Shown: piece after piece, positions 1 through 64,000 of the stretch
Numbering within the stretch: the first letter of the stretch is position 1
How the letters are laid out: each line of letters starts with the position of its first letter
DNA from: Tetracentron sinense
Lineage: Eukaryota > Streptophyta > Magnoliopsida > Trochodendrales > Trochodendraceae
Reading direction: 5' to 3'
Assembly (NCBI GenBank): GCA_015143295.1
Contig: CM026567.1
Coordinates: 16,076,416-16,140,415, forward strand
DNA length: 64,000 nucleotides
Made by a program: the position numbers and the translations under genes
The notes under the pieces: generated by a model
The model's input: the letters and a program-made list of their open reading frames with translations, nothing else
The model's database searches: none
What the model was told of the DNA's origin: nothing

Positions 1-766
1 TACAAACAGATGGACAGACCGAGAGGGTGAACCAAGTCATCGACGCATGCTTCGGGCATGTATGTTAGATTTCAAGGGCAGCTGGGAAGAGCATTTTCCT
101 TTGGTCAAATTCGCCTATAATAATAGCTACCAGGCAAGCATCCAAATGGTACCATTTGAGGCCTTGTATGGGCGAAGTTGCAGGTCTCCTCTCTACTGGG
201 ATGAGGTGGGAGAAAGAAAGGTATTGGGTCCTGAGTTGATCGAATAAACTGTAAACAAGGTAAAGATCATCCGAGATCGGTTGAAAGCCGCTCAAGATCA
301 TCAAAAGAGCTATGCTGACACTCGCCACAGGGACTTGGAATTCCAAGTTGGGGATCGAGTCTTTGTGAAGGTATCTCTTAGTAAATGGATTATGAGAATT
401 AGCAAAAGAGGCAAGCTTAGTCCTCGATATATCGGCCCCTTTGAGATTATCATGCGAGTTAGTGAAGTTTCTTACCGGGTAGCTCATCCACCTTACATGG
501 CCACGGTTCACAACATTTTCCATGTGTCTATGCTTTGGAAGTACATTACGGACCATTCTCATGTCATCGAGTTGGAACAGTTGGAGATCCGAGAGGACCT
601 CACTTTGGTTGAAAAGTCGGTTCATATATTAGATCGGAGAGATCAAGTCCTTCGCAACAAGACTATCCCGTTGGTTCTCGTGCAATGGCAACATCATGCT
701 CGAGAAGAGGCTACATGGGAGCACGAGGCTGAAGTCAAAGCAAAGTACCCGGAGTTCTTTGAATGA
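1..766 (+). pseudogene. Ty3/gypsy (Tekay-like) integrase C-terminus and chromodomain, broken
   Basis: This is the 3' end of a gypsy pol gene whose 5' part lies outside the window. It reads the end of the integrase core (TDGQTERVNQ, containing the catalytic Glu), the GPFEII segment, the HNIFHVSMLWKYI motif and a C-terminal chromodomain-like tail ending [16 protein letters not shown]. The frame is broken near position 40, where bases are missing compared with the equivalent stretch of element A near 48,700, and again by an in-frame TAA at 245-247. Element A at 48,650-49,421 is its closest relative here. It is a dead remnant with no autonomous function. Confidence 0.9.
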
Positions 767-841
767 GTTTTGTATGTGACTTGTAATTTTGTTTTGGTTT
801 TGTAATGCAAGTAGCGTCCAAATTTCAAGGATGAAATTTTT

Positions 842-855
842 ACAAGGAGGCAGGA
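842..855 (+). other. Polypurine tract of the left gypsy element
   Basis: A purine-rich run ends immediately before the TGTAGAAC start of the LTR at 856. Plus-strand DNA synthesis of an LTR retrotransposon starts at such a tract. Its place between the pol stop and the LTR fits that role, but C and T interruptions show decay. Confidence 0.7.
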
Positions 856-1118
856 TGTAGAACCCTGGAACTTTTTGTATATGCCTTGGAATGTGTGTTA
901 AAGCATAATGCCTTGTAATCTCCAAATTTCATGAAATGGGAATTTGAAACTTTGAAAATTGTTTCAAGAATGCTATAATTAATTAAATAAATTATTTAAT
1001 TATGTCTATAAGCCTTGAAAGGGTCCTAGTCATGTTTAGAAGAGGTCAAAAGGAAAGTAGGATGAGTCCAAGTAGTAGGAATAGGTGAAAAATGGACTTA
1101 GTGTTAAAACCTGTAGAG

Positions 1119-1310
1119 AACCGATCGCTTGGTCCATATTAGCGATTGATTGGTCCACAACTGATCGATCGGTAGCTATCGACTGGTGCACTTTTTTGTA
1201 TGGGAAAAAATTCCAAAGAGCATGTTTTTGACCGATCGCTCAGCCAAGAACACCGGTCGCTCAGCAGGCGACCGATCACTCGGTATTAACCACCGATCGA
1301 TTGGTATATC
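1119..1310 (+). promoter_or_regulatory. Quasi-palindrome array upstream of LTR TATA-like box
   Basis: At least seven variants of accgatcg(c/a)t(c/t)ggt lie here in direct and inverted order (for example ctgatcgatcggt and accgatcgattggt). A TATTAAGG box follows at 1,368-1,375. The position matches arrays in the other LTRs of the window, so a role in the U3 promoter is inferred. Confidence 0.6.
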
Positions 1311-2237
1311 GCGTTTTACAGATTTTCATTAAAGGCTTTTTCATCTTTTGGGCGTTACACCCTTGCCTATTAAGGCTTGCTTGAGTCTTGGGGGTCTCAT
1401 TCACCACACTAAGAGTATTTGAGAGAAAGGTAGAGAGGAGAAAGAGGATTCTACCCTATGGCATCCTCTTGAGCAAATCAAGGGTTTTGAGAAACCACAA
1501 TCATCCTCAAGATTTGGATTCTTCAAATCAAACTCCAAGCAAGTGAGGGACACGTTTCCAAGCTAGGGCAGTGACTCCACGCACGTTTTGGAGGGTTTCC
1601 CTCGTCTTTTCAAGGTCGGTACCATTAGCTACCCTCCTAAATCATATCCTTCTTTCTTTTCTTCATTTTATAATTCTCCTCTACTATCTAAGTATGTAAA
1701 TGCTATGTGATGAATGAATGGAGGATGATGGGCGATGGATGTCATGTGGATGTGTGATGATGAATGGAATGGGAAGGGCATTATATCAATAATAAATATA
1801 CGTGTATGTTGTGAACATAAACCCATCTAGAAAAGCATGGTATAGGCTTTAATGAATAATGTACACACCACATGTTTGATGAAATGCCAAGGTGAAGAAA
1901 ATGAATTGTAAATCAAGAAATGCATGCTTAAAGGCGTATGGAATTGCTAGGGATTATGATAGTGTGATTAATTGCTTCCCATAAATGACATGAATATTTA
2001 CTTGTTTAAATTTATGATGTTCTATGTATTGTTGAAATCTCAAATGTCATATTTACTTCCAAGTGAAAGCATTTACATGATTTAACGAGTACGGCATGCA
2101 TGTCATGGTTTACCGGCGTTTTCAAGAATAAGGTTTTAGAGGTAGGACCTATCTTACGATATGTTTTGTCTCGCTTTTGACAAGAACAAGAACAAGAACA
2201 AGCAGTACCCATGAGGGAGTTTACACTTCCCTCCCAT

Positions 2238-2356
2238 CTCATTGAAAGAGGGGTCTCCCCTCACTCACAATCACATATCATTGAAAGAAGGGTCTCCCTT
2301 CCCTCTCAAGTGCATATCATTGAAAGAAGGGTCTCCCTTCCCTCCCAAGTGCATCT
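2238..2356 (+). repeat. Tandem repeat with ggtctccc core
   Basis: Three units of about 38 bp share gaaagaagggtctcccttcc. Each unit can form a small hairpin (gggaga against tctccc). The same module occurs in other LTRs of the group, near 12,300-12,470 (reverse strand), 43,420-43,560 and 51,050-51,190, so it is an internal LTR module. Confidence 0.75.
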
Positions 2357-2584
2357 CACAAGCGCATCTCACAAGTTACATGACCATGTTTAAATACCAA
2401 GCAAGCACACATGACACGACATGCATGACATGACACGCATGACAGATAAGCAAGATAGACATGACAAGTTTTTCAAGTACGAAAAGAGTATTTTAAGTCA
2501 AGTCAAGTGCACGATGATTTCATGAGTTTTATCGGCTTTTATGTGATGCAAGCATGAATATAAACTATAAATACTCTTCCTCTA

Positions 2585-4349
2585 TCTTTGAATATAGGTA
2601 ATAAATTTGAGAATGAGAATAAGTTTATTAAGGTTAGTTAGAACCTATAAACAAACAATGGCCACTAATGGCCTTTTGGTAAATAAGAATTAGGGTTAAT
2701 ATAAATAGAACATGTTAAACCTAATCCTCATTATTTTAATATAAACTGAAATTCTAGAGAATAGAACGTGGGAGAGAAAGGAAAAAGAGGCTACACTTTG
2801 GTAGAGCTTTCAAGCTCCTAGATTGAGATTCGAGGCTTGGGATTTAAGCTTTCTTCCTCGTGGTGGTCTGATACTTTGAAACAACCATGTTCGGATAGGA
2901 TTGAAGTATTAAAAGTCTGAGATTCGATCCTTTGAGGCAAGTGAATACTCCCCTAGAGTTAGGGTTTTGTTTTATCTTGATTTCATATAGATTTATTAAT
3001 ATTTGTGTGATATTTAGGATAGAGATCTATGTACTTTGAAATAAAATGCATAAATAATGTTTGAATAAAAAATTATAAATTGAAAGAACAATGGTGGGTA
3101 AATTAACAAGGGTTTCGAGGGTTGAAAAATCGAGAAAAAGGGTCCATAAAGTTGAAAAAAATCGAAATATGGGGTTTGGACTGCATTTCCAGCCAAATCG
3201 CCGATACCGATCGATCGAGGGCCTTGGGCCGATCGATCGGTGGTCACCGATTGATCGCAGGCGACCCGTCGATCAATCGGCGGCACCGTTTCGGGTGTTT
3301 TCCAATGGTGGTTTTGGGGGCTGTAATTAATTGAATTAATTAAATAAAAATGATGAAAAATAATTAAATAAATTAATAAAATAGATTACGAAATAAAAAA
3401 AGAATTAAAAAAATTAAATAATGAATGACGAAATAAAACGAAAGAAAAGAAGGAGAATAAAATAAAATAAAATGATTTAATTAATTTATTCTTTGTTAAA
3501 TAATTATTTTGGAATGGTTGGTATTGTGAGCATATTAGATAAATTGCATATTCTCTTTATTTTAGAATGACATGTTTAAAAGAATTTATTTCAATTATCA
3601 TCTTGCGTAATTGTAATTGTTTTAGCTTTATGATATTATGTCCTCTTTATATGATGGTATGGGACGCCATAATAAAGAGTGAGGTTAATGAATTAAAGAG
3701 AATAAGATTAAGGGATGAAAAATATAGAGGAAGAGACTCTATAGGTCTAAAGTCTGAGGGAGAGCTTTGTGTAATCCCACTGAGAAGTTACGTGCCTCTC
3801 AAAGTGACTACCTTAGGTGAGCTATGTGTAAACCTAAGGGTCCCTGTATAAAACCATACACGAGTAATATTGTTGTCAATAGGATGAACTACGTGTAAAC
3901 CTTATTGATAGAAGAACTGTGTAAACTGATAAATTAAATGATGCATATTCATATACGCTGTTCATTGTTTATTTATTCATAATGGTTGCATGTTGTTGTA
4001 TTCTCTTGCTGAGCCAAAAGCTCACGCTTGTTATATTTATTGATTTTTCAGGAAGTACCTGAAGGACCTAGGGAAAATGGTCAAGAACTTAGTTAGCTGT
4101 CGAGTTTCCTTGCAAAACTTTAATTAGTACTTTTAATTTGAGGTAGAGTGTCATGTCAGTGCGATTTTTATATAGATTCAGTTTTACGGTTATTCACTCT
4201 TGTTGGTTTAAACTTAATGCTTGAGATATGCATCTGTTAATGGTAATTTATTTAGATTAAATTCCATTACCTCGGGATTTGTTCTAGGTTCACGCCAAGG
4301 AATTTGCAAAATTATGAGATGTATTATGTGTAGGTTTTGGGGCGTGACA
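2585..4349 (+). mobile_element. 5' LTR of element B (5'-truncated)
   Basis: It aligns along its length with the 3' LTR pieces 10,964-11,573 and 14,064-15,265. Shared landmarks are ctttgaatat(a/g)ggtaataaa, a TATAAATA box near 2,700, a ccgatcgatcgg cluster near 3,200-3,290, an AT-rich stretch, and the end ggttttggggcgtgaca. The first 50 or so bases present in the 3' LTR are missing. No sign of the acidic ORF seen in Tekay-like LTRs was found; the segment after the equivalent hairpin codes only a few residues. Confidence 0.85.
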
Positions 4350-4352
4350 GAT

Positions 4353-4364
4353 TGGTATCAGAGC
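4353..4364 (+). other. Primer-binding site (initiator tRNA-Met)
   Basis: TGGTATCAGAGC lies three bases after the LTR end CA at 4,349. This is the common plant LTR-retrotransposon PBS complementary to the 3' end of initiator tRNA-Met, and it fixes both the LTR boundary and plus-strand polarity. Confidence 0.9.
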
Positions 4365-4503
4365 GTGGTTTAAAGTAACCCTGATGTTTGTAGTGACACC
4401 TAAGAGAGTCCTTAGGGTCCTTGAGAGATTATTTCGTTCAGTTCTTCCTTCATTTGTTTTGTACAACTAGACTAATGTTTTCCTTATTTTTGTAATAAGG
4501 ATT

Positions 4504-5550
4504 ATGTCTAGAAGGAGAGGAAGAGGGCGAGATCAGACAAGAGCAAGGGCTGGGGCATTTGAGGGTTTAGACCCATGGATTGATGCAGTCTTCCAGGCAC
4601 TAGGAGACACAGCAAAGCTTTTGGAGGAGTCTACTCGTCAAGCAGGAAATCGGTCAGACAAGTCTAGTCAGATTTTAGAGACCACACCCATGGCTGGTTT
4701 GATTAAGGAATTCAAGAGGTTGAACCCTCTGGCATTCAGTGGAGCTGCAAATCCAATGGAAGCGGACAAGTGGGTCCAAGAACTTGAAAAGATCTTTGAG
4801 GTCATGGAGTGCAGTGAGATTCAGCGAAGGAAACTCGTAGTTTTTCTGTTGAAGGGTGAAGCACATCATTGGTGGGATATGATTTCCTAATCAGAGGAGG
4901 TATTTGAGATGGGTTGGGAGGAATTCAAGTTGAAATTCTATTCCAAGTATTTCCCAGAGACAGAAGGCCCTAGAGTTTATTCACCTTGTTTAGGGATCAA
5001 TGACTGTGGGTCAGTATGAGGCAAAGTTCGCTGAGCTGTCTCGTTTTGCCATGTATATGGTGGGGAGTGAGGAGCGCCGGGTGAGAAAATTTGAACAAGG
5101 GTTGACTCCATCTATCAGAAAGATGATAGCGAGCCTTCGCCTGAGGACCTACGCAGAGGTAGTGGAGCGAGCTTTGGTGGTCGAACGTGATAATGTGGAT
5201 TATCAGAAAAGCAGAGATCAGAGGTTTGAGTCGAGGGACAAGGGTAAGTTTGTGCCTGGGCCTCAGTAAGTGCAGAAAAATCACCCTAGAGTTCCACAAC
5301 AGCAGCCATAGAAGAAGCGACAGAAGGTAGTTGCTTCAGTCATATCTACAGCCTTAGTACCTGTTGTGCCAGTCGTAAATGTAGAGCCTAAGAGTTTTCT
5401 AGGGATCTGTTATAACTACAGGGAGAAGGGGCACATAGCAAGGAACTGTCCCAAGCTGAAGCAGACTAATCAGCAACAGGTTCAGGCTTCAAACCAGTAG
5501 AGAGGTCCTGCAAGAGTGTTTGCAGTAGTTTAGAAGGAGGCAGATGCACT
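4504..5550 (+). pseudogene. gag of element B, broken
   Basis: The first 128 codons (4,504-4,890) begin MSRRRGRGRDQTRARAG and contain the plant gypsy gag signature FSGAANPMEADKWVQELEK and the GEAHHWWD motif, then hit a TAA. The retrotransposon gag domain resumes at 5,000-5,269 (MTVGQYEAKFAELSRFA) in another frame. A zinc knuckle follows at 5,408-5,449 but reads CYNYREKGHIARNC: the second Cys is Tyr, so the CCHC set is incomplete. Further stops occur before the protease. No intron separates gag and protease, unlike elements A and C. Gag would form the virus-like particle; this copy cannot. Confidence 0.85.
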
Positions 5551-5559
5551 GAGGTACTG

Positions 5560-5928
5560 GTGGAAGGTACCCTCCCCATTTATCATTGTGTCGCTAAAGT
5601 TTTGTTCGATTCAAGAGCATCTCATTCTTTCATTTCAACATCTTTTGTGAATGTCTTAGGCTTAGTGCCAAAAAAATTAAAGGTTTTTTTGTCAGTTGTA
5701 ACACCAATGAGAGAGTCAGCTTATTTGGGTCAAGTTTGTAGAGACTGTCCGATTAAAATTGGGGATAGGATTTTGTCAGTAGATTTTGTGGTTCTTGGGA
5801 TGCGAGAGTTCGATGTTATCTTAGGCATGGATTGGTTAGCTGTCTTTCATGCTAAGATAGACTATTTTGGAAAGACAGTAACTTTCTCAATCCCTGGAAA
5901 AATACCTTTTTCTTTCCATAGTTGTTAA
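5560..5928 (+). pseudogene. Aspartic protease of element B, active site altered
   Basis: An uninterrupted stretch of 122 codons with the retropepsin pattern: the active-site loop near codon 18 (LFDSRASHSF), then [17 protein letters not shown] typical of plant gypsy protease ends. The expected Asp-Ser-Gly triad reads Asp-Ser-Arg (AGA at 5,614-5,616, one base from GGA), which should abolish activity. It ends at a stop at 5,926-5,928 where intact relatives continue into RT. The enzyme normally cleaves the gag-pol polyprotein. Confidence 0.85.
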
Positions 5929-5971
5929 TCGGATGAAGTTTTGATCAAAGATTTTCTTTCATGTTGAGAGT

Positions 5972-6116
5972 GTGGAGAAGAGTCTTAGTGTGGAGGTGAT
6001 TCCTGTTGTCTCTGAGTTTGAAGACGTGTTTAGAAATATACCGGGTTTGCCTCCAAGGAGGGAAATCGATTTTGATATTGATTTGGTGCTGGGAACCTCA
6101 CCGATATCGAGAGCCC
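5972..6116 (+). pseudogene. RT N-terminus of element B, left of an insertion
   Basis: This reads the protease-RT connector (VIPVVSEFEDVFRNIPGLPP, REIDFDIDLVLGTSPISRA), which precedes the RT fingers in plant gypsy pol. The frame runs into the solo LTR inserted at 6,117 and resumes near 8,169 with YRMALVELKELK, so both halves come from one ancestral RT. Confidence 0.88.
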
Positions 6117-8163
6117 TGTTGGACATGCCCTTGAAAGCCAATAAGAGACTTTTCTATGTTGATTAGACAAACATTATATTCACACAACCAACTATAAAGG
6201 GTATTTATATTAATTACTGTCTCATATGATGAAGACATAAAGTTCCATAGGTAACATTGTAGGAAAATCATGCAAAGGTTGCGAGGAGATATGATTTTCT
6301 GGTTCCTTGTAAACCTAATATTGTTCGAAGCCTCTAGAGTACTGGTTGGGCACCGTACTTCATCATGGCTTGCACATGTGTAGTTCTATGAGATAGTGTG
6401 ATGAATCTCATTCACAAAGAGTGGTGACTCTTGACTAACATGTGAGTATATGTAGCAAGTACATAATACTGAACGGGGTCACTAGTGGATACCCTATGGA
6501 ATACACTGTCAGATTGTATTAGGGTTATCCATTCGACAAATTGTCCTTAGACCTGAGAGGTTTACATCTTCTCAAATATTTGTCTATATGGCTTTGATGT
6601 ACCAATCGGCAATGTCCAATACACAGGACTAACTCTGGGTACGTTGGGTCATGTACACAATGTTTAAAGAAGTGTGTAAACACTCGATAAGGAATCCACG
6701 ACTCCTTAATTGGAGATAATGATATCAAGGTGATACTTGTTGAACTGAACTGTTAAATCCAGTACTGGTGCTTTTCGGTAAAATGGTCTTTATCGAAGTT
6801 GATATTTTCAATATGAAAAAGTAAATATAAATATATATATGTCAGTTATTTTCTAATGTTTCTTCAAAAGTGTTTTGGAGGTTCAGTTCAATGAAAAAGT
6901 AATCATGAGAAAGGGTTCTATTCATAAGCTAGGGACTAGACAGTGGAATTGTTCCAATCCCGAAAGCTTACAAGTGATATCGGAATGTGGAAGGATTTAT
7001 TTGTAAATATATTATGAGATGGTACTTACAAGCAATTCTTTAATTTCTGGAGGTTAATCACATTGTGTTAGTGGACATTAATTGTGATTGGTGGAAGTCT
7101 AGGGATATAGATAAAATTCTATAATCTTAATGGAGTGTAGGAAAGGTGTTTCCTAGTAACAATGCTTTAACCAAAAGGTTGAGTACTTGGTCCCACAACC
7201 GGAAATAGGAGATCCCTTTAGATCCCACACACAAGGTCCTTCTTAAAGTATTTAATTTAATTATTAATTAAATTAATTAATTTCTCTAAGTAATCACTAT
7301 ATGGTATAGTGAAGCTCTAAAAAGGTGGAATCACATTAGATGTGAAAAACCAAATGGGTAGGACCCATTGAGAATTATTATAAAAGAATAATTCAAGTGA
7401 CTAATAGGGGTTTAGAACCCTTAGGGGCGTGTGGGGAGGGACCCACCTAGGGTGGGACGCCCACTCCATGTGGAATAATAATTGTTATTATTTTAATTAG
7501 TTTCTAATAACTAATATCCTTATTTGATAAGGTTAGTTAGTTAGTTAGAGTTAGTTACTTATTAAAGATTCCTTGTTGGACAATGAATCTATTAGTTTCT
7601 TGCTAATAAAGAAATCCTAGTTGGATTAGGATAAGGATAGTTTCTATTTTGATTATTCCTAATTAATTAAGGAGAAATCAAAAAGGAAACAAATTGAGGA
7701 ATTCTAATTGGATTAGAAAGTGGACTCTTGAGTTGCAAGCAACCCAAATCCTTATAAATAGAGGTGGACGTCCAAGGCTTGTGGGCAATTTAATTTTCCA
7801 GAATTTTTTGATCTCTCTCTCCCTCTCCTCAAATACCTCACGCCCCTTCTCTCTCTATTAAAGTTGTACGGTCACCCCTCTCCCCTTTCTTCTCTTGTGT
7901 GTTCTAAGTTTTGAATAATCAAGAAAAAGAAGATCAAGGATCTTGATCATCAAGAGAGGTTCTTGATAATAAAGATTGGATCTTTAGTTCAAGATCCTAG
8001 AGCTAGAAATTTGGATGGGCCATTAGCTTCCATTAGAGAAAACTTCAAAGGAAAAAGAAGGTTCGTGTGAATCGACAGGAGACTTGACACTTATGAAGTT
8101 TTGGGATTCAATGTATGCCTCCCAGGAACTGTGTTTCTAAAATTAAAAAGAGGCATACTTTTA
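6117..8163 (+). mobile_element. Solo LTR (about 2.0 kb, family unassigned) in B RT
   Basis: The insertion starts TGTTGGACATGCC and ends ggcatactttta. It is flanked by AGCCC (6,112-6,116) and AGCCT (8,164-8,168), a 5 bp target-site duplication with one mismatch. Removing it and one duplication copy rejoins the RT reading frame. It has no coding capacity, and a promoter-like TATAAATA lies at 7,753-7,760 followed by a CT-rich leader. That layout is a solo LTR left by recombination between two LTRs. The expected terminal CA reads TA, probably one transition. I cannot say whether the parent was gypsy or copia. Confidence 0.78.
7753..7760 (+). promoter_or_regulatory. TATA box of the 2.0 kb solo LTR
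   Basis: TATAAATA in the context cttataaatagagg, followed about 60-130 bp on by CT-rich sequence. It sits in the last quarter of the LTR, as expected for a U3 promoter, and supports plus orientation. Confidence 0.6.
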
Positions 8164-9413
8164 AGCCTCGTACAGGATGGCACTGGTAGAGTTGAAGGAA
8201 CTGAAGAGTCAGATCCAGGAGTTATTAGATCAAGGCTTTGTTTGACAGAGTACATCAACTTGGGGTGCGCTGGTTTTGTTCATTAAGAAGAAGGACGGAT
8301 CTATCCAATTATGCATCGATTTCTGGCAATTGAATAAAGTAACGATCAAGAATAAGTATCTTTTACCGAGGATTAATGACTTATTCGATCAACTTAAGGG
8401 AGCAAGGTGGTTCTCTAAGATTGATCTAAGATCGGGTTATCACCAGTTGAGGGTGAAGGATGAGGATGTTTCAAAGACCGCTTTTCGAACATGGTATGGG
8501 CACTATGAGTTTTTATTCATGCCATTTGGGCTAACTAATGCACCAACTGCGTTCATGGACTTAATGAACCGAGTGTTCAAGCTTTTCTTGGATCAGTTTG
8601 TAGTAGTATTTGTCGACAACATTCTGGTTTATTCGAGGTCCAGAGAAGAGCATCAGCAGCATCTTCAGACACTTCGAGACCATCAGTTGTATTCTAAGTT
8701 GTCAAAGTGTGAATTTTGGTAGGAAGAGGTTAATGTTTTGGGACACGTGGTTTCCAAGGATGGAGTGTCAGTGGACCCTGCTAAAGTTGAGGTGGTGATG
8801 AATTGGGAGCAGCCCAAGTCTGTTTCGGAGATCCGCAGTTTCTTAGGTCTTGCGGGTTACTATCGGCGTTTTATTGAAGGGTTTTCGAAGATTTCCTCAC
8901 TGTTGACAAATCTGACGAAGAAAGATGTGAAGTTTGTTTGGGATGACAAGTGCGAGTAGGCATTTGTTGAGCTAAAGGATAGATTGAATTCAACACTAAT
9001 TCTGACTATTCCAGAGGGAAGAGGGGGACTAGTGATCTACAGTGATGCGTCGCATCAGGGATTAGGTTGTGTGTAGTGCAGAATGGGAAGGTTGTTGCCT
9101 ATACATCTCGATAGCTGAAGGTTCATGAGAAGAACCATCCAACTCATGACTTGGAATTGGCAGCTGTGGTTTTTGCCTTAAAGATTTGGAGGCACTACTT
9201 GTATGGTGAGAAAATTGAACTCTTCTCTGACCATAAGAGAAGTATTTGTCCTCGCAAAAGGAGTTGAACATGATGCAGCGACGGTGGATGGATCATCTAA
9301 AGGACTATGATTTCACTCTCCAATATCACCCTGGGAAAGCTAATGTGGTAGCTGATGCTCTGAGTCGCAAACCTAGAGGGTTGGTTGCACTTATGATGGT
9401 TCAGTAGTGGCGG
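8164..9413 (+). pseudogene. RT and RNase H of element B, broken
   Basis: RT motifs run in order: [26 protein letters not shown], the motif A region [13 protein letters not shown] (catalytic Asp present), [18 protein letters not shown], and motif C reading [10 protein letters not shown]. The second Asp of motif C is Asn (AAC at 8,618-8,620), so polymerase activity is lost. In-frame stops occur after SKCEFW (about 8,720) and after DDKCE (8,957-8,959). RNase H follows ([43 protein letters not shown]) with stops and frame changes between 9,060 and 9,410. Confidence 0.88.
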
Positions 9414-10928
9414 ATGCCTGAGACGGTGTCAGAATTTAATCTTTGCCCATTTCAAAGTGAGGCTAGGGCTCTTCTTTGCAGTCTAATGGTTCAACCATCG
9501 TTGATCAGTAGAATTATTCATGCTCAGTTGCATGATGAGAAGATTCAGTCAAGAGTAGTGGAATCAGTTGTGGATGACTCTTCCGATTGGACCTTGGGGT
9601 CAGATAACGGTCTGACATTTCGTGGTAGACTTTGTGTTCCAAAACTGGTAGATCTAAAGAGGGAAGTTTTGGACGAGGCTCATCGTTCCAAATTTACAGT
9701 CCATTTGGACAGTACAAAGATGTATCGGGATCTCTGTAAACATTTTTGGTGGGATGGCATGAAGAGGGATGTTGCTGAACATGTGTCGAAGTGCTCCACC
9801 TGGCAGCAAGTGAAGGCTGAGCACCAGAGACCACCTGGGCCTATCGCGGAATGGAAGTGGAAGCGCATTTCCATGGATTTTGTTATTGGATTACCGAAGT
9901 TGAAGCTGGGTTTTGATGCGATTTGGTTAATAGTAGACCGTTTGACCAAGTCTGCTCATTTCCTTCCTGTCCGTACTACTTACTCTATGGATGAGTTAAG
10001 TAAACTGTATGTCAAGGAGATTGTCAAGCTTCACGGAATTCCGACGTCAATAGTCCCAGATCGAGATTCTCGTTTTACATCTAGATTTTGGAAGAGTTTC
10101 CAAAAGGCCTTGGGGACATCATTAGAATTCAGTACTGCGTTTCATTCTCAAACTGATGGTCAGACAAAGAGGATTAACCAGGTTATGAAGGACATGCTTC
10201 GTGCTTGTGTACTGGATTTCAAGGGTACCTGGGTTAATCATTTACCTTTGGTGGAGTTTGCCTATAACAATAGTTTCTATGCGTGTATTGGCATGGCACC
10301 ATACGAGGCTTTGTATGATAGACCGTATCGCTCTCCTGTATGTTGGGCAGAGGTGGGTGGCAATGGATTACTCGGGCCAGAGTTGGTTCGTGAGACCATA
10401 GAGAAAGTGGCAGTAATCAAAGAATGGTTGCACACAGCTCAAAGTCGTCAGAAAAGTTATGTTGATAGACGAAGGAGAGATTTGGAATTTTCTGTTTGGG
10501 ACCATGTTATTCTGAAGGTGTCACCAATGAAAGGTGTGATGAGGTTTGGCAAGAGGAAAGGAAAGTTATCTCCAAGGTTTATTGGACCTTTTGAGATTTT
10601 GGATCGGGCTGGAATGGTCGCTTATAGACTGGCATTGCCACCCAGTTTGTCCGGTGTGCACAATGTGTTTCATGTGTCCATGCTGAGGAAGTATGTGAGA
10701 GACGAGTCACATATCGTTGATTTCAGCACTTTGGAGCTTAGACACAATGTGTCATACGAAGAGAAACCAGTTCGCATCTTAGATCGAATGGAGAAGCAAC
10801 TTCGGGCTAAGTCTATCTTCTTGGTGAAGGTGCAGTGGAATAATCATGATGAGAGAGAGGCATCGTGGGAGCTAGAGTCGGATATGGTGGAGAAGTATCC
10901 ACATCTTTTTCCTATTGAGATATGTTAA
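9414..10928 (+). CDS. Integrase with chromodomain-like tail of element B (open, catalytic Glu lost)
   Basis: An uninterrupted 504-codon ORF; its first Met is only the first one after the RNase H stops, since the natural product would be cut from a polyprotein. Domains: H2C2 zinc finger about residues 85-135, core with Asp155 (SMDFVIG) and Asp216 (IVPDRDSRF), GPFEIL near 390, [13 protein letters not shown] near 420, and a chromodomain-like tail (VKVQWNNHDEREASWELE). The D-X60-D-X35 spacing is normal, but the Glu position is Lys252 (AAG at 10,167-10,169). The last zinc-finger Cys is Trp130 (TGG at 9,801-9,803). It therefore looks intact but should be inactive for strand transfer. It stays open by chance or because decay so far has been by missense changes. 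Confidence 0.88.
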   Translation: MPETVSEFNLCPFQSEARALLCSLMVQPSLISRIIHAQLHDEKIQSRVVESVVDDSSDWTLGSDNGLTFRGRLCVPKLVDLKREVLDEAHRSKFTVHLDSTKMYRDLCKHFWWDGMKRDVAEHVSKCSTWQQVKAEHQRPPGPIAEWKWKRISMDFVIGLPKLKLGFDAIWLIVDRLTKSAHFLPVRTTYSMDELSKLYVKEIVKLHGIPTSIVPDRDSRFTSRFWKSFQKALGTSLEFSTAFHSQTDGQTKRINQVMKDMLRACVLDFKGTWVNHLPLVEFAYNNSFYACIGMAPYEALYDRPYRSPVCWAEVGGNGLLGPELVRETIEKVAVIKEWLHTAQSRQKSYVDRRRRDLEFSVWDHVILKVSPMKGVMRFGKRKGKLSPRFIGPFEILDRAGMVAYRLALPPSLSGVHNVFHVSMLRKYVRDESHIVDFSTLELRHNVSYEEKPVRILDRMEKQLRAKSIFLVKVQWNNHDEREASWELESDMVEKYPHLFPIEIC

Positions 10929-10950
10929 ATTTTGAGGACAAAATTCTTTT

Positions 10951-10963
10951 AAGGAGGGTGGAT
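10951..10963 (+). other. Polypurine tract of element B
   Basis: aaggagggtggat directly precedes the 3' LTR and lies 23 bases after the pol stop. It is the primer site for plus-strand synthesis. Confidence 0.75.
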
Positions 10964-11865
10964 TATAATGATCTTGAAATTTCTTTTCTTATTTTTAAGA
11001 GTGATTCAGTAGTCTCTTTGAATATGGGTAATAAATTTGAGAATAGGAATAAGTTTATTGGGGTTAGTTAGAAACTATAAACAAACAAGGGCCACTAATA
11101 GCCTTTTGGTAAATAAGAATTAGGATTAATATAAATAGAACATGTTAAACCTAATCCTCATTATTTTAATCTAAACTGAAATTCTTGAGAATAGAACATG
11201 GGAGAGAAAGGAAAAAGAGGTTACACTTTGGTAGAGCTTTCAAGCACCTAGATCGAGATTCGAGGCTTGGAGAATTAAGCTTTCTTCCTCGTGGTGGTCT
11301 GATACTTTGAAACAAGCGTTTTCGGGTAGGATTGAAGTATTAAAAGTTTGAGATTCAATCTTTTGAGGCAAGTGAATACTCCCCTAGAGTTAGGGTTTTG
11401 TTTTATCTTGATTTCATATAGATTTATTAATATTTGTGTGATATTTAGGATAAAGATCTATGTACTTTGAAATAAAATGCATAAATAATGTTTGAATAAA
11501 AAAAATTATAAATTGAAAAAAAAATGGTGGGTAAATTAACAAGGGTTTCGAGGGTTGAAAAATCGAGAAAAAGTGTCGCGACCCAAAACCCACCCTAGGA
11601 GTTAGAGTGAACTTTGGACGACTAATCATGACTTGCTTGACAAACCAACCTGCAAAACCCACAGAGCATATACAATAGAGGACCAAACAGCGGAAACATA
11701 CTCTAACATGGTATAGCGGAAGTCTACCAAACCTTTATGTATATACATAAGCAATCCAAGTTTATACAAAAAGAAATCAAAAGAAAGTGCGGACATGCCC
11801 GCCAGAATACATAAGTCTGACTCTCATCTCACCCATAGCTAATCCACTCAGAATCTAATCACCAC

Positions 11866-11985
11866 CTACTGATAACCCTCTACGGGAGGTTCCTCCAAAG
11901 GCTCCTCGACGAACTCCTCTTCCACCCATGGACCAGGAGCACAAACATCAAATGGAGCAGCAGCTCCCTCAGAACCTGCCGACAT
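11866..11985 (-). CDS. Small conserved acidic ORF inside LTR (39 aa)
   Basis: ATG at 11,985-11,983 opens a 39-residue ORF ending TAG at 11,868-11,866. It begins MSAGSEGAAAPFDV and continues CAPGPWVEEEFVEEP, then ends in EGYQ. It is strongly acidic, with no signal peptide or membrane segment. A hairpin (GCTGAG, 9-base loop, CTCAGC) lies just upstream. Equivalent ORFs occupy the same LTR position at 25,978, 40,762, 43,930, 51,558, 55,873 (start lost) and 28,768 (minus, start lost). Function unknown. Alternatively the acceptor-like GGCAG/G inside its start marks a leader exon. Confidence 0.55.
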   Translation of the reverse strand: MSAGSEGAAAPFDVCAPGPWVEEEFVEEPLEEPPVEGYQ

Positions 11986-12299
11986 AAGAAGTATGGCTGA
12001 GCATGGAATACTCAGCGGGTACTAAATACTAACCAACAATTATAGCATAAAAATGGCAATACATGATCAGGAGCAATTCATATATGTCAAACGGAAATGA
12101 TTCATATCATACAAGGAAGTAAAGTAGTTTATAATCATGCTTGTAATTCGTAGAAAGCCGATAAATCCTCTTGAAAACATCGTGCACTTGACTTGACTTG
12201 AAATATCTTTTCGTACTTGAAAGCTTGTCTTGCCTATCTTGCTTGATTCATGTATGTCGTGTCATGTCATGCATGCTTTCTTGTGATCATGTAACTTGT

Positions 12300-12470
12300 G
12301 AGATGCACTTGTGAGATGCCTTGAGAGATGCCTTGAGAGGGAAGGGAGACCCTTCTTTATGCAATGCACTTGCGAGGGAAGGGAGACCCTTCTTTATGAT
12401 ATGTATGTACTTGCGAGGGAAGGGAGACCCTTCTTCATGATATGTACTTGTGAGTGAGGGGAGACCCCTC
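12300..12470 (-). repeat. ggtctccc tandem module in solo LTR
   Basis: Four units of gagggaagggagacccttct (read on plus), spaced 35-45 bp, equivalent to the modules near 2,240, 43,420 and 51,050. Each unit contains a gggaga/tctccc inverted repeat. Confidence 0.7.
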
Positions 12471-12952
12471 GTGGAATGCTGGTTCTTGTCTTCTTGTGAA
12501 AAGCGAGGTAAAACGTATCGTAGGATATGTCTCACCTCTAACCATGTTCTTGAAAACCTCGATAAATCATGCCATGCATGCCGTGCTCGTGGGAACCGTG
12601 TACATACTTGCATTCAAATTTAAAGATGACATTTGGGTAATTTCACAACACATATAGCATCAAGGATTGAGTAATGTAATATTCATAGCATTATGGGAAA
12701 GCAGGAAACACACTATCATAGGCCCTAGCAATATTCAGAATTCATTAGGCATGCACTTGCGAATTTACAGCTTACTTTATTCACCTTGGCATTTCATCAA
12801 ACATGGTGTGTTCATTATGGATTTACCCTACAACATGCTTTTCTAGATGGGTTTTACTCAAATCATACATGTATGTTCATTATTGGAACAATGCCCTTCC
12901 CCATTTGTTCATCACACACAACCATTGGCATCCAATCGCCCATTCCATCTCC

Positions 12953-13000
12953 ATTCACCATTCACCATTCACCATTCACCATTCACCATTCACCATTCAT
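12953..13000 (-). repeat. 7 bp microsatellite (attcacc)
   Basis: About six perfect copies of attcacc. The same locus in the LTRs of element A (about 42,905 and 50,533) carries about four copies on the other strand, so copy number differs among family members. Confidence 0.9.
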
Positions 13001-13404
13001 CCATCTCATAGCACATGTGTAAATGACAGAAAATCAAAAGAAATAGAGGGAAAGGAGGGACTATAACTAGGAGGGTAGTAAAATGTACCGACCTTGAAGA
13101 GATGAGGAAGAAATCCCTCTTCCAAACGACTGTGAGTTGCTGCCCTAGCTTGGAACATGAGCTTCGCACGAGCTTGAGCCGAGATCTTGAAGAAAACTGG
13201 ACTGGAGGTTGATCTAGGGTTTCAAAACCCTTTGCTTTCTCTCCAAAAATGGAAACCTAGGTTGGAATCGCCTTCTCCCCTTTCTCCTATTCTCTCAAAC
13301 TCTCTAAGTGTTGAGAATGAGCCCTAAAGGCTCGGGTTAAACTCTTAAGGTAAGAGTGAACTGACAAAAGACCATAACACCCTTACTAAATTTCTGTAAA
13401 AACA

Positions 13405-13770
13405 CGAGTGTCGAACTCGTTGTGCTGTGAACAGTGCCAACTCGTGGTGCTGTGAACAGTGCCAACTCGTGGTGCTGTGAACAGTGCCAACTCGTGGTGC
13501 TGTGAACAGTGCCAACTCTTGGTGCTGTGAACAGTGCCAACTCATGGTGCTGTGAACAGTGCCAACTCGTGGTGCTGTGAACAGTGTCAACTCGTGGTCC
13601 GTTGTGTTGTGCATAGTGCTAAGCTCGTTGAGCTGTGAACAGTGCCAAACACGTTGTCCGTTGTGGACAGTGCTAAACACGTTGTCCGTTGTCTTATGTA
13701 CAGCGTGCCCGTGGTGAGTTGTACAACGTGCCCGTTGTGAGCTGTACAACGGATGCACACAGTATACGTT
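13405..13770 (-). repeat. 25 bp tandem array in the U3-like region of the LTR
   Basis: About seven near-perfect copies of gctgtgaacagtgccaactc(gtggt), then more diverged units running into palindromic acaacgtgcccgttgt-type sequence. The same array exists with fewer copies in element A LTRs (42,180-42,510 and 49,795-50,130). It lies where related LTRs carry ccgatcgatcgg arrays. Confidence 0.85.
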
Positions 13771-15265
13771 ATCAGAGTACGTTGTCTGTGCTACGTTATC
13801 AGAGTACGACGTCAGAGCACGTCCTTAGTGCCTTCCGAGCTACGTTTGCCTACAGGTTCAAACTGTTTTGGCCATATCTTTTGACTCGTTCATCCGATTT
13901 TGACGATTCAACTTGCGTTGTGGTCGTACTTCGAAAAGGAACATTTCTGACATTTTGAAATTTCCAATTTCTTCTTTATTTATTAATTATACCTCTTAAA
14001 AGGCAAAATGACAACGAAAGTGTCATGTTTTAAGCATGAAAAAGTCTGGGGTTCTACAAAAAGGGTCCATAAAGTTGAAAAAAATCGAAATACGGGGTTT
14101 AGGCTGCGTTTCCAGCCAAATTGCCGATACCGATCAATCGAGGGCCTTGGGTCGATCGATCGGTGGTCACCGATTGATCGCAGGCGACCCGCCGATCAAT
14201 CGGCGGCACCGTTTCGGGTGTTTTGCGATGGTGGTTTTGGGGGTGGTAATTAATTGAATTAATTAAATAAAAATGATGAAAAATAATTAAATAAATTAAT
14301 AAAATAGATTACAAAATAAAAAAAAGAATTAAATAAATTAAATAATGAATGACGAAATAAAACGAAAGAAAAGAAGGAGAATAAAATAAAATAAAATGAT
14401 TTAAATAATTTATTCTTTGTCAAATAATTATTTTGGAATGGTTGGTATTGTGAGCATATTAGATAAATTGCATATTCTCTTTATTTTAGAATGACATGTT
14501 TAAAAGAATTTATTACAATTATCATCTTGCGTAATTGTAATTGTTTTAGCTTTACGATATTATGTCATCTTTATTATGATGGTATGGGATGCCATAATAA
14601 AGAGTGAGGTTAATGAATTAAAGGGAATAAGATTAAGGGATGATAAATATAGAGGAAGAGACTCTATAGGTCTAAAGTTTGAGGGAGAGCTTTGTGTAAT
14701 CCCACTAAGAAGTTACGTGCCTCTTAGAGTGACTACCTTAGGTGAGCTATGTGTAAACCTAAGGGTCCCTGTATAAAACCATACAAGATTAATATTGTTG
14801 TCAATAGGATGAACTACGTGTAAACCTTATTGATAGAAGAATTGTGTAAACTAATAAATTAAATGATGCATATTCATATCTGTTGTTCATTGTTTATTTA
14901 TTCATAATGGTTGCATGTTGTTGTATTCTCTTGCTGAGCCAAAAGCTCACGCTAGTTATATTTATTGATTTTTCAGGAAGTACCTGAAGGACCTAGGGAA
15001 AATGGTCAAGAACTTAGTTAGCTGTTGGGTTTCGTTGCAAAACTTTAATTAGTACTTTTAATTTGAGGTAAAGTGTCATGTCAGTGAGATTTTTATATAG
15101 ATTCAATTTTAACTCTTGTTGGTTTAAACTTAATGCTTGAGATAAGCATATGTTAATGGTAATTTATTTAGATTAAATTTCATTACCTCGGGATTTGTTC
15201 CAGGTTCACGCCTTGGAATTTGCACAAATATGAGATGTATTATGTGTAGGTTTTGGGGCGTGACA

Positions 15266-15970
15266 GTTGCTCTACATAGACTTCTTCATAAAGGAATCCA
15301 TTTAGTATTGCACTTTTTACATCTATGTGCCATAGCTTGAAGTCTTTATGACTTGCAAAGGCAAGTAGCATTCTAATGGCTTTAAGTCTAGCAACCGAGG
15401 CAAAGGTTTCATCATAGTCTATCCCCTCTTCTTGGTTGTAACCTTAAGCTCAACCTAGCTTTGTTTTTAATTATATTTTCAAATTCATCATTTTCATTTC
15501 TAAAAACCCATTTAGTATCAATAATTGATTTATCATTTGGTCTAGGTACTAAATCTCAAACTTGGTTTGTTTTGAATTGGTTAAGTTCTTCTTGCATTGC
15601 AATGTCCCAAGATTCATCTTAAATGGTTTCTTAGGCATTCTTAGGTTCAATTTGAGAAAGGAAAGCTAGATTATTACAAATATTTCTTCTTGTTCTAACT
15701 TACTTTTCTAAGTCATAAAGGATTAGGTCTTTAGGATGATCCTTATTTAATCTTGAAGCTTTAGGTAATTTAACTGATTCTTCATTGTCAATTTCTTCCT
15801 TATCTTCATTTTGAACAAGATTATTATCATTAGGATCATTATATTCTTATTGTTCCTTTTCTTGATTAATTAGTTCAAGATTAGAGATTTCTTTAGAAAC
15901 TTTCTCAATATTAGAATCTTCATCTTCTTCAATTGATTTAGTCTTTTCAAATGGATTAGCTGCATCAAAG
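15266..15970 (-). pseudogene. Copia RT N-terminus and connector, truncated
   Basis: On the minus strand, after the integrase, an Asp/Glu/Asn-rich connector leads to ESWDIAMQEELNQF, LVPRPNDKSIIDTKWVFRN and, in another frame, the start of the RVT_2 domain ([39 protein letters not shown]). The last readable part corresponds to VYVEQ, where element B begins. The YVDD catalytic motif and RNase H are therefore absent. Several stops and at least two frame changes occur. Confidence 0.85.
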
Positions 15971-15971
15971 A

Positions 15972-17213
15972 CTACATGTATAGATCTTCAACATATAAAG
16001 ATTTCTTATTAAATATTGTATAAGCTTTGCTATTATTTGAATAACCTAGGAAGATTCCTTCATTAGCTTTACAATCAAATTTCTTTAAGTGATGTTTGTC
16101 ATTTAGAATAAAGCATTTACAACCAAACACCTTAAAGTATTCAATATTAGGGGATCTACCTTTCCATAGCTCATAGGAGGTTTTTATTAATTTGTTTCTT
16201 ATTATTACCCTATTAAAAACATAACAAGAGGTATTGATGGTTTCAGCCCAAAAATAATTAGGAAGTTTATGCTCATTTAGCATTGTTCTAGCTATCTCTT
16301 GAAGCGATCTATTCTTCTTTTCAACAACTCCATTTTGTTGTAGAGTTCTTGGAGCTGAGAAGTTATGGTTAAAACCATTTTCTTCACAATATAGTTCAAG
16401 CTCCTTATTCTTGAACTCACCACCTCTATCACTTCTTATGTTATTGATAGTATATCCTTTTTCATTTCGCACTCTATTACAAATTTTTTAAAATAAATTA
16501 GGTGCTTCCCTTTTGTGTGATAAAAAAAATACTCATGTATATCTAGAATAGTCATCAACAATCACGAAGGTATATGTTTTACCACCTAGGCTAGCTACTT
16601 CATTGGGTCCAAACAAGTCCATATGAAGAATTTCTAAAGGCTTAGATGTTAAGATTAGTTTCTTATTCTTGAAAGAGGATTTTACTTGTTTTCCAAGTTG
16701 GCAAGCATCACAGATTTTATCTTTGGTAAAAGTGGTCTTTGGGAGACCTTTTACTAAGTCATTCTTAGATAATTTAGAAAGTAAATCCATACTAGCATGA
16801 CCTAAACGTCTATGCCATAGCCAACTAGCTTCATTTACAGCAGATAAACACATCATGTTTTGAGCAGTTAAATCATCAAATTCAAGAGTGTACACATTCT
16901 GATTTTTATATGCTATAAACAAAATATTAACATTATCCTTATCTTTAATTATGCATAGATTTGATTTAAAAGAAACGATTAATCCTTTGTCACAAAGTTG
17001 GCTAATGCTAATCAAATTATGTTTAAGTCCTTTTACTAATAAAATATTTTCAATAAGAGTAGAAAAGTTCTTACTAACATTACCTATGCTGATGATCTTT
17101 CCCTTCGCGTTGTCCCCGAAGGTCATATACCCTCCATCTTTAGGAGAGATAGATAAAAATAGTTCTTTGTTTCCACTCATGTGCCTTGAACAGCCGCTAT
17201 CAAAAAACCACAC
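15972..17213 (-). pseudogene. Copia protease end, GAG_pre-integrase and integrase
   Basis: The upper part (17,213-16,533) starts with the protease active-site region WFFDSGCSRHMSGNK (Asp-Ser-Gly present), then the pre-integrase segment WLWHRRLGHASMDLLSKL with its Cys pair (ICDACQLGKQ), the first catalytic Asp (HMDLFGP) and VIVDDYSRYT. After a short gap with stops (about 16,532-16,473), the lower part (16,472-15,972) gives the second Asp (IRSDRGGEF) and the Glu (NGVVEKKNRS), then YELWKGRSPNIEYFKVFGCK. All three catalytic acidic residues are readable, but the frame is broken between the halves. Confidence 0.88.
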
Positions 17214-18671
17214 TGTTTTGGAGGAATTTGACTTGAAGCATACCTACAAGATAAGTTCAAGTAACTTTCTTTGGTACCCAAATCATCTTGGGTCCTCCAT
17301 AGTTAGTCTTGGGAGGAAAAGTCCCTTTTGGAACCCAAACTTTTCTTACTACCACCTTTTTGTTAAAATTATAAAAAGCAGTTAAAGGGGTAGTTGAGCT
17401 ACTAGGGGGTTTTGAAAAGAATTTTTGATAATCTTTTTGCTTTGACATAGGGTTATACCCAAGTCCAGCTTTTCCAAATGCATAAGTTTGTTGGCCCAAA
17501 ATTCTTGCCAAATTCTTTTCTCTAGTTGAAAGTCTAAAAGCAATTTTGGTCAAGTCCTTGATCTTTACTTCATTCTCATCACAATTACATATAGGAATTG
17601 GAGATGATTGAACCTTTTCTTTCATCTTCAATTCTTCATTTTCTTTTAGAAGATTTTTTTGTGATGTAAGAAGCAAAAGATTTTCCTTTTTAAGAAATTT
17701 ATTTTTAGAAACAAGTTTCTAAATTCAGTATATAAATCATCAAATGCTTCTCTTATTTCTTTATAGGACAGAGAGTCATTGGAGGAAGAGGTTACCTCAT
17801 TATTTTTTAGTGTCATGAGGCACAAATTTGTTGTCTCCTCATCACTTGATGCTTCAGAGTTGCTGTCTTCTAAATCATCCCAAGTGGCCTTTATGGCTCT
17901 CTTCTTATACTTCTTACTCTTGGTAAGTTGAGGACACTCCGATCTCATATGGCCTAGTTTTTTGCATTCATAACATGTGATCGGTTCCTTTTTGCTTGAT
18001 TCTCCTTTTGCTATTTCTTTGGAGAACTACTTGTATGGCCTCTTTTTGAAGTTCTTTTTGTGTTTCAGAAATTTCTTGAATTCCTTGCCATCAGTGAGAA
18101 GTCTTCATCTTCATCACTCTCTTCTTCTTCTTTACTCTCAATTGGTTGAGAGGCTTTCAATGCCAATCCTCTTCTTGCTCTAGGTTCATCAACTTGATGT
18201 TCCTTCACTATGACTTCATGAGTCATAAGTGAACCCAGCAGCTTATCCATACTCAGTTTGGTGAGGTCTTTGGCTTCTTGAATAGCAGTAACTTTGGGGG
18301 ACCACTCTTTAGTAGGATCGCAGAATTTTTCTCACAGTTTCTGCATTAGTATACGTTTTACCAATAGATTTTAAGCCATTAGTAATGTTAGTAAAATGTG
18401 TAAGCATATCAGCAATGGATTCATCTTTCTCCATTTTAAACAGTTCATATTTGTGAACTAATATATTGATTTTCTCATCCTTTACTTGGTTAGTTCCCTC
18501 ATATGTAACTTGCAATTTATCCCAGATTTCTTTGGCTGAATCACAGCCAGATACTCTATTGAATTCTTGGGGACTAAGGGCACAGTAAAGGTTGCTAATA
18601 GCCTTGGCATTAATCTGGATTAGCTTAATATCAGCTTCATCCCATTCTTCCTCAACTTTAGGAACTTGCAC
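17214..18671 (-). pseudogene. Copia gag (UBN2-type) with zinc knuckle, broken
   Basis: 18,671-18,309 reads the UBN2 gag core (ALSPQEFNRVSGCDSAKEIW, LVHKYELFKMEKDESIADML, ETVRKILRS). A one-base shift then moves the frame, and the region continues as KVTAIQEAKDLTKLSMDKLL and an acidic stretch (KEEEESDEDEDFSLMA) in 18,250-18,065. The zinc knuckle CYECKKLGHMRSEC lies near 17,965-17,924 and is intact, followed by a Ser/Asp-rich linker and a coiled-coil-like segment in 17,676-17,257. Stops near 18,030 and between pieces break the chain. Confidence 0.85.
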
Positions 18672-18906
18672 ATCATTGATGGTTTTGCAAGGAAGATAGG
18701 AACCTTGGATGATTACTTTCTAGCATTAGTAATCCAAAGCCTGGATGTAATACATTATCCTGGTTTTCCAGTAGTTATAGTGTTCTCCATTAAATATGGG
18801 TGGTCTGGTTGTGGATTGTCCCTCTCTACTAGCTGCAAAATGATTACTTGCCATTTAAAAGATCTTTGAACTCTAAGATTTTTTGGATCAAAGAAGAGTT
18901 TCAGGG

Positions 18907-18916
18907 TCTGATACCA
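18907..18916 (-). other. Copia primer-binding site
   Basis: Read on the minus strand, TGGTATCAGA follows two bases after the LTR end TAACA (18,919). It is complementary to initiator tRNA-Met and defines the 5' LTR boundary and minus polarity. Confidence 0.85.
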
Positions 18917-19278
18917 CTTGTTACCCAGATATGGACCCTAGAGGGGGGATGAATAGGGTCAATGGCAGATATAAATATTTGTTTACCCTTAAGTGAGGAA
19001 TTTGAAAATCAAAGGGAAATGCAGCTAACAGTTGATATAGAAATTTAACAACCAAATATTCTAAAAGATAGAGGAGAGAAAGAAGGAAGTGTAAACTCAG
19101 TTTGTTATCGAGGTTCGGCTATCTCCAGCCTAGTCCCCGCCTCTACAACCTGCAAGACGTTCCACTACGATCTTTGATCATACAAGCTCCTTCACAGGTG
19201 AAGCTTAAACCTTTAATAATCTCTCTTCTGGTCAAGATGCAACTGTACAATCCTTCTTTAGGTCAGGATGGAACCTTA

Positions 19279-19299
19279 GGGCCCGTTTGGCATCATTCC
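19279..19299 (+). repeat. Harbinger left terminal inverted repeat
   Basis: GGGCCCGTTTGGCATC is the perfect inverted match of the right end; similarity continues more loosely (attcc against cggaac). The TTA duplication precedes it. Confidence 0.95.
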
Positions 19300-20270
19300 A
19301 GATTAGAAACGATTCTATTCCCTGGAACAGTCTGATTCTTGTTGGAATGTTTCTATTCTGAGAACTCATTTGGATGCAGTCAACCTGACTTTGTTCTGGG
19401 GAACAGAAACAGCAGAATCGCGTTTGGATGGGAAAAAAAAAAACAGAATCACAATAACATTATTCTAACTATTTTTCTGTAGGGGTAAGAGATGATTTAT
19501 CATTGTAGCTGGAAAAAAGGATATTTACATCCAAATTTAAAGTCTATCAAAAGATAATACATGTTCTATATAATCCAAAATTACATTTGTAATAAAACAT
19601 GTTTTGTGTTTACTTTACAAAAATCACAATCACTATTGCCCAAAAAAAGTTAACAATCCCATAAAAAAGCAGATGACACTACAACCACAGGTTGCACAAA
19701 CGAAAAGACGGTGCCGCTTGCGTTCACCGAGTAATTGTTGAGACGCTGAATCCATATAATTTTCAGGTTGACGTTGGTCCATATCATATTCGTCTACCCA
19801 TATGAATGAGTCTTCATGGTCCTAAACAAAATCAAATCAAATTAGCTAATGATTAATCAACATAATGAGTTCTTATTGATATAAAAATCAAAATAAAATC
19901 AAAACATATAAACCTGACGAAATGGGCATCGAAAAGACCAACGTCCATAATTTTTCTTTGTCTTTGCCATAAACAATTTCATTGCGCCACGCCCACAAGA
20001 ACATATAGGACTTTTGTGATCTCCTGCCATAGTTTCAATACTATCTACAAATATTTCTAAAACTATAAGTACATAAAATGCATGTCAAAACAAAAACATA
20101 TTTATAGATAAACATATGAAAATTAAAGCTTACAAATTATAACAATGTCTAGCAATGTTTTCCCTTGGCACACACAAAAAAAAACATATAGAGAATATTA
20201 GCATGAAAATATAAACATCGTCATCACATTAAGCTGTCATCATACTAAGCTAAAAATGGTCATCTCAAGA

Positions 20271-21659
20271 TCATGTAACACCATAATGTGTTGCTAGTGC
20301 ATTTGCAATTTCGTCCCTAACACGCTCAATTTCTAGTCGGCCTTGTGCAGTGCCGATCTCTACAACCCTTGAGGAACCTGCCTCATTGGTAGGTGTGTCA
20401 TCATTATCGAGAATCATATCCTCATCGCTATATGTAAGAAATTCTTTATCTTGTTGCGTATGCGATCTGATGAAATTGTGAAGAGTGCATGCAGCAAGAA
20501 TAATACGTTTTTGTCCACGAAGGGAGTAAGACGGCATTTGCTTCAAGATAGGAAACCGAGATTTTAACACGCGAAAACATCTCTCAATGACATTCCTTAA
20601 TGATGAATGATGATAGTTAAACAACTCCTTCTTCCCCCGTGGTTGTCGAGCACGCCCCCTATACTCTTGTAGATGATATCGCTCTCCACGATAAGGCATC
20701 AGATAACCCGGCATGGTGGTGTAGCCCGAGTCGACAACATAATATTTACCTGAAATATTAACTAGCTAAATAAATTCACTGAAACATCCGATTTTGCATA
20801 TATATCTTTTAAACAATGTTACCTGCAGGGGGGTGAGGGAATTCCAATTCTGGTCTTGTTATGGCTTCGGCAAAAACACGTGAATCATTGGCTGTTCCTT
20901 CCCAGCCGGCATACACAAATGTAAAACGCATATCGAAAGAACATGCACATAATACATTTTGAGTAACGGTTGTCTTTCTCCCTCAATATGGAATCTGATT
21001 TTTAGTAGGCACAGACGCGCTTACATGTGTGCCGTCTATTGCCCCTATACAATCCTTGAAAAGAAAAATAGAAATTATAACTCATTAATCATTTAATGGA
21101 ACACTTCATGTATAAATACAATCTTTAAATCATTTGTTACCTTAAACCAAGGATGGTATTTTGAATTGTTCAGAATTTCTGGTGGAGTTTGGTTAAAATC
21201 CGGGGGACATATTAGCTCTTTCCCCAAATTCGCAATGGCCTTCAAAACTGTTTTAAAATGACGGCTAACACTCTCTCCTGAATGTTGAAATCGATCTGCT
21301 ATCATCCGATTACATTCATTGTGGCCAATTGTCATTAAAAACATGGCTACTTGTTCTTCGACAGCAACAAATTTTGAATCCTTCAAAAAGTCTCTACTTC
21401 TCAGAGTATGACATAAACTTTCAAATACATGTTTTTCCATGCGAAACAAATCATAACATCTATCCGGATGTCCAGTAAGTACGTTATGTACAAATTCTGG
21501 ACCTGTCTCACTACGGTCCCTAATTGGTTTTTTGTTGATGCGCTTATTCAATTCATGGAATATTAAGAGCATCAAAAAGTCATCATCAGATTCTTCACTA
21601 TTTGACTCGGGTCTATCAGAATCTGACTCGGGTCTATCTGAATTTGACTCGGGATCCAT
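20271..21659 (-). pseudogene. Harbinger DDE transposase (HARBI1-like), three exons, one premature stop
   Basis: Three exons can be placed by GT-AG signals and frame: 21,659-21,141, 21,054-20,823 and 20,749-20,271, joining in phase to about 409 codons, the usual size for DDE_Tnp_4 transposases. Exon 1 starts MDPESNSDRPESDSD (acidic) and ends HPWFK. Exon 2 holds the first Asp (GAIDGTHV, GAC at 21,036-21,034) and the second (ANDSRVF, GAT at 20,886-20,884). Exon 3 has VVDSGYTTMPGYLMPYR and the catalytic Glu (RNVIERCF, GAG at 20,585-20,583). One in-frame TGA lies in exon 2 at 20,985-20,983, after QIPY, where relatives have Arg; a CGA to TGA change would explain it. Otherwise the reading frame is clean. 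It would cut and paste the element with its Myb-like partner. Confidence 0.9.
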
Positions 21660-21719
21660 ATTACCTGAACACCATATGTAAGCACAATATTATCATATGT
21701 AAGCAAAAAAAGTACCCAT

Positions 21720-22198
21720 GATTCTATTTGATGGACATCCTTTATTATTATCACAAGCTCATCCCACATTGGACATCCTTTATTGCGAAATGGTTTTGCC
21801 CCAGGGTGTTGCTGTTTTAAAAAAATGATCGAACACTCATTATTAAGTGAACATGTAATGAAGTGAATGATTTTTTGATCGGTCTTTCCGAAAAGTGTAA
21901 AAATTAGTAATTACACGTACCCGTAAATATGACTCCCAAACATCATCGGGAGCTGTAACAGTTTTGGTGAGGGGGTTCCAACCAAAACCTGTTGGGACAT
22001 CGCGCAACGTTTTAAACTCTCGATAATATAGCCTCAGCTTGTTGAATTTATGTCATTCCATGCCCTTTTTGAGAATGTCGTAGTTGGTCGGTTTCCCTTT
22101 CGAACCTCTTTAGCCATTAGTTCTATTAACAATTTCTCCTCCCTACTACTCCACCTTGCAACCACGGCATCTTTCTCCCCTATGGTAATTCCTGACAT
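21720..22198 (-). pseudogene. Harbinger ORF1, Myb/SANT-like DNA-binding protein, frameshifted
   Basis: ATG at 22,198-22,196. Exon 1 reads ARWSSREEKLLIELMAKEV then, after a frame change near 22,040 (after KRAWNDI), FNKLRLYYREFKTLRDVPTG and TKTVTAPDDVWESYLR. This is the pattern of the plant Myb/SANT-like domain (Myb_DNA-bind_3) of PIF elements. A donor lies at 21,920 and an acceptor at 21,812; exon 2 reads QHPGAKPFRNKGCPMWDELV and ends near 21,720. Only about 60 bases separate it from the transposase ATG. In PIF/Harbinger elements such a protein helps the transposase bind the terminal sequences. The one- or two-base indel truncates this copy. Confidence 0.8.
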
Positions 22199-23099
22199 CT
22201 ATCAAAAGACACACGATAACATGAAACCATGGGCAACCGTGAGCTTCGAAGAGCATCATCAATAATCTAAAGACTTACCCTGGATCACAAATTCCAGGGG
22301 GTCTAGGGAAAACTTACAAATTCCTTAGATAAATGGAATGGCAATATGGAGAATTGAGAGCCCATTTTTACGCACAATGTATGGAACCCCGAGAGCCCTT
22401 TCTGGCTTCGCCAGAGACAATCCGAGGCCCTTTATGGTAAACAGGTGCTTAGGGTCTGTTCTTGATGAGACTTGCAAAGTTCAGCACTTTGCAAGTTTCA
22501 AGATAAGTGCCATATCTTGAAATCTTTCAGCTTTTGAAGTCTGCATAGACTGGGAATTAGAATAATTACATCAACTTTAAATAGCAATATGTGAATAAGC
22601 ATCGGGTCTTAACTAAAAAAAAGGAATAAGCATTGGGTAGCATTGGAAGCTGCGGTTACTTTTACAGGTTGGCATGTGCAACCCGAATCACTCCCCCCCT
22701 TCCCTTTCCCAATAAACACACGCTACCACTGTCACAACAGGGGAGGTGTAAGATATTACCTACTTTGTGCTAATAGAAAAGGCATCCTCCATGGCTGATG
22801 GCCGATGGTGACCAAGGGACAACCGTGTTTATGCAGAAATATACCCTTTATTTACCAGCACTGGCTTGAAAATGGGCCCAAAAGACTATGAGGAGAGCTT
22901 TGGTCAAATCTGTTTTTTGGTAAGGAATGCTTACTCCACTCTCCTCTTTTTATGCAAAAAACCAAAGTTTTACCACCACAAAACCCTTCATCTTTTTTGT
23001 AGGGACAACAGGAGGGCACTTATTTGTTTTAAGAAGGAGAAGCGGAGGAAGAGGAAGAGAAGCTCAAGATGGCCGAGTCTGCTGTTTTGTTCGTTGTAG

Positions 23100-23262
23100 A
23101 ACGGCTTGGGGTGAGCGATCAAGTTCAAATCTACATGGGGTGAGCGATCAAGTTCTAAGGATCTACATGGGGTGAGCGATCAAGTTCATGGGGTGAGCGA
23201 TCAAGTTCAGATCTACATAAAGCAGTTTTCTTACATGGGGTGAGCGATCAAGTTCTAAGGAT
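23100..23262 (+). repeat. Tandem repeat in Harbinger subterminal region
   Basis: Four or five copies of ggggtgagcgatcaagttc with variable spacers (atctacat or ctaaggatctacat). It lies in the 5' non-coding part of the transposon, a place where transposase-binding repeats can sit. Function is inferred only from position. Confidence 0.75.
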
Positions 23263-23585
23263 GCAAACTGAAATGCAGCGGATGAAATGTTTCTTAAAAG
23301 ATGTACCCTCAAACCCCAAAAAGATGAAATGCAGGGGTTTTACAGTCCTACTATTTCAGATCTACAAGAGGAAACCCCAAAACATCCTTTTAACAGCCTT
23401 TGGTCGATCTATTGTTTGATCTACAAGATGTACCCTCAAACTGAGATCATCTACAAGAGAAACCCTCAAACAAAGATCATGTATTGAAGAAAACCACCCA
23501 ATAAATTACAGATCTACAAGATCTAGATCAAACAACACATTACGTTTGAACAAAAAAGAAAAAAAAAGCTTTCTTTGAATCAGAA

Positions 23586-23586
23586 C

Positions 23587-23631
<45 letters not shown>

Positions 23632-23634
23632 AGG
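23586..23634 (+). repeat. GA microsatellite
   Basis: About 18 GA dinucleotides followed by ggga units, inside the Harbinger near its promoter end. Read on the minus strand it yields a meaningless Ser-Leu run. Confidence 0.95.
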
Positions 23635-23934
23635 GGAGTACCTCGTCGCCGGCGTCGGAGAAGGAGGAAGATTCGTAGGAGAAGAGGAGTGAAGGCTCTA
23701 CTTTGGGTCTTATTACCACCGTCTGCGATTTGATGAAACACCCACTCTCTTTTATTTTTCTTTTTATCGGGAACGCTTTGTTCCGTTGGAGTCATTCCGT
23801 TCCCCAGAGCATCTTTTTTTTGTTCCCAAAATTTCCATTCTTTTCGTTCCGTTTCTATACGCGATTCAAGAATCGTGACCATCCAAACACGTTCTCGTGT
23901 GTTCCGAAGAAACGAAACAAAAGAACGTTCCGCC

Positions 23935-23955
23935 GGAACGATGCCAAACGGGCCC
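23935..23955 (-). repeat. Harbinger right terminal inverted repeat
   Basis: Ends GATGCCAAACGGGCCC at 23,955, the inverted match of 19,279-19,294, followed by the TTA duplication and then copia LTR sequence. Confidence 0.95.
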
Positions 23956-24296
23956 TTACACAGTCAGAGCACAACCCTCTCTGAATAAACCGATGTAGCA
24001 CCCCGGATTTTTTTTATCATGTATCAAAGCCTTAAGGCCATTTTCTTGAGTTAAAAGTTGGAATTCCGAAGTCGGAATTATTGAAAATCCGGGTTGCCGA
24101 ACTCCATTTGCAGATCAGTCAACTTTGGGGATAATTTGATCCATAAATAAAGTAGAATTTGAAAATTCTAAAATACTAGAAATGTTTCCCTTCGAATGAA
24201 GAACCCAACGCAAGTTGAATAATCAAAATCCGACGAACGAGTCAAAAGTTATGGCCGAAACAGTAAAGTGGACTCAGTGTCAAAATTTTGCAGAGT

Positions 24297-24470
24297 ACCG
24301 ATCGCTCGGTCCAAATTAGCGATCGATCGGTCCAAAACCGATTGATCGGTATCTATCAACTGGTTCAAAATTTTGTATGAGAAATTTTTCCAGAGAGGGT
24401 GCTTTCAACCGATCGCTCGGTCAAAAACACCGATCGCTCGGTAGGCCACCGATCGCTCGGTTCTTCGCGT
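24297..24470 (+). promoter_or_regulatory. Quasi-palindrome array upstream of TATA box
   Basis: Six or more variants of accgatcgctcggt, including agcgatcgatcggt and aaccgattgatcggt. TATAAGG follows at 24,525-24,531, about 55 bp downstream, and a GAGAGAGTGAGAGAGG leader after that. Same arrangement as at 1,119-1,310. Confidence 0.65.
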
Positions 24471-25977
24471 TTTGCAGAAATTTCATTAAGGGCTTTATTG
24501 TCTTTTGGGCATTCCACCCTTGCCTATAAGGGCTTGCTCGAGCCAAGGGTGTTCATGAACACCCTTAGCAATATTTTGAGAGAGAGTGAGAGAGGAGAAA
24601 AGGGGTTTTTAACCTAGGGCATCATCTTGGAGGAAATCAAGGGTTTGAGAAACCAAGGTCATTCCAAAAGCTTGGATTTCTCAATCCAAGGTTCAAGCAC
24701 GCGAGGAGCACCTCCTCCAAGCTCGACAGCGACTCCACGCACGTTTTGGAGGGTTTTCCCTCATCTATTCAAGGTTGGTACCATATGCTACCCTCCTAGT
24801 CATCTCTTTTTCCTCTTTTCCTTTCTTTTGTGGTTTTTCCCCAAATTCTAAGCATGATAATGTGATGGGGTGAATGGATGGAGATGGATGGTTGTGTATG
24901 GGTGATGGATGCCGTGTGTATGTTTTGTGATGAATGAAATGAGAAGGGCATTGTACCAATAATGAACACACATGTATGTCATGAGCGTTAATCCATCTAG
25001 AAAAGCAAGATGTAGGCTTTAACTATAATGTACACACCAAATGTTTGATGAAATGTGAAGGTGAAGAGAATGATAATTGTTTCTAGAAAAGCATGCATGA
25101 ATTTAAAGTATATAAAACTTCTAGGGTGTATGATAGTGTGATTATTTGCTTTCTATAACGTCATGAATATCCTTATGTGTTGAAACGAATGCTATTCCAT
25201 GTGTTATTGAACTTTATATGTCATGTTTAATTCCAAGTGATAGCATGCACACGAAACCACTGGCACGGCATGCATGACATGATTTACCGAGTTTTTTAAG
25301 ACAAGGGTTTTATTCTTGATTCACGAACACCGTGACAAGGCCAGCCGTAAGGGTTGGTATGAGAGGTAGGGCATATCTTAAGATATGTTTTGGCGTCTCT
25401 TTTGACAAGAACAAGAACATGATAATGAAAAGAACAAGAACACGTTAAACAAGATGTTAGTGCGCCTACAAGCATGCATGTTTATTTTATTGTATTTCGT
25501 AAAAGAGGGGGGTTTACACTTCTCTCCCTTCAAGTCGCTTTGTTCCATATTTCACAAAAGAGGGGGTTTACACCACCCTCCCTTTAAGTTGTTCAAGGCC
25601 ACTAACATCCCAAGTTCATGAGCATGTTTAAATTCCAAGCAAGCAAGCAAGCATGAGTATTTTGATTTAATGGCATGACATGCATGACACGACATGACAT
25701 GCATGACAAGACAAGCAAGATAAAACAGGATAAGACAAGCAAGACAGAACATGACAAGACAAATTTTCAAACACGAAAAGAGTATTTCAAGTCAAGTCAA
25801 GCACACAATGATTTCAAGAGTTTTTCTCAGCTTTGATGTGATGCAAGCATGAAATATAAATTGTTATCTTCCTGTTATGATATGAACTACTCCTGCTTTA
25901 TTTCCATTATTATATTGCTATGATTGTTGGTTAGTATTTGGTACTCACTAAGTATTCCATGCTTTGTCGTACTTTTG

Positions 25978-26097
25978 ATGTCGGCGGGTGTTAGTGGAGT
26001 GCCCGCTCCTTTTGACATCTGTGCTCTTGGCCCATGGGTGGAGGAGGAGTATGTTGAGGAACCTATGGAGGAGCTTCATGTAGATGGTTACTATTAG
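25978..26097 (+). CDS. Small conserved acidic ORF inside LTR (39 aa)
   Basis: ATG 25,978-25,980 to TAG 26,095-26,097. It reads MSAGVSGVPAPFDICALGP, then WVEEEYVEEPMEELHVDGYY. Against the element A version many codons differ only at the third base (ttt gac atc against ttt gat gtt; gag gaa against gag gag), while PFD, GPW and the EEEYVEEP block are kept. This is what coding constraint would look like. The hairpin upstream is weaker here (ctaagtattccatgctttg). Function unknown. Confidence 0.55.
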   Translation: MSAGVSGVPAPFDICALGPWVEEEYVEEPMEELHVDGYY

Positions 26098-26675
26098 GTG
26101 GTAGATTCTAAGTGAGTGTGGGTGAGCATGAGAGATTTATACCCATGTATTTTGGCGGGCATGTCTACACTTTCTTTATTTTAATTTCTCTTTTGTACAA
26201 ACCTGGATCATGTATATACATAGAGGTTTTGGTTAGACTTCCACTGTGCCATGATAGTTTATGCTTCCGCTATTTTGTCCTCTATTGTTTATGCTCTGAG
26301 TGTTTTGCATGATGGTTTGTCAAGTACATCATGTAGGTCATGATAAGTCGTCCAAAATTCAATCTAACTCCTAGGGTGGGTTTTGGGTCACGACAGAAGC
26401 AGTAGCTTCACTTTGCAAGAACACGTAGGTTCTTGATTGACTGAGGAATAAAGATTTTTGGATTTAACAATCTAAAATAAAAACTCCTTACGAGTTAGAT
26501 TTGATTGGAATAGTTCACTCTAAGAAATCTCTCAAGAAATGATCTGGATTTTAGCTCAAAGAGAAAAACAGAGTTTCGTTTTCTCAGGATTGGGATTAGC
26601 TTAAGAGAATGATTAATCAATAGAACAGTGTAAAAGTGAGTGTTGTTGTTCTTGGGATCTTTCAAAAATCATTTA

Positions 26676-27243
26676 TATTTATAGTGATCCAGAATTTATT
26701 ACCATTGATGAGCATTTAATGAAAAATCACCCGTTATAAATATAGCCGTTGAACATTAAATACGGGTCTCAAATTTTTCTAAGCTATCCAGTCGATCACA
26801 AGGGTCTTCTGATCGGCTGGATGGTCACCAAGATCGCCTGGATCAGTTTTCTAATCGGCTGAATGACAAAAACCAAACTTAGTATATTTTGTTCCATCCA
26901 GTCAATCACAAGGGTCTTCTGAAAGACTGGATGGACCACTTGATCAGCTGGATGGTCCACCAGATTGGCTGGATAGGCAAAAAAATGTTCAGATTTTGGT
27001 TTTCTTGGATTTTAATGATTTGCACTATTTCCAAACTCTTTCAAGCCATTAATAAATCATGATTAATATCTCATAATGATCTTTTGAATGATCCAAAATG
27101 AATTCACAAAGAGTTCCAACTTGATTAGTACATGCGGACAAATTTTGAAAAAATTTGTTCTATCCAGTCAATCACAGGGCTTGCCTGATTGACTGAATTG
27201 TCTGCTTGATCGGCTGGATGGTCTATCTGATCAGCTGGATAGA
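26676..27243 (-). promoter_or_regulatory. Copia LTR promoter: quasi-palindrome arrays and TATA box
   Basis: Read on the minus strand, arrays of ccagtcgatcac/gatcggctggat units (plus 27,165-27,243 and 26,787-26,975) lie upstream of TATAAATA at 26,683-26,676. The gap is about 100 bp. The order matches that of the gypsy LTRs in the window, although the motif (tggatggtc/gatcagctggat) is different. Confidence 0.55.
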
Positions 27244-27785
27244 CCATTTTTATTTGCAGAATCCGTTTTCAAAACCTTTAAGCTAGGATTTGATTCCAAG
27301 GTTTTGTATTCAACTTTTATGAGTAAGATGATCATGTTTTAAGGTCCTTAATCATATATTTATATTTATTCAAGGGACCAATAGTCAATCTAAGGTATTT
27401 TGAGCTTTTTCACCAAATCACTACTTGAAGATTTTTACAAGAAATCCTAGACAAACTACTGGCTACCTAAACTTAGACCTTGATGGAGTTGATCCTTTTG
27501 CTTCTATGGTCTTCAGTAGCAGTGCCTTCAAGACAATCTTCCAGAATCCTTTTTGCTTATAGTTGAATATCTTCTTGAAGCTTTGATTTGGAATTGTCAT
27601 CATGCTTTGACTTGAAATTTTTAATTGAAGGTTCTTGAGTTTTGCTTGAATTCACTTCTTTATCTCTTGACTACTGTGAAAAAAAGTTACTCATGGAAGA
27701 TATTAGTATTACAAGAGTCATTTCATTATTTATGTTATCATTAAAACTAATTGAGGGTCATATGGTTGTAACATTTAGGCTAACA

Positions 27786-28311
27786 ACCAACAACGAAGTC
27801 TATGGAGATATTTTCCCACTTCAACTCAGAGATAGGAAGTGACTGAAGAAGCCCGACTGGTCTTCGATGCTCAGCTTTGACCTATTGGCAAACCAAACAC
27901 TTTGACACGTAGGTAGTCACATCCCTTTTCATATTCCTCCACTAGAAGTACTTCTTGAGGTTCTGGTACATCTTTGTACCTGCTGGATGAACGATGTACT
28001 TGGACTTGTGTGCTTCATCTAGAATCTCCATTTTCAACTATTCATTAGCTAGAACACAAATTTTATCCTTTAAGGAGATTCCACCATTTCTCTAGGAGAA
28101 ATCCTTAAACTCGTTACTAATTGACTTGTTCATAACAACGTGTAGTTCTTCATCATTCTACTGTAGTTCCTTAATCCTATCCAAGATGGTTGGCCTAACC
28201 ATGATGTTAGCCACCAAGGCTCCAGATGCTCCAACACCGAAATCATATCAAGGTTAGACACGTCTTCAAGTAGCTTTCATTCTTAGACCATTAGATGAGC
28301 CAAGAATCCCC
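27786..28311 (-). pseudogene. Integrase N-terminus of element C, broken
   Basis: The minus strand reads ILDEAHKSKYIVHPAGTKMY, NLKKYF, stop, WRNMKRDVTTYVSKCLVCQ, stop, VKAEHRRPVGLLQSLP and LKWENISIDFVVG. This is the complete H2C2 zinc finger and the first catalytic Asp of a gypsy integrase. The copia LTR begins immediately after. Upstream, the linker after RNase H (GFLAHLMV and following) has several stops. Confidence 0.88.
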
Positions 28312-28630
28312 GTAGGTGTCGCGACCCAAAATATCCCCTAGGAGTTAGGGATACATTGACTCGTGACCGCCGTATCATACCTCCAGTATAATACATAAGG
28401 CACACGTGGAGACCTGTCAGAAACACAACACATCTAGCGGAAGCAAAAGAATGCACAGCGGAAATAAAATAAAGCACTAAACAAAGGGGAAGCAAAAGAG
28501 AATACTCCTATATCTCAGTTCAAGTATGAACCAACAAAAGTATATACATGTGAGAAACCCAAAAGTGGAATGGACAAACCCCACACTCACATAACAAAAT
28601 AACATCTTAAAGTCCTCAGCCTGCCGATCA

Positions 28631-28768
28631 TCAAAAGTCGAAGTCTCGACACCTATCTATTGCACCATCATCCTGATAATGATCCATGGAAGGCTCCAGG
28701 TCGAAGTACTCTTCCTCTACCCATGGTTCAGTACCGCATAGATCGAATGGATCCCGAGCACCTACCGA
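28631..28768 (-). pseudogene. Acidic LTR ORF, diverged copy without ATG
   Basis: The frame reads SVGARDPFDLCGTEPWVEEE, then YFDLEPSMDHYQDDGAID and RCRDFDF before TGA. PFD, PW and the VEEEY block match the other copies, and the frame is free of stops over 45 codons, but the ATG position holds TAA. Either this copy lost its start or the segment is used as part of a longer spliced reading frame. Confidence 0.5.
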
Positions 28769-29697
28769 TTATAACAAATATCGACTGAGCATGAAATACT
28801 CAGCGTATACAAACTAATAACAATAAAGCAATATAGCATGTAGCATACAAAGCATGGAAATGGAAATCCTTAAAGCATAGCAAATCGTAGAAATCATGTA
28901 AGCATATGTGATGAAATCCGAAATCCAAAACCAAAACCATATCCGTGTGAGCCATGCGATAATCATAGCCTTGTGAGTTCTTGTGAGTTCGTTGAGTTAC
29001 TTGAGTCATTATGATCCGTAGAGACATGGAGATACATGGAGCACATAGAGCATATCCTTAGAGATCTTAGAACATTACATTTATGATCCGTAGAGCTTGT
29101 GAGATGATCTTAGAGCTTATCATAGAGTTCCTTGTGAGCATAGTGTGATCCGTAGAGCTTGTGAGACGATCTTAGAGAATTCATTGAGTTACTTAGAATC
29201 GTTCCTTATTAGTCTTTTTATGAAAAACACCCTTTTCGTACTTTGAGAAATCCATGGAAAACATCGATTCATGCGAGCCATGCGAGCATATGAGAATATA
29301 AGAATAATAACATGTTTAAAACACCCAAAAACTCTTAGAGACACTTCATCAAACACTTGGAGTGCATCATAATAGTATCTTTCACCCAAGTATATAAACT
29401 ACATACTTTCACACCATAAACATCCAAGATATATATATATACACAAGTAGCATAGAGTGAGGAGAATCATACATAACAACTAGTAGGATTGCAAGATTGG
29501 TAGTAGAGTGTATCTACCATGGTGAAATGGAAGACTTTGATTCCCAAAAGCTGGAACAAGCAAGAACCGTGAGTTCTTGGTTGCGAATCACCAAAGAGAG
29601 CTTGATCACAAGTAGTTCCTCTCCTTCTTCTCTCTCTCAAAATCCTCCAAAATAATGCACAAAGGGTCTGTGAAACCCTAAGGCACGAACCCAGCCC

Positions 29698-29954
29698 TTT
29701 TATAGGTAAAGGGTGGTGGTTAAAGTCGTAAACACCCTTAATGAAGAAAAACTGCGTATAACCAATCGATCGGTGGTACAGACCGAGCGATCGGCGGCTT
29801 ACCAGTCGATCGGTGGTTTCAACCGAGAGCTCGGTTGAAAACACCCTCTCCAGAAAAATTTTCCATACAAAAAAGTTGACCGCTCGATAGCTACCGAGCG
29901 ATCGGTAGAGTACCGGTCGATCAGAGGTATCACCGAGTGATCGGTGATCCCCTG
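29698..29954 (-). promoter_or_regulatory. Quasi-palindrome array and TATA box of the 1.9 kb solo LTR
   Basis: On plus 29,757-29,954 there are seven or more units such as accgagcgatcggcgg, agtcgatcggtgg and accgagtgatcggt. Read on minus, TATAAAA at about 29,704-29,698 follows about 55 bp downstream, then a leader with agagagaagaagg. Confidence 0.65.
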
Positions 29955-30183
29955 TTTTGCTGAAAAACCTTATTTACACTACTTGAAACTCCTCCAATCC
30001 ACTTCTAACATTCTTTTATGCTTAATACACATTCCTTAGCGATATATAGACCCATTGAAACATGCACGCTATAAATCTAAACTCGTATATTAACACAAAG
30101 GCCATTAGTGTACAAGTCCACACTTGAGCACTATTCACACACTACACACTTAGTGCAATAAAGATTCAGGGCTCTACAGTAGG

Positions 30184-30662
30184 TCTTCGGCTTATCACAT
30201 TTGCCACCATATTTGTTTTCCCCGGGTGGTATTGGATAGAACAGTTATAGTCCTTAAGGAATTCCATCTAACGACATTACCTCAAGTTCAACTATTTCCG
30301 TGAGAACAAATACTTTAGACTCTTGTAATCGGCAAATACCTCAAAGTGCTCACCGTAAAGTAATGTCTCCAGATTTTTAGAGCATAGACAACCGCTGCCA
30401 ACTACAAGTCATGGGTAGGGTAATTCTTCTCGTGGTCTTTTAATTATCGGGAAGCATAGGTAATGCCCTTTTCGTGTTGCATAAGAACACAACCTAACCC
30501 GATGAGTGAGACATCACTGTACACCACAAAATCTCTACTGCCCGATACTATTGTCAAGATGAGAGTAGTTGTGAGGCGCTTCTTCAATTCCAGGAAGCTC
30601 TTTTCACACTTTTCATTCCACTTGAATCTAGAATTCTTCCGATGAGTAAGCGGTGCTGCCAA
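30184..30662 (-). pseudogene. RNase H of element C, broken
   Basis: 30,662-30,444 reads [39 protein letters not shown] and TYASR. After a stop, the rest ([27 protein letters not shown], then shifted frames to YHPGK-like sequence) reaches the solo LTR. The first catalytic Asp (YSDVS) is present. It would degrade the RNA strand during reverse transcription. Confidence 0.85.
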
Positions 30663-31930
30663 ACTAGAGAATCCCTCTACAAATCTTAGATAGGCCTAAG
30701 AAACTTCAAATTTTTGTGACACTCTTTGGTCTTCCCCAACCTTCTACTGGTTCTATCTTGGAAGGATCCATAGAAATATCCTCTCCTAACATCACGTGGC
30801 CTAGGAATGCAAATTTCTCAAGCCAAAACTCACATTTACTTAATATAGCGTATAACTGATGTTCCCTTAGCATCTTCAGAGTAATCCGGAGATGCCTTTA
30901 ATGATCTTTTAGTGTTTTAGAGTATACCAGAATATCATCTTCAAATACAATCACAAAGCGATCTAGAGTTGGCCTGAATATTCGGTTCATCAGGTCCATA
31001 AAAACTGCCAGTGCATTGGTCAAACTGAAAGGCATGACTAGAAATTCATAGCCCGTATCGGGTTTTGAATGCAGACTTAGGAACATCTTTAGCCTTTATC
31101 TTCAACTGATGATACCCTGACCTTAAGTCGATCTTGGAGAAATACTTAGCTCCTTGCAATTGATCAAACATATCATCAATCCTTGGCAAAAGATATTTGT
31201 TTTTGATAGTGACCTTGTTCAATTGTCGATAGTCAATGCACATCCTCATCGAACCATCCTTCTTTTTCACAAATAGAATTGGAGCTCCCCAAGTTGATAC
31301 ATTTGGGTGAATAAATATAAGATTGAGCAACTCTTCAATCTGCTCCTTAAGCTCTTTCAACTCTATTGGAGTCATCCTATACAGCGCCTTAGAGATGGGT
31401 GCCATGTTTGGAGCTAACTCAATTACAAACTCGATCTCCCTATCCGGTGGTAAACTCGGTAAGTCCTTTAGAAAGACATCCATGAATTTCTTTACAACGG
31501 GGATATTTGAAGAATCTGGTACCTTCGAGGTAGCAAAGCTCAGTGCCGCGAATCGAGCTAAATCTTTCTTCTTCAATCCATGGAAACGAAAATGAGACTC
31601 ACAAATTGGCTTAAAGTTGACGACTTTCCCAAAACAGTAAACATGCCCATGGTATATGGAAAGCCAATTCATACCCAAAATAATATCAAAGTCTTATAAA
31701 TCAAGGACAATTAAATTGACTGGTATTTCTTGCTAGCCAATCCAGATCATACAAGTACGGTAGATCTTATCTGTGATGACTAAACTGCCAACAAGAGTAA
31801 CAATGGACAATTCTCGATCTAACTGACTTGGTTCTGTAGGAAAGGCTTGAGCAAAATTAGGCGTGACGAAGGAGTGAGTAGACCTAGTATGGATCAATAC
31901 GAGAGAGGAAATCATTTATCAACAATGAGC
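30663..31930 (-). pseudogene. Protease and reverse transcriptase of element C, broken
   Basis: The protease begins right after the intron acceptor (31,931) with SLLINDF; after a frame change it reads HTRSTHSFVT, so the catalytic Asp-Thr-Gly is His-Thr-Arg. 31,678-31,046 is open: [55 protein letters not shown] and motif [14 protein letters not shown]. 31,086-30,898, in another frame, gives [18 protein letters not shown] and motif C reading FEDDILVYS; both Asp are kept but the Val before them is Glu. More stops follow toward RNase H. Confidence 0.87.
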
Positions 31931-32073
31931 CTGAATTAATATACAAAGCTAACTGTGTCAAACCATAAATACATACATACATCATACACAAAGCATATTC
32001 ATACATAATATTGAACATTACGTGCATAGCATCAGAATAATATTTTAATTAACTAATTCACAAGTAGACGTAC
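31931..32073 (-). other. Putative intron at gag-protease junction of element C
   Basis: On minus, gag ends ASEDVVQ then CAGG/GTACGT, and 143 bases later TTAATTCAG precedes the protease start. Splicing leaves phase 1 (G joined to GC), the same phase and codon position as the 142-base interval in element A. The interval is AT-rich and full of stops. Element B has none here. Confidence 0.7.
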
Positions 32074-33274
32074 CCTGCACAACGTCTTCAGACGCCTGTG
32101 CATCCTACTCTGATGTGGCAAACACTCGGCCCCGAGCTGTCTGGCGGGGCTGCTAGGGTCTCGGGCCCTGGGTTGGCCTCTGCTACATTGACTGCCTCAT
32201 CAGTGGCCTGACTCCCTGAGGCCGAGTCTGTGGCAGCATTTGCTAATTTTGAGTCGGACAATCCCAGTTCCGATGTGAAAGATCCCTGTAGTGGAAATAA
32301 CCTCATATAGTTACCCTACACTCCCCTGCTCGATGTCTCTTCCCACACTGGCTGCACACATCGAACAACTTAAATCCAGCAATAGGCGGGGTGGCTTGCA
32401 ATGCCTGTGGGGCTACCTGAGTAGGCATCTGATATGGAGTGGGCCTAGGAATCGGCATCAGACCTAACATACTTAGCCTCTTGTCTTGCAAGCCTTGTCT
32501 GTCTGCCTACATTCCTCTCTTCCTCAAGAACTCTACCGACCTCCTCTTGGTAATCAATGCTCTCTCACTAACCTCCTGACAAGTCCCAAGATGTAGGATC
32601 TCAACCCCGTCTCGGATATAGTCTTTCAGACCCCTCTCAAATCTCATGACCTTCATGCTCTCCGTGGTGATAAAATGAGGCGCAAACCTAGACAATTCGG
32701 GAAACTTAGACTAATACTCGGTCACCGACATGTTCCCTTGCTGCAGAGTGGAGAACTCATTCTCCTTCAACTCCCTCACTGAAGTCGAGAAGTACTGTTT
32801 ATAGAAAGCATCGAGGAACTCTCCCCATGTCCATGGCTACCCTGCTCTCACTTCATTCCTCTTTCTGGCTACAGTCCTCCACCAATGTTTTGCCTCACCT
32901 TCCATAATGAAGGAGGCACACTTCACTCTCTGATCCTCAATAGGCTCGAGCACAGAGAATATCTTCTGTAACTATAGGATCCACCGCTCTGCTACTATAG
33001 GATCCGTACTCCCACAGAAAGCTGGAGGACCCATCCTCCTAAAGGCTTCCACTCCGTGATGTCGGGGTGGGTGGACCTTAACTGGCCTCTCTTGCTTGGC
33101 TTGCCTGACTGTTAGCAAGGCAGCCTATTGGGCCATAATCTTGACTTGTCGAGTTATGGCTACTGCAATAGCCTCCATAGCCCGACTTTCATTGGGCCGG
33201 TGTGCACCCTTTGGGGTATCCCCATCAGTCACACTGCCTCTTCCATCTCTATTATTCCTTGAACCTCTTCTCAT
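32074..33274 (-). pseudogene. gag of element C, broken
   Basis: Starts at ATG 33,274 (MRRGSRNNRDGRGSVTDGD). It carries GVEAFRRMGPPAFCGSTDP, the EGEAKHWW motif, FLDAFYKQYFSTSVRELKE, then FAPHFITTESMKVMRFERG and a knuckle CSQCGKRHRAGEC near 32,330. In-frame stops interrupt at several places (for example after KIMAQ and before PWTWGEF). It parallels element A gag domain by domain. Confidence 0.85.
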
Positions 33275-33456
33275 GATGATGTCTTGAAGTAAATCAGAAA
33301 CCAATCATCTTTTAGAAACAATTTCACAAAGTATTCAATTCATAGATTCAATCCTAGGACTCGACCTAAATCCTAACTTGATGTTGCTTCCCTAACTTAA
33401 GTTAATTTCCTTATCCTGAACCTGAGACTTTTGCCCTAAGGACTCTAATGCCTTGG

Positions 33457-33468
33457 GCTCTGATACCA
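33457..33468 (-). other. Primer-binding site of element C
   Basis: Minus strand TGGTATCAGAGC, four bases inside the LTR end GGGGTCGTTGCA (33,473). It fixes the minus polarity and the LTR boundary. Confidence 0.88.
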
Positions 33469-33472
33469 CCTC

Positions 33473-33990
33473 TGCAACGACCCCAAATCCCATCTTGACC
33501 AAAATCAGACCTTGGGTCACCACATTTCTTAAACCTGCTTAAATCCCATGACATACAAGGTATACTAACACAAGTCTCCAAAAATAAGAAAAATAAAATT
33601 CAATATAAAACCAAACCTTCCTGCACAAGTCTATGGTCATCATATACATAACACATCATAAACATAATAATTTGATACCCAACTACAAGTGATTAACTAA
33701 GCAACATCAAAACCAACTGAAATAAACTATCATAAGGTCTATTACAACTCTTCCAAACCATTAAAAATGAGTAGGTTCATTGGCTTCATTGGTGACAGGC
33801 CCAAGGAGTGGGTTTGTTGGCTTCCATGGTCGGAGTTTCTCTGATAAAAAACATATACTTTGGTTATATTTCATTTTTTTATGATATGATAAAAAAAAAT
33901 AGAATTGGGAAGGTTTCTGGAAAGATAAAAGGAACACAAAATTGATAATAGAAAAAATTAGAAAGCACTTGCTCTTCGTATCTCACTTAT
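33473..33990 (-). mobile_element. 5' LTR fragment of element C, boundary uncertain
   Basis: Only the end next to the PBS is certain (TGCAACGACCCCAAATCCC on plus). No TGTAGAAC-type start is found before the Reina-like integrase at about 34,171, so this LTR is truncated. The exact break was not located. Confidence 0.55.
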
Positions 33991-34170
33991 CAGTCGCCCT
34001 AAGGAATTCCAAGAATTCTTGTTATACATTCGTTCCAACCCTTAATCCTCTTTTCTAGGTTCATCAATATTGTATCAATCAAACGCACTTCTAATACTTG
34101 TTCCACTTTTGGAAGAACCTGCGTTATATCACCAGATTTCCATTTTTCATATATAAATGTAACTAATGTA
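33991..34170. other. Unassigned segment between element C LTR and integrase G
   Basis: No recognisable domain on plus. A 64-codon frame runs through on minus (33,999-34,193) but overlaps the recognisable integrase G on the other strand, so it is not a convincing gene. It may be LTR remainder or a decayed part of G. Confidence 0.3.
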
Positions 34171-34446
34171 TCTCCTTGGTGGTGTAACACCACCTATAAT
34201 TCATCTACAAAAATCACTCCATTCAAGGCTGTGTATGGTCATCCACCACCCCTCCTCAATACATACTCCTACGAGTCTTCAAATGTGCAACAGGTGGATT
34301 CGGAATTATTTGATCGAGATCGCGTATTGAAACTCCTCAAAGATAATTTGCATGGATATCAAGCTCGGATGAAACGACAAAGCAGATAAACATCGAAGTG
34401 AAAGGGAATTTTAGGAGGGGGATTGGGTTTTTCTTCAACTACAACC
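34171..34446 (+). pseudogene. Integrase of Reina-like gypsy element G, left half
   Basis: Reads [53 protein letters not shown] and, after frame changes, REF, stop, EGDWVFLQLQPY. These are the end of the core and the GDWVFLKLQPYRQ linker typical of Reina/CRM-type chromoviruses, clearly unlike the Tekay-like elements around. Solo LTR F is inserted after codon CCC-TAT; the same codon frame continues at 56,402. Confidence 0.87.
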
Positions 34447-35554
34447 CTATATGTAACGACCTGGATTTTCGAAAGAAAATCATAAGACTAGGATGACCTT
34501 TAATTAGGTATAATTAAAGTAAGATTAATATATATATAAATATTAGGGTGTCACTTTCCCTAATCGGAATCTGCAGAACCTCGGGTAAGTGAGTTTAATC
34601 ACAGGTCTAGTTATCGGATTCGGTGTCCGATAATCACCAGTAAAACCAAGAGATAACCACCTGGTATTCTCATGCTATGTGTCGGTCCACTACTTGGGCA
34701 ACTACCCATCATGCCGGCTCCATCGTTTATCGATCAGTGTAACCGCGGGAGTCTTGTACGTAAGAAAACCAAGAAATCCGTGGGTTTTGACATTTAGTCG
34801 GCACTTAGTACATCCCGATTGCCCCAATAGAAATCTTTGAAAATCACACACCAAGTGTCAGTCGGCCGTCTATATGACCGCTTGTCGTCTCGGCTTTATT
34901 GCAACTCAAACCGTGAAACCACGACATGTTTAGTGTCCAAAACCAAGAAATTTGTGGGTTTTTCCAGTTTCTTACAGACTTTGGTTTTACTGTCAAAACT
35001 TTACATTTTCCTCCTAAATTCATACAACGGGTGTCAGACTGCCTCTAGTTCGGTCACTAATAGTTTCATCACAATCGCATGTCCTTTCGTGAAGTTATGG
35101 AGGGTCGTATGTGTGAAAAAATTGGAAACCGGTCAAACCAATTAAAGGAGTCAACGTGCCACATCATCACGGCCCATGTGCTCGAACATGGGATTTGCAC
35201 ATGTGGCACCACATAGGCAAACCACTTGCCTATATAAGGAGGGGATCATCCCCTCCTTTTTCAATCTCTCCCTAAGTGCGGAAGCTCTGTCCGAATTTTC
35301 TAGAGAGAGAAAGTGAGGAGAGAGAGGAGAGGGAAAGTAGAGAGAAAGAAAAGGAGGGTCTACCTAGAGGTTTTCTAGCATTTTGAGCGCATTGACGATG
35401 TCCATTTCACTCCCCAGATCCTCGGTTTGCATGTAGAGAGGTAAAAACCCTTTCTCTCATCTCTATTTTTCTTGTTATTTATAGTCAACTTTAGGGAACT
35501 CTAGTTTAGTCACTTCTGATCGAAATTGAATGATTCTTAAGCCATTAGAAAGAT

Positions 35555-36500
35555 ATTGAAACCCTCTTTGATGTTCATGTTTAACACTTTTCCAGATTTT
35601 GAGTCGAAGTTAGGTCAAATATTGGTTTTCCAGAGACTAGTTTGCTGTAATTCATCCTATGAACAATCAACTTTAGTGAACCCTAGTTTGGTAAGATATC
35701 AAAACTCTCTTTGATGTTTATGTTTTACACTTTTCCAGATTTTGAGCCTAAGTTAGGTCAAATGGCAGAAAACCGAAGTATGGTCTACTATAATTCATCC
35801 CAAGAATAACCAACTTTAGTGAACCCTAGTTTGGTAACCACTGGTTGGAATCAAATGATTCTTGAGCTGTTTGAAAGTATTCAAAACTCTCTTCAATATT
35901 CATGTTTTACACTTTTCCAGAATTTGAGCCTAAGTTAGGTCAAACAGCAGAAAACCGAAGTGTGGTCTACTATAATTCATCCCAGGAATAGCCAACTTTA
36001 GTGAACACTAGTTTGGTCACCACTTATTAGAATCAAATGATTCTTGATCCATTAGAAAAATATTGAAACCCTCTTCGATGTTCATGTTTGACACTTTTCC
36101 AGAGTATGAGTCAAAGTTAGGTCAAATGTTGGTTTTTCGAATACTAGTATGCTGTAATTTGTCCCAAGAATAGTCAATTTTCGGCAAGTCTAGTTTTGTC
36201 ACTGCTGACCAAAATTGAATGACTCTTGAGCCTTTGGAAAGATATCGAAATTTTCTTTGATGTTCATGTTTAACATTTTTCTAGATTTTGAGTCGAAGTT
36301 AGGTCAAATATTGGTTTTCTGAAGACTGGTCTATTGTAATTCATCCCAAGAACATTTAACTTTAGGGAACCCTAGTTTTGTCACTGTTGATTTGAATTGA
36401 ATGATTCTTGAGCCATTAGAAAGATATCGAAACCTTCTTCGATGTTCATGTTTACCATTTTCTCAGATTTTGAGCCTAATTTAGGTTAAAATATCAAAAT
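35555..36500 (+). repeat. About 182 bp degenerate tandem repeat in LTR F
   Basis: Six copies of a unit with gatgttcatgtttaacac, ccagattttgag and aagttaggtcaaat. The landmark gatgttcatg recurs near 35,571, 35,714, 35,895, 36,078, 36,259 and 36,441, so the period is 181-183 except for the shorter first unit (143). It lies downstream of the TATA-like box, in the presumed transcribed leader. Confidence 0.85.
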
Positions 36501-37409
36501 ATAGAAACTGGTCTAACAGTTTTTGGGATTTAAGGAACAGTTAGCTTTAGGAGACTCCTTTCCTATGTGATTATTATTTTTGAATGGTTTGAATGTGTGA
36601 TTTGGGGATGAAAAGGGTCGGAGACCCGACATGCGATGCATGGAAGGGATGAAGATGTGTGAAAATTGAGCAGAGGTGTGTAGCCCTCAGTTTTGGGCTA
36701 GATAGCTTGAAATTTTGGCTCACATCGAATGATTTGTGATGGAATATGGATGAAAAAGTTCGGAGACCCGATATGAAGTGTGTTGGGGTGTGTGAAAAAG
36801 CAAGAGGAGTGTAGCCCTCGGTTTGGGGCTATAAACAACTTGAATGTTCAGCTTTGTATATTGGGCAATCGATCGCCTAGCACTGGCGATCGATCATCAG
36901 TGCACAGATTTGTGTTATGATGTCACCATTGGGTGACAAAATGATGAATTGAATGTTGTTAAGGGCGATGGATGGATCCATTGGCCCAGATATGTTCCTT
37001 ATCGGAACAACCTTGTCTGATGTGATGATGTTTGAGTGATTGTAGAGTGATGGATGGATCCATCGGCCCGAATATGTTTCCCATCGGAACAGTATACTTC
37101 CAAACTTAGTCCACAGGTGCGAGGCCCAATTGGTTCAATTATCCAAGTGAAGCTTGGGATAATTGAGGATTTTTTATAGTTAGAAAACCTAACCTGTGTT
37201 AAATGTCCTCTTAAGGGCCAGGGTTCCTCCATGATTGATAGTCGGGAGAGTTAGGATGACATCGGGTGTATGAACCCAAGGTTGTATCGGGTTTATGAAC
37301 TTAGGGTTATATTGAGTTTACGAACTCAAAGATGTTATCTTGAGGGGGTATTAACCTGTATAGGGACAGGTACGCACCCAACTGAGACTGTGATGATAAA
37401 TGAACATGA

Positions 37410-38260
37410 CTTGAGGGGTGGTGAACTCTGTACTTCGTTATGTTGCAACAATACTTTGAGGGATGAGGACCTCTATACTTCGGTATGTTCCACCAAAACT
37501 TTGAGGGAGATGTGTCCTAAGATAGGTTCAGGAATGAGAATTGTTGTACTTAGGTATGTCCCAAGACAAGTTGAGGAGTGAGGATCGTTTTACTTAGGTA
37601 TGTCTCAATAGAGCTTGGTTAAGGGTAATGAATACCCTAAATGTTTCCTTGAGGGGTGGTGACCTCTGTACTTCAGTATATTCCAACGATACTTTGAGGG
37701 AAGTGTGTCCCAAGACATGTTGAGGAATGGGGATCATTGTACTTAGGTATGTCCCAATAGAGGTTGAATAAATGAATGTTGGCTTGAGGGGTGGTGACCT
37801 ATGTACTTCGGTATGTTCCAACAATACTTTGAGGGGTGGGGACCTCTGTACTTCGGTATGTTCAAACAATACTTTGAGGGAGATATTCCAAGACAGGTTG
37901 AGGAGTGGGGATCGTTGTATTTAGAATTGAGCTTGGTTGATGGTGATGAATACCCTAATAGGGTAGTGATCTTTGTACCCAGGTATGTCCCGTGGGGGCG
38001 GTGACCTTGTACTCAAGTATGCCCTTGTAAAGATTGAATATGATGTTGTATCATAAAGGATGGTGACCTATTTACCTTGATATGTTCCAACAATATTTTG
38101 AGGGGTGAGAACTTCTGTACTTCGGTATGTTCCAACAAGACTTTGAAGGAAGTATGTCCCAAGACAGGTTAAGAAATGGAGATCGATGTACTTAGGTATG
38201 TCCCAAGACAAGTTCAGGAATGGGGATCACGATACTTAGGTATGTCCTAAGATGGTACAA
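37410..38260 (+). repeat. 45 bp-based tandem repeat in LTR F
   Basis: Units cttcggtatgttccaacaat plus actttgaggggtggggacct plus ctgta, about 45 bp, alternate with related units built on cttaggtatgtcccaagaca and ggttgaggaatgggg. At least ten units with many substitutions. No coding sense is evident. Confidence 0.8.
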
Positions 38261-39040
38261 GTTGTGGGTTGTGTGTTGAGTCTAAGGACTCGTAATTTTG
38301 TTTTATCGGGTATAGACCCGGTCGATTTACAAATGATTTACAACTCAAAACTGAATGTGTATGGGCTATGGTAGTTAATAGAGTTCAAAGACTCGAATGA
38401 ACATGATTGATTGTTTGGAATGAAACCTGGTGTTGCGAACACTGCTAAATGAATGAACTACATAAATGAAAAACACTAAAGAAGTTGGGAATCTCGGATA
38501 GGGTAAAATAACCCTGAGTGACCTTGGGTCACAAATTATGGTATTATTATCCTATATATTATCGGTAACACGGAAATAGAACTGTAATACTATATCATTA
38601 TTGATGTGTAATACTATGTGGAAAATAGTTTAGATGGATTGTGGATTTTCCTAGGCTTTATAGCTCATTCTCATTTTATGTCCTCAGATCCTGAAGCGGT
38701 TGCTAGTTAGCAAGGAGCTACGTATGATAGATTTTGATTGGTGCATTAGTGGCACCAAAAGTAAAGACTATTGTAGCAAGTAAGGTAACGCATTTTCTTA
38801 TGATGTGTTATTGTGATGACAAGTTGTGTAGAACCTCGGAACTCACTAGAATAGCTTGTGAATAGTATTTTAAGGCTTAAAGGCCTTCTATGTGTTTTGT
38901 CTAATGATAAACGAATGAAAGGGACGTTTGAATCAAACTAAATGTGTTGTAGGGGTGTTTAAGACAAGGTAGAAGAGTGGAAACATTGTAAGGATGAAAA
39001 ATGGAGAAAAAAAAAGGGAAAATGGCCAAGTTCTGGTGAA

Positions 39041-39320
39041 GGCCGGTCAATCGCCCCTCAAGGCCGGTCAACTGACTGTCCCAAAAAGCCCCAAAATGGG
39101 CTTACAGTGAGTTTGTGTTCAAGGTCGGTCGACTGCCCCAGGCCGGTCAACCGACAGTATGCGATTTGGCCAAAAGAGGGGCCACAGTAATCGTCCAGCC
39201 TCAGCCGATCGATCGCCCCTCCTGGTCGGTCGACCGACCTTTAAGGATTTGCGATTTTTCCACTTGTGCACGAATCCTAAGGGTAATTTAGAGTTTTTAA
39301 ACCCCCTTGGATTATAAATA
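39041..39320 (+). promoter_or_regulatory. Quasi-palindrome array and TATA box, D 5' LTR
   Basis: Units such as ggccggtcaatcgcccc, ggtcggtcgactgcccc, agccgatcgatcgcccc and ggtcggtcgaccgacc repeat across 39,041-39,243. TATAAATA follows at 39,313-39,320. The 3' LTR copy (52,778-52,975, TATA 53,046-53,053) shows the same arrangement. Confidence 0.7.
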
Positions 39321-40079
39321 CCCATCCATTTCGTGGGTTTTGGATTCCTAACACCTAAGGAGAGTTTTGGAGAGGAAATGGAGAAAAGTTAGGGTTTTTG
39401 GAGGAGCTTCTCAAGATCCAAGGTGAAACCCAAGTTTCACCTCCAAAGCTTCTCAAAATCAAAAAAGGGGAACAAAGATCTTACAAGCCAAGGCATTTCT
39501 CACACTCAAAGCCTTGAGGATTCAATCTCAAAGGTAAATACACTCTCCTATCTAGCTTTGTTATAATCCAAGTATTGGCATGTGGATTTTAAATGGGGGT
39601 TTCTCAAGAATAAGAGTAAATACTTCTACTAGTTGGCTTTGTTGTGATGCCCTAAGTGGATACACTTTAATACCTAGCTTTGGCATATGATTGTATAAAA
39701 ACCCTTAAGAAAAGCATGTTTCAATGATTTTGCTTGATGAATGAATGTTAATGATCTTGAAATCTCATTGGGTGAAATGTCATGCTAATCTTGTTTCTAT
39801 GTTTAAGGATTTTCTAAGTCTCCTATGATGCTTATAAGTTTTATTTAAGCATGCATTGAATGGTAGAAACTTAAGTATATTATGATACTCTATGGTGATA
39901 ACTCAATGTTTAAAGGTTTTCTAAGGTTGCTACGATACTTAGATGCTTCTTATGATTTAGTTTACAAGTTCATAAGTTTACAATGATCTTCACAAATCTC
40001 CTATGCACCTCATGTACACTATGCTTGCATGATCGAAGTTTTTGCATAAACATGGTATTTCAAAGTCATAAGAAATGGT

Positions 40080-40555
40080 TTTAAAGGAAAGCTCATAAGA
40101 AAAGGGATAACTCATAAGAATCAATAAGGCCAAACTTTGGGCTGGTAAAGTCTAAGATCGGTTACAATTTCTCTACAGATCAAAAGTCTAAGATCAGTTA
40201 CAAATTCTCTAAGGATCATATCTAAGATCGGTTACGAATTCTCTAAGGATCAAAAGTCTCGCAAGGCTCTTATAAGAACTCACAAGAATGCTCATATGGC
40301 TCACAATTGCTCATAAGGCTTACCAGTGCTCATAAGGCTCATAAGGATCCAGTCTAAGATTGTTTTACAAGTCTCCATGGATCAAGTCTAAGATTGTTTC
40401 ACAAATCTCTACAGATCAAGTGTAAATCGGTTACAAGGCTCATAAGCTCATAAGACTCATAAGAACGAAAAAGAAGCATAAGCTCATAAGAACTCATAAG
40501 ACTCTTAAGTTCATAAGTAACTCATAAGCTAATAAGAAAAGAAATCTCATAAGAT
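40080..40555 (+). repeat. Short-unit repeats in D LTR
   Basis: Five or six copies of agtctaagatcggttacaa with ctctaaggatca, then many copies of ctcataag(a/g) with period 8-10. The 3' LTR has the matching block at 53,880-54,042 and 55,390-55,655, split by solo LTR E. Confidence 0.8.
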
Positions 40556-40761
40556 ATGTTTTGGTTTTACGGAAGTTCATATGATAACGATTTTAAAAAG
40601 ATGTGCACGGTTAAGTTAAGTTTTTGAAGTTTGAATTTTATGTTTGATTTAAAGCATGTATTATGATCTGTTGCTTAAAGTTTCATATAATATTGTTGAT
40701 TATATTATTATTGGCTAGTAGACTGTATACGCTGAGTATTCCATGCTCAGCTATACATTTT

Positions 40762-40896
40762 ATGTCAGTAGGTCCATTTGACATATATGCTCTCAGTCCT
40801 TGGATCAAGGAGGATTACGGTGAGGAGAAGCTGGCAGAGGCTCAGCTAGAGGAGGATAGGAACCTAGATAGGTGGCCTTATCATGGGTATTATTGA
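40762..40896 (+). CDS. Small conserved acidic ORF inside LTR (44 aa)
   Basis: ATG 40,762-40,764 to TGA 40,894-40,896. It reads MSVGPFDIYALSPWIKEDYG, then EEKLAEAQLEEDRNLDRWPY and HGYY. Compared with element A it lacks the SEGAAA insert and has a longer acidic tail, but keeps PFD, PW and E-[DE]-Y. The hairpin GCTGAG...CTCAGC stands 11 bases before the ATG. The frame is open about 33 codons upstream too, so the start is chosen by conservation of ATGTC(G/A)G. Confidence 0.55.
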   Translation: MSVGPFDIYALSPWIKEDYGEEKLAEAQLEEDRNLDRWPYHGYY

Positions 40897-41610
40897 GAGA
40901 GGGTGAGTAAGAGAGATTTTATTTTGTGTTTTGATGAGTGAGCATGTCCACTCTTACTTCGGTTTTATGTTATATAAACCTGGAATACTGTCAATGTACA
41001 AAATAAATTTTCAGTTACCGCTTCCGCTATGTTTGTCACTTCTGCTATATTATTGCCTTGTATGTTTTATACAGGATGGTTAGTCATGGAAGGATAGTCA
41101 TACACAAAGTCACACCTAACTCCTAGGTATGATTTTGAGGTGCGACAAAGTTGGTATTAAAGCTCGGGGATTAGTTTCCTAAGGCTAAGCGGAAGTCAGA
41201 ATTAGGTTATCCGATTCTTTGAGTTGAACTAAGAACTCGGATGAATTATAAATTTATGTATGACACCAGAGTTGGTATCATATCAGAGCCTAGGCATTAG
41301 GTTCTATAGGGTCACTTAGAGTTCGATACCGTGATCGAAACAAGGCATTAGGTCCAAGAAGAGTGTCATATTCCAAGTATAGACTAATCCTTTAGTCTTA
41401 GTCTTAAACAGATTGATTTCAACTGAAGTGTCTTAGCTTTGAGAGGTTCCTAGTGAAGCTAACCTCAAGTGTATTATTATACTATAGCGTGTATATCTTG
41501 ATGTATGCTCTATTCTTATATGAATACTTGATGTTGTTGAACTTCAATGCTTAAATAAGCATGGTTTCTGAGTTAGACTCATGTTTCGCTATTGTTCTCA
41601 AGACTCAGTC

Positions 41611-41885
41611 ATGAGACATGGTACAAGGGCTCATGGACACCATACTAGGGGTAATGGATCATCTCCTCCTCCAGAGGATGAGGCACCACCCGACTTTGCT
41701 CAGGCCTTTGCTTCGATAGTTGAGACATTGGCCATGCTTGCAGCTAGGCCGACTACTGCAGCGGCTACACCTCCAAAGTTTTGTAAGAGAGAAGTTGTAG
41801 GTCTCCACTATACTGGGATGAGGTTGATGAAAGGAAAGTATTGGGTCCTGAGTTGATCAAGTAGACCGCAGACAGGGTCAGGATC
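41611..41885 (+). pseudogene. Element D gag N-terminus fused by deletion to integrase end
   Basis: Starts MRHGTRAHGHHTRGNG and continues EDEAPPDFAQAFASIVETLA, matching element A gag. After PPKF (about 41,782) the sequence jumps to the integrase region [11 protein letters not shown] in a shifted frame; the element A equivalent is at about 48,829. Some 4 kb of gag-pol is missing. The integrase part is cut at 41,885 by element A and contains a TAG (LIK, stop). Not functional. Confidence 0.88.
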
Positions 41886-42179
41886 TGTAGAGACCCAGAC
41901 TTTTTCATGCTTAAAACATGACACTTTCGTTGTCATTTTGCCTTTTAAGGAGGTATAATTAATAAATTAGGAAGAAATTTGGAAATTTCGAAATTTCAAA
42001 AATGTTCCTTTTCAAAGTACGAACACAACGCAAGTTAAATCGTCAAAATCGGACGAACGAGTCAAAAGATATGGCCAAAACAGTCTGGACCTGTAGGAAA
42101 TCGTAGCTCGGTTAGGCGCTAAGGACTTAGCTCGGAAGGCGCTAAGGACATAGCTCTAGCTCTGATAACGTATACGTTG

Positions 42180-42510
42180 TGCGTCCGTTGTACAGCAACA
42201 ACGGTACGTTGTACAACTCACAACGGGTACGTTGTACAACACCACGGGCACGCTGTACATAAGACAACGGACAACGTGTTCAGCACTGTCCACAACGGAC
42301 AACGTGTTTGGCACTGTTCACAGCTCAACGAGCTCAGCACTATGCACAACACAACGTGACAACGGGTTCGGCACCCTTCACAACGGATAACGTGTTTGGT
42401 ACTATTCACAGCACAACGAGTTGGCACTGTTCACAGCACAACGAGTTGGCACTGTTCACAGCGCAACGAGTTGGCACTATTCACAGCACAACGAGTTCGG
42501 CACTCGTGTT
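42180..42510 (+). repeat. Palindromic and 25 bp tandem array, A 5' LTR
   Basis: Starts with acgttgtacaac units containing the perfect palindrome GTTGTACAAC, then about eight variants of cactgttcacagcacaacga(gttgg). This occupies the U3 position held by ccgatcgatcgg arrays in related LTRs. No clear TATA box follows; the expected place reads ttaagagtttaa near 42,562. Confidence 0.8.
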
Positions 42511-43419
42511 TTTACAGAAATTCAGTAAGGGTATTATGGTCTTTTGGTCGGTTCACTCTTACCTTAAGAGTTTAACCCGAACCTTTAGGGCATCATTCGA
42601 CACTTAGAGAGATTGGGAGATAAGAAGAGAGGAGAAGGCGATTCCAAACCTAGGGTTTCGAGTTTGGAGAGAAATCAAAGGGTTTTGAGACCCTAGATCA
42701 CTCCTAGTCCGGTTTTTCTTCAAGATCTCGGCCCAAGCTCGTGCGAAGCTCGTGTTCCAAGCTAGGACAGCAACTTACAGTCGTTTAGAAGATGGATTTC
42801 TTCCTCATCTCTTCAAGGTCGGTACTTCTTACTACCCTCCTAGTTATAGTTCCTCTCATCCCTTCTTTTCTTTAGATTTTCTTTCATTTACACATGTATT
42901 ATGAGATTAATGGTGAATGGTGAATGGTGAATGGTGAATGGAGATGAGTGGGGGCGATTGGATGCCGTGTGTATTGATGTGATGGATGAACGGGGAGGGC
43001 ATTGTACCCATAATGAACAAACATATGTGATGTGAGTAAAACCCACATAGAAAAGCATGTTGTAGGGTTAATGAATAATGAACACACCATGTTTGATGAA
43101 ATGCCAAGGTGAATAAAGTGAGATGTAAATTAGTAAATGCATGCCTAATAAATTCTGAATATTGCTAGGGCCTTTGATAGTGTGTTTCCTGCTTTCCCTA
43201 AATGATATGAATATTACATTGCTCAATCATTGATGCCATATGTGTTGTGAAATTACCCAAATGTCATCTTTAAATTTAAATGCAAGTATGTACACGGTTC
43301 CCACGAGCACGGCATGCATGGAATGATTTATCGAGGTTTTCAAGAACATGATTAGAGGTGGGACATATCCTACGATATGTTTTACCTCGCTTTTCACAAG
43401 AAGACAAGAACCAACATTC

Positions 43420-43565
43420 CACGAGGGGTCTCCCCTCACTCACAAGTGCATATCATGAAGAAGGGCCTCCCTTCCCTCGCAAGTACATACATATCATGAA
43501 GAAGGGTCTCCCTTCCCTCGCAAGTGCATCGCATAAAGAAGGGTCTCCCTTCCCTCTCAAGGCAT
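43420..43565 (+). repeat. ggtctccc tandem module, A 5' LTR
   Basis: Four units of aagggtctcccttccctcgc aagt(gcat) with period 35-45. The module is also at 51,050-51,190 in the 3' LTR. Confidence 0.8.
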
Positions 43566-43898
43566 CTCTCAAGGCATCTCACAAGGATATCTCACAAGTG
43601 TATCTCACAAGTTACATGATCACAAGCAAGCACGCATGACATGCATGAAATGACACGACATACAAGAATCAAGCAAGATAGACAAGACAAGCTTTCAAGC
43701 ACGAAAAGATATTTCAAGTCAAGTCAAGTGCACAATGTTTTCAAGAGAATTTTTCGGCTTTCTACGAAATACAAGCATGATTATGAATTGCTTTACTTCC
43801 TTGTATGATATGAATTGTTTCCATCTGACATATATGAATTGCTCCTGATTATGCACTGCCATTTTTATGCTATAATTGTTGGTTAGTATTTAGTACCC

Positions 43899-43919
43899 GC
43901 TGAGTATTCCATGCTCAGC
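43899..43919 (+). promoter_or_regulatory. Conserved hairpin upstream of LTR acidic ORF
   Basis: GCTGAG, nine-base loop tattccatg, CTCAGC. Present with the same loop in both A LTRs, both D LTRs (40,731, 55,845) and the minus solo LTR (about 12,000). Decayed in the solo LTR at 25,945 and close to it in the 1.9 kb solo LTR (28,790). It stands about 11 bases before the ORF start and could act on RNA or DNA. Confidence 0.6.
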
Positions 43920-43929
43920 TGTACTTCTT

Positions 43930-44049
43930 ATGTCGGCAGGTTCTGAGGGAGCTGCTGCTCCATTTGATGTTTGTGCTCCTGGTCCATGGGTGGAAGAGGA
44001 GTACGTCGAGGAGCCTTTGGAGGAACCTCCCGTAGAGGGTTATCTGTAG
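43930..44049 (+). CDS. Small conserved acidic ORF inside LTR (39 aa), A 5' copy
   Basis: ATG 43,930-43,932 to TAG 44,047-44,049. It reads MSAGSEGAAAPFDVCAPGP, then WVEEEYVEEPLEEPPVEGYL. Eleven Asp/Glu against no Lys or Arg make it very acidic; no membrane segment. If transcription starts upstream in this LTR, the ORF lies in the long 5' leader of the genomic RNA. A splice-acceptor-like GGCAG/G lies within its fourth codon, so a leader exon is the main alternative. Confidence 0.6.
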   Translation: MSAGSEGAAAPFDVCAPGPWVEEEYVEEPLEEPPVEGYL

Positions 44050-44356
44050 GTGGTGTTAGATTCTGAGTGGATTAGCTATGGGTGAGATGAGAGTTAGATT
44101 TATGTATTTTTGGCGGGCATGTCCGCACTTTCTTATGGTTACCTTTTGTATAAACTTGGATTCGTATATATATACATAGAGGTTTGTTTAGACTTCCGCT
44201 GTGCTATGTTAGAGTATGTTTCCGCTGTTTATTTCCTCTATTGTATATGTTTTGTGGGTTTTTGCAGGTTGGTTTGTCAAGCAAGTCATGTAAGCCATGA
44301 TTAGTCATCCAAAGTTCACTCTAACTCCTAGGGTGGGTTTTGGGTCGCGACAGAAG

Positions 44357-44368
44357 TGGTATCAGAGC
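44357..44368 (+). other. Primer-binding site of element A
   Basis: Perfect TGGTATCAGAGC four bases after the LTR end (CA at 44,352), complementary to initiator tRNA-Met. Confidence 0.95.
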
Positions 44369-44713
44369 TTAGGCTTTAGGTCTCTAGGGTCACTTAGAAT
44401 CTTATACCACGGCTTGACAAGAGCATATGTCAGGAAACAAGTTAGGAAGAAAGTAAGTCGGAAGAGAGTCTTGATCCAAGTGTAAGACTAGACTTTAGTC
44501 TTAGTCTAAAATGGTTGCTTTAACCAAGTACGGGTCCTAGGTATGCTAGAACGCTAAAGTATAAGCATAATGTGATGAATACTCTGATGACTTGATGTGA
44601 TGTATATTAGTATTATACAACTAATACAAATTGAATTATTGAGAAACGACATTGAAATAAACTGTGGTTTCAAGTGAGACTCATGTGATGCTATTGTTCT
44701 CAGGACTTTAGTC

Positions 44714-45997
44714 ATGAGGCGGGGCACGTGGGGTCGTGGACCACACACCAGAGCTTCATCTTCTTCCAGAGATGAGGATGAGCAGCCGGACCTCTCCCAG
44801 GTCTTAGGCTCTATTGCTGAGACACTCGCCATACTGGCGGCTCGGCAGGCTATACCGGCATCAGCGGCACCTACTCCACCGCCCGCAGCTCCAGTACATC
44901 GTACAGCTGGAGTTGAGGCATTCAGGAGATTGAGGCCTCCATCCTTCCATGGGAGTGTGGACCCTCTTGCTGCGGAGGCGTGGATCCTCCAGATGGAGAA
45001 GATCTTTACGGTCCTCTCACCTACAGAGGAGGAGAGAGTAGCATGGGCAGCTTTCATGCTAGAGGGCGAAGCCCACCATTGGTGGTTGTCCGCATTGAGG
45101 ATGCGAGATTTGACCATGCAGGGTCAACCTTGGACTTGGGAGGAGTTCAAGGATACTTTTTACAAGAAGTATTTTCCGATTGGAGTACGGGAAAAGAAAG
45201 AGAGAGAATTCATCAACCTCGAGCAAGGTTTGATGTCAGTGGCACAATACGAGGCCAAGTTCTCGGAGCTATCACGCTTCGCGACTCACATGGTTGCCAC
45301 CGAGGCAATGAAGGCAAGAAGGTTTGAGCAAGGGCTCAAAGATGTTATAATGGAGAAGGTTTCGGTTTTCAGACATGCTACCTACCCTGAGGTAGTAGAC
45401 AAGGCCTTATTGGTCGAGGCCAATTCAGAGACAGTGTCCAAGAAGAGGGAGTTGGCGAGAGGCCAAGCTAGTAGTTCAGCACCTCCAGAGAGGCGGGCTC
45501 GTTATCAGTATGCGTGGCCAACACCACCGATGAGGCCTTCTTATGCGCCTCCAGCTCCACGGCAGTATGTGCCTCAGGCACCGCGACCTCAGGCTCTTCC
45601 AGCCCCACGGCCTGTTGCACCTCAGACGGTGAGGTATGCTCCACCTCCGGCCCCTCCGACTTATACACACGAGGTCTGCACTTCATGCGGCCGAAGGCAC
45701 CCGGCAGGAGATTGCCGAAGAGCATCGGGTGGATGTTTTCATTGTGGTCGCCAGGGCCATATGATCAGGGATTGCCCCAGTCGGCATTTACCAGGCCAGT
45801 CTCAGGAGATTAGGCCACCAGCACGCCCAGCAGGATCATACCAGGCGTCATCTCAGACTACCCGGTCTACACCTCAGTCTCGCCAGGTGAACCAGGGACG
45901 AGTTTTTGCCTTGACAGAGGGTGATGCACTTGCATCTGATGATGTGGTGCAAGGTACGCGTTTGGAGTTAATTTCGTTATTCGTGATTGTTATGTAG
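44714..45997 (+). CDS. gag: gag polyprotein of element A
   Basis: Open for 427 codons from MRRGTWGRGPHTRASSSS. Retrotransposon gag domain about residues 75-240 (FRRLRPPSFHGSVDPLAAEA, GEAHHWW, TFYKKYFPIGVREKKEREF, LSRFATHMVATEAMKARRFE), then a Pro-rich linker, and two zinc knuckles: CTSCGRRHPAGDC (CX2CX3HX4C) and CFHCGRQGHMIRDC (CX2CX4HX4C). It forms the particle and binds genomic RNA. Unspliced RNA ends translation 44 bases inside the intron. Spliced at 45,954, the frame continues from ASDDVVQ into the protease, so splicing would choose between gag and gag-pol. ATG chosen because it follows the open leader and aligns with gag of C and D. Confidence 0.93.
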   Translation: MRRGTWGRGPHTRASSSSRDEDEQPDLSQVLGSIAETLAILAARQAIPASAAPTPPPAAPVHRTAGVEAFRRLRPPSFHGSVDPLAAEAWILQMEKIFTVLSPTEEERVAWAAFMLEGEAHHWWLSALRMRDLTMQGQPWTWEEFKDTFYKKYFPIGVREKKEREFINLEQGLMSVAQYEAKFSELSRFATHMVATEAMKARRFEQGLKDVIMEKVSVFRHATYPEVVDKALLVEANSETVSKKRELARGQASSSAPPERRARYQYAWPTPPMRPSYAPPAPRQYVPQAPRPQALPAPRPVAPQTVRYAPPPAPPTYTHEVCTSCGRRHPAGDCRRASGGCFHCGRQGHMIRDCPSRHLPGQSQEIRPPARPAGSYQASSQTTRSTPQSRQVNQGRVFALTEGDALASDDVVQGTRLELISLFVIVM

Positions 45998-46095
45998 TGT
46001 TTTATTCCTTGTGTACATACTTGGTATGCTATATATATATACCTATGTGTATACACTGTTGATGCTTGAATTGACGTAACTAGTTAAAATTTCAG
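45954..46095 (+). other. Putative intron between gag and pol of element A
   Basis: Donor CAAG/GTACGC and acceptor AAATTTCAG/GA, 142 bases, AT-rich, with stops in the gag frame at its start. Removal joins G with GA in phase 1 and puts gag (frame 2) and pol (frame 0) in one frame. The joined segment [20 protein letters not shown] is what plant gypsy proteins have without a gap. Element C has the same interval, 143 bases, at the same codon. Confidence 0.8.
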
Positions 46096-49000
46096 GAACC
46101 CTACTAGTCAATGAGTATTTGGCTCGAGTATTGATTGATACCGGGTCTACTCATTCGTTTGTCTCGCCGAGTTTTTCAGAAGGCTTTTCTGTAGAGCCAA
46201 GTCGGCTAGAACCGGAGTTAGCCATTTCGACTCCTCTCGGCAAAACAGTATTGGCAGATAAAGTGTATAGAAATAGTGTGGTCCAAGTTGGAAGCCACGA
46301 GTTGGCAGTTAACCTCATCGTCCTTGGATTCCAAGACTTTGATGTGATATTGGGAATGGACTGGTTAGCAACACATCATAGGCATGTAGCTTGCTTTGAG
46401 AAAATGGTACTCTTCAAGCCAGTAGAAGGAAAACCATTCCACTTTCGCGGGTTGAAAGGTAGATATATTGCTCGTTTTGCGGCGTTGAGCTTAGCTAACC
46501 CCGAGGTAAAGGACTCATCGACTATTCCGGTTGTGAGTGAGTTCCTGAATGTATTTCCAGAGGAGTTGCCAGGATTGCCTCCAGACAGGGAGATTGAGTT
46601 TATGATCGAGCTTGCACCAGGCACAACTCCTGTTTTCAGGGCTCCGTATAGAATGGCCCCTATTGAACTCAAAGAGTTAAAGACCCAGTTGGAAGAATTA
46701 CAAGGTCTTGGTTTCATTCGACCAAGTGTCTCACCGTGGGGTGCCCCGGTGTTGTTTGTTAAGAAGAAAGATGGCTCGATGCGGATGTGCGTCGATTACA
46801 GGCAATTGAACAAAGTCACTATAAAGAATAGGTATCCCTTGCCTAGGATTGATGACTTGTTCGATCAGTTGAAGGGAGCGAGATTTTTCTCGAAGATAAA
46901 TCTTCGATCGGGTTATCACCAGTTGAAGATTAAGGTGGAAGATGTTCCCAAAACTGCTTTCAGGACTCGGTATGGACACTACGAGTTCTTGGTGATGCCT
47001 TTTGGACTCACGAACGCGCCGGCAGCCTTTATGGATTTGATGAACCGGGTGTTCCGGCCATATCTTGATAGGTGTGTGATTATATTTGTTGATGACATTT
47101 TGGTCTATTCCCAGACACGGGAAGATCACACACGCGACCTATGCCTTGCTTTGGAAATGCTAAGAGAACACAAGCTATACGCCAAACTTAGCAAGTGTGA
47201 GTTTTGGTTGGAAGAGGTGGCATTCCTAGGCCACGTTGTTTCTGCAGAAGGCATCTCGGTTGATCCAAAGAAGATAGACACAGTCATGAGTTGAGCAAAG
47301 CCCAAGAGTGTCACAGAGATACGTAGTTTTCTTGGGTTGGCAGGCTACTACAGGAGATTCGTAGAGGGTTTCTCTAGCCTTGCAGCACCGCTCACTTACC
47401 TGACAAGGAAGAACGCCAAGTTTGTATGGAGTGATAAGTGCGAGATCAGTTTCACGGAACTGAAGACGAGGCTTACTACAGCCCCGGTCCTTACTGTGCC
47501 ATCTGGACCTTATGGGTATGAGGTGTACAGTGATGCCTCACACGTTGGACTTGGGTGTGTACTCATGCAGCACAAGAAAGTCATTGCCTATGCATCAAGG
47601 CAATTGAAGGAGCATGAGAAGAATTATCCCACGCACGACTTAGAGCTTGCCGCAGTCGTGTTTGCACTCAAGATTTGGCGTCATTACCTTTATGGGGTGG
47701 AGTTCTATGTGTTTACCGATCACAAGAGTCTCAAGTACCTCTTTTCCCAAAAGGAGTTGTATCTAAGGCAACGGCGTTGGATGGAATTTTTGAAAGACTA
47801 TGATTGTACCATTCAATACCACCCGGGTAAAGCAAATGTAGTGGCTGATGCTTTGAGTAGAAGACCTCAGGGGTTGTTAGCACACATGTTGGTTCAAGAA
47901 TGGAAGCTACTTGAAGATTTGGCAAATCTCGACATCAGTGTGAATGACTCTGTCCGTGGTCCTACCTTGGCAAATGTTATGGTTCGGCCATACATTATAG
48001 ATTTGATCCAAGAATATCAAGCCATGGATGCGGAATTGTTGGCTTATCGGGACAAGGAAGTTGCTAAGGGTAGTGAGGACTTCTCTCTCACTAGTCGGGG
48101 TGCCATCACATTCAAGGGAAGGCTGTACGTCCCAGCCAATGCAGATCTTCAAAAAGAGATTTTGGATGAAGCACACCGTTCGAAGTACAGAGTGCATCCA
48201 GGGGGTACAAAGATGTACCGGAACCTCAAGAGTCACTTTTGGTGGCGGAATATGAAGAGGGAGGTTGCGGAATATGTAGCACAGTGCTTGGTGTGTCAAC
48301 AGGTAAAAGCAAAACACATGCGGCCCGCAGGTCTATTACAGTCCCTTCCGATTCCCAAGTGGAAATGGGAGAACATATCCATGGATTTCATAGTTGGCTT
48401 GCCAAAAACGGCAAGGGGCTCAGATGCGATATGGGTAGTAGTGGATCGTTTGACGAAGTCCGCTCACTTCTTACCTTACCGAACTACTTTCAACTCTAGT
48501 CAGTTGGCGGCACTATACATCAATGAAGTAGTTAGACTACATGGGGTGCCAGTCAGTATTGTGTCGGATCGGGATCCAAGATTCACGTCAAGATTTTGGA
48601 AAATTTTCCAGGAGGCTATGGGTTCCCGACTTGATTTCAGCACCGCTTTTCATCCACAAACGGATGGAAAAACCGAGAGAGTGAACCAAGTCATTGAAGA
48701 CATGCTTCGGGCTTGTATGTTGGATTTCAAAGGCGGTTGGGAAGAGCACTTGCCTTTGGTTGAATTCGCCTATAATAACAGCTATCAGGCAAGTATTCAA
48801 ATGGCACCATTTGAGGCCTTCTATGGGCGAAGTTGTAGGTCTCCTCTCTATTGGGATGAGGTAGGAGAAAGGAAAGTACTTGGTCCAGAGTTGATTGAGC
48901 AAAATGCAAACACAGTTAAGATCATCCGGGATCGATTGAAAGCCGCTCAAGACCGCCAGAAAAGCTATGCGGACACACGCCGTAGGGACTTGGAATTTCA

Positions 49001-49421
49001 AGTAGGGGATCAGGTTTTTGTGAAAGTATCTCCTAGCAAAGGGATCATGAGATTCGGAAAGCGAGGCAAGCTCAGTCCTCGGTATGTTGGGCCTTTTGAG
49101 ATTATCACACGAGTTGGTGAGGTTGCTTACAGGGTAGCTCTCCCACCTCACATGGCTGCAGTTCATAACGTCTTCCATGTGTCTATGCTTCGGAAGTACA
49201 TTGCGGATCCTTCGCATGTCATAGACTTGGAACCGTTGGAGATTCGAGAGGATCTCACCTTGATTGAAAAGCCGGTTCAGATTTTGGATCGAAGAGATCA
49301 GGTGCTTCGCAACAAGACAATCCCTTTGGTTCTTGTGCAATGGCAACACCATGCTCGGGAAGAAGCTACATGGGAGCGTGAAGCCGAAGTCAAAGCAAAG
49401 TATCCAGAGTTAATCGAATGA
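46096..49421 (+). pseudogene. pol: pol polyprotein of element A: protease, RT, RNase H, integrase, chromodomain
   Basis: One frame of about 1,108 codons with a single stop. Protease DTG at 46,137-46,145 is intact (DTGSTHSF). RT: motif A reads [13 protein letters not shown], so the catalytic Asp is Asn (AAT at 46,899-46,901); motif C FVDD at 47,088-47,096 is intact. TGA at 47,292-47,294 replaces an expected Trp after VMS, before [14 protein letters not shown]. RNase H ([33 protein letters not shown]) and integrase follow without damage: H2C2 finger, Asp at 48,384, Asp at 48,567, Glu at 48,675 (D-X60-D-X35-E). The tail [20 protein letters not shown] is a chromodomain-like end of Tekay type. Both lesions are single G to A changes on plus. 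Confidence 0.93.
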
Positions 49422-49505
49422 GTTTTGTATTGGTTTGTATATAACTGTAATTTTCTTTTTGATTTATAATGCAAGTATCGTCTGAATTTCGAGGACGAAA
49501 TTTTT

Positions 49506-49519
49506 GTAAGGGGGGAGGA
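49506..49519 (+). other. Polypurine tract of element A
   Basis: gtaaggggggagga directly before the 3' LTR (TGTAGAGCCCC at 49,520). Primer for plus-strand DNA synthesis. Confidence 0.9.
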
Positions 49520-51980
49520 TGTAGAGCCCCAGACTTTTTCATGCTTAAAACATGACACTTTCGTTGTCATTTTGCCTTTTAAAGAGGTATAATTAATAAA
49601 TAAGGAAGAAATTTTGAAATTTTGAAATGTCAAAAATGTTCCTTTTCGAAGTACGAACACAACGCAAGTTGAATCGTCAAAATCGGACGAACGAGTCAAA
49701 AGATATGGCCAAAACAGTCTGGACCTGTAGGAAATCGTAGCTCGGTTAGGCGCTAAGGACGTAGCTCTAGCTCTGATAACGTATACATTGTGCGTCTGTT
49801 GTACAGCAACAACGGTACGTTGTACAACTCACAACGGGTACGTTGTACAACTCACAACGGGTACGTTGTACAACACCACGGGCACGCTGTACATAGGACA
49901 ATGTGTTCAGCACTGTCCACAACGGACAACGTGTTTGGCACTGTTCACAGCTCAACGAGCTCAGCACTATGCACAACACAACGTGACAACGGGTTCAGCA
50001 CCCTTCACAACAGACAACGTGTTTGGTACTATTCACAGCACAACGTGTTTGGTACTATTCACAGCACAACGAGTTGGCACTGTTCACAGCACAACGAGTT
50101 GGCACTGTTCACAGCACAACGAGTTCGGCACTCGTGTTTTTACAGAAATTCAGTAAGGGTATTATGGTCTTTTGGTCGGTTCACTCTTACCTTAAGAGTT
50201 TAACCCGAACCTTTAGGGCATCATTCGACACTTAGAGAGATTGGGAGATAAGAAGAGAGGAGAAGGCGATTCCAAACCTAGGGTTTCGAGTTTGGAGAGA
50301 AATCAAAGGGTTTTGAGACCCTAGATCACTCCTAGTCCGGTTTTTCTTCAAGATCTCGGCCCAAGCTCGTGCGAAGCTCGTGTTCCAAGCTAGGACAGCA
50401 ACTTACAGTCGTTTAGAAGATGGATTTCTTCCTCATCTCTTCAAGGTCGGTACTTCTTACTACCCTCCTAGTTATAGTTCCTCTCATCCCTTCTTTTCTT
50501 TAGATTTTCTTTCATTTACACATGTATTATGAGATTAATGGTGAATGGTGAATGGTGAATGGTGAATGGAGATGAGTGGGGGCGATTGGATGCCGTGTGT
50601 TTTGATGTGATGGATGAACGGGGAGGGCATTGTACCCATAATGAACAAACATATGTGATGTGAGTAAAACCCACATAGAAAAGCATGTTGTAGGGTTAAT
50701 GAATAATGAACACACCATGTTTGATGAAATGCCAAGGTGAATAAAGTGAGATGTAAATTAGTAAATGCATGCCTAATAAATTCTGAATATTGCTAGGGCC
50801 TATGATAGTGTGTTTCCTGCTTTCCCTAAATGATATGAATATTACATTGCTCAATCATTGATGCCATATGTGTTGTGAAATTACCCAAATGTCATCTTTA
50901 AATTTAAATGCAAGTATGTACACGGTTCCCACGAGCACGGCATGCATGGAATGATTTATCGAGGTTTTCAAGAACATGGTTAGAGGTGGGACATATCCTA
51001 CAATATGTTTTACCTCGCTTTTCACAAGAAGACAAGAACCAACATTCCACGAGGGGTCTCCCCTCACTCACAAGTGCATATCATGAAGAAGGGCCTCCCT
51101 TCCCTCGCAAGTACATACATATCATGAAGAAGGGTCTCCCTTCCCTCGCAAGTGCATCGCATAAAGAAGGGTCTCCCTTCCCTCTCAAGGCATCTCTCAA
51201 GGCATCTCACAAGGATATCTCACAAGTGTATCTCACAAGTTACATGATCACAAGCAAGCACGCATGACATGCATGACATGACACGACATACAAGAATCAA
51301 GCAAGATAGACAAGACAAGCTTTCAAGCACGAAAAGATGTTTCAAGTCAAGTCAAGTGCACGATGTTTTCAAGAGGATTTATCGGCTTTCTACGAAATAC
51401 AAGCATGATTATGAATTGCTTTACTTCCTTGTATGATATGAATTGTTTCCATCTGACATATATGAATTGCTCCTGATTATGCACTGCCATTTTTATGCTA
51501 TAATTGTTGGTTAGTATTTAGTACCCGCTGAGTATTCCATGCTCAGCCGTACTTCTTATGTCGGCAGGTTCTGAGGGAGCTGCTGCTCCATTTGATGTTT
51601 GTCCTCCTGGTCCATGGGTGGAAGAGGAGTACGTCGAGGAGCCTTTGGAGGAACCTCCCGTAGAGGGTTATCTGTAGGTGGTGTTAGATTCTGAGTGGAT
51701 TAGCTGTAGGTGAGATGAGAGTTAGATTTATGTATTTTTGACGGGCATGTCCGCACTTTCTTATGGTTACCTTTTGTATAAACTTTGATTCGTATATATA
51801 TGCATAGAGGTTTGTTTAGACTTCCGTTGTGCTATGTTAGAGTATGTTTCCGCTGTTTATTTCCTCTATTGTATATGCTCTGTGGGTTTTTGCAGGTTGG
51901 TTTGTCAAGCAAGTCATGTAAGCCATGATTAGTCGTCCAAAGTTCACTCTAACTCCTAGGGTGGGTTTTGGGTCGCGACA
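49520..51980 (+). mobile_element. 3' LTR of element A
   Basis: 2,461 bp, same module order as the 5' LTR. Visible differences: an extra acaactcacaacgggtacg unit and a lost stretch in the palindromic array (49,800-50,130), and scattered point changes such as cataagacaacgg against cataggacaatg. The repeat arrays change more than the rest. Confidence 0.95.
51558..51677 (+). CDS. Small conserved acidic ORF inside LTR (39 aa), A 3' copy
   Basis: ATG 51,558-51,560 to TAG 51,675-51,677. Identical to the 5' LTR copy except one Ala to Pro change (gtttgtcctcct). The hairpin before it has one loop-adjacent difference (gctcagccgt). Same considerations as for 43,930-44,049. Confidence 0.55.
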   Translation: MSAGSEGAAAPFDVCPPGPWVEEEYVEEPLEEPPVEGYL

Positions 51981-52487
51981 AGATCATTAGGGAGAGGTTG
52001 AAAATTTGCCAGAGTCAGTATAAGAGCTATGCCGATAACCATAGGAGAGATCTTGAGTTCAGCGTTGGCAATTATGTTTTTGTCAAGATTTCGCCAACAA
52101 AGGGTGTTATGCGCGTAGTTTGGAAAAAGGGGCAAGCTCAACCCTTGGTATGTGGGTCCGTTTAAGATCATTACAAGAGTCGGTGAGGTGGCTTACTCAG
52201 TCGCTCTACCTACTCACATGGTGGCAGTTCACAACGTCTTTCATGTTTCCATGATCCGGAAATACATATCGGATCCTTCGCACGTGATCGATCTCGATCC
52301 GTTGGAGATCCATGAGGATATCACACTGGTAGAGCAACTAGATCAGATCTTGGATAGGCGAGATCAACTCTTGCACAACAAGACCATTCCATTGGTCCTC
52401 TTGAGATGATAGCACCATTCTGCAAAAGAGGCTACAAGAGAGCACGAAGCCGAAGTAAAGGAAAAATACCCTCATTTGTTTTCTTAG
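51981..52487 (+). pseudogene. Integrase C-terminus and chromodomain of element D, right half
   Basis: Resumes after element A with IRERLKICQSQYKSYADNHR, RDLEFSVGNYVFVKISPTKG, then a frame change near 52,110 and [60 protein letters not shown] and a stop where relatives have Gln/Trp sequence. The tail AKEATREHEAEVKEKYPHLF ends at TAG 52,485-52,487. Non-functional. Confidence 0.9.
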
Positions 52488-52536
52488 TTGGTCTTTATGT
52501 TTTGTAGTTTGTTCTAATTTTGAGGACGAAATTTCT

Positions 52537-52550
52537 ATAAGGGGGGAGGA
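52537..52550 (+). other. Polypurine tract of element D
   Basis: ataaggggggagga immediately before the 3' LTR start at 52,551, nearly the same as in element A. Confidence 0.88.
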
Positions 52551-54042
52551 TGTAGAACCCCGGAATTCACTAGAATAGTCTATGAATAGTGTCAGTGAAA
52601 AGTGTTTTAAGGCTTAAAGGCCTTCTATGTGTTTTGTCTTATGGAAATTGAATGAAAGAGTTTGAATCAAACTAAATGTGTTGCAGGGGTGTTTAAGCCA
52701 AGGTAAAAGAGTGGAAATACTCTAAGGATGAATAATGGAGAAAAAAAAGGGGAAAATGGCCAAGTTCTGGTGGAGGCCAGTCGACTGCCCCTCAAGACCG
52801 GTTAATCGACTGTCCCAAAAAGGCCCAAACTGGGCTTATAGTGAGTTTGTGTTCAGGGCTGGTCAATCCCCCCGGCTTGTTGGCCGACAATATGCGATTT
52901 GGCCAAAAATGGGGCCACAGTAGCCGTCCAGTCTCAGCCGATCGATCGCCCCTCCTGGCCGGTCGACTGACCTCTAGGGATTTGTGATTTTTCCCCTTGT
53001 GCCCGAATCCTAAGCGTAATTTAGAGTTTTTAAACCCCCTTGGATTATAAATACCCATCCATTTCGTGGGTTTTGGGTTCCTAACACCTAAGGAGAGTTT
53101 TGGAGAGGAAAAGGAGGAAAATTTAGGGTTTTTGGAGGAGCTTCTCAAGATCCAAGGTGAAACCCAAGTTTCACCTCCAAAGCTTCTCAAAAATCAAAAA
53201 AGGGGAACAAAGATCTTGCAAGCCAAGGCGTTTCTCACACTCAAAGCCTCAAGGATTCAATCTCAAAGGTAAATGCACTCTCCTATCTAGATTTGTTATA
53301 ATCCAAGTATTGGCATGTGGGTTTTAAATGCGGGTTTCTCAAGAATAAGAGTAAATACTTCTACTAGTTGGCTTTGTTGTGATGCCCAAAGTGGATACAC
53401 TTTAATACCTAGCTTCGGCATATGATTGTATAAAAACCCTTAAGAAAAGCATGTTCCAATGATTTTGCTTGATGAATGAATGTTAATGATCTTGAAATCA
53501 TGTTGGGTGAAATGTCATGCTGATCTCATTTCTATGTTTAAGGATTTTCTAAGTCTCATATGATGCTTATAAGTTTTGTTTAAGCATGTATTGAATGATA
53601 GAAACTTTCTAAGTATATTATGATACTCTATGGTGATAACTCAATGTTTAAAGGTTTTCTAAGGTTGCTACGATACTTAGATGCCTCTTATGATTTTGTT
53701 TGCGGGTTCCTAAGTTTACAATGATCTTCACAAATCTCCTATGTACCTCATGTATACTATGCTTGCATGATGAAGTTTTCGCATAAACATGGTATTTCAA
53801 AATCATAAGAAATGATTTTAAAGGAAAGCTTTTACGAAAAGGGATAACTCATAAGAATCGACAAGGCCAAACTTTGGGTTGTTAAAGTCTAAGATCGGTT
53901 ACAATTTCTCTACGGATCAAAAGTCTAAGATCGGTTACAAATTCTCTTAGGATCATGTCTAAGATCAGTTACGAATTCTCTAAGGATCATAAGTCTCGCA
54001 AGGCTCTCATAAGAACTCATAAGAATGCTCATAAGTGCTCAT

Positions 54043-55389
54043 TGTAACGTGTAAATTTCTTCATGCGTTTAAAATTACCTCCATTGTTGTATAGAGTTTA
54101 TTGTTTTGTGTAGGGGACTATCCTTCATATCTAAGTAAACCCAGACTGTTAATTACCTTCCCAATTTGGGGAAGAACCTCTGATTAAGAAGAACAATAAA
54201 GAAGAACAAAATATTTGAATAAAGTATTTGTTTATTCAATGGGGTTGCCCAGATCCGATGTAGGCATTATAGATACCTCATTGAGGTTTTTTACAAAAAA
54301 GAAAAAGAAAGAAAGATAGGTGGCCATATTGGGGGTCACCTGATATTCTCCGTTGATGGGAGATCTTTCTTCTTCCTCATTAGTTGTTGTTTTCCTGTAA
54401 AAGAAGAGAAAGCTTTTTTTGCTTTTTTTGCTCCGTTTCCTCTTGTGAGTGGTTCGTGAGAGTTTTTTGTGAGAAACTCCCTTTTATATCTTTTGGAGAG
54501 TCCTTTTTGGACTTCCCTTTGACTTCGTCATTCTTAGGAAACCAAAAGAGGTCAACTCTCCTTAGAGAGGGTCATCTGTCTAAGATAGTTAGTTTACATT
54601 ATCTTGGGGAAACCTCGTACCCATGGGAGTCCTTTTTTGAAGGACTCTAAATTGGTTTCCTTTTTTGAAAACCTAGGAGGATAAAGCTTCCCTTCAAAAG
54701 AGAGAAGAATCTTATCTTCCAAGAAAAGGGGAAAGATTACTCTCCTTTTCAAATGGAGTGTCATATGGCACTCTATTATTGGAGAAAAATAAGGGATCTC
54801 TATCTTGGGATCCTCCAAAGTTGGCAGAGAGACATTTTTTTATCAGGGATTCTCTGCCACATAGCAGTCAGTATGTTACTGCCAGCTGGGTGGTCAGTCC
54901 ACAAGTTAAAAGGGTGAGACCATGGGTCTCACCCATGGTCTGGGTCAGGTCCAAAGTTTATTTCGACTGTAGACCAGGGTCTGACCTTAGTCAGTCCGCA
55001 GACCAAGACAGGGTAGGATCATGGGTCTAGCCCTTAGTCTCGGCTAAGTCCCTGGCCATAATGGTCATGGATTGGTTAGTCATTAACTAACCCATAGATG
55101 GACTCGTAGAGTCTACCCGCAAAGCTTACATGGGGGTTTGCCCGCAAGGGTAAACCCTACCTACGTGTCAGTCCTATAGGGACTGACACACAAGGATGTC
55201 CGTGGGTCATCATTGCCTTACTACCAACATTAAATGCTAGACGGGCTGGCGGTAAGCCATCCCTTGGCCAGCTGGTACACGTGCCTTTGGTATGTGCAAA
55301 GCTTAACCGTTCATTCTATGGGTGGTGATCAGGTTTAGGCAGGTGTACCATACTCCGGCCCTGCGGGCGGTGATATTTCACTATCCACA
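54043..55389 (+). mobile_element. Solo LTR E (1.35 kb), family unassigned
   Basis: Starts TGTAACGTG and ends tatccaca. CTCAT at 54,038-54,042 and 55,390-55,394 is a perfect 5 bp duplication, although the target is ctcataag repeat sequence, so part of the match could be chance. No ORF of note. The interior has a repeated gtctcacccatggtctgggt-type segment near 54,915-55,050 (gggtctcaccc and gggtctagccc). Orientation is not proven. Confidence 0.8.
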
Positions 55390-55872
55390 CTCATAAAGCT
55401 CACAAGTGCTCATAAGGTTTACCAGTGCTCATAAGGCTCATAAATTCTTATAAGGCTCATAAGGATCCAGTCTAAGATCATTTTTCAAGTCTCTACGGAT
55501 CAAGTCTAAGATCGTTTCACAAATCTCTATGGATCAATTATAAAATCAGTTACAAGACTCATAAGCTCATAAGACTCATAAGAACGAATAAGACGTATAA
55601 GCTCACAAGAACTCATAAGACTCATAAGCTCATAAGTAACTCATAAGAAAAGAAATCTCATAAGATATGTTTTAGTTTTACGAAAGTTAATAAGATAATG
55701 ATTTTGAAAATATTTGCACGGTTAAGTTAAGTTTTTGAAGTATGAATTCTATGTTTGGTTTGAAGTTTGTATTATGATCTGTTGCTTAAAGTTTCATATA
55801 ATATTTTTGATTATATTATTGTTAGCTAGTGGATTGTATACGCTGAGTATTCCATGCTCAGCTGTACATTTT

Positions 55873-56007
55873 ATATCGGCAGGTCCATTTGACATCTATG
55901 CTCCTGGTCCTTGGATTGAGGAGGATTATGGTGAGGAGGAGCCGAAAGATGCTCAGCCAGAGGAGGATAGGAACCTGGATAGGTGGCCTTATCCTAGGTA
56001 TTATTGA
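55873..56007 (+). pseudogene. Small acidic LTR ORF, D 3' copy with lost ATG
   Basis: The ATG position reads ATA (55,873-55,875). Downstream the frame is open to TGA 56,005-56,007: GPFDIYAPGPWIEEDYGEEE, then PKDAQPEEDRNLDRWPY. Compared with the 5' LTR, both synonymous and amino acid changes occur, and the PFDIYA...PW core is kept. A longer open frame begins at 55,735. Confidence 0.5.
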
Positions 56008-56401
56008 GAGAGGGTGAGTGAGAGAGATTATATTTTTTATTTCGATGAGTGGGTATGTCCACTCTTACTTCGGTTTTATGTTGTATAAACTTGGAATACT
56101 TTCCATGTATAAAATAAATTTTCAGTCTATGTTTCTGCTATGTTTGTCACTTCCACTATATTATTGCCTTGTATGTTTTATACAAGATCATTTGTCATGG
56201 AAGGATAGTCACGCACAAAGTCACACCTAACTCCTAGGTGGGATTTTGGGGTGCGACAAGTTGTTATTGCTTATGTAAGCTTAGAAGAAAAGTTGAAAAT
56301 TTCTCGCATTTTAGAGGGCAAAGTCTTTCGCTGCATGGTAATGACGATCGGGCGCGCGTCTTGGAACATGATTCCCTAAGGCACGGGTTAGGGGTGTCAC
56401 A

Positions 56402-56795
56402 CTATAGAGAAGTTTCCTTCAATGTACGCACCTCAATGAAGCTTTCATGCACCATAGTTTTATGGATCTTACAAAGCATTAAAACATACGTATAGTTCTT
56501 GTGGCTTACCAGGTTATCTTCTAGTCGGGGTCTAAAATACATCTAATTTTTCATGTTTCGTGTTGAAGAAGAAATTAGGCGATAATGTTCTCTCCCAGCA
56601 CCATCTACCAAACATCTCTACTTATGGAAATATTAAATTTCATCCTCATGTAATACTACACCGAAGAGTTATCTAACCAGGCAGTAACTAAAGTACTCAT
56701 GCAATGGGCCAATTTACCAATTGAAGATGCCACATGGGAACCTTATCATGCATCACAAGATAAATGTCTAAATTTCCTTGCTACTCAACATTGAG
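56402..56795 (+). pseudogene. Integrase end and chromodomain of Reina-like element G, right half
   Basis: Continues the frame of 34,171-34,446 across the CTATA site: REVSFNVRTSMKLSCTIVLW, ILQSIKTYV, stop, then shifted frames. The last part (56,690-56,795) reads VLMQWANLPIEDATWEPYHA and ends FLATQH before TGA. Pattern QWANLPIEDATWEP is the chromodomain-like tail of Reina-type elements. Several stops; dead. Confidence 0.85.
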
Positions 56796-56822
56796 GGCAA
56801 GGTTGAAATTAAGGGAGGGGGG

Positions 56823-57043
56823 ATGTTACGTTACTCTCCTTAATTATAGCATGCGTAGTTAGTTTCAATTTTAATTTCATTCTTTGCTTAGGTTTCCTCT
56901 TTGTAAGATATTAGCATATTTAAGTATTTGTAATTGCCATTAGGGTATCCATTGAAGAGAAATACAATTGCCTTAAGGCGTGGAGGTCTGATCCACTCGA
57001 AGAGATCAATTTTATTTTTCGTTTATCTAATTACAAGATCGTA
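56823..57043 (+). mobile_element. Short LTR of element G (probable)
   Basis: A purine tract (aagggagggggga) is followed by TGTTACGTTACTCTCC. A likely end is ctaattaca near 57,043, giving about 220 bp, short as in Reina-type elements. The right boundary is not proven, because no duplication of the left flank can be read. Confidence 0.5.
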
Positions 57044-57115
57044 TCAAGACCCTTGATCTAGATTCTATTAGAATGAAATATGGAAGGATTAAATGACTTC
57101 AACGACTCTACATTA

Positions 57116-57116
<1 letters not shown>

Positions 57117-57157
<41 letters not shown>
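57117..57157 (+). repeat. AT microsatellite
   Basis: About 20 uninterrupted TA dinucleotides, just before TGTTAGTAGGG. Such tracts are often variable in length. Confidence 0.95.
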
Positions 57158-57159
<2 letters not shown>

Positions 57160-57895
57160 AGTAGGGTTTTACTCACCAGTTATTGATTAGGAGTCACCAC
57201 CTATTAATTCTGAGGGATAGGTCCTGGATATGGATAAGGTCTAAGGGGTAGGGGAGGACCCTACCCGGCTGGTACACTACAAACAACGACAATGGTGGCT
57301 ACGGTGGTGGCGTGAATGGAGGGGGTGATCCTACTAAAAAAACAAGGCCAAAGCCTATCCCTTAGTTCTGAACACAATCGGTGGTGACCTACTGGTATGG
57401 AGCAAGTGGGATGATCAGGGATTCCACTGAGGATTCTCTCAGGATTTCGGATTGGGAAAGAAGGCTTAAGGGGTTGCTTGGATTTATAGGAGAGGGTCCT
57501 AGGGACATCAAGGGTATGAGGAGAAGGGTAGGTGGAAGCCCAAAGGTGGAGTGGGGTGGACAGAGGCGTGCCTGGGGGACTGGAGGGTACAGAGTTTGTG
57601 TAAAACGCAAACTCAAGGAATAACGGTAATTCTAGTACCGTCATTCCCCTCCAAGAGCAAATGAGTAATGACAGTAGAAATTCTACCGTCATTCTTGAGA
57701 TTTTCCAAAAAAAGGTCTGAGCCAGGTTTAAATGCTCATGCACACAATACAAATTTTTCTACAAAAGGAATGTCGGTAATTAGATTACCAACATTCTCAA
57801 AAAATTTGAATTTCTGGGTTGGGCCCATGTTTGGGCCCTAAGGCTGTTTGTCTATAAGTTTGGGTCCTAAGGGCCTTGGCTAGGTGTTGCATGGG
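57158..57895. other. Unassigned intergenic sequence, probably old repeat
   Basis: Begins TGTTAGTAGGG and contains aggagtcaccacctattaat, a phrase I associate with LTR regions of plant retroelements, but no domain or second LTR copy was found here. The open frames at 57,261-57,752 and 57,381-57,623 overlap on opposite strands and show no known motif. Confidence 0.35.
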
Positions 57896-57899
57896 TCAT

Positions 57900-58285
57900 G
57901 GGCCCATGACTTAGGTCTAGGCTTAGACTAGGGCTAGCTATGGTTGGACTTAGGGTTTGACCTACAGTTAGACTAGAGTTCGACCTATGGTTGGACCTAG
58001 GGTTTGACCTCGGGTTAGACTAGAGTTTGCTTAAGGTTTAGCTATGGTTAACCTAGGGTTAGGCTAGATTTGACCTAATGTTTGACTAGGGTTTGACCTA
58101 GGGTTTGATCTAGGGTTTAACTAGGGTTAGACTAAGGTTTGACCTAGGTTCACTAGGGTTAGACCTAGGGTTAGGCTAGACCTAGGGTTTAACTAGGATG
58201 AAACTAGGGTTTAACCTAGGGTCTAACTAAGGTCAGACTAGGGTTTGACCTAGGGTTAACTATGGTTAGGTTTAGGGTTAACCAT
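57900..58285 (+). repeat. Degenerate tagggttt-gacc repeat
   Basis: About 25 imperfect units of the form (t)ctagggttTgacc/aactagggtt, period 12-15. It resembles the plant telomere motif TTTAGGG only in part: the extra gacc/aacta breaks it, and no perfect run of TTTAGGG is present. Confidence 0.8.
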
Positions 58286-58589
58286 GGTTAAGGAGGGGTA
58301 TAAAAATTAGGTGCTTACAACTGCCTCTCTTTGTTAGAGAGTGTCAAGGATGACAATTGAACGACAAAGACTAGAATCGTCCTATTTTTATACCGGGATT
58401 GGATTTTGGGAATGTCATGATGATTTTGGGTGCAAGCATACTGTGCAGGTATGCAATGATGGCGCAATCAGTGTTGAGTAAAAGACATATGCAAGTCTAC
58501 CCGGGAAAACATTTACTGGGGAGATGGGTGACATGCTGGAGATGAGGAGTGATCAGAATTACTCATGCTGGGGAAAATGGTATGGAGAG

Positions 58590-58745
58590 ATAGCATGTCC
58601 TGGAGGCGCTAGCCAGATGGATTGAAATGGCATCACCCGAAGGTGCTAGTCAACTGATTGAAAAGGCATAACCCAGAGGCACTAGCCAGATCGATTGTTG
58701 TGGCATCACCTAGAGGCGTTAGTCAAATCAATCGAAGGACACACA
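58590..58745 (+). repeat. About 40 bp repeat
   Basis: Four diverged copies of aggcgctagccagat, gattgaaatggcatcaccc. It stands just before the 100 bp array. No coding sense. Confidence 0.65.
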
Positions 58746-58789
58746 GACTATCAAGGACACGCAAGGTGTCAAGAACGCACTAAAAAGTG

Positions 58790-59150
58790 GTCAGAAGGAC
58801 ATGTGGGTGTGTTGACATGCTGATAATATGTAGCGCTGGCAAGTTGGTTGTCAATGGTACACACGATGATGTCGGAGACACACAGGGGTGTCGGAAGGAG
58901 GACATGCGGGTGTGTCAGAATGCTTACAAGATGTGGCGTTGGCCGACGGGTTGTGAGTGGTACACACGATGATGTCAGAGACACACGGGGGTGTCGGGAG
59001 GAGGACATTGGTGTTCGACATGTTGACAAGATGTGGTGTTGGCCGGCGAGTTGTCAGTGGTACACATGATGAAGTCAGAGACACGCGAGGGTGTCAAAAG
59101 AGGGATATACAGGTGTGTTGGCATGCTGACAAGATGTGGTGTTGACCGGA
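58790..59150 (+). repeat. About 100 bp tandem repeat
   Basis: Three and a half copies of a unit with ggtacacacgatgatgtcag, agacacacgggggtgtcgg and gacaagatgtggtgttggcc. Unit lengths are about 103 and 100 bp. Open frames on both strands here are repeats of the same array. Confidence 0.85.
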
Positions 59151-60430
59151 GGCTTTAGCTAGATTGATATTGATTGATATGAGATGGCATGTCCCGGAGG
59201 TGCTAACCAGATAACTCTGATGCTGATATGGCCTGGGGTCGCTGATTGAAGATATTAATCACTTTGAGTGACGCTATGCTTGAGTGCATTTATGCAAAAA
59301 TGATGTCATGTTGGGGATAAAGACGAAGATGCTTTCCCATGACTCTCACGATTACGACTTGCAAAGATGCACAATGTCGACTATTTCTGGTTGTCTTGTC
59401 GGGGCAGTTTAGTGCAGGTTGGGGCAATCAGATTGTGGTACCAAAAATTTGTTTTGAAAACTTTTTGCTTTTTAGAAAAGTGTTGTAGACTTTTGTAAGA
59501 GTTTAAATTTTAGATGAAAGGTGCTTAGTCAGCTTTTAGATTTTTTCAGTAAATTGCCTTTGTTAGGGCTTAATGGGGATTTATAGGTTGTTTATTACTC
59601 TCGAAGAGTAGAGTCTGACCAAAAGAGGACTTGCTCTCATGGGCCACTGCTGGGGATAGACGAGTCTATATTGCTACTACTAAATACTTGTCGGGGAAGT
59701 TGCTGAGAATTGTTATCGGAAATCCATTGGGGAGTAAAGTGGGTCGTTGATCCGTTGTGGATTTTGTAACAGAGGTCCACTAGGGAACTGTTCCCTGAGG
59801 AATCTCTTGTTAGGGATAGTTGGGAGTGAGTGATTGCTGCCGGATTTAGTTGCCAAATCGCTTTTACAGCTTTTCTCCATTTTTTACCTTTGGAATGACC
59901 AAGTCATAGGATTCGCATAATTTTCGCACGATGAGGTCATTGCCAGTTTTCCTCTTGCTTGCAAAGCTGATTGATTTTTTTCCTAGTCACAAGATTAGGT
60001 CTGGGGTTGCGTTATTTTTACGCAAGGAGGTCGTTTCCGGTTTTCACTCATGCCTGTGATTTATTGCGGAACTGGATATTCTCCCTTCACTGCTTTGGAT
60101 GACACTCCGCTGGGGATGTAGATGTGATATAGCGCTTGCACTCGTAATTTTTATGGGACCTAGGAAGCCTTAGAGTGGGACAAAATGTAGGCTAGGGGAC
60201 CGAAGTTTAGGACACCCTATGATTGTTTCTGCTGCAGTTGACTTGCACTCTCTTGGAGTTTGTCTTTTGCCCAATTGGGGAATTTTCCTCTATAGCAGAG
60301 GCTGACTTGAGGGAGGCTGACTCCTTTGGGGAGAATTTAGGGAGATATAGACTCCGTGGGGGGATGATGAGCTGATTCTGCTGGGGAGAAATTCAAGAGA
60401 GATCGTGTCCGTGGGGAGTTTATGAACTTG
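59151..60430. other. Unassigned sequence, probably retroelement LTR or leader
   Basis: No frame above 60 codons and no domain. Recurrent ctggggataga, tggggagaa and similar phrases give a low-complexity feel. I see no terminal repeat pair. It may belong to the same long LTR or element as 57,158-58,790. Confidence 0.3.
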
Positions 60431-60775
60431 ATGTAAGGTCATAATTTGTATTGGCTTAATTCCGATGTCAAAATGGTGTCAATGTAAGTCTAGTGTCATT
60501 GTTCCTATGGTTGATGAAGTTCAGTGAAGATGAAGCTTCAAAGACTCAAGTGAAGTACATTCTGGCTTCAAGCTTTGCTCACATTCTTAGGATGATAAGT
60601 GACCTAGATACCTAGTGGTTACCATAGGCAGAATTGACTTAGAAATCCTTTATCATATACCTTAGGTGATTAGATATTGACCCATGTATTTATAATAGCC
60701 TTTGGATGGTCTTTTTAAGGAAATTGAATGTTGAGTCAAGTGAGGCAGTGCAAAATAATCAAGAATTGCACACGT

Positions 60776-61037
60776 TGTTCGAACGCCCTACCTGGCCATT
60801 CGAATGCCCAAAAATGGCCGACTGACTGTTCGAACAGGCTTGTAAAAATTAAATTCCAGTAGCCTAACTGGCGCCCCATTTTTAACCAAATTCATCCAAT
60901 CCCGGGACCGTTCGAACACCCCTCATGGCCTTTCGAATGGACCTCGTATTTTCGGTTTCTAAAATCATCTGACCTCTGTTTTGGCAAGTGTTATTACCTT
61001 GGCTATTTAATTGGTGATCCCTTAGCTCATTATAAGG
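60776..61037 (+). promoter_or_regulatory. Quasi-palindrome array and TATA box of the SIRE-like LTR
   Basis: ttgttcgaacgccc, ggccattcgaatgccc, actgttcgaacagg, gaccgttcgaacacccc and ggcctttcgaatggacc between 60,776 and 60,950; core TTCGAA. TATAAGG follows at 61,031-61,037, about 80 bp on, with a gagagagtttagagac leader. Same order as in the gypsy LTRs. Confidence 0.6.
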
Positions 61038-61449
61038 AAGTTGTGAGAGAGTTTAGAGACTACTATGATGATTTTAGGGTTCTTAAATCTCCACTTGGTG
61101 GATACCCTTAGTTCTCCTCTCTCAATGCAAGATTGAATTGTTCTATCTTGGATGTGCATTGATTGATCTCCATTGTTGTTTGAGATCTCACTGGAGCTAT
61201 TTTTTATTCCTTCAATTAGTTTGAACTTTGTGTGAGTGTTTGGTTGGTGTTGCCAAAGCCGTCGAGGACAGAGATTGATCTTTGGATCATGGTCTTAAAC
61301 TTTGAGAAGAGTTAGCCGATAAGGAGCTGGAGCTGTTGCTATAGGGATCGATCGAGGAGTTCATGGTTGTTCTACAAGACGGATAATCTATACCGAGGAA
61401 CAGTGTTTGGTGTCCGGTTGGGTAAGATTTGAGTCTTGTGTTTGATAAA

Positions 61450-61580
61450 TGCAATCTTCAGACGAATTTATTTTGTGAAACTGCAAAGGAGGCACACCAA
61501 AGGTCTCAATGCAATCTTCACTACAGTTACAGTCAAGGAATTCAGATGAATTTCTTTTTGTGAAACTGCAAAGGAGGCTT
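61450..61580 (+). repeat. Local duplication at gag start
   Basis: aattcagatgaatttctttt tgtgaaactgcaaaggagg (61,538-61,578) repeats tcagacgaatttattttgtgaaactgcaaaggagg (61,456-61,492). A short tandem duplication of about 86 bp disrupts the gag N-terminus. Confidence 0.7.
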
Positions 61581-62098
61581 GGGACATTCTTGAGATTACC
61601 CATGAGGGTACCACTACTATAAGGATCTCAAAGCTTCAAATGCTCACAAGCAAATTTGAAAACCTAAAGATGGAAGACAATGACATGTTTGATGAATTCT
61701 ATGCTAAACTGAGTGACATTGTTAATTCTAGTTTTAATTTGGGTGAAAAATTGAGCGAGTCTAAAATTGTGAGAAAAATCCTTAGATCTCTACCTGAGAG
61801 ATTCCAATCTAAGGTCACTGCTATAGAAGAGAGTAAGAATGCTGACTCTCTCAAGATTGAGGAATTGGTGGGATCCCTCCAAACCTTTGAACTCAATCTT
61901 AAGCCATCCAAGAAAAATAAAACTTTATCTTTGAAATCTGTCAAGGAAACTTTGGATGAAGATGACAGTAACTCTGAGATGGAAGAGAAGGAATTAGCTC
62001 TATTTGTTAAGAAATTTCAAAAAATTTTGAAAACAAATAAGAGTTTTAATTCTAGACAAGGAGGAAAATTTGGCGAAAAGCCAAAGTCAAAACCTTAG
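61560..62098 (+). pseudogene. Copia gag core (UBN2), SIRE-like
   Basis: Reads CETAKEAWDILEITHEGTTT, LQMLTSKFENLKMEDNDMFD, ESKIVRKILRSLPERFQSKV and TAIEESKNADSLKIEELVGS, the UBN2 gag pattern of copia elements, ending in a Lys-rich tail and TAG at 62,096-62,098. The N-terminal part is disturbed by the duplication at 61,450-61,580. Confidence 0.87.
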
Positions 62099-63590
62099 GA
62101 AAATAAAAAGACTTCTAAAGGTGAAGATAAAAAATCTTGTGGCATCCAATGCTATGAATGCAAAGGATATGGGAATATCTCACTTGAATAATCTAATAAT
62201 CAGAAAAACAAGGTAAAGTGATGAATGCCACATGGGATGATAGTGAAGCAAAAAGTGAATACTTTGATGGCTCTTCCTCAAGTGGAGAATTTGCCAATCA
62301 CATGGCCTTCACTGTTTCCCTATTTGAGATTGTTGAGTCTCTTCCCTTGGTTAATGAGAAGGAGAAAAGTGACGATGACCATGAGACCGAGACCAGTGAG
62401 GATGTTGAAAATAGTCAAAGTGACTCTGAATCTAATGAGGATATAGATTCAGCTTATCAAAAGTTGTATTCCGAAAGCCTAAAGCTGAAGAAAGCAAAAA
62501 TCTCTTTGAATAAAATATTGAAATTAATTCAACTTGAAAGAGATGATTGCAAACTAGAAGCAGAAGGGAAGAGTGCTCTAGTCTCTTAGTTTGAAAGAGA
62601 AAAGGCTGACTTTCTAGAAAAAATAGTGTCTTGAAGAAGAAAATATTGCATTGACTGAATGAGTCAAAGTTCTAGAAAAAGACACTTCTGGGAATGGAAC
62701 TAAAGAGTCTAAGACTCTTATTTCAGAACTGGAGTCTGAGAAAGATAACCTTACTGAGAATGTTAGATTTTTGGAAAAGGAATTTATGAATATCCTTAAA
62801 TTGAAGGATGGGTTAGCTAGGAAAATTACCGAATTTGGGAAAGAAGCTAGACTGGTTAACAATTCTCAAATTTTGGATGAATTGGCTAGAATACAACGTT
62901 CAACAGTTAACATGACCAGCATAGGACATTCTAATTAGCCACCAATTCACATGAATGTTGGTACCATCGCATCTATTACTTTTGAGCCAATTTATGCTAA
63001 TCCAAGCCATGATGATCCTTCTACCTCAGGCCCGAAAGAGAGAATTCCAGAATCCCATGTTCAACCAAATGAGAATTCAGCTCGTCCTCAATTATACCAA
63101 TACTTTGTAGTTGCTGGGTTAGTAAAGATTCTACTTCTGATGAAGCGAAGAGGACTCATGTTCATGCTCCTACAGGTAGCTTCCCTCCTCCTCCTAGATT
63201 CATCCCCACTTGCTTTCAGTGTGGAGTGAAAGGTCACACAAGACCTCGTTGTCCTACTTTTAGGAGAAATCCCCAACTGGTTCATGGAATCAACATTTAA
63301 GTCAAGGGAATTTCCAAAGGAAAATTCAAGCCTTAGCTGAAAAGTCTAGAAGTCTAAGTGAAGAAGTGATGAAAATTGCTCAACTTTCTAGTACTAGACA
63401 TGGTATGGACACTTCCTATGCTTATCATGACGAAGGTAACAGGATAAACCCAAAGGTTAGGGCTCCCCAAAGGAAAAGAAAGAATGAGAATAAGAAGATA
63501 TTTTTGAGAAAAGATGACCTTAGATGCCTTACCTCTCGCACCTCTTTAAAATTCCCAAATCTCATCATGTGTGAGGGAGAGTGATTGTTT
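62099..63590 (+). pseudogene. Copia gag C-terminal region with knuckles and coiled coil, broken
   Basis: A first knuckle near 62,146 reads CYECKGYGNIS, then stop: His is Asn and the last Cys is gone. 62,218-62,589 is open and acidic (NATWDDSEAKSEYFDGSSSS, SDDDHETETSEDVENSQSDS), followed by a heptad-rich segment (ISELESEKDNLTENVRFLEK) in other frames to 62,935. A second knuckle, CFQCGVKGHTRPRC, near 63,211-63,252 is intact. The end (KIFLRKDDLRCLTSRTSLKF) resembles the W/F-x-RK-x-DL-x-CL segment before the SIRE protease. Many stops. Confidence 0.78.
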
Positions 63591-64000
63591 GCTTCCTAAT
63601 AGACTAGGTTGTTCTTCATGCCTATATTATTTCCTAGTACTATCTATGTGATGTATATTAGCTGATTTTGTACCTTCTTTATTTTTACTTTTTGATTTTT
63701 TTTTTCAAAGAAAAACTTCAAAAAGATTTTGTGTTTCTATTAGATTAGGCTGTTTTTCTTTCATATATTGAAAAATTCAAAAACATTGAAAAATCAAATT
63801 TTCAAAAAGTAGTTGTTTGGGCTTACTCTCCTATCATATTGTGCATGTTTCAATTTCCTTGTATTCATAATGCTTAATTCATGCCAAGGTAAAAATATTG
63901 AGTAGGATTGAGTTAATGATGATATTATACCTTTCAAGTCTTTTGGAAAATAGAAAATAGGCAAAGCTTCTAAATCACAGTTAGAGTTTGGTTAAACAAT
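63591..64000. other. AT-rich sequence without recognisable gene
   Basis: Poly-T and caaaaa-rich sequence with no open frame above 60 codons. It could be the decayed gag-pol junction of the copia element or the start of another insertion; I cannot tell. Confidence 0.4.

What the first reader, a model, noticed from the sequence alone, without database searches (positions are those of the whole stretch)
43899..44049. Conserved acidic mini-ORF inside LTRs of several diverged Tekay-like lineages
Seven LTR copies carry, at the same place about 300-600 bp from the LTR 3' end, an open frame of 37-45 codons with core P-F-D-[IVL]-[CY]-[AG]-x-x-P-W-[VI]-[EK]-E-[DE]-[YF] and an acidic tail. Sites: 11,985-11,866 (-), 25,978-26,097, 28,768-28,631 (-), 40,762-40,896, 43,930-44,049, 51,558-51,677, 55,873-56,007. 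Surrounding LTR sequence differs widely between lineages, yet in this segment differences are often third-base (ttt/ttc, gat/gac, cca/cct, gaa/gag, tac/tat) and the PFD and PW positions never change. Four lineages are represented. Five copies start with ATGTC[GA]G. I know of no named LTR-encoded peptide of this kind in plant chromoviruses. It might act in trans on chromatin or the host, be a regulatory uORF in the long leader, or be a leader exon.
Basis: partly seen in the sequence, partly recalled or inferred. Interest (0 to 1): 0.88.

Follow-up and report, generated by a model that had tools for sequence, protein, structure and literature searches.

The report
Conserved coding exon inside retrotransposon LTRs
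A short acidic protein segment in the terminal repeats of a very abundant family of plant jumping genes has been kept by natural selection, and it looks like a spliced exon that may give the element's shell protein an alternative tail.

Summary
In detail: all seven sites carry the frame. It is protein-coding. In 91 copies (84 from the same genome, 7 from the window) dN/dS is about 0.2 at 3-35% divergence and 0.49 below 3%; the other two sense frames give 1.2 and 1.6. PW is the steadiest feature; PFD is not constant genome-wide.

The start codon is the weak point. Seven copies of several types have no in-frame ATG yet stay constrained (pN/pS 0.34); one subtype has a stop directly before the frame and 1,280 exact copies. 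What is shared is an acceptor-like TCGGCAG|GT, phase 1, so I read the segment as an exon.

The elements also carry a gag-pro intron, phase 1: 47 genomic places lack it exactly, 1,962 have its donor side. Best model: splicing from that donor to the 3'-LTR acceptor gives Gag an acidic tail.

Shown: coding constraint; precise intron absence. Inferred: use of the LTR acceptor; Gag fusion. No RNA data. Three searches for genomic junction copies involving the LTR exon found none.

The parts
43930..44049 (+). mini-ORF in the 5' LTR of element E (39 codons plus stop)
51558..51677 (+). mini-ORF in the 3' LTR of element E; the copy proposed to be translated, as an exon from 51568
   Evidence: exon start inferred from the acceptor-like motif
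11866..11985 (-). mini-ORF copy A (LTR 11574-14058, E-like)
25978..26097 (+). mini-ORF copy B
28631..28768 (-). mini-ORF copy C, no ATG, stop directly before the frame
40762..40896 (+). mini-ORF copy D
55873..56007 (+). mini-ORF copy F (ATA in place of ATG)
43899..43919 (+). palindrome GCTGAG-TATTCCATG-CTCAGC; its 19-base core occurs 19,489 times in the genome
43930..43939 (+). acceptor-like A1 (..TCGGCAG|GT), phase 1 with the mini-ORF; same motif at 51558-51567
   Evidence: use as a splice site is inferred
44082..44267 (+). possible intron 2: donor TGG|GTGAGA to acceptor A2 TTTTTGCAG|GTT
   Evidence: splice-site matrix typed from general knowledge; no genomic copy without it found
42578..42817 (+). 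proposed leader exon 1, about 240 bases, 1 ATG in this copy, ending AAG|GTCGGT; its start is taken from a conserved motif, not from a mapped transcription start
42818..43939 (+). proposed leader intron 1, dense in ATG (51 counted up to the palindrome)
   Evidence: inferred
44694..44703 (+). end of acceptor-like A3 (..TTGTTCTCAG|), 10 bases before the gag ATG
44714..45953 (+). gag, ending in the phase-1 donor CAAG|GTACGC
45954..46095 (+). gag-pro intron (142 bases, phase 1)
46096..49421 (+). protease to chromodomain coding region (E carries at least one stop inside it)
41886..44352 (+). 5' LTR of element E
49520..51980 (+). 3' LTR of element E

Best explanation
The mini-ORF is a protein-coding exon carried in the LTRs of a large clade of Tekay-type (chromodomain Ty3/gypsy) elements of this plant. 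It encodes roughly 30-45 residues around P-W-[VI]-[EK]-E-E-Y with an acidic tail, and begins at a phase-1 splice acceptor (TCGGCAG|GT) rather than at its own start codon. The likeliest expression route is alternative splicing of the element's RNA from the phase-1 donor at the end of gag: joined to the protease exon it gives Gag-Pol; unspliced it gives Gag with a short intron-encoded end; joined to the 3'-LTR acceptor it gives Gag with an acidic tail (..ASDDVVQ-G|SEGAAAPFDVCAPGPWVEEEYVEE..). A tail of this kind beside the zinc knuckle could damp nucleic-acid binding or recruit a partner. Shown: coding constraint, its frame, lineages without ATG, the acceptor-like motif, exact absence of the gag-pro intron in some copies. 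Inferred: that the LTR acceptor is used, that gag is the partner, and what the tail does.
For: dN/dS 0.20-0.22 in the four bins from 3 to 35% divergence, 0.49 below 3%. True frame 0.21 against 1.17 and 1.61 in the other sense frames, 866 pairs. Seven copies of several types without any in-frame ATG keep pN/pS 0.34 before their internal Met; the T4 subtype with TGA directly before the frame has 1,280 exact copies, often paired about 7.0 kb apart. TCGGCAG-like motif in 84 of 86 palindrome-selected copies. In L100 only three sites in 3,201 bases score above 3 as acceptors, A1, A2 and A3; the same three occur in E. Gag-pro intron with the same donor AAG|GTACGC in E and T4 and the same phase; 47 genomic places without it, 1,962 with the donor side. 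Gag donor and A1 are both phase 1.
Against: No RNA or peptide data. No genomic gag|mini-ORF junction, though such an RNA would lack the polypurine tract and would not be expected to be copied back. No copies with the LTR exon joined to another upstream sequence (that pattern could not see a gag junction) or lacking intron 2, although gag-pro intron loss does leave copies. A1 is the best-scoring acceptor of its stretch in only 4 of 84 copies. The T4 gag-pro acceptor did not score above 3. Phase agreement alone has a one-in-three chance. Six of 18 donor-like sites conserved in pol are also phase 1, and one phase-0 pol site scores as high as the gag donor. The 3' copy is transcribed only if the poly(A) site lies beyond it, which is untested. 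ATG directly before the frame is present in 71 of 84 copies and hardly varies in T1/T2 types.
Confidence: 0.45

Rival explanations
1. A stand-alone micropeptide or conserved-peptide uORF translated from its own ATG (ATGTCGGCAGG) in the families that have it, from an RNA starting in the LTR; lineages without the ATG use another start or have lost the peptide.
For: 71 of 84 genome copies have ATG directly before the frame; its three bases differ in 0.00, 0.00 and 0.05 of 332 T1/T2 pairs. The leader upstream has almost no ATG.
Against: 8 of 84 copies have no in-frame ATG before a stop; seven of these, of several types, keep pN/pS 0.34; one such subtype has 1,280 exact copies. Distance from palindrome to AG is 20, 21, 22 or 23 bases, so no fixed upstream frame. 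About 50 ATGs lie between the proposed leader exon and this one.
Confidence: 0.27
2. The exon is spliced to another donor in the element (for example a phase-1 site in pol, or a coding exon not recognised here), giving a different protein with this tail.
For: Six of 18 donor-like sites conserved between E and T4 pol are phase 1; the strongest is CGG|GTAAAG / CGG|GTAAGG (6.6 / 8.8).
Against: Those sites sit in conserved amino-acid motifs that force GT (judged from the sequence); only the gag-end donor has exact intron-free copies.
Confidence: 0.2
3. Nucleotide-level element (splice regulator, promoter or RNA structure) that only looks coding.
For: The palindrome and acceptor motif directly upstream are conserved as DNA; one antisense frame, which shares wobble positions, gives 0.32.
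Against: Frame-specific constraint, peptide kept across types that differ by in-frame indels, a peptide relative in an independent metagenome contig (P0018), no Rfam family in the 5' LTR and leader.
Confidence: 0.04

Closest known systems
Tekay-clade chromoviruses
   Same: Gag, protease, RT, RNase H, integrase and chromodomain profiles in that order; methionine-tRNA-type primer site after the LTR (recalled; sequence).
   Different: LTR coding exon and gag-pro intron are not in the passages read of PMC6317226 or PMC11728184.
Ogre elements (Tat lineage), spliced intron in the polyprotein region
   Same: In-element intron removed from part of the RNAs; described in passages of PMC6317226.
   Different: [quoted passage not shown] here it lies between gag and protease, in a chromodomain element.
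EVADE and BARE1 short-GAG RNAs; C. elegans Cer1 spliced product
   Same: Splicing yields an extra Gag or accessory product (passages of PMC12786077).
   Different: None of the passages describes an exon lying in the LTR.
Tekay 5' additional ORFs (sunflower, grasses)
   Same: Extra non-canonical coding in Tekay elements (passages of PMC11728184).
   Different: About 400-residue, proline-rich protein with a nuclear signal at the 5' end of the element; here a short acidic segment in the LTR.
MMTV Sag, a retroviral protein encoded in the LTR (recalled, no call)
   Same: Coding sequence inside an LTR.
   Different: Unrelated host and a full protein with its own start; no sequence comparison was made.

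Membership tests
Tekay-type chromovirus (host element E) | chromodomain at the end of integrase | tested here: met
   PF00385 at residues 648-694 of the ORF 47337-49421, 25.1 bits, at the Pfam cut-off
Tekay-type chromovirus (host element E) | gag, PR, RT, RH, INT order | tested here: met
   PF03732, PF08284, PF00078, PF17917, PF17921 in that order; rve below its cut-off
Tekay-type chromovirus (host element E) | place in the Tekay clade of an RT tree | not tested
[quoted passage not shown]
   intron lies between gag and protease
Ogre-type spliced polyprotein | intron shown to be removed from RNA | tested here: inconclusive
   47 genomic places with the exact junction; no RNA seen, loci not read
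Conserved-peptide uORF | own AUG in all members | tested here: not met
   8 of 84 copies without in-frame ATG before a stop; 1,280-copy subtype
Conserved-peptide uORF | constraint on the peptide | tested here: met
Tekay 5' additional ORF | about 400-residue ORF at the 5' end of the element | tested here: not met
   the + strand ORFs of 150 aa or more inside E are gag and pol only
LTR-encoded accessory protein, MMTV Sag-like | spliced RNA reaching the 3'-LTR frame | not testable with these tools
   no RNA data

The most novel reading that the evidence does not exclude
A whole clade of very abundant plant chromoviruses (19,489 exact copies of its LTR palindrome in one genome) uses one phase-1 donor at the end of gag as a three-way switch: unspliced gives Gag, splicing to protease gives Gag-Pol, and splicing across the element into an exon in the 3' LTR gives Gag with a selected acidic tail. 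The LTR would then be protein-coding as well as promoter and terminator.
Probability: 0.4. Interest if true: 0.88.

Novelty: new variant of a known kind. Interest (0 to 1): 0.78.

Why it matters
Plant LTRs are usually treated as non-coding control regions. A selected protein segment in them, kept across many types, would be a new accessory function for one of the commonest kinds of plant repeat, and a gag-pro intron would bear on how these elements balance Gag and Gag-Pol. Both can be tested with long RNA reads. Nine full-text searches of the open library and passages of five papers showed no description of either; of most hits I saw only the listing, and subscription papers are mostly not held, so this is weak evidence of absence.

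Tried and rejected
Upstream LTR exon with a start codon: a stretch near 43081-43107 in E (ATGAACACACCATGTTTGATGAAATGCCAAG|GTGAA) was found in related form in 24 of 96 upstream stretches, but its length varies by one or two bases and its frame breaks. Rejected as coding; left unexplained.

Exon 1 joined directly to the mini-ORF as a translation route: rejected, because exon 1 has 0-1 ATG and, in L100, a stop in that frame (read by hand).

The block 42504-42811, shared between types, was suspected to be coding; it has many single-base indels and no shared frame. A TATA-like sequence in C and a clear TATA box in L100 made me read it as promoter plus leader.

Palindrome as covarying RNA hairpin: the next outer pair is a standard pair in 76 of 86 copies, 72.7 expected if independent. 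Not supported; inner pairs untestable because copies were chosen by exact match.

Relatives elsewhere: viral contigs gave nothing usable (the one locus, L001, does not carry a comparable frame). A protein search with window copies found none; with 14 sequences it found one, P0018, 47 residues, E = 0.007. Of 17 gag relatives I read 13: P0002 seems to run into a similar intron, P0004 and P0005 read straight through.

Junction searches: gag|pro 47 places; gag|mini-ORF 0; other sequence before the T1 exon 0, by a pattern that excluded G at -5 and so could not see a gag junction; mini-ORF|A2 0. The T4 gag|pro test and the exon 1|gag test did not complete.

LTR-wide coding scan of 7 pairs: the mini-ORF gave the lowest p in 3 pairs (E5-L017, L015-L017, L030-B), ranked second and fourth in L028-L036 and E5-L036, and did not stand out in the two T3-type pairs, where it has few differences; p values were not corrected for about 100 windows per pair. 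No other stretch was consistent.

Dropped before counts: identical segments among the 90 loci (86 distinct left); 2 without an acceptor motif; 6 of 91 with frames under 28 codons; 3 of 15 copies without a located leader start. Ten of the 100 listed palindrome places were not fetched, and all 100 lie on contig C1, so the sample is not random.

Full report
What is there. The seven sites are real. E5 (43930) and E3 (51558) lie in the two LTRs of an element at 41886-51980 whose ORFs match gag, protease, RT, RNase H, integrase and chromodomain profiles. A is an LTR 87% identical to E, inserted in a sequence whose uninterrupted counterpart is at 2585-4350, so a solo LTR. D and F flank the E insertion and look like the LTRs of an older element. 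B and C are two further lineages. Between lineages most differences fall on third codon positions (B-E5 6, 7, 17), while D-F, which should have drifted since insertion, is even (5, 6, 8).

Copies from the whole genome. The window lies in an unnamed 1.16-Gb genome. The 19-base core of the palindrome upstream of the mini-ORF, which holds no part of the frame, occurs 19,489 times exactly; the reversed control occurs 0 times. Of the first 100 listed places I fetched 90, giving 86 distinct copies, 84 with the TCGGCAG-like motif. By eye they fall into about ten peptide types (T1-T10), among them SAGTEGALDPEPWVEEEYIEEREPSIPLQSQADRDLDVWPYLDYC*, SAGARVPFDLCGEEPWVEEEYRDPEPSMDHYHDDGALDRSRDFDFC* and SAGFDERAPEPWIKEEYYDPEPTMDHPCENRVLDRRPYSDYW*. 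With the seven window copies, 85 of 91 keep the frame open for at least 28 codons and 75 of 91 have PW[VI][EK][EA]. In a 14-sequence set S, P and W are the invariant columns.

Coding test. Pairwise NG86 dN/dS is 0.20, 0.22, 0.20 and 0.21 in the 3-8, 8-15, 15-25 and 25-35% bins and 0.49 below 3%; above 35% synonymous sites are saturated. The rise in the youngest bin is what decay after insertion predicts. For 866 pairs 8-30% apart the true frame gives 0.21, the other sense frames 1.17 and 1.61, the antisense frames 1.19, 0.32 and 1.59; I take the 0.32 to come from shared wobble positions. Pairs are not independent, so these are effect sizes, not significance tests. In 30 T1/T2-type copies the first six codons after the AG show no periodicity and the later ones do. 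A scan of the LTR in 7 pairs showed no other consistent coding stretch; the mini-ORF itself ranked first in 3 of the 7.

Where the frame begins. Of the 84 copies, 71 have ATG directly before the TCG codon, 5 have another in-frame ATG upstream, 8 have none before a stop. One of the 8 is a T1 copy with ATA. The other seven, of several types, show pN/pS 0.34 upstream of their internal Met. The T4 subtype with TGA directly before the frame (TTGTTATGATCGGCAGGTGC) occurs 1,280 times exactly, often as pairs about 7.0 kb apart, which suggests recent activity. The distance from palindrome to AG is 20, 21, 22 or 23 bases. What the types share is ..TCGGCAG|G, a plausible 3' splice site, with the frame in phase 1. 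In favour of a real start codon, the ATG hardly varies in T1/T2 types.

The transcript around it. In T1/T2 LTRs a block about 1.3 kb upstream ends CAAG|GTCGGTAC; the four T3-type copies aligned lack that end. In the 12 of 15 copies where both edges could be located, this stretch of 238-244 bases has 0 ATG (8 copies) or 1 (4 copies); the next stretch, 993-1,957 bases up to the palindrome, has 48-68. The T4-type copy L100 has TATAAATAGGC, no ATG from there to AAG|GTAGAT, then dense ATGs; in its 3,201 bases three sites score above 3 as acceptors: A1 at the mini-ORF, A2 near the LTR end, A3 just before the gag ATG. The same three occur in E, with two lower-scoring extra sites in the LTR. This fits a spliced leader, and makes the 5'-LTR mini-ORF an unlikely template. 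A1 is the best-scoring acceptor of the stretch examined in 4 of 84 copies, a site more than 200 bases downstream in 62.

The gag-pro intron. E's gag reads ..ALASDDVVQG, then 142 bases with stops, then the protease frame; in T4 (L101) the same place has 138 bases. Both begin AAG|GTACGC and end TCAG, both are phase 1, and the two sides read ..SDDVVQ-G-[TS]-[19 protein letters not shown]. The donor scores 8.9 in both; the acceptor scores 3.5 in E and not above 3 in T4. The copy in L101 also has a stop within gag shortly before the donor. A search for the exact junction found 47 places, 12 identical to the probe and 35 with 1-3 differences, in at least two sequence variants; the donor side with intron occurs 1,962 times. 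I did not read these loci. The simplest account is that spliced RNA was sometimes copied back; a precise loss by another route is not excluded. The metagenome protein P0002 seems to run into a similar intron.

Putting it together. A coding exon that in some types has no start of its own, with a phase-1 acceptor, in an element whose best-supported donor within the coding region is also phase 1, suggests Gag with an alternative end made by splicing into the 3' LTR. No genomic junction copy was found, but such an RNA would lose the polypurine tract and most of the LTR upstream of the exon, so none is expected. The phase match has a one-in-three chance by itself. Conserved phase-1 donor-like sites exist in pol (6 of 18), and a phase-0 pol site scores 8.9 in both elements; the part of T4 gag between L100 and the donor was not in that comparison. 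I put 0.45 on the Gag-tail route as a whole and about 0.95 on the statement that the segment is protein-coding under selection.

Beyond this genome. One 47-residue predicted protein from an ENA metagenome contig carries CAPVPWVEEEYVEEP..DQWPY (P0018, E = 0.007 in 5.8 billion sequences), so the segment is not private to this assembly. Other plant genomes could not be searched.

Comparison with the literature. From passages only: Tekay 5' additional ORFs (PMC11728184), the Ogre intron (PMC6317226), spliced short-GAG RNAs of EVADE and BARE1 and the Cer1 product, with the statement that plant LTR elements generally lack introns (PMC12786077). PMC7730604 (passages) reports spliced sunflower retrotransposon RNAs but no Tekay elements in its expressed set. 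PMC11656987 (passages) concerns LTR signals. None of these passages describes an exon inside an LTR or a gag-pro intron in a chromovirus.

Noticed in passing
43899-43919 and same place in the other LTRs: Palindrome GCTGAG-TATTCCATG-CTCAGC whose 19-base core occurs 19,489 times exactly in the genome. Its function is unknown; covariation of the outer pair was not significant.
   Followed up: partly
45954-46095; L101:454-591: Phase-1 gag-pro intron in a chromodomain element, exactly absent at 47 genomic places.
   Followed up: partly
43081-43107; also L011, L013, L031, L045 upstream stretches: Motif around GTGTTTGATGAAATG conserved in several LTR types at varying distances upstream, without a constant frame.
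   Followed up: partly
43986-44066: The Pro-Trp codons CCA TGG contain an out-of-frame ATG that opens a Gly/Arg-rich frame over the exon in E; neither of the other two sense frames shows constraint.
   Followed up: partly
11574-14058 and 2585-4350: Solo LTR inserted in one copy of a repeated sequence whose uninterrupted copy lies at 2585-4350.
   Followed up: no
38827-56268: Element E nested in an older element whose LTRs carry mini-ORFs D and F.
   Followed up: no
G000:C1:42125949-42139986: Three T4-type LTR marks spaced about 7.02 kb apart on one strand, suggesting elements in tandem sharing an LTR.
   Followed up: no
49467-49550: A short frame runs from before the polypurine tract into the 3' LTR (MQVSSEFRGRNFCKGGGCRAPDFFMLKT). 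FRGR before the tract recurs in L101.
   Followed up: no
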